In this document: in pieces, positions 1 to 33,950 of the stretch
Position numbering within the stretch: position 1 is the stretch's first letter
How the letters are laid out: each line of letters begins with the position of its first letter
From: a virus
DNA length: 33,950 bases
IMG/VR virus record: IMGVR_UViG_3300021962_000355
Coordinates: 1-33,950 of that record
Strand: one strand, 5' to 3'
The notes under the pieces: generated by a model
The model's database searches: none
Told to the model about the DNA's origin: nothing
Seen by the model: the letters and a program-made list of their open reading frames with translations, nothing else
Position numbers and translations under genes: made by a program

Positions 1-2
1 GC

Positions 3-71
3 ACCCTCGGCGACCACCGAGCACTGGCGAACATTGAGAAGCAATTCCGCCGCTCGCTCGCCAGCGCCTGA
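3..71 (+). CDS. C-terminal end of an unidentified GC-rich ORF (partial, cut by window start)
   Basis: An open frame enters from the left edge and ends at TGA 69-71; the 22 visible residues end in 'FRRSLASA'. The stretch is rich in GC-ending codons, quite unlike the AT-rich genes to its right, which suggests a different origin or an acquired gene. The fragment is too short to assign. The other two forward frames are also partly open here, so even the frame is only the best guess. The hairpin at 87-106 directly after the stop supports a gene ending here. Confidence 0.35.
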   Translation, partial: TLGDHRALANIEKQFRRSLASA

Positions 72-86
72 CCTGCCATCCTACCA

Positions 87-106
87 TGCCCCCGCCTCAG
101 GGGGCA
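87..106 (+). terminator. GC-rich hairpin after the partial ORF
   Basis: A perfect 7-bp stem (TGCCCCC at 87-93, GGGGGCA at 100-106) closes a 6-nt loop, 15 nt after the stop at 69-71. No U-tract follows (the next bases are GTCGGACA), so it is not a canonical intrinsic terminator; it could be a 3'-end stabilising hairpin or processing site. Confidence 0.4.
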
Positions 107-121
107 GTCGGACAGTAACGG

Positions 122-139
122 TATAACGTTATCGTTATA
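122..139. repeat. Overlapping short palindromes near the composition boundary
   Basis: ATAACGTTAT (123-132) is a perfect 10-bp palindrome. It overlaps a second inverted repeat, TATAACG (122-128) with CGTTATA (133-139) around a 4-nt loop. The region lies just left of the GC drop at about 160. It could be an operator or a junction remnant; nothing here proves either. Confidence 0.35.
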
Positions 140-160
140 GCGGCGCGGCCGAGCGAAAAG

Positions 161-340
161 TCATAGATACTATTAACCTACAAAACTTTGAAAACGCTCG
201 ATAGATTACACGTTCATAAAAAAAATTTTTCCCAAATCAAAATGACTCAAAAACCTCTAAGTACTCGGACGACCAAAAGAGAAGAGTTTTCGTATATCTT
301 CATAGTACTCAAAGAACTCGGAAAAATGCTTCTAGAAAGC
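161..340. other. AT-rich stretch without a convincing gene
   Basis: Between the GC-rich left end and the promoter at 341 I see no well-supported gene. One frame is open from a TTG at 188 to a TGA at 395-397, overlapping the next gene's ATG, but it has no ribosome binding site and no recognisable protein features. The stretch holds an A/T run at about 217-230 and two related 8-mers, GTACTCGG (261-268) and GAACTCGG (314-321); a third variant, GTTCTCGG, lies at 409-416 inside the next gene. It is probably a leader or regulatory region. Confidence 0.4.
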
Positions 341-369
341 TTGACAAAGCGTAGAGGGACTGCTAAGAT
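341..369 (+). promoter_or_regulatory. Sigma70-type promoter for the secreted-protein gene
   Basis: A perfect -35 box TTGACA (341-346) is followed after exactly 17 nt by a -10 box TAAGAT (364-369). Predicted transcription start is about 375-377, some 18 nt before the ATG at 394. This is a host-polymerase (early-type) signal, unlike the TATAAATA late signals of the structural genes. Confidence 0.65.
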
Positions 370-382
370 TGAGATATCTCAA
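369..382. promoter_or_regulatory. 14-bp perfect palindrome over the predicted transcription start (possible operator)
   Basis: TTGAGATATCTCAA at 369-382 is perfectly self-complementary over 14 bp. It begins at the last base of the -10 box and covers the predicted start site, a position where a bound dimer would block transcription. The same 7-base half-sites, in the opposite arrangement, form the hairpin at 869-888. The operator role is inferred from position and symmetry only. Confidence 0.45.
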
Positions 383-393
383 AAGACAACATC

Positions 394-801
394 ATGAAAA
401 CTCTCAGTGTTCTCGGAATGGCGTTGGCAACCCTCTCATTTCCTTTGAGTGCCTTTGCAACTGCCGCTCATTCACAAGCAATTTCTACCGAATGGTCAGA
501 TAAACCAATGGGTGCGACATATTTTCTGAAAAATGGTACAAGAATTCATATTACTTCAGGACCAGGCATTAATGCCAAAATGAAAGAAGTTGAAGCATGG
601 ATCAAAGCTCAGGAAGGTTCGCAGGTTGCTCAGTATGCCCCTCCTGCTCAAGTGCAGTATCAACCCCCCAGTTTCTTTCAAGGCTCGTCAGGAGCGCCTG
701 TGGTAGTCCCTCCGACTGTGATCAACACACAACCCAACAAGTGCCGTCAAAAGCGTATTAATCTTCTGCTGGTGTTTGATGTAGAATCTTCCGATTGTTG
801 A
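394..801 (+). CDS. Small secreted hypothetical protein with signal peptide (135 aa)
   Basis: The protein starts with a textbook Sec signal peptide: Lys near the N-terminus, a hydrophobic core (about residues 4-20) and an Ala-X-Ala-type cleavage site near 'SAFA' (about residue 22). The mature part has a short region with 'YFLKNGTRIHIT' (about 44-55), then a Pro/Gln-rich linker (about 80-115) and a C-terminal tail with two Cys. I recognise no family. It should be exported to the periplasm or envelope of the host, which is unusual beside baseplate genes and suggests an accessory (moron-like) gene. It has its own sigma70-type promoter but no clear Shine-Dalgarno. Its base composition looks richer in GC than the genes to the right. 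Its stop overlaps the start of the next small ORF (TGATG). Confidence 0.75.
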   Translation: MKTLSVLGMALATLSFPLSAFATAAHSQAISTEWSDKPMGATYFLKNGTRIHITSGPGINAKMKEVEAWIKAQEGSQVAQYAPPAQVQYQPPSFFQGSSGAPVVVPPTVINTQPNKCRQKRINLLLVFDVESSDC

Positions 802-968
802 TGGAACAAGTAACCCATATACTTGTAGATCATAATAACTACAGCATTACAATATGTGGCAACAGGGGATCTCAACGAACATTGAGATTCCATTTTGTTG
901 TTTTTTATGATGCATTAGAATATTGTGCTTCTCGTATGAGAGCAGAACATATTTTGTACATAAGTTGA
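801..968 (+). CDS. Possible 55-aa protein, start overlapping the previous stop
   Basis: An ATG at 801-803 shares its A with the TGA (799-801) of the secreted-protein gene, and the frame stays open for 55 codons to TGA 966-968. The product begins 'MEQVTHILVDHNNYSITI' and contains 'RTLRFHFVVFYDALEYC', which reads like a real small globular protein with alternating hydrophobic residues. There is no independent ribosome binding site; the TGATG overlap suggests translational coupling. It fills what would otherwise be an unexplained gap of about 190 bp. Doubt remains because the inverted repeat at 869-888 falls inside it and I recognise no family. Confidence 0.5.
   Translation: MEQVTHILVDHNNYSITICGNRGSQRTLRFHFVVFYDALEYCASRMRAEHILYIS
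869..888 (+). repeat. Inverted repeat ATCTCAA-6-TTGAGAT
   Basis: A 7-bp perfect stem (869-875 with 882-888), extendable with one bulge to about 9 bp, is followed by a T-rich run (about 893-906). It resembles an intrinsic terminator, but it sits inside the 801-968 frame and its arms are the same 7-mers that make up the palindrome at 369-382. It may be a terminator, a protein binding site, or chance. Confidence 0.4.
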
Positions 969-970
969 TA

Positions 971-976
971 TATAAT
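971..976 (+). promoter_or_regulatory. Possible -10 box TATAAT before the AbrB-like gene
   Basis: A consensus TATAAT lies 17 nt before the ATG at 994. No good -35 box is present at the proper distance (the region about 947-954 reads ACATATTT), so it would need an activator or be a weak start. Confidence 0.3.
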
Positions 977-993
977 GAAGTTGTATAAACATT

Positions 994-1191
994 ATGACCC
1001 CACACATTTACGAAACAACCGTAGAATATAACGAAGATTTTGATGAATATTACATGACATTACCTGATGAACTGACTGATTTGGTTGGTTGGGAAGAAGG
1101 TGATGTAGTGGAATGGAAAATTAATAAAGATGGTTCAGTACTTTTAGAGAAAGTAGACGAATTTTTTGACGAAAGCGAAGAAAATGATTGA
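994..1191 (+). CDS. AbrB/MazE (SpoVT)-like small protein (65 aa)
   Basis: The 65-aa acidic protein has the layout of the swapped-hairpin AbrB/MazE fold: 'YYMTLPDEL' (about residues 19-27), 'LVGWEEGDVVEW' (about 30-41) and 'INKDGSVLLEK' (about 43-53), matching the family pattern of strand, Pro, short helix, 'G...GD.V', and a final 'dG.v.l.k' strand. Members are transition-state regulators or antitoxins that bind palindromic DNA as dimers. The acidic tail (EFFDESEEND) is a departure from typical DNA-binding members. No toxin partner is obvious beside it, so a regulator is as likely as an antitoxin. Its last 8 nt overlap the next gene. Confidence 0.7.
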   Translation: MTPHIYETTVEYNEDFDEYYMTLPDELTDLVGWEEGDVVEWKINKDGSVLLEKVDEFFDESEEND

Positions 1192-1528
1192 AGACAAAAC
1201 GATACAATACAAGATTGTAGATAAAGAAGGTAAAGTTGTTGAAGACGTATCATTCAACGATTATGATAAACTGGCAGATCATATGCTTGGTTTAGCAGAA
1301 AAATGGTATAATGGATTGTATGATGCTGATGATACGTTAGAGATTTCTACATTTGACAAAACTGGAGAATTGATTTACTCCGATACTGCAACATTTGGAG
1401 AAACGATGAATGACGAATCAAGTTTGGAAGACGAGCTTAAGCAACTTGCTGAACTCCAACACCAACCAGCAGGTGAAGGATTTGGAGGAAACACTAAAAA
1501 ATCTGGAAAAAAGACTAAAAAGCGTTGA
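1184..1528 (+). CDS. Hypothetical protein (114 aa) with Lys-rich tail
   Basis: I choose the ATG at 1184 (first residues 'MIEDKTIQYKIVDKEGK') because it has a purine-rich GAAGA upstream and an 8-nt overlap with the previous gene; an upstream TTG at 1166 is less likely. The first 70 or so residues look like a compact alpha/beta domain, followed by an acidic stretch and a basic Lys-rich C-terminus ('KKSGKKTKKR'). I recognise no family. The last 119 nt also encode the start of the next gene in another frame, so the tail composition may be dictated by that overlap. Confidence 0.7.
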   Translation: MIEDKTIQYKIVDKEGKVVEDVSFNDYDKLADHMLGLAEKWYNGLYDADDTLEISTFDKTGELIYSDTATFGETMNDESSLEDELKQLAELQHQPAGEGFGGNTKKSGKKTKKR

Positions 1529-1661
1529 AAATCGCCTAGCACAAATTCCACATCCCTTCGTTATACTATACAGACCACCAAACTCGGAGTATGTAAAGCT
1601 TAACGAAGCTTTGGATTCTTTGTTTGATCGTCTAAATATTGTAGAACAACAGTTGAAGTAA
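1410..1661 (+). CDS. Coiled-coil hypothetical protein (83 aa)
   Basis: ATG 1410 is preceded at a good distance (9 nt) by GGAG (1397-1400). The protein has a heptad-like helix ('VKDLEETLKNLEKRLKSVE', about residues 22-40), a short Pro-containing segment ('PHPFVILYRPP', about 47-57), and a second amphipathic helix to the end. That suggests a small trimeric or dimeric coiled coil, possibly a virion or chaperone component. It overlaps the previous gene by 119 nt and its stop TAA shares one base with the PAAR gene's ATG, so it is probably translated together with PAAR. Confidence 0.65.
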   Translation: MTNQVWKTSLSNLLNSNTNQQVKDLEETLKNLEKRLKSVENRLAQIPHPFVILYRPPNSEYVKLNEALDSLFDRLNIVEQQLK

Positions 1662-1969
1662 TGCCAGGAATTGCAAGACAAGGCGATAATGTAATAACTG
1701 GGCATGGTTGTGATACCACGACAACGATACAGCAGGGGTCTCCCAACGTTCGTATCAACGGAAGAGGGGCAGCTTATGCAGGTGCTGCGTTAGCACCCCA
1801 CACAATTACGAATTCTGTTCCAATACCACCGTGCATTTCACACTCAGCGCAGGTCAATGCAGGTTATGGAAGAGTTCTTGTCAACGGCAGACCCATTGCA
1901 AGATATGGAGATTCTGCAGATGCTGGCACAATTTCAAGTTCATCTGGAGATGTCTTGACAAGCGGGTAA
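1661..1969 (+). CDS. PAAR-domain tail-spike tip protein (T4 gp5.4-like, 102 aa)
   Basis: PAAR proteins form a sharp cone, usually holding a metal ion, capping the central spike of contractile tails and type VI secretion systems; the cone is the first part to pierce the host envelope. The sequence has the family features: the 'MPGIARQGD' opening, repeated glycine-rich turns ('NVRINGRGAA', 'RVLVNGRPIARYGD') and scattered His/Cys candidates for metal binding (H15, C17, H47, C58, H61). Length (102 aa) fits the family. It starts at TAATG with the upstream coiled-coil gene. No effector extension is fused to it. A strong promoter for the next gene lies at its 3' end. Confidence 0.9.
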   Translation: MPGIARQGDNVITGHGCDTTTTIQQGSPNVRINGRGAAYAGAALAPHTITNSVPIPPCISHSAQVNAGYGRVLVNGRPIARYGDSADAGTISSSSGDVLTSG

Positions 1970-1983
1970 AAATATTGTATACT
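1955..1983 (+). promoter_or_regulatory. Strong sigma70 promoter for the 47-aa basic protein
   Basis: TTGACA (1955-1960), a 17-nt spacer, and TATACT (1978-1983): a near-perfect bacterial promoter. The -35 lies in the last codons of the PAAR gene. Start site about 1990, giving a short leader that contains GAGGT (1996-2000), the ribosome binding site for ATG 2006. Confidence 0.75.
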
Positions 1984-2005
1984 ATTGAAGTTATTGAGGT
2001 AACAA

Positions 2006-2149
2006 ATGGCAAAATCACCAAGTTTTAACAAGTCAAGTTATGTTCCTGGCAAACCTAAATGCACTCGTCAAGGTCGCAGTAAAAATACAAACCTTGCTGC
2101 ATCCGCACGTAATGGACGCAAAAAGCGTTATCGTGGGCAGGGAAGGTAA
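2006..2149 (+). CDS. Small highly basic protein (47 aa)
   Basis: The frame from ATG 2006 to TAA 2147-2149 encodes 47 residues starting 'MAKSPSFNKSSYVPGK' and ending 'GRKKRYRGQGR'. It has 7 Lys and 7 Arg and no Asp or Glu. GAGGT lies 5 nt before the ATG. I recall similar short basic hypothetical proteins in cyanophage genomes, but no known function. The charge suggests binding to nucleic acid (host DNA, ribosome, RNA polymerase) or to an acidic host protein. It is bracketed by its own promoter (1955-1983) and terminator (2162-2187), so it can be made independently of the late genes, probably early in infection. Confidence 0.85.
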   Translation: MAKSPSFNKSSYVPGKPKCTRQGRSKNTNLAASARNGRKKRYRGQGR

Positions 2150-2161
2150 AAAATAGCACTC

Positions 2162-2187
2162 AAAGACGCTTTTTAGCGTCTTTTTTT
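2162..2187 (+). terminator. Intrinsic terminator after the 47-aa gene
   Basis: A 9-bp stem AAAGACGCT (2162-2170) with AGCGTCTTT (2175-2183) around a TTTT loop is followed by an unbroken run of T. It lies 12 nt after the stop codon and closes the small monocistronic unit. Confidence 0.9.
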
Positions 2188-2251
2188 GTGTTTGACGGGA
2201 TAGCAACCCCGTAAAAAGTTCTGTTTTCACTCATTTTAGGAGAAAAAACAG

Positions 2252-2452
2252 ATGGCTATGCACCCAAATCCAGATAGAGACATAAAATACATGAAAGAAG
2301 CGTGGGGAACCACTCGTTTGATCACTGATTATGCTCCATTGAAGCAAGAAACTCCGTCAAAGTTAAAAAAAAATGATCCTCCAGAAAATAGAATGTCAAA
2401 AATGTGCGGTGGCAAGGAAGGATTTGACGATTATGTTGAATGGTGGGTATAA
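2252..2452 (+). CDS. Hypothetical protein (66 aa)
   Basis: ATG 2252 is preceded by a strong AGGAG (about 2237-2241). The protein has few hydrophobic stretches, contains 'WGTTRLITDYAP' (about residues 18-29), a Lys-rich middle, and a Trp-containing C-terminus ('FDDYVEWWV'). I recognise no family. It sits between the terminator at 2187 and the late promoter at 2448-2455, which overlaps its last codon and stop. The hairpin-capable ACGGG...CCCGT at about 2198-2215 upstream may be part of its leader. It could be a small virion or assembly factor. Confidence 0.75.
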   Translation: MAMHPNPDRDIKYMKEAWGTTRLITDYAPLKQETPSKLKKNDPPENRMSKMCGGKEGFDDYVEWWV

Positions 2453-2455
2453 ATA
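2448..2455 (+). promoter_or_regulatory. T4-type late promoter TATAAATA before gp25
   Basis: An exact match to the T4 late promoter core lies 20 nt before the gp25 ATG at 2476. It overlaps the end of the 66-aa gene. In T4 this element is read by host core polymerase carrying the phage sigma gp55 and the gp33/gp45 coactivators. Confidence 0.7.
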
Positions 2456-2475
2456 GTATAAAATAGTATATTTCT

Positions 2476-2871
2476 ATGCCTGTCAGTAGGTCGTTTAAAG
2501 ATCTTAGCATCACTTTTGATAAGCATCCGATCACCAACGACCTCATGGTGGTCAAGGATTTTGTTGCAATTAAAAAATCTGTGCAAAATTTATTGACCAC
2601 CTATCCAGGAGAACGTTTTTTTAATCCAAATATTGGTAGTAAGATAACAAAATTGTTGTTTGAACCCATTGATTACATTACTGCAACTACTGTTCGTGAA
2701 GAAATACAGTATACGATTGAAGCTTTTGAACCAAGAGTGTTGTTAAATTCAGTCGATGTAGTTCCAAACTTTGCAGAAGATGGATATGATATCACAATTG
2801 ATTATTCTGTAGTTGGATTGGAAGAAAAATCAGACACAATCACCCTCTTTTTAGAGAGAACTAGAGGATAA
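2476..2871 (+). CDS. 25: Baseplate wedge protein, gp25 family (131 aa)
   Basis: gp25 is a small wedge component that ties gp6 dimers to the sheath and is conserved across contractile injection systems (also called the GPW/gp25 or IraD/gp25-like family). The protein shows the family layout: 'DLMVVKDFVAIKKSVQNLL' (about residues 22-40), then the hallmark 'PGERFFNPNIGSKITKLLF' (about 44-62), then a helix with 'TVREEIQYTIEAFEPRV' (about 71-87) and closing beta strands. Length is as in T4 (132 aa). The stop overlaps the gp6 start by one base (TAATG), matching the physical partnership of the two proteins. Confidence 0.93.
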   Translation: MPVSRSFKDLSITFDKHPITNDLMVVKDFVAIKKSVQNLLTTYPGERFFNPNIGSKITKLLFEPIDYITATTVREEIQYTIEAFEPRVLLNSVDVVPNFAEDGYDITIDYSVVGLEEKSDTITLFLERTRG

Positions 2872-4676
2872 TGGCATACAATCAATTAACAAGTTTAGAC
2901 TATTTTGATATAAGAAATGCTCTTAGAGACTATCTAAGAGCAAATTCTGAGTTTAGTGATTACGATTTTGAGGGTTCTACTCTCGGTATGCTACTGGACG
3001 TGTTGGCATACAACACATATTACACATCTTTTAATGCTAATATGCTTGTCAACGAGTCATTTCTTGACTCAGCGACTCTCCGAGACAACGTAGTATCTCT
3101 TGCCAAGCAACTTGGGTATACTCCACGCTCTGCTGTAGCATCTGCAACTGCAGTAAATTTAAATGTAACACTAATTGGCAACACATTGCCACAATCAGTA
3201 TTTTTAAAGAGAGGGAATGCATTCCTTACTTTAGTGGACGATGTATTATATCAGTATGTTTTGCTTGATGACGTACAAGCAAATGTTTTACCAGATAACA
3301 CAGTAAATTTTGAAAATATCAAAATATACGAAGGAACGTATATTTCCAACAGATACACCGTTCCTGCTTATACAGGGTCATACAGCGTTGTCTTACAGAA
3401 CGCTAATATCGATACATCATCTATTCGTGTAAATGTCTTTGAGAGTTCAAGTTCCTCTTCCTTTGAAAAATTTGTACAATCTGATAATATTTTAAATGTA
3501 GGTGCAACATCACCCACCTACTTCGTAACAGAAGTTGAAGATGAGAACTATAAAATTACTTTTGGCGATGGAATTTTTGGGAAAAAGTTATTAACTGGTC
3601 AAGTTATTGAAATCAGTTATTTAACAACAAATGCTGCTGCCACAAATGGTGCTTCGGTATTTACATACAATGGTGTAATCACTGATATTGCTGGTACATC
3701 ATCATTTGCTACCACAGTAAATAGTGTAACTTCATTAACAAAAGCATTTGGCGGTGAATCAATCGAAACTATTGAAAGTATTAAAAGAAATGCTCCTGCA
3801 TCATTTGGAGCTCAGAATCGTGCAGTAACATCTTTAGATTACGAAGCAATTATTCGTCGCATCTACCCAGCAACAGCAGATGTTATTTCTTATGGAGGAG
3901 AAGAAGAAAATCCACCTGAATATGGAAAAGTAAAAATTTCAATCAAACCAAGAAATCTTAGTTTTCTTTCTTCTTACACTAAATCTGTTATTTTACAAGA
4001 ACTTAGAAAATATTCGGTTGGAGCAATTACTCCAGAGATTGTAGATCCATCGATTATCTTTGTTGAGTTAATTTCTAGAGTATTTTATGATCAGTCGCAA
4101 ACTAATTTAACTTCTGATCAAGTTAAACAAAAAGTAATTTCTAACTTAGCAAATTATATCAATTTATCAGATACAGAAAAATTTGGAGGTAAGTTTAGAT
4201 ATAGTAAATCAATCAGTACAATTGATGCATCCGATAGATCTATTCGTTCTAATCTAACTGATATTAGAATGAGAAAAGATTTCTATCCATCGTTAAATAA
4301 TAGTGCATATTATGAGTTTTGTTTTAACAATCCATTTGATGACGATATTGATGTTCAAACATTAGTTTCTACTGGATTTGTTGTGCAGCAATATCCTAAT
4401 TATGTTGTCTATATCGAAGATAGAGATTCAAAAGTTGTTCTCTATCGTTTAGATCCTCAAACTGGAGATAAAATTATTTTGAATAGTGAACAGGGTGAAA
4501 TTGATTATGCAAAAGGTGATGTAAGATTATACAATTTAAATATAATAAAAGGATCTTTCTCCGACAATAAAATAGAGATTAGATTGAAACCACTCTATAA
4601 TGATATTATTGCTAAGCGTCAAGTTTATCTTGATGTAGATATTGAGAAAAGTTCATTTACTTTAATTCAAGAATAG
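2871..4676 (+). CDS. 6: Baseplate wedge protein gp6 (Baseplate_J-like, 601 aa)
   Basis: gp6 forms the inner ring of the baseplate and drives its change of shape on host contact. The N-terminus ('DYFDIRNALRDYLRAN', 'GSTLGMLLDVLAYNTYYT', 'FLDSATLRDNVVSLAKQLGY') is typical of gp6/Baseplate_J proteins; the middle holds 'YKITFGDGIFGKKL' (about residues 226-239) and 'APASFGAQNRAVTSLDYEAI' (about 310-329), both characteristic. Length 601 aa compares with 660 in T4. It is coupled to gp25 upstream and 6 nt from the giant gene downstream. Confidence 0.93.
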   Translation: MAYNQLTSLDYFDIRNALRDYLRANSEFSDYDFEGSTLGMLLDVLAYNTYYTSFNANMLVNESFLDSATLRDNVVSLAKQLGYTPRSAVASATAVNLNVTLIGNTLPQSVFLKRGNAFLTLVDDVLYQYVLLDDVQANVLPDNTVNFENIKIYEGTYISNRYTVPAYTGSYSVVLQNANIDTSSIRVNVFESSSSSSFEKFVQSDNILNVGATSPTYFVTEVEDENYKITFGDGIFGKKLLTGQVIEISYLTTNAAATNGASVFTYNGVITDIAGTSSFATTVNSVTSLTKAFGGESIETIESIKRNAPASFGAQNRAVTSLDYEAIIRRIYPATADVISYGGEEENPPEYGKVKISIKPRNLSFLSSYTKSVILQELRKYSVGAITPEIVDPSIIFVELISRVFYDQSQTNLTSDQVKQKVISNLANYINLSDTEKFGGKFRYSKSISTIDASDRSIRSNLTDIRMRKDFYPSLNNSAYYEFCFNNPFDDDIDVQTLVSTGFVVQQYPNYVVYIEDRDSKVVLYRLDPQTGDKIILNSEQGEIDYAKGDVRLYNLNIIKGSFSDNKIEIRLKPLYNDIIAKRQVYLDVDIEKSSFTLIQE

Positions 4677-4682
4677 AAATAA

Positions 4683-7600
4683 ATGGCAACTAAAGTAAAA
4701 AGTTTATCCGCTCTTATTGATGGTCAGTTACCAGATTTTATCTCGTCTGAGTATCCTAAGTTTTCTGCGTTCATGCAGAAATACTATGAGCAACTTGAAT
4801 TGCCAGGTCAACCAATTGATTTAATATCAAACTTAACTAAGTATCGTGATGTTGATACTTATACCAATACTTTATTAAATCAACAAACCGTTTTAACTCA
4901 AAATATTACAGGAAGTTCAACAACTATTAATGTTGCAGATACTTCTTCTTTTCCAGAAGTAAATGGATATATCTTAATTGATGATGAGGTAATTTTTTAC
5001 AAAACAAAAACTGCTACATCGTTTTTAAATTGTTATCGTAACATAAGTTCTACTACTAAACTTGGTGATTTATATAATCCACTTGGATTTAAAAATATTC
5101 CAACTACTGAGTCTGGGGTTGGAGTTTCGCACTTAACTGGTTATAGTGTACTTAATATTAGTCATCTGTTTTTATATTCTTTAATCAAAAATTTTGAATC
5201 TGAATATCTATCATCTTTCCCAGAAACAGCATTAAAAACTTCAGCCGACAAGAGTTTGCTGATTAAGAATATCAAGAAATTTTATGCATCGAAAGGAACA
5301 GAATCTTCGATCAAATTTCTATTCAATTCATTGGTTCCAAGTGACGGTCCCAATGATCCTACAGTTTATTATCCAAAAGATTCTACCTATAAGTCGTCAA
5401 ACGGCGAGTGGGTTCACAACTATTCATTAAAAGCAAAAATCTTAGGCAATATTACAGATATTCGTTATCTGATTGGTGGAAGAATAGTACAACAAGAAGA
5501 TCAGAATGATTCTAGCGTAGGATATGCTTCGGCAGTTATCGATAATATCATTTCTATTGGTGAAGGGTATTATGAAATAATATTAGCGGAACAGAGCGTA
5601 GTAGGACAATTTTCTGTAATTTCAGAGACTTATTTAACTACAAATCTTTTATCAAATCAGACAACCAATAAAAGAATTAATGTTTATTCTACGACTGGAT
5701 GGAGAACTGGCACGGGAAGTTTAATTCTTGGAACAGAAGAAATAACTTATAAATCAAAAACAGTAAATCAATTTATTATTGACAGTAGAGGATCTACTCC
5801 TGGAACATATTCTGTCAATACTCCAGTTTATAAAAAATCCAATGTCAATCTAAATTATATTGACGAAAATAATCAAACTCAAAATAGATCTATTCTTGTA
5901 TTAGGAATACTTTACAATCTAAACCAAAATATTCCTACTCCATATTCAATATCGGGAGATACTATTCAAATTGCCGATTCTGGGTTTGATGCCAAGAATC
6001 CAATTATATTCAATAAAATTGCAAATTCTATTCGTTGGAGTTTGAATGAAACTAATGTATTCTCTTCGGTTAGTTCGTTATCTGATGTATTAGTTAATGT
6101 ATCTGCAATTTATGAAGATGACCAGTATTATTATATTGCATCATCTGGATATCCTAATCACACAATAGGAAAAAATGATTGGAATGTTACTCTACAAGAT
6201 CAGAAGAATTTAAAATTAATTAGAAAATACCCCACTAGAACTACCGAGATATACGAAACAACCACTAAAGATGTTGGTGTTCTTATAAATGGTGTTCCGA
6301 TTAGAGGAGTTAAAGATGATGAAACTATTACGTTTGGAGAAATAACAAAATTTATTGTAACTAATAAAGGAAGTGGATACTTAAATCCTCCAAAAGTTCT
6401 AGTTATTGATACTGCTGGCGTAAGTGGTGTTGCTGAAGGACGTGCTGTATTATCTGGCGATGTTGTAGATAGAATCGATGTTATAGAGGGCGGTGGAGGA
6501 TTTTTCCCTCCTGTTCCAACAATTGTAATTACTTCTGGAAGAAATGCTACTGCAGAACCAGTAATTACAAACGGTAGAGTAACTAGTATAAAGGTAACAA
6601 ATGGTGGAGAGTATTATACTACTCCTCCTAAGGTAATTATTAGTGATGCATCAGGGAAAGGAAGATTTGCTAATTTTACCGCTGTTATTTCTGATGATGG
6701 AGAACTTACTGGATTCATTAAAAATGATGAGGGAAAATTTTATGATCCAACATCAACTACAGTAACCATTCAATCAGTTGGTTCTGGAGCACAAGCAACT
6801 TCTTTTGTGCGAACATGGACCAGAAATAGATTTGAAAAATTAAAATTAAATTTAGATGATAGTTATGGTCATTATTTTTTAAATAATAATCCTTCATTAG
6901 GATATGGATATAACTATGTCGCAAATCCAAAAAGATTGAGAGTAGCAATTGGAGACAATTTAGATAATATAGGTAATGTTCCTAATACTTTAGTACATTC
7001 TCCTATTATTGGATTTGCTTATGATGGAAATCCCATCTATGGTCCATATGGATACCAAAATCCTGGAAATTCTACATCATCTGTTGTTAGAATGACTTCT
7101 AGTTATAAACTAAAAGTCTCTAGAACTGGAGGACCATCTACAACTGTATATTCTTTGGGATCTTTTGTAGAAGATTATGAATATGTGCATAGATCAGGAA
7201 GTTTAGATGAAAACAACGGAAGATTTTGCGTTACCCCAGATTATCCAGATGGGACATATGCATATTTCGTAACTATTCAAGCAGATAATACTCCAGTGTA
7301 TCCATATTTCTTGGGTAAAAATTATTATTCAATTCCAGTAGATTCAAATTATAATAAAACAATATCTCAAGATGATATACCACTTAATATTTCTAGATTA
7401 AGAACTTCTAGAACAAAAAACAATGGAGATGGTGTAGTTGCTTTTATTGAAGAAACTAAAACTGGATCTATTTCAAATATTGATGTAGTTTCTTCTCATA
7501 ATAGTTTTTCAGTTGATGGTGTAGTAGATGTAGATTACTCTGGAACAGGTGGATCTGATATTTTAGCGAAAATTTCTAGTGTAAAAGGAAAAGACGTAAA

Positions 7601-10600
7601 TTCTTTACTATCTTCATTTGGCATATACAAATTTTTTGATTATTTTAATGCAACTATCAATTCGCAATTAATTTCTACAGGGGTTACGAGTTATCCAGTC
7701 AATGTTAATTCATTAGGATTTTCTACAACTATTGATGCTAGAGATATTGTTGATTACACTCTAACTACTACAGATGTATTAATGCGTGATAATTCAATTG
7801 TTATTCTTTTACCTCCATCTTTAGATAAATGCGTTAAATTAACCACAGAATCTCCATGTTATTTGTATGATGGTGATATTATCACACAATCGGGAACATT
7901 AGCAACGGGTAGAGTTGTCGGTGACGTGGTTAATTCAAAAGATATTGTATTAAAAGAAGTTACCAAAAAATTTGAAAACATTAATTCAACTGCAACAAAT
8001 ACCGTATCATCTTCTATAGAAGTAATTAGTGTTGTAGTTGATAAAGTCTCTAGTTATAGTTTAGGTTCACAGATTTCACAAACAAATGGAAAACAAGCAA
8101 TAATTCTTTCTTCATCAAATAACAGAATTAATTTAGCATCTAATACATTTGAACTAAATGAACCTATTATATTTTCTTCTGCATTTTCTGGTCTCTTAAC
8201 TGACAAAATTTATTACGTAATTAATCCAACTCCAACAACTCTTCAAGTTTCTACCACTCCTAACGGCAATCCTGTATTGATATCTGATAACACTGCTCCT
8301 GGAGCAGTGATATTAAATCAAAAAGCTTTGGGTGTAGTTTTAGAGACAACAGAAGAAAAAAATACCTGTAAAATACGTGTATTACGCGGAAATTTTGAAG
8401 TTTCTTCTAATTATTTCTTAAAAACTAGTGATTTGAAAGATACGATTGGTAGTAAAATTGTACAGAAGAATCCTTTAAGTTATGATATAAAAGTATTAAC
8501 AAATACTGATAAAATTGCTATTTTAAAAACTAATCAAAATCATGGCGTATCAGTCGGTGATTTAATTAATGTTAATATAAGACCAGATGATACAAATACT
8601 ACTACCACAATCTATGTACGAAGACGAATTTATCAAAAAGTTAAGTTAAACACACCTACTTATAATAAAATATTAAGTGATACTGGTGTTGGTAGAGTTT
8701 TAGTACTCAATAGTGGTTCTGATTATGCATATGATGTAAATGGTAATGCAACATACACAAATGTTGAATTAATTTTTGCAGATCAAACTAAATGTCGAAA
8801 TGAGACTGGACAAATAACCAGTGATTTGACAAACGCTGTTATAGGAAATCCTGGAAATACAAATAATGCAAAAGCTACGATTAGAGTAACTAATGGATTA
8901 GTTACATCTATTCAAATTACATCTAAGGGAAGATTCTATACAAAAGGTGATCTTCTTACAGTATCACCTAATTCAATTTATAGAAATCCAACGTCATCTT
9001 CTACTAGAACATTAATAGTAGAAGTTGATCATGCTGGGTTTGCAAAATTAAATACCCAACTATTTTTAAATGAGGTAAATTCTGTATCTGTCAATGATTT
9101 TCTACAATTAGGAACTGAAATTCTTAAAGTAACATCTGTTAATAATGTAAATAACTCATTAAATGTACTAAGAGCCCAAGAAAATACGGTTGCTTCCGAT
9201 CATATTAACAATGAAATAGTAGAAGCATATTTACCAAAATATCTGTTCAATTTTAACTATCAACTAGGAAATACTCCTTCAGATCCATATATATCTTCTT
9301 ATGATCCAACAACTAAAGAATTAGAAGTAACATTTGATTCTGGAAGTACGTTAACTACTATTAATCCGTTATCTTCCTCAAGTTTCTTCTATGATCAAAA
9401 TACTCCTAGAAAAATAGTGGGAGTTGTTGATATTTTGCAATCCCCAACATATAAATTTGAATTTTCTTATGATAATATAAATTGGACTAAGAATCCAATC
9501 ACTCCTATACAAAAATATTACAAATATAAGTTTGACACTTCACATCCATCATTATCTGGGAGTTTTCTCGAATTTTCTCCCAGCGGAAATTATAACATAA
9601 TTACAACAGAAGTAGAAAAAAGTCCAATTATACCAGGATTTGCAAATTCTTTTACAACATTAAAAATTGGATTTGGTGCTAACATTACATCCAATACTTT
9701 TACAAATATAAAAGATACAGAATTTACAAATTATTATTATTTTGATAAAAACAATATTATTGATTCCGAAAAATCTTATTTAAAGATTATTGAAGATCCT
9801 TTACAAGGAGAGCATAAGATTGTATACACTACTCCCCGTGAAATGGTGTATGAAGTATCTAATTATCCTCAACACTCTGGATCTGGAGTTATTTCATATA
9901 CAACTACATCTTCTGGTGCAATTGGAGAAATAAATTCAATTAAAATAGTAAATTCTGGTAAAAATATGTCTAAACTACCAGTAGTAACTGGAGTTCAGCC
10001 GTCTTCTTCTACTGAATGTAAAGTTGATGTTGCTTGGAATGAAAATACTGGCAGTATTATTGGTATTTCCATAATTAATTCTGGATCGAATTATTCTAAC
10101 CCAAAAGCTATTTTAGTAAAAGGAGATGGGAGAAATTATGCATTTGACGTTAGAAAAAATGCTGATAATACTATTTCAGCAGTGGTGTTGTTGAACGGAG
10201 GAACAGGATTTACATCTAAACCAGAAATTAGAATTATAGAAACAGATGTTAAAGCATATTTTTCCAGTAAAGAAATAGGTGTTCCATCCAAAGTATCCAT
10301 AATAGATAACGGAAAAGGATTTAATAGTGATGTAACAACAAAAAGAAAGATTACTTCTAATAGAATTTTAATTCTTAAAGATTTCCCAGTAAACGCATTT
10401 TTTGAAAATGAAATTATAGAGCAATATGATGGATCCGCTAAAATTGCTACAGGATATGTTTCTAAGGAAGGATGGAAAGAAGGTAGTAACGTTCTTCGTC
10501 TGAATCGAGTAGAAGGAGAATTTAAAACTAATTTATCAATTGTTGGCAAAACTCAAAACAATACTGCTAATGTAGTTTCTTCTTTTGTTGGAGAATTTAA

Positions 10601-13600
10601 TTATGATGTTAAATCATACTTCGATAATATTGGTTACTATGCTTCTGATAGATCTAAGATTAGTTCTTCTTCTCAAAAATTAGCAGATTCTTATTTCTAT
10701 CAAGATTATTCATATGTTGTTAGATCAAGAACTCCTATTGATATTTGGAGAAGATTAATAAAATCTTCTACTCACCCTGCTGGATTCCAATTATTTGGCG
10801 AAGTTGCTATAGATTCGGTAGGTGTTGCTAAAATTAATAGCATACAACCAAAAATTGATCATGTTTCATCTATTCAACTCTGGGATCCTCAGAAAAATAA
10901 AATCACTGTTGAAAAATCTTATAGAACAGTTACCAATATAACGGTATCATCTAGTTTTGTTGATAAACAGAGAGGAAAAGGTTCATTATTTGTAAATACG
11001 TTTGATGATTCAGAAACTCAAAGTTATGAGTTTTATCTGACTCCAGAATTTAATGGTTATTTTGACTCAAACGGTAATAGAGCTGGAACAAAAGTATTCA
11101 CTATGAAAGTTATTGGAAGTAATAACAATCTGTTTATTCCTACTCAAGAAAATATTGTTATCACATTGGATGGTATAATTCAACAACCAGGAAAAGCATT
11201 TACAATTTCTGGTACACAAATCACATTTAATGAAGCTCCTTTAGGATATAGAAATTCTATTGGTCAATCAATATCTTCATCAACATATGTTGAAGGTGTT
11301 GATACACCGAAACAAAAATTTGTAGGAAGAGCATTACGATATAAAAATACCATAGTAAACTCTACTTACTTTAGAACTATATCAGATATTTCTTCTCAAT
11401 TTGATGGTGTAAAAAACACTTTTAATTTATTTAATTCTAGTAATAATTCAGATATTATATTAGAATCGGGTGATAATTTAATCGTAACTATAGATGGTGT
11501 TTTACAAAATCCTGGTATAACACCAACTTTTCCAGTTGATAGATCATATTATATCAAGAGATCTGTTACTCCAAATCAAATTGTTTTTACCGAACCTCCA
11601 AAATCTGGACAAACATTTGGTGCTTATTCTATCTCAAACTACGAATTAGCAGAAATTGATGATTCTTTTGTGAATGGATCTTTTTATGGTCCATTTATTA
11701 TGAGAAGGAGATCTAATAAAAAACCACTTGAAGTTTTTAATGATAATAATTTATTAGTTTTTGTAGATAGAATTTTACAAAAGAAAAATAGAAATTACAT
11801 TGTTCAAGGATCATCTATTACTTTTACTAATCCAATTATTTCTGGACAAAAAGTAGTTATATTGTATTTTTATGGTAGATCAGCTTCTACTAATATAACT
11901 GCATTCAATTATGAAGAAGATACTTATTTTAACTTAGTAAAAATTAATTTAAACTATGTACCACCATTAGCACAGTATGCGGATAGAATTGCATATCAAG
12001 GAAATAACATTCAAAATAATACTGCCATAGGAAAAGCAAAGGGAATATCATTAACTCCTACGGGATCTGTTTTACTTGTACAAGCACAGAATGCACAATT
12101 TGTAACTAATCAAAATATTACTATTGTAAATGGTTTATCTTCTGGTTTAGGAGATTTAGTTATTCCTTCGTCTGCAATTGTCGATATAAGTCCATTTGAA
12201 ACAGATGATGAAACTATTGGTATTTTGCAAAAAGATAATTCTGGTTGGTTAATTGGATCTTCTTTGAATAAAAAAATACCAAATTTTGTCGATATTGGAG
12301 ACCAAATTAGAATTGATGGCGAAACTAAGTACAGAACTATTCTTTCTCTTCCAGATAAAGTTTTAAAGACTCAATATAATACTAATTCTTCTATTGCTAA
12401 TAATTTCTTTGGAAAACTCACTGTTACTCCAAATGATGAAACGTATAAAGGAGAAGGATTAACAGTATTTGCAAAAATTGAAAATGGACAAATTACTTCT
12501 CTAGAATGGAATGATAGAAAATACAATCAATATGGATTTGGGAAATTACAACCTGGAGCATATGGGTATGAAAATGCTCCGAAGTTAGTTTTTGTACCAC
12601 AACCTTTACGAGATGAAGGTGGAAGCATTGTTGCTCCAGCTCAAGGTGGAGGTGCAGAAGGATTCGTTATTGTGAGTGGAGGAGAAGTGATTGATGTTGT
12701 TTTAACAAATCCTGGTAGTAATTATTTAACTTCTCCAAAAGTTTATGTTGCAAAAGGATATGATATTATCAAAAATCCTGAAAAGAGAGTTAATAGTAAA
12801 TTTGAAATAACGTTTTTCCCAAAAATTTCTACAACTATATTAATATCTTCTCTAGTTAATCTTGAATATGGATTTGCAGTTCACGAAGAACCATCTATTA
12901 TTAGTCCAACTGAATTACTGGCATCTTCTATTGTAATTACAACAGGAATTAATACTTTAAGTACTACTCCAAATATTGTAGATATTAAATATGATTCTGT
13001 CACGATCAAACAAGAATTGAATTTAACTACCACATTAAATTCAGTGGTATCTTTAACAAAAGATATTATTGTTAATGTTCATACATTATGGGATAATGTA
13101 AAAGAATCTACCATTAAAGAAGTACAGCAAGAAATAACTAAAACAGTTCCTGTAGGATTTACAGATTTTTATGCGGAAGAAGTAAATACTCCAATTTCAT
13201 ATGCTCCATTAACACTAGGTTCTACATTGAAAAAGTTTGAAAATGGAGCTTTTAATGATATGGGATTTGTAAATATGGGAGGAATATCTTTAGATCAATT
13301 TGAAAGAACATATGGAAATATAACAATTCAAGATTTTGAATTGAGACCAAATAGTGCTAAAGCAATAAATGAAGATACTTTAATGAATCTTGGATATGGA
13401 TCTACTAATGAATATGGCGCATATTTACAATTACCACTAACAACAACAAGCTCAATCATTTATATTTCAAATACCGACAGATTCCCATCATCAGGAAAAC
13501 TTTTGGTAGGTGATGAAATTGTAACTTATACTTCTAAACTATCCGATCGTTTTATTGGTGTTTCCAGAGGTCAGTATAATACTACAGCAAAAACACACGA

Positions 13601-13631
13601 TGCTGGAGATTATTTAAGAACTCTGAATTAG
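4683..13631 (+). CDS. Giant baseplate wedge-type protein in the gp7 position, with YHYH-like domain (2982 aa)
   Basis: It lies exactly between gp6 and gp8, where T4 has gp7 (1032 aa), but is nearly three times as long. Residues 1-65 ('LPDFISSEYPKFSAFMQKYYE', then 'LTKYRDVDTY') and about 185-235 ('LLIKNIKKFYASKGTESSIK', 'YYPKD') are the conserved core I recall from phage wedge proteins. Later parts are a chain of beta modules: 'DDEVIFY'-type modules at about residues 77-118, 325-380, 1455-1515 and 2920-2980; 'GSGY..PPKV'-type repeats at about 555-700, 1750-1880 and 2590-2700; a YHYH-like domain at about 772-885 ('GFAYDGNPIYGPYG'); and three 'DG.LQ.P'-type modules at about 2150-2400. It probably joins the wedge core to peripheral fibre-like decoration. 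gp7 identity rests on position and the N-terminal motifs, so no symbol is given. The frame is uninterrupted. It has only a weak ribosome binding site and is likely read from the gp25 or upstream promoter. Confidence 0.92.
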   Translation: MATKVKSLSALIDGQLPDFISSEYPKFSAFMQKYYEQLELPGQPIDLISNLTKYRDVDTYTNTLLNQQTVLTQNITGSSTTINVADTSSFPEVNGYILIDDEVIFYKTKTATSFLNCYRNISSTTKLGDLYNPLGFKNIPTTESGVGVSHLTGYSVLNISHLFLYSLIKNFESEYLSSFPETALKTSADKSLLIKNIKKFYASKGTESSIKFLFNSLVPSDGPNDPTVYYPKDSTYKSSNGEWVHNYSLKAKILGNITDIRYLIGGRIVQQEDQNDSSVGYASAVIDNIISIGEGYYEIILAEQSVVGQFSVISETYLTTNLLSNQTTNKRINVYSTTGWRTGTGSLILGTEEITYKSKTVNQFIIDSRGSTPGTYSVNTPVYKKSNVNLNYIDENNQTQNRSILVLGILYNLNQNIPTPYSISGDTIQIADSGFDAKNPIIFNKIANSIRWSLNETNVFSSVSSLSDVLVNVSAIYEDDQYYYIASSGYPNHTIGKNDWNVTLQDQKNLKLIRKYPTRTTEIYETTTKDVGVLINGVPIRGVKDDETITFGEITKFIVTNKGSGYLNPPKVLVIDTAGVSGVAEGRAVLSGDVVDRIDVIEGGGGFFPPVPTIVITSGRNATAEPVITNGRVTSIKVTNGGEYYTTPPKVIISDASGKGRFANFTAVISDDGELTGFIKNDEGKFYDPTSTTVTIQSVGSGAQATSFVRTWTRNRFEKLKLNLDDSYGHYFLNNNPSLGYGYNYVANPKRLRVAIGDNLDNIGNVPNTLVHSPIIGFAYDGNPIYGPYGYQNPGNSTSSVVRMTSSYKLKVSRTGGPSTTVYSLGSFVEDYEYVHRSGSLDENNGRFCVTPDYPDGTYAYFVTIQADNTPVYPYFLGKNYYSIPVDSNYNKTISQDDIPLNISRLRTSRTKNNGDGVVAFIEETKTGSISNIDVVSSHNSFSVDGVVDVDYSGTGGSDILAKISSVKGKDVNSLLSSFGIYKFFDYFNATINSQLISTGVTSYPVNVNSLGFSTTIDARDIVDYTLTTTDVLMRDNSIVILLPPSLDKCVKLTTESPCYLYDGDIITQSGTLATGRVVGDVVNSKDIVLKEVTKKFENINSTATNTVSSSIEVISVVVDKVSSYSLGSQISQTNGKQAIILSSSNNRINLASNTFELNEPIIFSSAFSGLLTDKIYYVINPTPTTLQVSTTPNGNPVLISDNTAPGAVILNQKALGVVLETTEEKNTCKIRVLRGNFEVSSNYFLKTSDLKDTIGSKIVQKNPLSYDIKVLTNTDKIAILKTNQNHGVSVGDLINVNIRPDDTNTTTTIYVRRRIYQKVKLNTPTYNKILSDTGVGRVLVLNSGSDYAYDVNGNATYTNVELIFADQTKCRNETGQITSDLTNAVIGNPGNTNNAKATIRVTNGLVTSIQITSKGRFYTKGDLLTVSPNSIYRNPTSSSTRTLIVEVDHAGFAKLNTQLFLNEVNSVSVNDFLQLGTEILKVTSVNNVNNSLNVLRAQENTVASDHINNEIVEAYLPKYLFNFNYQLGNTPSDPYISSYDPTTKELEVTFDSGSTLTTINPLSSSSFFYDQNTPRKIVGVVDILQSPTYKFEFSYDNINWTKNPITPIQKYYKYKFDTSHPSLSGSFLEFSPSGNYNIITTEVEKSPIIPGFANSFTTLKIGFGANITSNTFTNIKDTEFTNYYYFDKNNIIDSEKSYLKIIEDPLQGEHKIVYTTPREMVYEVSNYPQHSGSGVISYTTTSSGAIGEINSIKIVNSGKNMSKLPVVTGVQPSSSTECKVDVAWNENTGSIIGISIINSGSNYSNPKAILVKGDGRNYAFDVRKNADNTISAVVLLNGGTGFTSKPEIRIIETDVKAYFSSKEIGVPSKVSIIDNGKGFNSDVTTKRKITSNRILILKDFPVNAFFENEIIEQYDGSAKIATGYVSKEGWKEGSNVLRLNRVEGEFKTNLSIVGKTQNNTANVVSSFVGEFNYDVKSYFDNIGYYASDRSKISSSSQKLADSYFYQDYSYVVRSRTPIDIWRRLIKSSTHPAGFQLFGEVAIDSVGVAKINSIQPKIDHVSSIQLWDPQKNKITVEKSYRTVTNITVSSSFVDKQRGKGSLFVNTFDDSETQSYEFYLTPEFNGYFDSNGNRAGTKVFTMKVIGSNNNLFIPTQENIVITLDGIIQQPGKAFTISGTQITFNEAPLGYRNSIGQSISSSTYVEGVDTPKQKFVGRALRYKNTIVNSTYFRTISDISSQFDGVKNTFNLFNSSNNSDIILESGDNLIVTIDGVLQNPGITPTFPVDRSYYIKRSVTPNQIVFTEPPKSGQTFGAYSISNYELAEIDDSFVNGSFYGPFIMRRRSNKKPLEVFNDNNLLVFVDRILQKKNRNYIVQGSSITFTNPIISGQKVVILYFYGRSASTNITAFNYEEDTYFNLVKINLNYVPPLAQYADRIAYQGNNIQNNTAIGKAKGISLTPTGSVLLVQAQNAQFVTNQNITIVNGLSSGLGDLVIPSSAIVDISPFETDDETIGILQKDNSGWLIGSSLNKKIPNFVDIGDQIRIDGETKYRTILSLPDKVLKTQYNTNSSIANNFFGKLTVTPNDETYKGEGLTVFAKIENGQITSLEWNDRKYNQYGFGKLQPGAYGYENAPKLVFVPQPLRDEGGSIVAPAQGGGAEGFVIVSGGEVIDVVLTNPGSNYLTSPKVYVAKGYDIIKNPEKRVNSKFEITFFPKISTTILISSLVNLEYGFAVHEEPSIISPTELLASSIVITTGINTLSTTPNIVDIKYDSVTIKQELNLTTTLNSVVSLTKDIIVNVHTLWDNVKESTIKEVQQEITKTVPVGFTDFYAEEVNTPISYAPLTLGSTLKKFENGAFNDMGFVNMGGISLDQFERTYGNITIQDFELRPNSAKAINEDTLMNLGYGSTNEYGAYLQLPLTTTSSIIYISNTDRFPSSGKLLVGDEIVTYTSKLSDRFIGVSRGQYNTTAKTHDAGDYLRTLN
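11140..11880 (+). repeat. Three consecutive 'DG.LQ.P' fibre modules within the giant protein
   Basis: Three successive segments share the plan [I/L]V.[L/V]DG[I/V][I/L]Q, then an aromatic or Thr/Ile strand, then 'ITF..P..G': 'ITLDGIIQQPGKAF' with 'ITFNEAP' (about 11160-11240), 'VTIDGVLQNPG' with 'IVFTEPPKSG' (about 11480-11610), and 'VFVDRILQKKNRNY' with 'ITFTNPIISG' (about 11755-11850). This is a beta-repeat found in phage fibres. The third copy has lost the Gly after Asp. Confidence 0.7.
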
Positions 13632-13634
13632 AGG

Positions 13635-13648
13635 TATAAATATAAATA
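13635..13648 (+). promoter_or_regulatory. Two overlapping TATAAATA late promoters before gp8
   Basis: TATAAATA occurs at 13635-13642 and again at 13641-13648, sharing two bases, in the 53-nt gap before gp8. The ribosome binding site AGAGAGAAG follows at about 13670-13678. The doubled core gives two possible late starts 6 nt apart. Confidence 0.75.
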
Positions 13649-13684
13649 AGAATTACGAACCAATTAGCAAGAGAGAAGTTTTCA

Positions 13685-15511
13685 ATGGCCGCAATCATTT
13701 CTGAAAAGTTTAGAATTTTTAATGCCAAGCAGTTTTATGAATCTCTAACAGAACCTACTGGTGGTTTAGATACTTCTTCCGAAAGAACTAGAATGTATTT
13801 TTTCGTAGGAAGACCTCAGAGATGGTTTGCATATTTAGAAGTTTATAATAAGTCAGCAACTGATTTTGTTGCTGGGCAAAAAGTATTTGTTGGAGCAAAC
13901 TTTGCTTCTGCCACTTTCCGAGCAGATGTAGTTGCATCATATTCAAATAGTTTACTTCTATCTGCTATTGGTCCAACTGCTGCTGCAGTACCTGCTGCTG
14001 GTTCTACTTTGACTGGTTATAATCCAGTTACTAGCACAAATACTGCTGCAACAGCGTTAAGTGGTGTTTATCGTTTTGCTACAGATGACATTCCACCTGT
14101 ACCATATGATAACCAGTCAGAAAAGTACATTTCATATGCTGACATCCTTGCAGCAAAAAGAATTACTGGTGAATTTGCTCGTCCAGTAGTTAGAAGATAT
14201 AACTGGGATATTTCCACAAATAGTCGTTTTGATATGTGGAGACCAGATTATTCAGAACAAAAAACTTCGGCTGTAACGTTATCTGGTGGTTCAACTGGAT
14301 CTCAAAATATTTCAACTGCTAAATTTTATGTTGTAAATAATCGCTATGAGGTATTTAAGTGTCTTTATAATGGGGAAAGACCTGCTTCTTTACTACCTGG
14401 CGGTGTATTACCAACCGTAGCATACGAACCATCTACAGCACCTTCTAGTGGCACCTATGCTAACGGCATCTACAAAGAACCAGCCGACTCAAACGGACAA
14501 TCAAATTATATCTGGAAATATATGTACACTATTTCCACAAATGATGTGTTGAGATTCCTTTCTACAGATTTTATTCCCATCGTTGCTGATAACAATGTTC
14601 AATCAGCAGCAGTTGATGGCGCTATTAGTGCTGCTGTACTAAAATCAATTGGTTCAAATTTACCAACTAGTCAATCTGCACTTTATGCTCCTGTTTTAGG
14701 AGATGGATCTGGCGGCGTTGTTAAATTTGGAACAACTGGCACTGGAGAAATTAATTACGCTTACTTACATGCTGCTGGTTCTGGTTATACATATGCAAAT
14801 GTTATTTTAAAGAATGGTAATGTATACTCCGATGCTGCTTTGACAACTCCAGTAACGGTAGGCGCTTCAGCAACTGGTGCTATTGAATGTGTTCTTTCTC
14901 CTCAAGGTGGTCATGGAAAGGATCCAATCATTGAATTAAATGCTAAGCGTATTATGACAAATATTCGCTTAACATATGCTGAAGGTGGTGGAGATTTCCC
15001 CGTAGAGAACGATTTTAGAAGAATTGGTATTCTTCAAGATCCTCTGCTATATGGTACTTCTAATTATGCTACGGTTGATACTCTGTCTAATCTAAGAGCA
15101 GTTAAATTAACTGGCGTTACTGGTCTTTTCCAACAGGATGAGGAAATTACACAAAGTTTAGGCAACGGAAATGTTGCAAAAGGAACTGTGGTTGCTTGGA
15201 CTCCAGATGCAGGTTCAACAACTACAGGAGTATTGAAATATTTCCAATCACCAGATTATCATCAAGATAATGGTATTGTAAGACCATTTGCATCAAACGC
15301 TTCAAATCCTGTCACTGGATTAACGTCTAACATTACAGGAACAGTTGATACTTCATTCAATGCTTCATCTTTAGGAGCTACTTTTACAAATGGTCTTGCT
15401 TTACCAGAAATTCAACCAAATTCTGGTGAAATTGTCTATATTGAAAATAGAAGATTAATCACAAGAGCACCCGACCAAGTAGAAGATATTAAACTCGTTA
15501 TTGAGTTCTGA
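13685..15511 (+). CDS. 8: Baseplate wedge protein gp8, enlarged (608 aa)
   Basis: gp8 is an outer wedge subunit of the T4 baseplate. Identity rests on both ends: the N-terminus ('SEKFRIFNAKQFYESL', then 'RMYFFVGRPQRW') and the C-terminus ('GEIVYIENRRLITRAPDQVE', then 'IKLVIEF'), which align closely with T4 gp8's 'GEMIYMENRPPI' and 'DQTEEINILF' ends. In between are 'YNWDISTNSRFDMWRPDY' (about residues 174-191), 'YEVFKCLYNG' and 'YIWKYMYTIS', all expected gp8 landmarks. At 608 aa it is almost twice T4 gp8 (334 aa); the extra length lies at about residues 60-150 and 300-560 and includes a 'GSGYTYANV' repeat shared with the neighbouring giants. It has its own late promoter pair. Confidence 0.9.
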   Translation: MAAIISEKFRIFNAKQFYESLTEPTGGLDTSSERTRMYFFVGRPQRWFAYLEVYNKSATDFVAGQKVFVGANFASATFRADVVASYSNSLLLSAIGPTAAAVPAAGSTLTGYNPVTSTNTAATALSGVYRFATDDIPPVPYDNQSEKYISYADILAAKRITGEFARPVVRRYNWDISTNSRFDMWRPDYSEQKTSAVTLSGGSTGSQNISTAKFYVVNNRYEVFKCLYNGERPASLLPGGVLPTVAYEPSTAPSSGTYANGIYKEPADSNGQSNYIWKYMYTISTNDVLRFLSTDFIPIVADNNVQSAAVDGAISAAVLKSIGSNLPTSQSALYAPVLGDGSGGVVKFGTTGTGEINYAYLHAAGSGYTYANVILKNGNVYSDAALTTPVTVGASATGAIECVLSPQGGHGKDPIIELNAKRIMTNIRLTYAEGGGDFPVENDFRRIGILQDPLLYGTSNYATVDTLSNLRAVKLTGVTGLFQQDEEITQSLGNGNVAKGTVVAWTPDAGSTTTGVLKYFQSPDYHQDNGIVRPFASNASNPVTGLTSNITGTVDTSFNASSLGATFTNGLALPEIQPNSGEIVYIENRRLITRAPDQVEDIKLVIEF

Positions 15512-15549
15512 TTAGAATAAAGTAAATTTCGCAAGAGCTTGAGAATAAA

Positions 15550-18500
15550 ATGCCTCAAAAGACAAATCTTAACGTCCCGCCATATAATGACGACTTTGAT
15601 AAAGATAAGGGATTTTACAAGGTATTATTCCGTCCTGGTTATAGTATTCAAACCAGAGAATTAACTACGTTACAATCTGTTTTACAAAATCAAATTGAAA
15701 ATTTTGGTAGAAGCAGATTTAAGCAAGGACAGCAAGTGGTTCCTGGTGAAGTAGCGTTTAATAATAAACTAGATTACGTTAAATTAGCATCTGTTTCTGA
15801 AGTTGCGGTAAACGTAAATGGAAATATTGTATTTGAAAAATATGATATTTCTAAATTAGTTGGAAAAACCTTGCAAGGTTTGTCTTCGGGAGTACAAGCA
15901 TCCGTTATATGGTATTCTAAATCTTCCGAAGTTGAATCTGATGTATTGTTTATAAAATACACTAATAGTGGTAATGCAAATAATGAGTTTACTTTTAGAC
16001 AAGGAGAAACATTAGAAGTATTAGATCTTGCTGATACTCCAACATTAGTTGTCGGAACTGATGGTAGTGTTCTTCCAACTACAATTACAGTAAAAGATTA
16101 CGATACTGGAATTAGTAAAATTATTGATAGTCCAGCAATGGGTTATGCTTCTGCTGTTAAAGTAGAATCTGGAGTTTACTTTGTTAATGGTTATTTTGTC
16201 AACAATTCTGAGCAGTTGATAGTAGTTGACAAATATTACAATAAACCATCTGCTAAAGTTGGTTTTGCTATTACTGAAAATATTATTACTCCAGAAAAAG
16301 ACAGTTCTTTGTATGATAATGCAAGAGGATCTTCTAATTTTGCTGCTCCTGGTTCACATCGTTTAAATATTGATTTAAATCTAGTTGTTCTAGATTTTGA
16401 TTCATTAACTGATAGTCAATATATTCAACTGGTAACTATCAAGAATGGGGAGATACAACAACTTGTAAAATCTACCGATTATAATGTATTAGAAGAAACT
16501 CTGGCAAGAAGAACGTTTGATGAATCTGGAGATTATGTTGTAGATAATTTTTCTTTAGATTTGAGAGAATATTACCAAAAAGATAATAACAAAGGAGTCT
16601 ATCCATTAAACGAAGAAACTGGATTAGTAAATGGCAAAAAAATTTCTGATGCCTCTGAATTAATGTTAGCTGGAGTTGAATCTGGCAAAGCATATATCAA
16701 AGGTTATGAAATTATTAATAAAGAGAAAAAATATTTAGAAATTAATAAAGCCAGAGATACTTTAGTACAGCAGAACAACAGAACTAAATTTTCTTCACTG
16801 GCATATTTTAATATTACTAATGTATATGGAAGTATTCCACTTAATGCTGATGGTGCAGAATTAACTGCATATCCAACAATTTATTTAAATTCTGCATTTA
16901 ATGATGGATCTATTGGATTAAACAATACAGAAACTTCAACATATTCAAAACAAACTTTAAATCGCAGAGGTCAAAAATTTGGATTAGATGATGGTATCAT
17001 CACATTGTATTTACGTGATCCAGCGAATTATGCATCTAGATCTTTTCCAACTGATTCTGAATTTGGAACCACATTCACAAAACTTTGGTATGTTGTAAAT
17101 CTCGGATCTTCTGCTGCAGCAACCATTGCAAAAAGTGTAGATGTATTATCATATTCTGTCGTAAAAAGACCCGATATTCCATATGTAGGCACCACCGAAC
17201 CAAATTATCTAGAACTAACTGTAGTTGGCAACAAAGAAGATATTCAAATTTTCTTGAAAGAATATGATGATTTTGATACCATAAAAAGAAGAAAATTATT
17301 CTTAACTCAAGATGATGCTAGAGAATTTTATTTTCAGAGTCAAGGAGTAAATGCTTCCATATCTGCATACTCAGAAATTATAGATTATAACGATGTAGTT
17401 ACTCCTATTATTGGTGCAGCAAAACCAAAAGATTTTGGTTTACAAAAAGTTGGATCTGGATTCAATGTAGATACTGATATTATTTTATCTAAAGGAAGAT
17501 TAAATTCAGGACAAACAACATATAACTCTATATTCAAATTATCTTATTTCAATCCAACATTTTTTACAAAAATTGTTTTGGATCAAAGTATTGCTACAGA
17601 AACTTTTGCACCTGGAAAATATATTACTGGATTAACTAGCAAAGCTTATGGTATTGTAGAAGGTTCTGCTGGTACAAAATATACATCTGGTAGTATTTTA
17701 TATGTACGAGTATTATCTGGGCAATTTGTGTCTGGTGAAACAATTGCAGACGAATCGGGAAATACTCAAAGAATAGCGAGAGATGGAACAATTTCTCATT
17801 TTGTAGTAAATTATCGAGGAGAGGGATATCCCGCTACATCAAAATTAAAAATTAATGGTATTACTTATGATAATTCTGCTGTAGAAATTGGTATTACTGG
17901 CAATTTCATTTATAAGGTAATTATAAAAGATAAAAATTTAGTATCTCAAACATATTCTACTACTCCGACTATTTCTTTTGATACGGGAAACACTAATGTA
18001 ATTTCATCTGCTGTAATCTCTCCTGTTTTGTATAGAAATAGTGTGCAAACTTATGGAGCAGAAAATGTAAAATCGATGCATTCGTCATTTGGTGCAGGCG
18101 ATGTATATACATTCACATGTGATGTAGAGACTTTTGATTCTTCATTTTTAAATACTAAAGTATTAACTGATTTTACTTTTTCTGGATCTAGAGGATCTAA
18201 GTATATCGAATGTAATGGATTTTCAGGAAATCCAGCAACAGAACTAGTTCCTGGAGATTTACTACAATTTACTGATACTGCTAATAATGTTGTTCGTGTA
18301 ATTGTACAAAGAATTGATTTACCAGAAGGTTTAATAAAATCCAGAATTTATTTTGATAATGTTTTACAAAATAATGTTGCTAACACGAGTGTAATTAGAG
18401 TAAGACCAAATGTTGGTAATGCAGCAAAATCAACTTTACTTATTCCAACATCAGCAAAATATTTAAGTAAAATTGTACAAGATCCAGAAAATTCAGAAAT

Positions 18501-21500
18501 TTCTTACTTCTTTAGAAGAGATTTTGTTACTATTGCTTCTACTAGTGGTGGCAACATCACATTTGCTGCTCAACTTCCATATGGAACTCAACGTTTTGCT
18601 CCATTCTCAAAAGAAAATTTTGTTTTAACTGTATTAGATAAAAAATCTTCAACTACAGTATCAAATGGAGATATTATTTTCTTAAAAGATAGTCAAGTTA
18701 CAATAGAAAATTCTTTAATTTCTGAAACTGGTGGAGTAACTGCTGGTAGCGTAATCATTAATTTGCCAAGTAGTTTTTTTGGAACAACTTCAAATTTCCC
18801 TGTGTTGAAACTAACGGCAACGGTAGAAGTTTTAAAAGCAAGACCAAGATTAAAAACTTTCTATGATAATAAAAGAGTATTAATTATAACACCTGGAGAT
18901 AAAGTTATTCCATTAAGAGGAATTGATATTGATTCAAGTAGTGATGAAGTTATGTCATATTCTGATGTTATAAAAATTAGATATATTTACGAAGGAACTT
19001 CGCAAACACCTCCTGTAGTTTCGTCAACTGGAGAATTAGTAACGGGAACAGATGTTACTGATAAATTTACGTTTGATGATGGTCAACGTGATACATTCTA
19101 CGATGTTTCTCGATTAGTTTTAAAACCTGGATACGAAACCCCCACTGGACAATTAATCGTTGCCTTTGATTACTTTGAACATTCTCAAGGAGATTTTTGT
19201 ACGGTTGATTCTTATGTACATGAATCTGGTGTTTCTATTTCCGATATACCTAATTTCAATTCTGCAGTTTTGGGAAAAATTTCTCTTAGAGATGTATTTG
19301 ATTTTAGACCAAAAGTAGATTCAACTGCTATAATTAGTGGTTATCAAGATACTTCTATTTTATCAGTAACTGATTTCAATAGTTTCACAAAATCATCTGG
19401 AGTAGTTTCTAATTGTCCTGCTTCAGATTCTAATTTATCATATACAATCTCATATTCCGCATCTCAATTTTTAGATAGAATTGATGGTATTTTCTTGGAT
19501 AAGAGAGGATCATTTATTGTAAAGGAAGGAAATTCATCTCTAAACCCAACTAAACCAGCAGATGTTGATGATGCAATTCCATTGTATTATTTTTATATCC
19601 CTGCATACACCGCAAAAGCAGAAGATGTAAAAATTATAGCAGTTGATAACAAGCGTTATACAATGAGAGATATTGCTAAACTAGAAAAACGTGTAGAAAG
19701 ATTAGAGAATTATACTTTACTTAGTGTTTTAGAGCAACAAGCTTTAAACATGCAAATCAAAGACGAAGTTGGTTTAGATAGATTCAAAAGTGGTTTTGTA
19801 GTAGATAATTTTGAAAATCATGGTGTTGGAAATGTTAAATCTTTTGATTATAGATGTTCAATAGACACACAGCAATCTTCTGTAAGACCATTATCCAATG
19901 AAACTTCACTCAGATTGTCTGAAGTAAGTGTTAATGATGATCAAAGAAGTTTAAATAATTATAGAAAAACAAATCAAATTATTACTTTACCATACACTGA
20001 TTTAGTTTTTGCAAAAAATCCATTTGCTACTAAAAAATTATCAGTAAATCCTTTTGTTGTTCTTCAATATGTTGGTGATGCACGTTTAACTCCAAATTTG
20101 GATAAATGGTTTGATCAAAAACAAAAACCATTGGTGTTAGACAATGATAGTAAAGTATTTACTGCATTCTATGCCAAGAGTGATTCTAGAGAAGCATATG
20201 CTAGTTTACACAATAACTTTATTGTTAACTGGATAGGAACAAATAGAGTATTTTATAACACATCTTCTTTAAGTAATGTATCGAGTACTATTGCTACTAC
20301 TTCTACTACAAATGCATCAACTTCTAGTGTTTCTAATATCAGTCCACAAAATAATCAGCTAGCACAAAATGTTCCTTCCAAATCTGTTGGATCAAATACA
20401 GTATCTAGTGTGCTACAGCAATTCTGTAGATCTGTACCAGTATTTTTTACATTAACTAGAATGAAACCATTTACGAAACTATATTCGTTTATGGATAAAC
20501 AATCTATTGATCGTTGGGTTATTCAAGATTTTAGATATACTGGAGTTCCTGGTAACTCATTAAGCACATTTAATAGTGGTATCGTTACTGATGCAAATGG
20601 TAATGCCAGTGGAATGATTTTAATTCCATCTGGTTATGCTCCTCAAACAGGATCAGCATGGACTGGAAATATTCAAGACGTACAATATGACGAAACTATT
20701 TCTGTATTTTTTACTACAGGAATTAAAAACATTAAATTCACTTCAAATCAAGAAGGATTAATTGATAGCAGTGTAGATTCATATACTGAAATTAATTATT
20801 ATGTTACTGGATCGTTGCCAGAACAACCTTCTTCTATCATTTCTACTACTCCTGCTGTTTTAAAAGCTCAAGAGGGTATTCAATATGTTGAAAGTACTAG
20901 AGCACAAGTTAAACCAAATCCACTATCACAATCATTTAAAATAGAAAAGTTTCCTGGTGGTTTATTCTTAACTGGAGTAGATCTTTTCTTCAATACAAAG
21001 AGTTCTACTATTCCAATTAAAGTTTATTTAACAAATATAGAAAGTGGCAAACCAGGAAAATATATTGTTCCAGGAAGCGAGTCTGTATTAAATCCAGATA
21101 CTTATATTAGAGTATACACTAATGGTACATTAAATGTAACTCAAGGAGAAAATTGCACTGGAGTTACTTCTGGAGCTGTTGGTCCAATTAAAGAAATATA
21201 TGATAGAAATAATATAGTTTTAATTCCTTCGACTACTGGATCATATACATTAACTAATGATCAAGTATATACTATAGTATTAAGTAATCATAATGGAAAA
21301 TCATTTGTTGCAAATGAAGAATTAAGATTCCCATCATTAACTACTTATAATGCTGCTCAAAATACAAATCTTCGTGCTACTATTGCAAGAAATTCAGGTA
21401 GATTAACAGAATTAAAAGTTAGTAACTTAGGATCTGGATATGATAGTGCTACCATTACTGTAGAAAGCCCCCAATTACCTGGAGGAGTTCAAGCAAGAGC

Positions 21501-23709
21501 AGTTTGCTCTGTATCATCTGGTAATATTTTTGCAGCAGATATATTAGTTTCTGGAAGTGGATATACTGACCCCCCATCAATTATTATCAATGGTTCAGGA
21601 ACTTCTGCTTCTGCTGCTTCAATTCAATCGTACATTGAAATAGATACTCCTGCAGTTAGAATGGGTGTTGCCACAGATCCTACTAGTGGAACTGTTTTAA
21701 ACTCAACAACACCAACCAAATTTACTTTTGAATACCCAGTATACCTACAAAATGAAACTGAATATGCTTTAGTAATTGAATCCGATTCTACTGATTATTC
21801 TTTATGGGCATCTAAACTTGGAGAAGTAGAAATTGCTTCTAATTCCGTGGTTACTGCTACTCCTTTATTAGGATCAGTATTCAAGTCACAAAACGTAGAC
21901 ACTTGGACAGAAGATTTATTAGAAGATATTAAATTTACTTTATATCGTGCAGAGTTTGATATTTCTAGAGATGGTATTGTAGAACTATCCAACAAAACAT
22001 TAGGATATGAAATGTTGGATGCTAATCCATTTGAAACAGACTCATTATCTGATACTACTGCTACATCTTCTCTCTATAAAAATAATAATAAAATTATTAA
22101 AGTAAATCATAGAATCAATGGATTTGAAGATACTGGTAAATCATATGTAAGTTTTAAAAATTCAAATAGTTTTGGTGGTTTTGATAGTTCGCAAATTAAT
22201 AACGTATTGTATCAAGTTACAAACACAGGAACCAATTCATACAATATTGTTGCTAGTACATTAGCATCATCAAATGCGTTTGGAGGAGGATCTAAAGTTC
22301 TTGCTTCTTATAATAAAAAATATGAAAAACTTTTTGCTCAATTAGAGTTCTTAAATTTTGCAGAAACAAAAATAAATGCTGAAGTAAAAACTACCAATAT
22401 TTTACCAATTGATGTTGATGTAATTAATTATCAATCATATAGTCAAAGTGACTACGAAAAAACTTTCTTGAATGAAGAACATTTCTTCAACAACCAAAAG
22501 GTTGTTTGTTCACGCATCAATGAATTAAAGAATTTGACCACATCTTCTAAAAATTCTTTACAATACAAATTATCTTTATCTTCTACAAAATCATATCTTT
22601 CTCCAGTTGTTGATTTGAGATCTGCAAATGTAATTTTAGTTAATAATGAAGTTGAGAAATGTGAGGGTAAAGAAGATAGATATGGTAGAAGAGATCAATT
22701 ACTTCAGTTCTATCCAGTTTACAAATTTACGGTTAATGGAACAAATGTTAATAATATCAACGCTGGAGATGCTGCAAACGTAAAATTAATTTCTGGTAAT
22801 ACATCTCAAGCGCAAGCTGCTATTGTCAAGTTTGATTCTACAACTGCTGAGCTTTATGTTAAAATGTTAACAGATACATTATTTACGCCAAGTGAATCAT
22901 TAACATTTGCTTCACAACCATCATTAACTGGATTAACTATTGCTTCATCTGGATTAACTGATGTAACATTTAATATTCAAGCAAATTCAACTGTGACATC
23001 TGTAGATAAAACAGACACTACAAAATCTTATGATAATTTAATTAACGGTAAAGTGATTTCTTGGGATTCCAAGAAAAAAGTGTTACGAGTTGCTTGTAAT
23101 AAGCAACCTATTAATGATAATTATATTTCTGCATCTTCTGTTGGTTCTGATTATGCTCGCATTTCTATTGCTAGTAATACAGGTTCTCAAGGAAAAGATA
23201 TTTTTAGAGTTGGTGATCTAGTTGGTTATGAAAATCAATCCACTGATACTAAGTCGTTCTTAGAAGTAAAGAGCGTATCTTATGCAGATGGAGTACTATT
23301 TGTACCAGAAACTAATAATAATAGTTCTTCTTTAGCAAAATATCTTACCAAAGAAATAACTTTAGAAACTGCTGCTACATCAATTGATGTAAGATTAACT
23401 GCCAATATGTTTGAAGTAGATGATGTTCAAGTATTATATCGTGTGAATTATGCTACATCACAATATAATTTTGATGATTTATCATGGGAATTATTTAATG
23501 GCACAGGAAAACCAGATGTAGAAGTAATTCCATCTACCGATAATCTTATTGCTGGTTATATTGAAAATCAAAAAGCATATAAAGAATATAAGTATTCTGT
23601 AAATAATTTACAAGAATTTACTTCTTTTGCTGTGAAAATTGTAATGAGATCTTCAAATCCAGTATTTGTTCCTAAGATTCAGGATATTCGTGTTGTTGCT
23701 TCTTTCTGA
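15550..23709 (+). CDS. Giant DUF4815 baseplate/fibre protein (2719 aa)
   Basis: The N-terminus ('FYKVLFRPGYSIQTRELTTL', 'QSVLQNQIENFGRSRFKQGQ', about residues 22-62) is the hallmark of DUF4815, a family of phage tail proteins. A short coiled coil ('AKLEKRVERLENYTLL', about residues 1375-1395) marks the end of the N-terminal half. The C-terminal half has 'KVYLTNIESGKPGKYI' and 'ETEYALVIESDSTDYSLWAS' (about 2065-2085), beta-sandwich segments seen in such proteins, plus 'LGSGYDS' and 'SGSGYTDPPSI' repeats (about 1955-2015). It follows gp8 where T4 has gp9 and gp10, so it may serve as a peripheral baseplate or fibre-attachment protein; that is inferred from position. No internal stop or frameshift. 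There is a 38-nt gap from gp8. Confidence 0.92.
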   Translation: MPQKTNLNVPPYNDDFDKDKGFYKVLFRPGYSIQTRELTTLQSVLQNQIENFGRSRFKQGQQVVPGEVAFNNKLDYVKLASVSEVAVNVNGNIVFEKYDISKLVGKTLQGLSSGVQASVIWYSKSSEVESDVLFIKYTNSGNANNEFTFRQGETLEVLDLADTPTLVVGTDGSVLPTTITVKDYDTGISKIIDSPAMGYASAVKVESGVYFVNGYFVNNSEQLIVVDKYYNKPSAKVGFAITENIITPEKDSSLYDNARGSSNFAAPGSHRLNIDLNLVVLDFDSLTDSQYIQLVTIKNGEIQQLVKSTDYNVLEETLARRTFDESGDYVVDNFSLDLREYYQKDNNKGVYPLNEETGLVNGKKISDASELMLAGVESGKAYIKGYEIINKEKKYLEINKARDTLVQQNNRTKFSSLAYFNITNVYGSIPLNADGAELTAYPTIYLNSAFNDGSIGLNNTETSTYSKQTLNRRGQKFGLDDGIITLYLRDPANYASRSFPTDSEFGTTFTKLWYVVNLGSSAAATIAKSVDVLSYSVVKRPDIPYVGTTEPNYLELTVVGNKEDIQIFLKEYDDFDTIKRRKLFLTQDDAREFYFQSQGVNASISAYSEIIDYNDVVTPIIGAAKPKDFGLQKVGSGFNVDTDIILSKGRLNSGQTTYNSIFKLSYFNPTFFTKIVLDQSIATETFAPGKYITGLTSKAYGIVEGSAGTKYTSGSILYVRVLSGQFVSGETIADESGNTQRIARDGTISHFVVNYRGEGYPATSKLKINGITYDNSAVEIGITGNFIYKVIIKDKNLVSQTYSTTPTISFDTGNTNVISSAVISPVLYRNSVQTYGAENVKSMHSSFGAGDVYTFTCDVETFDSSFLNTKVLTDFTFSGSRGSKYIECNGFSGNPATELVPGDLLQFTDTANNVVRVIVQRIDLPEGLIKSRIYFDNVLQNNVANTSVIRVRPNVGNAAKSTLLIPTSAKYLSKIVQDPENSEISYFFRRDFVTIASTSGGNITFAAQLPYGTQRFAPFSKENFVLTVLDKKSSTTVSNGDIIFLKDSQVTIENSLISETGGVTAGSVIINLPSSFFGTTSNFPVLKLTATVEVLKARPRLKTFYDNKRVLIITPGDKVIPLRGIDIDSSSDEVMSYSDVIKIRYIYEGTSQTPPVVSSTGELVTGTDVTDKFTFDDGQRDTFYDVSRLVLKPGYETPTGQLIVAFDYFEHSQGDFCTVDSYVHESGVSISDIPNFNSAVLGKISLRDVFDFRPKVDSTAIISGYQDTSILSVTDFNSFTKSSGVVSNCPASDSNLSYTISYSASQFLDRIDGIFLDKRGSFIVKEGNSSLNPTKPADVDDAIPLYYFYIPAYTAKAEDVKIIAVDNKRYTMRDIAKLEKRVERLENYTLLSVLEQQALNMQIKDEVGLDRFKSGFVVDNFENHGVGNVKSFDYRCSIDTQQSSVRPLSNETSLRLSEVSVNDDQRSLNNYRKTNQIITLPYTDLVFAKNPFATKKLSVNPFVVLQYVGDARLTPNLDKWFDQKQKPLVLDNDSKVFTAFYAKSDSREAYASLHNNFIVNWIGTNRVFYNTSSLSNVSSTIATTSTTNASTSSVSNISPQNNQLAQNVPSKSVGSNTVSSVLQQFCRSVPVFFTLTRMKPFTKLYSFMDKQSIDRWVIQDFRYTGVPGNSLSTFNSGIVTDANGNASGMILIPSGYAPQTGSAWTGNIQDVQYDETISVFFTTGIKNIKFTSNQEGLIDSSVDSYTEINYYVTGSLPEQPSSIISTTPAVLKAQEGIQYVESTRAQVKPNPLSQSFKIEKFPGGLFLTGVDLFFNTKSSTIPIKVYLTNIESGKPGKYIVPGSESVLNPDTYIRVYTNGTLNVTQGENCTGVTSGAVGPIKEIYDRNNIVLIPSTTGSYTLTNDQVYTIVLSNHNGKSFVANEELRFPSLTTYNAAQNTNLRATIARNSGRLTELKVSNLGSGYDSATITVESPQLPGGVQARAVCSVSSGNIFAADILVSGSGYTDPPSIIINGSGTSASAASIQSYIEIDTPAVRMGVATDPTSGTVLNSTTPTKFTFEYPVYLQNETEYALVIESDSTDYSLWASKLGEVEIASNSVVTATPLLGSVFKSQNVDTWTEDLLEDIKFTLYRAEFDISRDGIVELSNKTLGYEMLDANPFETDSLSDTTATSSLYKNNNKIIKVNHRINGFEDTGKSYVSFKNSNSFGGFDSSQINNVLYQVTNTGTNSYNIVASTLASSNAFGGGSKVLASYNKKYEKLFAQLEFLNFAETKINAEVKTTNILPIDVDVINYQSYSQSDYEKTFLNEEHFFNNQKVVCSRINELKNLTTSSKNSLQYKLSLSSTKSYLSPVVDLRSANVILVNNEVEKCEGKEDRYGRRDQLLQFYPVYKFTVNGTNVNNINAGDAANVKLISGNTSQAQAAIVKFDSTTAELYVKMLTDTLFTPSESLTFASQPSLTGLTIASSGLTDVTFNIQANSTVTSVDKTDTTKSYDNLINGKVISWDSKKKVLRVACNKQPINDNYISASSVGSDYARISIASNTGSQGKDIFRVGDLVGYENQSTDTKSFLEVKSVSYADGVLFVPETNNNSSSLAKYLTKEITLETAATSIDVRLTANMFEVDDVQVLYRVNYATSQYNFDDLSWELFNGTGKPDVEVIPSTDNLIAGYIENQKAYKEYKYSVNNLQEFTSFAVKIVMRSSNPVFVPKIQDIRVVASF

Positions 23710-23711
23710 TA

Positions 23712-23927
23712 ATGGATTATTCAAAAATTATAGAGCATGACAATCTAGTTAGAGATAACTCGACTGGAGCGGTTATAAATACTGATAAAAGTACATTTGA
23801 AGATATAAAAAGGATTCGTAGTAGTAATTGTTCCGTCAAACAATTGCAGACAGATCTTGAAAGCTTAAAGCATGAATTGTCAGACATAAAAAATCTTCTA
23901 AGAGAATTAATAAGACATGGCGGTTAG
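23712..23927 (+). CDS. Small coiled-coil protein between the giant genes (71 aa)
   Basis: It starts two bases after the DUF4815 stop and overlaps the next gene by 11 nt (ends at TAG 23925-23927). The second half is a predicted amphipathic helix ('VKQLQTDLESLKHELSDIKN', about residues 42-61, with regular Leu/Ile spacing). The first half is polar. No family is recognised. Its position suggests a small structural or assembly partner of one of its large neighbours. A TATAAATA motif lies inside it. Confidence 0.8.
   Translation: MDYSKIIEHDNLVRDNSTGAVINTDKSTFEDIKRIRSSNCSVKQLQTDLESLKHELSDIKNLLRELIRHGG
23774..23781 (+). promoter_or_regulatory. Possible internal late promoter before the 2102-aa gene
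   Basis: TATAAATA lies within the 71-aa gene, 136 nt before ATG 23917. It matches the elements before gp25 and gp8, but it is coding sequence and further from the next start, so chance is a real alternative in AT-rich DNA. Confidence 0.35.
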
Positions 23928-26900
23928 AGAAGTATTAAAAACGTATACGTTTGAACAGCAACGTCAAGAAATTAATAATCTATCCAGCGATGTTGGAGAT
24001 GCTAGTTCTCTTACGACCACATCAAAGGTACTGACACAAGCAATTAATGATATTGTTAGTGGTTCTCAACAGTTAGTTAATGCAACACTAACAGGAGATT
24101 TAACAATTCAAGGTGGAGACATTTATCTACAAGATGCAGCAACTGATGTTTTTATAAGAGATAATGTTCTTAATGCTCTTTTAATAACAGAAGGAGCAAA
24201 TCCATATATTAGTGTAGATACTATTAATGGTTCGGAACTTGTAACCATTCACAAAAATGCATTGATTGGTGGAGATCTAACTGTTAATGGCGATATTACT
24301 TTTAGAGCTGGTCAAGGATCTGCAGGATCAATTACTCTAGGTGATGGTAATACAGATAATATTGTATTTGGTGCTGATGTAAATTCCAGTATTGTTCCAA
24401 ACACAAACAATCTTTATAATTTAGGTTCATCTTCTCAGATTTGGTCTAGTATTTTTCTATCCACTATTTCTGGTGGAACAAATGCAGATATTACTATTGA
24501 TCCTAATGGCACTGGAGATTTTATTTTTAAAGGTGGAGTAGGTCAGAACTTTATTATTAATGATGGTACTGTAGAAAAATTTAGAATTGAAAGTGAAACT
24601 GGAAATGTTTTCTTCAGTGGTCCTATTAATGTTCCTGGTGGTATTGCTTTACAAGATAATACCACAAACGCATTTACAATTACTGAAGGAACAAATCCAT
24701 ATTTTACAATTGACACTGTAGATAACGCAGAAAAAGTTACTGTACACAAAAACTTAGATGTTCTTGGCGATCTCTATGTTGCTGGAAATGTAACTAGTAT
24801 TAATTCAACTACAGTTACTGTAGATGACAAAAACTTAGAACTTGGTTCTGTAGCAACTCCAACAGATATTACAGCCGATGGTGGCGGTATTACATTAAAA
24901 GCTGCTCAAGATAAAACGATTAAGTGGTTGCAATCTACTAATTCCTGGGAATTTAATGTTCCTACAAGAATTGAAGATGGTTTAAAAATTTCCCAAAATG
25001 CAATTACAAATACTAATTCTACTGCTTCCGACATTACAATTACTCCAGGAACAGATAGAGTAGTCATTTTAGATACTCGTTCTGGTTTTGTTGTGCCAAA
25101 AGGAACTACTGCACAAAGACCAACAACTCCTATTGCTACGGATGGTCTTGTCAGATTTAATACAACTACCAATGAACTAGAAAGTTTTATTGGAAACGAA
25201 TATGTTTCTATCACTGATCAATTTAGATTTGGTATTACTACACCATCTTCATCATTAGGAAATAATGGAGATTTCTATTACGATAAAGTTCGCCAAGAAT
25301 TTTACGGTCCTAAAGAAGGTGGATCTTGGCCTGCACCCGTTTGCTTAAAAGAAGATAAGTTAGATAATGTAATCTATGTTTCTAAAAATGGAAGTGATAC
25401 TCTTTATGATGGATCAACTCCTGCAAAAGCATTCAAAACTATCAAGAAAGCATCAGAAGCAGCAAGGGCAACTACAGGAAATACTACAATCAAAGTTGCA
25501 TCTGGTGATTACTTTGAGGACAACCCCATTTATTTGCCAAAAGGAACTACTCTAATTGGCGATAACTTGCGTGAAACATTAATTAGACCACTAAATCATG
25601 GTGTAGACATGTTCTGGGTAACTAGCGGTTGCTATATTGCTCAGTTGGTTATGCGTGATAATTATGGTGATCCCAGCAATCCATCGGATGCTCTGCGTGG
25701 TTTAGGGACATTAAATGCTGGGGTGAATCCTTATATTAGTTCCACAACTTCTACATTTAATCTATTTCCTGGTCATAGTTTAAAAGATATAAGCGGAATC
25801 TACAAAGATGGTGCAAATATTCTTCAATATAGAAGAACAAACTTAATTACGTATGCATATTCACAATTAGTTGCTGGATATCCATCACTTGCCATTCCAG
25901 CAACTAATTTTACTGGTACTCTAATATCAGGTAGTCCTATAGTTACTGGTGTCAGCAGCACAGTAGGTTTAGAAGTTAGCGATGTTGTAACTGGCACTAA
26001 TATTACTCCAGGAACTACTATTCTCTCAATCGACAGCACATCACAAATTACATTATCTGCTCCAGCAATCGCAGGAGAAAGTGGAGCTGCGTTAAGTGTT
26101 CCTGGTGATGGCAAGTGTAAGAGAGATTTAGGATTAATTTTAGATGCTATTATTCATGACTTAAAAGTTGGCGGTAATGTAAAATCTATTTTGGCAGGTG
26201 AATCATATAGAGATGCGAATGGTAACCTACAGTATATTACAACTGAGTTCATTGAGACGAAGTACGCTATCGATCAATTAAGATTGGCAGCAAGACAAGA
26301 TGTTGCCGATGCTTCTATTATCACTGAACCAGGATTTACAACTCAATTTCCTGCAGTAACTGTTGGTGATTGCACCAATGTTCAAACCAATATTGACAAC
26401 TTATTCGGTATTATTGTTTCTATTCTAGATGGAGCAGATAGTCCACAGTTTAATCCAGGTCCAGGTTATCTTTTAGTAGACCAAGAGTGGATGAGAGTAG
26501 ATGATATTACTAATAATGTTGTTACTGTATCTACTAATGGAAGAGGTGTTCCTAATCCAGTCACAGGTGCGTCTTCAGTCGCAGCAGAGCATCCAAATGG
26601 TGCTGTAGTTACTCAAGGTGGCAGAATTTTTAGATATGCAGTTTCTTATCCAGATCAAGGCGGTATTAAGGGATCGGGAAGAATTACTTTACAGTCATCA
26701 ACTTCAGTTGTTCAGGGTACAAATACTAAATTCTCTTCACAAGTTTTTGCTGGTGGATCTATTAAAGTAGGTAATACTTCTTATGTTATTTTATCAGTAC
26801 AATCAGACACCCAATTAACACTTGCTACTGTTCCTTCATCATCGATCTCGTTAACAATTTATAAATTTATTCCACCAAAAGAAAGAATCTTCTTATCACC

Positions 26901-29900
26901 ATATGTTCAAAACTGCTCTGTAATTTCTGTCTTAGGAGAAACATCATATAATAGCACAACTAAAGCATATGATGCTACCAAAACAAGGGCTGGTGGATTA
27001 TTGATTGATGGTGCCAATCTTCTATCTGATACCCCACTTAGATCAATGGTTGCCGATGCATTTACTCAGGTTGTTTTCAATTCCGTTGGTTTCCACCTCA
27101 AGAATGATGCATATGCACAGTTGGTATCTGTGTTTGAAATTTTTGAGGATGTAGGCGTTCTTTGTGAATCTGGAGGTTATGCTTCTGTTACTAACTCAGC
27201 TACAAACTTTGGCAACGAAGGTCTAAAAGCGATTGGATTCAGTCCTGTAGCACTTCCATTCTATGCTAATGGTAGAGTTGCTGGTATCACCAACATTACA
27301 AAAACTTCTTTTGCTACTACTGCATCTGCAATTATCGGAACAAGTTTTAGTTCGGTATTGAGTGGAGCAAAAACTAGAGTTACCGTTAGAGTTTCTGCTA
27401 ATGATATTAGTAAATTTGAAAGAGGACAAATTATTAGTATCACTGGACACACAGCAACTCCAAATATCAATGGTACTGGTATAGAAATCGAAACGGTTAA
27501 ATTCAGTGATAACTATTTCACATTTATTTTAAACACCGCATTCCTGCCACAATATGCTCCTCCTTATGCTGGCGGAACATCTGGTAATGTTGTTATTACA
27601 AGTGGTTCTACTTATACCAAAGTTACCGCAATTAACTTCCAAAAGGCACCACTTGCAAACCAGATTGTAAAAATTGATCAGTTAGCTCCAACTCCAGATG
27701 GAGAATATATTGTTGATGAAGTATTTGTTTTTTCTCCTCCAGATCAAGGAAACACTTGCGAATTTAGTTTAGTACAGAAAGTTCCTAATGCAGACATCGG
27801 TTTAGTTCCTAATAATGCTGCTTGTGAATTGCGTACTCCTTCCAGTGTTAACAGTTCTGGTCATACTTTTGAATATGTTGGTTCTGGAACTAACTACATG
27901 GCTCTCCCCACAAATGGTGGTAGAGCAATTGCATCAAAACAAAGTGTTGAAATTAATTCTGGTAAGTGTTATGTTTCTGCGACTGATCAGGATGGTAACT
28001 TTACAGTAGGTCCAAACTTTAATGTTGACCTAAGAACTGGTAAAGCAACATTTACGGGTGCTGTTGCTATTGGTATCCTTGATTCATTACAACTCAAAGG
28101 ATCTCCTGGTACACCTATTTTTGCATTCTCAACAAATACAGATTTGGGTGGATCTGCTGGTAGATCTGATACCGTTCTTCCTACTCAAAAAGCAGTCAGA
28201 GATTTTATAGTAGATAAAGTCGGTAACTTCTTTGACTTAGATGTTGGTACTGTATCGCAACCTGGCGTTGTTGTTCAGTTAGATGGTACTGGTAAAATCA
28301 ATAGAGACCAAATTCCACCCCAAGAACCATTCAATGTTTATGTTGTTGACACAGATGCAGAGCGTCTAGTAGATGCAATTCCAACATTATCTAAAACTGT
28401 TGTTTCTCATACTATTGGAAGTAATGTAATAACTATCAATAACTTGGTAGGAGTTGCTGTTGGTTATGCTGTAACTGGAACAAATGTTCCTCCCAACGGA
28501 TTAGTTGATGCAAAAATAGTATCTTTTGACACTCAAAATAATACTATTACTCTTGATGTTCCTGGTGCTAATTTTACTTCACAAATTACAGGGACAATTA
28601 CAATTAAGAATGCAACTCCTTTAAAAGTTGGTGACTTCGTTGTACAAACAAATACTTCTAATCCACCTTCAAGATCATATATTCTCGCAAATCTACCAGC
28701 AACAGTAAATAACAACTGGCAGGTTATTTCATCAGAACAAGTTGATGCAAGTCAGATTGTTTCTGGTATTGTATCTCCTTCACGCTTGGGTACAAGGATC
28801 TCTAACGAGAATACTTTCCTTTCTGGTCTCAGTAAGTATGTTCCTCTTCCAAGAGGTGTTAGAGCGGTTCCTAACAGCATTTCAGGAACAAGTATTGTTA
28901 CTCTTGGTAGTGATGGACCAATTTCAGTAAAAAGAACTGGCAGTTCTGTAAATATTTCTTCTGCCTTCTATACTAGTGGCGGTAGTCCTACCTTTACTTT
29001 CAATACATCAACTAATCATGGATTAGTTAATGGAAATTATGTTGAAGTTGATGGAGTATCTCCAGGATCATACAATGGTTATTATCAAGTTACCGTAATT
29101 GACGGAGACACATTTACTGTTCCAGCTGCGGTTAATCCTGGTGTTTATGTAACAGGAGGAACAGTTACTCAGGGCGAACCATACAGAACTGGTTTCTTAG
29201 ACCTTGACGTGAATGTGGCTAAATTTGCTTCTGGTCAATCGTCTGGAAGTAGTGAATATGGTGTTGCTAGTTTTGACTACAGCACATTTGAAATGCTTTC
29301 GTCTACTGGGTATTCAGTTACTCTAAGGGACAAAGGCGTAGCACTATCCAAGATTGAGAATATTGGTCCTCGTTCTATACTTGGTAATACTTTCTACACA
29401 GAACAGAATGTTGCTGAAGTACCCCTAAGAGGATTTGCTGCAGAAATTTTTGAATATGAAACTACTCCAAATGTAAGTGGATTGTGGGAAATTCAAGAAC
29501 TAGTAACTAATAGAACTTTGGGAGAAAGACCACAACTTCAAATGGTTGTTGGACAATCGATTAAATTCATTATGAAAGCTCAGAACGCTGGGCATCCGAT
29601 GTTTATTACTACAGTTCCAGGTCAAACAGGAACTTTAGCAAATCCACCTGCTTCTGTTTATAATACTGGTATTACTAAATTTGTAAGTAGTGTTCAGAGT
29701 AATGGTTCTGGTGTAGAAGTTGGAGAGCTAGTAGTTACAGTAACTCAAGATACACCATCTATCTTATATTATCAAGATGGTTCGGATTCAACTAACTATG
29801 GTGTTATTAATATCACCAATTTTAGAGGATATAGTGTAAATGTTTCACAAACATTCTCAACTATTACACCAGTTGTAATTGATACTTTCTCAGCAAAAGA

Positions 29901-30225
29901 TATTTACACAGCAAAATATCTTCTACAAATTCACAATAAGTATGTTGGTCCTACTAATGTACAAAATCAGGAAACAAAATATTTACATTCAACAGAACTC
30001 ATGATTGTTCATGATGGTGTAGATGTGATGATTAGTGAATATGGTACTCTATGGACAAAGAATTTGGGAGAATTTACAGCAACTCTTTCAAATAACATCG
30101 TGTCAGTTACATATACACCAACTCCTGTAAATGGTGTTCCTGCTGGAAATCCTGGTGGTTATTGGAGTGGAGTTACTGATGTTATTTCTAACACTGTCAG
30201 ATTAAGCAGAGATTTCTTAACATAA
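23917..30225 (+). CDS. Giant fibre-like virion protein with beta-helix and cupredoxin-like domains (2102 aa)
   Basis: Domains in order. Residues about 70-130 and 245-295 are a duplicated module ('LITEGANPYISVDT' and 'TITEGTNPYFTIDT', each leading to 'HKN....GDL.V.G'). About 298-355 is a conserved cyanophage motif ('TVTVDDKNLELGS', 'TADGGGITLK'). About 390-432 is 'QRPTTPIATDGLVRFNTTTN', a fibre module. About 485-580 is the start of a right-handed beta-helix of pectate-lyase/DUF1565 type ('NVIYVSKNGSDTLYDG', 'FKTIKKA', 'IKVASGDYFE'), resuming at about 1025-1110 ('GGLLIDGANLL', 'NFGNEGLKAIG'). About 1855-1970 is a cupredoxin-like sandwich. About 1990-2065 is a closing beta domain ('LMIVHDGVDVMISEYGTLW'). 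No catalytic residues of an active lyase can be pointed to. It is probably a side-fibre or baseplate-rim protein contacting the host surface. The start overlaps the 71-aa gene. Confidence 0.9.
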   Translation: MAVREVLKTYTFEQQRQEINNLSSDVGDASSLTTTSKVLTQAINDIVSGSQQLVNATLTGDLTIQGGDIYLQDAATDVFIRDNVLNALLITEGANPYISVDTINGSELVTIHKNALIGGDLTVNGDITFRAGQGSAGSITLGDGNTDNIVFGADVNSSIVPNTNNLYNLGSSSQIWSSIFLSTISGGTNADITIDPNGTGDFIFKGGVGQNFIINDGTVEKFRIESETGNVFFSGPINVPGGIALQDNTTNAFTITEGTNPYFTIDTVDNAEKVTVHKNLDVLGDLYVAGNVTSINSTTVTVDDKNLELGSVATPTDITADGGGITLKAAQDKTIKWLQSTNSWEFNVPTRIEDGLKISQNAITNTNSTASDITITPGTDRVVILDTRSGFVVPKGTTAQRPTTPIATDGLVRFNTTTNELESFIGNEYVSITDQFRFGITTPSSSLGNNGDFYYDKVRQEFYGPKEGGSWPAPVCLKEDKLDNVIYVSKNGSDTLYDGSTPAKAFKTIKKASEAARATTGNTTIKVASGDYFEDNPIYLPKGTTLIGDNLRETLIRPLNHGVDMFWVTSGCYIAQLVMRDNYGDPSNPSDALRGLGTLNAGVNPYISSTTSTFNLFPGHSLKDISGIYKDGANILQYRRTNLITYAYSQLVAGYPSLAIPATNFTGTLISGSPIVTGVSSTVGLEVSDVVTGTNITPGTTILSIDSTSQITLSAPAIAGESGAALSVPGDGKCKRDLGLILDAIIHDLKVGGNVKSILAGESYRDANGNLQYITTEFIETKYAIDQLRLAARQDVADASIITEPGFTTQFPAVTVGDCTNVQTNIDNLFGIIVSILDGADSPQFNPGPGYLLVDQEWMRVDDITNNVVTVSTNGRGVPNPVTGASSVAAEHPNGAVVTQGGRIFRYAVSYPDQGGIKGSGRITLQSSTSVVQGTNTKFSSQVFAGGSIKVGNTSYVILSVQSDTQLTLATVPSSSISLTIYKFIPPKERIFLSPYVQNCSVISVLGETSYNSTTKAYDATKTRAGGLLIDGANLLSDTPLRSMVADAFTQVVFNSVGFHLKNDAYAQLVSVFEIFEDVGVLCESGGYASVTNSATNFGNEGLKAIGFSPVALPFYANGRVAGITNITKTSFATTASAIIGTSFSSVLSGAKTRVTVRVSANDISKFERGQIISITGHTATPNINGTGIEIETVKFSDNYFTFILNTAFLPQYAPPYAGGTSGNVVITSGSTYTKVTAINFQKAPLANQIVKIDQLAPTPDGEYIVDEVFVFSPPDQGNTCEFSLVQKVPNADIGLVPNNAACELRTPSSVNSSGHTFEYVGSGTNYMALPTNGGRAIASKQSVEINSGKCYVSATDQDGNFTVGPNFNVDLRTGKATFTGAVAIGILDSLQLKGSPGTPIFAFSTNTDLGGSAGRSDTVLPTQKAVRDFIVDKVGNFFDLDVGTVSQPGVVVQLDGTGKINRDQIPPQEPFNVYVVDTDAERLVDAIPTLSKTVVSHTIGSNVITINNLVGVAVGYAVTGTNVPPNGLVDAKIVSFDTQNNTITLDVPGANFTSQITGTITIKNATPLKVGDFVVQTNTSNPPSRSYILANLPATVNNNWQVISSEQVDASQIVSGIVSPSRLGTRISNENTFLSGLSKYVPLPRGVRAVPNSISGTSIVTLGSDGPISVKRTGSSVNISSAFYTSGGSPTFTFNTSTNHGLVNGNYVEVDGVSPGSYNGYYQVTVIDGDTFTVPAAVNPGVYVTGGTVTQGEPYRTGFLDLDVNVAKFASGQSSGSSEYGVASFDYSTFEMLSSTGYSVTLRDKGVALSKIENIGPRSILGNTFYTEQNVAEVPLRGFAAEIFEYETTPNVSGLWEIQELVTNRTLGERPQLQMVVGQSIKFIMKAQNAGHPMFITTVPGQTGTLANPPASVYNTGITKFVSSVQSNGSGVEVGELVVTVTQDTPSILYYQDGSDSTNYGVINITNFRGYSVNVSQTFSTITPVVIDTFSAKDIYTAKYLLQIHNKYVGPTNVQNQETKYLHSTELMIVHDGVDVMISEYGTLWTKNLGEFTATLSNNIVSVTYTPTPVNGVPAGNPGGYWSGVTDVISNTVRLSRDFLT
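24127..24795 (+). repeat. Duplicated module in the 2102-aa protein
   Basis: About 24127-24303 and about 24650-24795 encode the same plan: 'LQD..T...', 'ITEG.NPY...DT', 'VT[I/V]HKN', 'GDL.V.G..T'. The copies have diverged at the DNA level, so the duplication is old. Between them is a 'GDGNTDNIVFGADV' strand region and 'TISGGTNADITIDPNGTGDF'. Confidence 0.65.
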
Positions 30226-30228
30226 ATA
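30221..30228 (+). promoter_or_regulatory. Late-promoter-like CATAAATA before the 62-aa gene
   Basis: CATAAATA overlaps the stop of the 2102-aa gene (TAA 30223-30225) and lies 27 nt before ATG 30256. It has one mismatch to the TATAAATA core. Confidence 0.45.
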
Positions 30229-30255
30229 ATGCGTATCGTAATTCTTTGATCACTT

Positions 30256-30444
30256 ATGAATGCTGAAACTTTAAGGACCAATTTTAACAATCAACTAAAA
30301 GAAACTGAAGGTCAGATCGCTAAACTAAAAGGCGAACTAGAAAAACTAGAAGAGTACAAACTAAAGTTACAAGGTGGATTAGAAACTTTAGAATTGTTGG
30401 CTGCTCAAGAAGGCGAAGAAGAAGCGACGCCTGCAGCAGAGTAA
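30256..30444 (+). CDS. Small coiled-coil protein (62 aa)
   Basis: Almost the whole protein is one charged helix with heptad spacing ('ETEGQIAKLKGELEKLEEYK', about residues 17-36) and an acidic, Ala-rich tail ('EGEEEATPAAE'). No clear Shine-Dalgarno precedes the ATG. It is the last rightward gene, 30 nt after the 2102-aa protein, and ends just before the shared terminator. I recall comparable small coiled-coil hypotheticals in T4-like cyanophages. It could be a fibre chaperone or a minor virion protein; no function is known to me. Confidence 0.75.
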   Translation: MNAETLRTNFNNQLKETEGQIAKLKGELEKLEEYKLKLQGGLETLELLAAQEGEEEATPAAE

Positions 30445-30451
30445 AAAAAAT

Positions 30452-30475
30452 AGACCCCTTGCGGGGTCTTTTTTT
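30452..30475. terminator. Bidirectional intrinsic terminator between convergent operons
   Basis: A 7-bp GC-rich stem, AGACCCC (30452-30458) with GGGGTCT (30463-30469), closes a TTGC tetraloop. It is flanked by A-run 30443-30450 on the left and T-run 30470-30475 on the right, so it has a U-tract on both strands. It ends the rightward structural array; on the minus strand its arm begins at the TAA stop of the 92-aa gene (30474-30476). Confidence 0.92.
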
Positions 30476-30752
30476 ATCGGTTGAAATAACCTCTCGGGAA
30501 TAGTTGCCCGAATCGTGGTCTGCGTCCAGTAAGAATTCCAGGAACCGCAGTTCTATTTCCAGTAACGCTAAAAGCATCCAAATTAGCAATATTATAATTC
30601 AAGGAAAAAGATATATTATTTGATACTCTAGTGACTGAAGAAAATACAGGATTAATAAATCCTGTTGATGTTGTCTGTTTAAAAGCAATTGATTGATTTG
30701 AAAATGTTTCTGCAGTTGTTGGTTGTAATCCAGTTAAAGTGATGTCTGCCAT
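30474..30752 (-). CDS. Small virion-type protein with GRRP/GQLFPRG C-terminus (92 aa)
   Basis: The protein is Ser/Thr/Asn-rich with alternating beta-strand pattern ('NISFSLNYNIANLDAFSV', about residues 47-64) and ends in 'LTGRRPRFGQLFPRGYFNR', a C-terminal motif I recall from several small cyanophage fibre-associated proteins. Its ATG shares one base with the TAA of the 783-aa gene (TAATG), so it is translated with it. Likely a small component or tip attached to the neighbouring fibre protein; this is inferred from context. Confidence 0.8.
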   Translation of the reverse strand: MADITLTGLQPTTAETFSNQSIAFKQTTSTGFINPVFSSVTRVSNNISFSLNYNIANLDAFSVTGNRTAVPGILTGRRPRFGQLFPRGYFNR

Positions 30753-33103
30753 TAGGTTGTCCTCGCTGCAAATACCATGCCAATGGAAGAATTATTATTA
30801 ATATTGTCAAGACCATTTTGTGACGTTTGGTATCCAGCAATTATGACTTCATAAATTTCTGATGGACTTACTGTAATTGTATCTCCTGGTCTAAATTCTG
30901 TTAATCCAGGACTTGTTGAAACTTGTAATAAAATATAATCATCTGGAATATAATATGGACATGGCATTAGTTGATTTGAAATCGGTATACCTTTCATTGG
31001 TTTATAGTAATTTGCAGATGAAGATACTGATTTTAATCTATCTGCATAATTTAAAGAAGAAACTGCATTAGTAGCAATATCATATGTAGAATTTCTATAA
31101 TATGTTATTACTTGTCCATCTTCCGTATTGTAGTAATCACCACTATTGGGATAATTATATGTGTCAATATTAGATTGATATATTGATGCTGGGAAAACGA
31201 CACCTGATGTTGATGTATTTCTCAAATAACCAAAATTTGCTTCTCTTCCTAAAGAATAATTAGCAAGAGATGATCCTTCATATTGAGAGTAATTCCATTT
31301 AGAAGCAACTCTGTGATAAGTAATAATTCCTCTGCTTGTAGTTCCATACTGAGTATATCCCCCATTCCACACATGATTTAAATCCCATATATTTGAACCA
31401 AAATTTGGTCCTTTATGTATAGAAAATGTTGCAAATGGAACTATTACATTATTAATTGTTTGTGTAAATTGAATTACTGCAAAATTAGTATCTTGTGGTG
31501 ATTGTGCTCTATATAATCTAATTGACAATGGATATGCAGTAGGAGTAGAAGTTGTTGCATAATCTAAATATGTAACATTATTATCAGTATTTGTAATAGT
31601 ATTGCCATAGTTACCAATATCTTGGTAATCTAAACCTCTGTCACCTCCATATAGTCCATATTCATAATTTCCACTATCACTTACAGAATTCGTTCCCAAT
31701 ACATTTAAGTTACACCAAATTGGACCAGAATTTAAATACATTCTATAATTATTGCTATTAGAGAGACCAATTCCGTAATAAGTAGTTCCAAAAGTTTTAG
31801 TATTATCATTAACTATTTTTACTACTCCAAAGTATCCCTGAGGATGTTTTTGATACATGGAGCTGCCAGAACCAAAATTCGTTGTTAAAATACTAGCAAC
31901 ACCTGTACCATTTGTTTGTTGATTAGTGGTTGCACTATTTACACCAAATACAATATCATTAGTTGTATCAGTACCACCAATTGCTGAACCTGGAATAGTA
32001 AATGAATCGTTTGCTGACCACCCAGATCCAATACTTACGATATTAACTCCTGCTATTTTTCCCCTATCGCCGTAGTTGTCAGGAAAACGATATACACGTA
32101 ATTTCAATGACGATCTCCCACCAGAAGCAGGAACTGTGTATTTCCAATATGGAAAATTAACACTATAATTATTATTGTTTACTGATGGTAAAATTCTGAT
32201 AAATCCCCTCATGGTAGGATTAGCAGAATTTCCATAACCATATGATCTAGTACCAGGATCTCCAGATCCAGCAACATCTTGAACATTTGGGTTTTCTGTT
32301 TCTGTTTGTGCCCATCCCCTTACTTGCCATGTAACAGAAGAAGTTCCTTGACCTGTTGGAAATACTTGATATGATTGTGATTCGTAGTTTGTAGTGTTTA
32401 ATACTCTATTTGCTGCATATCCTGTTGAAGGACTATCAATTAAAAAGAAATTACCTCCACTCGTGGTATCATTAATCGTAAAATTAAGAATATCTCCCAT
32501 CTCCACATCAATTTGATAATTATTATATAAAACATTAAATGCTCTTCTTAGCGGAATTAGATTCCACGATCCACTAGTAGCAGTTAAATTTATAGCAATT
32601 CCATTAGTAGCATCATCTAAAGTTGCTGCTAATTTAATGGTGATTGCATCAACTTTAATTGCATAGTATGTTGTGTTATTTACTAAAGGTGTAATACCAC
32701 CAGACAAACTATCTGGATTCCAAACTACAGGATCTCCAGTTTGTAGTAAATGATTTGTTAATGTTAACGTATCATTAGCAGTACTAACTGAGCTAGTAAA
32801 CCATTGTTCTAATAAATTGTAAGATGATGTACCATTGTTAGTAACATAAAAATATCTATTAATATTTGATCTTGTTGCAACTGCAGGACCACCGCAATAT
32901 TTCCAATTTACATCTCCAATACCCAAGAGTCCACTTGCTGTGGTTCTTCCTGGAGGAACACAATAAACAGGTACACCAGCAGTAGAACTACCGCCGTTAT
33001 AACCCAACTGACTAAATGCAGTTTCTAACGCATCCATTACATGTTGGCGGGTCCAACCAGTGTTTCCGTTATTAACATTAATAACTGATTTAAAAATTGC
33101 CAT
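30752..33103 (-). CDS. Large fibre-associated virion protein (783 aa)
   Basis: ATG 33103 is preceded by GGAG at a proper distance (GGAGAATAAAAAATG). The N-terminus ('TGWTRQHVMDALETAFSQLG', about residues 16-35) is a conserved opening of a cyanophage structural family known to me only as hypothetical. About residues 110-185 contain a fibre module ('NHLLQTGDPVVW', 'NTTYYAIKVDAITIKLAAT'). Further on the protein is Asn/Ser/Tyr-rich with many 'YG' turns, typical of beta-structured adhesins, including 'SIGSGWSANDSFTIPG' (about 357-372). The C-terminus has 'FRPGDTITVSPSEIYEVIIA' (about 735-754). It sits between a tail fibre and a small fibre-type protein, so a host-recognition role is likely. No enzymatic motif seen. 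Confidence 0.85.
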   Translation of the reverse strand: MAIFKSVINVNNGNTGWTRQHVMDALETAFSQLGYNGGSSTAGVPVYCVPPGRTTASGLLGIGDVNWKYCGGPAVATRSNINRYFYVTNNGTSSYNLLEQWFTSSVSTANDTLTLTNHLLQTGDPVVWNPDSLSGGITPLVNNTTYYAIKVDAITIKLAATLDDATNGIAINLTATSGSWNLIPLRRAFNVLYNNYQIDVEMGDILNFTINDTTSGGNFFLIDSPSTGYAANRVLNTTNYESQSYQVFPTGQGTSSVTWQVRGWAQTETENPNVQDVAGSGDPGTRSYGYGNSANPTMRGFIRILPSVNNNNYSVNFPYWKYTVPASGGRSSLKLRVYRFPDNYGDRGKIAGVNIVSIGSGWSANDSFTIPGSAIGGTDTTNDIVFGVNSATTNQQTNGTGVASILTTNFGSGSSMYQKHPQGYFGVVKIVNDNTKTFGTTYYGIGLSNSNNYRMYLNSGPIWCNLNVLGTNSVSDSGNYEYGLYGGDRGLDYQDIGNYGNTITNTDNNVTYLDYATTSTPTAYPLSIRLYRAQSPQDTNFAVIQFTQTINNVIVPFATFSIHKGPNFGSNIWDLNHVWNGGYTQYGTTSRGIITYHRVASKWNYSQYEGSSLANYSLGREANFGYLRNTSTSGVVFPASIYQSNIDTYNYPNSGDYYNTEDGQVITYYRNSTYDIATNAVSSLNYADRLKSVSSSANYYKPMKGIPISNQLMPCPYYIPDDYILLQVSTSPGLTEFRPGDTITVSPSEIYEVIIAGYQTSQNGLDNINNNSSIGMVFAARTT

Positions 33104-33106
33104 TTT

Positions 33107-33950
33107 TTATTCTCCGATCTTTAATGCTGTTAGAGTAACTGTAATTGCGGTGGATGAAGTGCTTCTGTTTGTGACAGAAAGATAAATTGTAGTCGTTCTT
33201 GGGTTGTCATTATTAAAACCTAAGATTCCAGGACTGATTAATACTGTGTTTGTGACACCATCAGTTCTGATCTCACTAATTACACCAGTACCAGCAAGAG
33301 GGTCTTGACCTTCGCTTCTGGTAGCATCAGCATCTCTCGATGCATCATCTGTATAAACACGAACCCATGCTTCTGCAGTGGTAGTAATTTTAAATAACGA
33401 ATAGGCTTTGTATCCTGTAATATTTAGTTCTGCCGTTGCGTCAGGAGCGAGAGAAGCAGTAGTTCCTGACAAATCTTGAATTGAAGGAACACTCGATGCT
33501 ACCGAAGCACTGACAACTCCGTTACCATCAATCGTTAAACCAGAACCAATCTTGATACCACCAAGAGTATTTGCTGTTGCAGCTGGTAGAGTGTATGATC
33601 CTGTATTAGCATCAAGCACTCCTGTTACTGGATTGATTGATAAGTTTGCACCTACTTTAATACCACCGAGTACAGATGCAGTTGCTATTGGTAATGTATA
33701 TGCTGCTGGAATTGTTGGTTTATTTAAAATAAAATCAAGCGATGCACTGTTGGTTTGATTCCAATCTGCCTGAACAGGAGCAACACTACCGATTGTAATT
33801 CTTTTATTGCCAGAATCCCAATTAACTGTAGTGCCAGCACTTCCCGCAATTTCTACGCTATCTGTTAGTCCTGTACTTGGAACTAAATCGAGGAACGCAT
33901 TATTGCTTGTTGTGTTTCTTCCTTGGAAGTCATACGTTATAACTGTGCTT
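33107..33950 (-). CDS. Tail fibre protein, C-terminal 280 residues (partial, continues beyond window)
   Basis: The frame is open from the right window edge to TAA at 33107-33109. A GTG at 33617-33619 is an internal Val, because homologous fibre sequence continues upstream of it without a stop. The visible part has a 'QADWNQTNSASLDFILNKPT' motif, then two 'TLP.ATA..LGGIK.G' repeats (about 33650-33715 and 33535-33600), widespread in phage tail fibres, and a conserved C-terminal domain ('AEAWVRVYTDDASRDADA', 'SPGILGFNNDN', 'STAITVTL'). It is the first visible gene of the leftward operon, 3 nt from the 783-aa gene. Probably a distal host-binding fibre; which one cannot be told without its N-terminus. 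Confidence 0.88.
   Translation of the reverse strand, partial: STVITYDFQGRNTTSNNAFLDLVPSTGLTDSVEIAGSAGTTVNWDSGNKRITIGSVAPVQADWNQTNSASLDFILNKPTIPAAYTLPIATASVLGGIKVGANLSINPVTGVLDANTGSYTLPAATANTLGGIKIGSGLTIDGNGVVSASVASSVPSIQDLSGTTASLAPDATAELNITGYKAYSLFKITTTAEAWVRVYTDDASRDADATRSEGQDPLAGTGVISEIRTDGVTNTVLISPGILGFNNDNPRTTTIYLSVTNRSTSSTAITVTLTALKIGE

Follow-up and report, generated by a model that had tools for sequence, protein, structure and literature searches.

The abrupt fall in GC content near the left end of the window (i.e. the whole stretch of DNA that was analysed, 33,950 bp, which is an entire IMG/VR virus record) is genuine, and very probably it marks the right-hand edge of a block of hypervariable accessory genes in a T4-like cyanophage, located at a conserved cis-element. 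It is taken to be a hypervariable-region edge of a known kind because the boundary recurs in other phages, because its left and right sides differ, and because GC falls across loci that were selected by the core of the element. Direct observation establishes that the boundary exists, that it recurs, and that its left and right sides differ in conservation and GC. What was suspected to be an assembly error becomes a landmark, i.e. a DNA element that marks where the accessory genes of T4-like cyanophages end. Mosaicism of variable regions is of a known kind, and it is the family-wide element at the edge of such a region that is worth following, as it offers a precise spot for testing an origin, packaging or a transcription start.

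The composition break and the element in the window

A direct count gives 101 G or C among window positions 1-160 (63.1%) and 44 among the 140 bases at 161-300 (31.4%), which exactly reproduces the sharp break, from about 63% to about 31% GC some 160 bases in, that had been claimed by the initial annotation. The first 160 bases are the GC-richest 160-bp window of the whole 33,950 bp; the maximum among 160-bp windows starting after base 200 is 0.544 (at 589), and the first block lies 6.0 s.d. above the 211 later non-overlapping blocks (mean 0.332, s.d. 0.050, max 0.494). As the window is the entire record, the break sits at the contig end. It coincides with an intergenic element at about 120-230 (palindrome, conserved core and A-tract), and the steepest change, as read from the sequence, is at ~155, where the GC-rich half of this element ends. 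The other features ascribed to the GC-rich part are likewise present: the tail of an ORF that uses GC-ending codons, with its stop codon at 69-71 (GC3 is 0.76 for the full-length gene in contig L016), a GC hairpin at 87-106, and a palindrome located exactly at 122-139 (TATAACG-TTAT-CGTTATA). The features of the window are:

3-71, + strand: 3' end of a HicA-like phage ORF (22 codons plus stop), the whole 61-aa ORF being present in L016 and L017
87-106, + strand: GC hairpin TGCCCCC-GCCTCA-GGGGGCA after the HicA-like stop codon, terminator-like, without a T run
120-155, no strand assigned: upstream half of the element, 18-bp palindrome (122-139) plus GC-rich stretch (S-PM2 alignment, pattern scans)
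168-196, no strand assigned: downstream half of the element (core), the window's version of CTACCCTAACCTACARAGG (alignments, phage-record matches)
216-230, no strand assigned: A/T tract after the core (sequence; A6 or longer at a like place in 90 of 102 loci)
394-801, 994-1191, 1187-1528, 1661-1969 and 2252-2452, + strand: small ORFs of the AT-rich right unit (ORF list, PHROG search)
2476-2871, + strand: gp25, baseplate wedge (PHROG phrog_261, E 3e-52)
2871-4676, + strand: gp6, baseplate wedge (PHROG phrog_219, E 2e-192)

The region around the hairpin (window 70-160) folds at -35.9 kcal/mol (z -2.8). A terminator scan did not call the hairpin at 87-106 a terminator, and S-PM2 has a T run at the corresponding place. 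Searches of the whole window gave no Rfam match at the gathering threshold and no tRNA, and a covariation test on 21 aligned sequences predicted 0 pairs for the core region; it is because of this lack of conserved RNA structure that the core is read as a DNA-level signal.

The junction in other contigs and the left block

Three explanations had been proposed for the break, i.e. a misassembly of unrelated DNA, a phage/host junction and an acquired host-like gene. The first, a chimera uniting unrelated DNA at the contig end, is suggested by the position of the break, just 121-160 bp off that end. However, two of the four contigs returned by a pattern scan with the palindrome (L006/L017 and L005/L016) share the window's junction, with 164 of the 165 bases of window 1-165 being identical in L016 as well as in L017. 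L017 is 99.93% identical to the window across 14,060 bp and is not counted as an independent sample, while L016, with 93.4% identity across 11,027 bp, represents a diverged strain; since this strain has diverged by ~7%, it is hardly possible that it would share one and the same chimera. A similar junction is found in the remaining palindrome-bearing contigs and in S-PM2, which is an isolate. A chimera is therefore extremely improbable, and in practice refuted.

A phage/host junction is not supported either, since the many small same-strand ORFs into which L016 extends, over more than 8 kb to the left, include two with relatives in phages, and the palindrome pattern was matched exactly nowhere in genome contigs from 84,980 species. 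Both candidates were discarded, as other contigs span the junction and the upstream genes are of phage type. A plasmid search with window 1-175 gave no match. The idea of an acquired host-like gene is partly supported: the left genes are indeed GC-rich and accessory, but the relatives found in a protein search of phage records are phage genes, behind which an older host origin may still lie. Neither is the break a normal local fluctuation among phage genes of uniform GC, an outcome that the initial annotation had allowed for: the upstream phage genes are truly GC-rich.

The last gene of the left block is the HicA-like ORF, with its final 22 codons at window 3-68 and its stop at 69-71; S-PM2p243 is among the genes that align with it. 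It is named HicA-like only, because no match exceeds the Pfam cut-off: a relative in L026 matches HicA_toxin with an E of 1.5e-4 and 22.2 bits (versus a curated cut-off of 27), and a Pfam search with the L016 version gave no hit. The block also encodes an ArdA-like anti-restriction protein (PHROG phrog_36653, E 6e-40; Pfam ArdA at E 0.007, which is under the cut-off), DUF7326 and, in L019, DUF7249. The protein search of phage records returned 9 records for the HicA-like gene, exclusively from cyanophages, and 17 for the ArdA-like gene (15 cyanophages and 2 marine viruses); because relatives of both occur in phage records, the left side is regarded as phage accessory DNA. The S-T4 record opens near its own HicA-like ORF, and no element was seen in the two end pieces of that record.

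Spread and architecture of the element

Versions of the element are found ahead of gp25 across T4-like cyanophages. In S-PM2, the stretch at 25,089-25,122 shares 91% identity with window 122-155 (34 bp) and lies between S-PM2p243 and p075, upstream of gp25 (S-PM2p079). Among IMG/VR stretches, 21 contain the pattern TAACGTTATCGTTATNGCGGC (S-PM2 itself being one of them), and the contigs from the 84,980 species yielded no exact match to it. The downstream half is more widespread, with 62 phage records matching the L029 version, 44 the L036 version and at least 284 the Syn19 version, the latter being a lower bound from short matches; for scale, the window's gp25 matches 730 records, 458 of which are named Synechococcus, Cyanophage or Prochlorococcus. 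In the annotated phages examined, the element separates an array of small hypothetical ORFs from the gp25-side ORFs, and in the P-TIM68 and S-SCSM2R records an annotated hypothetical ORF overlies it.

When each genome was scanned with its own sequence omitted from the model, the score of the 19-base core was 32 bits in Syn19, S-SM2 and P-SSM4 versus at most 13 for the next best site, and 27.2 versus 11.3 bits in DSL-LC02; the diverged core of S-PM2 and S-CREM1 was not distinguishable from background. With up to 3 mismatches allowed, it occurs once in 8 of the 10 complete genomes and 0 times in S-PM2 and S-CREM1, i.e. it is single-copy where recognisable.

The architecture was derived from 102 non-redundant loci among 112 usable ones, out of 120 selected by exact core, so that the conservation of the core itself stems from the selection of loci; that of the flanking boxes does not. 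The order is GC-rich block, TATAAAA-type box, core, ATATA-type box and A-tract. GC reaches 0.74 at -30 to -21 and is down to 0.15 at +50 to +59; the TATAAAA-type box is found in 90 of the 102 loci, the ATATA-type box in 68 (versus 15% in shuffled sequence) and the A-tract in 90. In 33 of the 102 loci (L113-L232), the 80 bp before the core contain runs of at least 6 C or G. No description of an element at this boundary was found in the open PMC literature (subscription journals being mostly outside its coverage), and 12-14-base words from the element retrieved nothing but unrelated papers from open PMC text. The element may be undescribed, although its absence from such a search is no proof of its being unpublished.

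Variable left side, conserved right side

The two sides of the element differ strongly in conservation. Among the 65 of the 120 core-selected loci that have at least 1 kb on either side, coverage was higher on the right than on the left in 1084 of the 1134 locus pairs with any match, and the opposite was found in 49. In a profile anchored on the element (45 loci with 1.5 kb on either side, 844 pairs), coverage is ~0.05 immediately to its left versus ~0.5 at +500 to +1000. Conservation falls to ~0.2 at +80 to +300, just right of the element, so that the conserved stretch does not run on from it without interruption. Downstream, gp25 lies on the same strand in 62 of the first 80 core-selected loci, and the other 18 carry just 0.15-4.8 kb rightward.

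Contig ends are also unevenly distributed. Among 38 contigs covered in their entirety (within L113-L232), 35 have their nearer end on the left, and 9 of these 38 end within 300 bp left of the element, versus 0 on the right. The simplest reading is that assemblies break inside the hypervariable block, which would also account for the window beginning 121 bp left of the palindrome; the boundary thus suggests a reason why metagenomic contigs tend to break there. Both ends of the S-E7 record MH920640.1 (L279, L280) fall within the element and share an exact 127-bp repeat, which is probably an assembler word-length overlap of a circular contig and was not used as evidence on ends.

The GC step in other phages

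A positive GC step of 0.07-0.37 is present in 22 of 22 rows comprising the palindrome-selected contigs, the window and S-PM2, a set that includes near-duplicates and was chosen by a GC-rich pattern. A fairer test is provided by the 120 core-selected loci, 95 of which were measurable: GC drops across the core in 86 (mean +0.065), by more than 0.1 in 19, while the step is absent or reversed in 9. When the first 80 core-selected loci (of which 68 could be measured) were set against 945 control positions (mean 0.004, s.d. 0.037), a step above 0.1 was found in 12 loci, versus 0.2% of the controls. It is positive in all 10 complete genomes, but under the genome's 80th percentile in 4 of them (Syn19 0.56, P-SSM4 0.71, S-CREM1 0.77 and Bellamy 0.78). 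The S-PM2 genome has its largest 600-bp GC step 271 bp to the left of the palindrome and, immediately left of that step, its GC-richest 1 kb. The step is thus general yet usually small, as it is in many marine phages, and extreme in the lineage that includes S-PM2 and the window. Among core-selected loci, comparing the palindrome half with left GC gives a rho of -0.19 (p 0.06), just one locus having a close palindrome.

In the palindrome-selected set with near-duplicate contigs dropped, the GC3 of left ORFs climbs toward the element (rho 0.67, n=170), which could point to a position-dependent gain of GC, i.e. a GC-biased process that begins at the element and raises the GC of whatever genes lie to its left. 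A slope of 0.035 +/- 0.008 per kb in fact persists after removal of family and contig effects. However, the trend is found chiefly between gene families (rho 0.82, 41 families) and is weak within them (rho 0.16, p 0.05), so that gene identity accounts for most of it, and the GC3 of the ArdA-like family holds steady at 0.50-0.57 between -1.2 and -6.4 kb in 8 of its 9 members (0.35 in L018). Besides, a GC-rich pattern had been used to choose the sample, and its ORFs are related and were called mechanically, some perhaps being spurious overlapping frames. A purely positional gradient was rejected, being mostly accounted for by gene family with a residual slope remaining, and a position-dependent gain of GC is considered improbable.

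Proposed exchange up to the element, and its possible functions

The preferred reading, that of a hypervariable-region edge, involves the following arrangement. The left side consists of small, same-strand and exchangeable phage genes (ArdA-like, HicA-like and unknowns), GC-rich in this lineage, and the right side of an AT-rich unit that runs toward gp25-gp6 and the baseplate, with the conserved cis-element, single-copy wherever it is recognisable, in between. Recombination between phages would swap the left block as far as the element and not through it, presumably because the element and the baseplate unit are under strong selection, and GC-rich genes arriving to its left would leave a GC step. 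In outline, this agrees with what the available text of two published studies describes, i.e. the spontaneous loss by S-PM2 of a 9.5-kb ORFanage segment at 5,799-15,339 (PMC4503421) and, in one lineage of Synechococcus phages, the co-localisation of variable genes with recombination events (PMC6722890).

The S-PM2 ORFanage and the hyperplastic regions of cyanomyoviruses likewise consist of small same-strand ORFs that are lineage-specific, arranged in arrays and subject to gene turnover. The array left of the boundary consists of small, mostly unknown ORFs with a content that differs between relatives, as in a hyperplastic region, and the S-PM2 copy of the element, near gp25 (p079), falls inside the range ORF 002-078 at which the ORFanage is placed in the available text of a review (PMC2984593). 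The same text gives g15-g18 as Millard et al.'s hypervariable region (PMC2984593), and the boundary in the window therefore differs from it by name. The parts of the ORFanage literature that could be consulted do not mention a conserved element on the gp25 side or a GC step.

What the element does is a matter of graded likelihood. Tentatively, and as a reading that falls only a little short of an even chance, it may act as the start signal (promoter or leader) of the right-hand unit, just past the end of the left transcription unit. Set against this are the degenerate TATA-type box in the window and the matches to a sigma-70 promoter model in window 1-1000, which were no more numerous than in shuffles.

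Somewhat unlikely is a replication origin, with the palindrome or core as binding site and the A-tract as site of unwinding, from which linked recombination would drive gene turnover on the left. The single occurrence of the core in 8 of 10 genomes is consistent with it, as are the AT boxes and A-tract without RNA structure, and in 7 of the 10 genomes GC skew reaches its maximum 3-18 kb to the left of the element. That maximum is never at the element, however, and lies elsewhere in 3 of the 10. By the usual bacterial rule, a GC-skew maximum marks the terminus rather than the origin, and it would then point to a terminus here; as evidence for an origin, GC skew is ambiguous. An origin has been predicted for Syn9, as the available text of the review has it (PMC2984593), but uvsY is far from the element in 6 of 6 genomes.

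This position of uvsY also bears on T4 oriF, or ori(uvsY), which lies beside uvsY and upstream of gene 25, with an AT-rich tract after a possible start signal. The element is similarly upstream of gene 25 and has an AT-rich tract after a possible start signal, but it is not beside uvsY, and as UvsY (PF11056) is far from it in all 6 genomes, a counterpart of oriF by synteny was rejected.

PeSL cassettes have several signal copies per genome, which is at odds with a core found once in 8 of 10 genomes and unrecognisable in the other 2. They resemble the element in being an intergenic stem-loop signal at a shuffling boundary, as described for T4-type phages in the available text of PMC4503421, and differ from it in copy number. 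In such cassettes the stem-loop stands next to an early promoter; the window has the hairpin at 87-106, with sigma-70 matches at the level of shuffles.

It is improbable that the element is instead a preferred start of packaging, where recombinogenic DNA ends would lead to mispackaging and gene turnover. Puxty et al. describe a region of 2-3 fold read density just downstream of the S-PM2 ORFanage, read as terminal redundancy, but in the available text the density step is given without coordinates (PMC4503421). The S-PM2 deletion (5,799-15,339) ends ~10 kb from the element (25,089), and the excess of nearer contig ends on the left (35 of 38) is accounted for equally well by hypervariability. 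The more encompassing idea that the element is the unique start site of the family, for replication or packaging, and that recombination from it drives both accessory turnover and the one-sided rise of GC on the left, is unlikely.

A few further features of the right-hand side can be added. The ORF just before gp25 (1661-1969) encodes a PAAR-motif protein (phrog_281, E 1e-17). Window 2038-2156 and 2196-2333 match cyanophages at the DNA level (75% to S-SCSM1 and 84% to S-CREM1); these stretches overlie or adjoin tiny ORFs, and their match exceeds that of most of the surrounding 3 kb. Very long ORFs are located near the baseplate wedge genes, at 4683-13631, 15550-23709 and 23917-30225 (2982, 2719 and 2102 aa).
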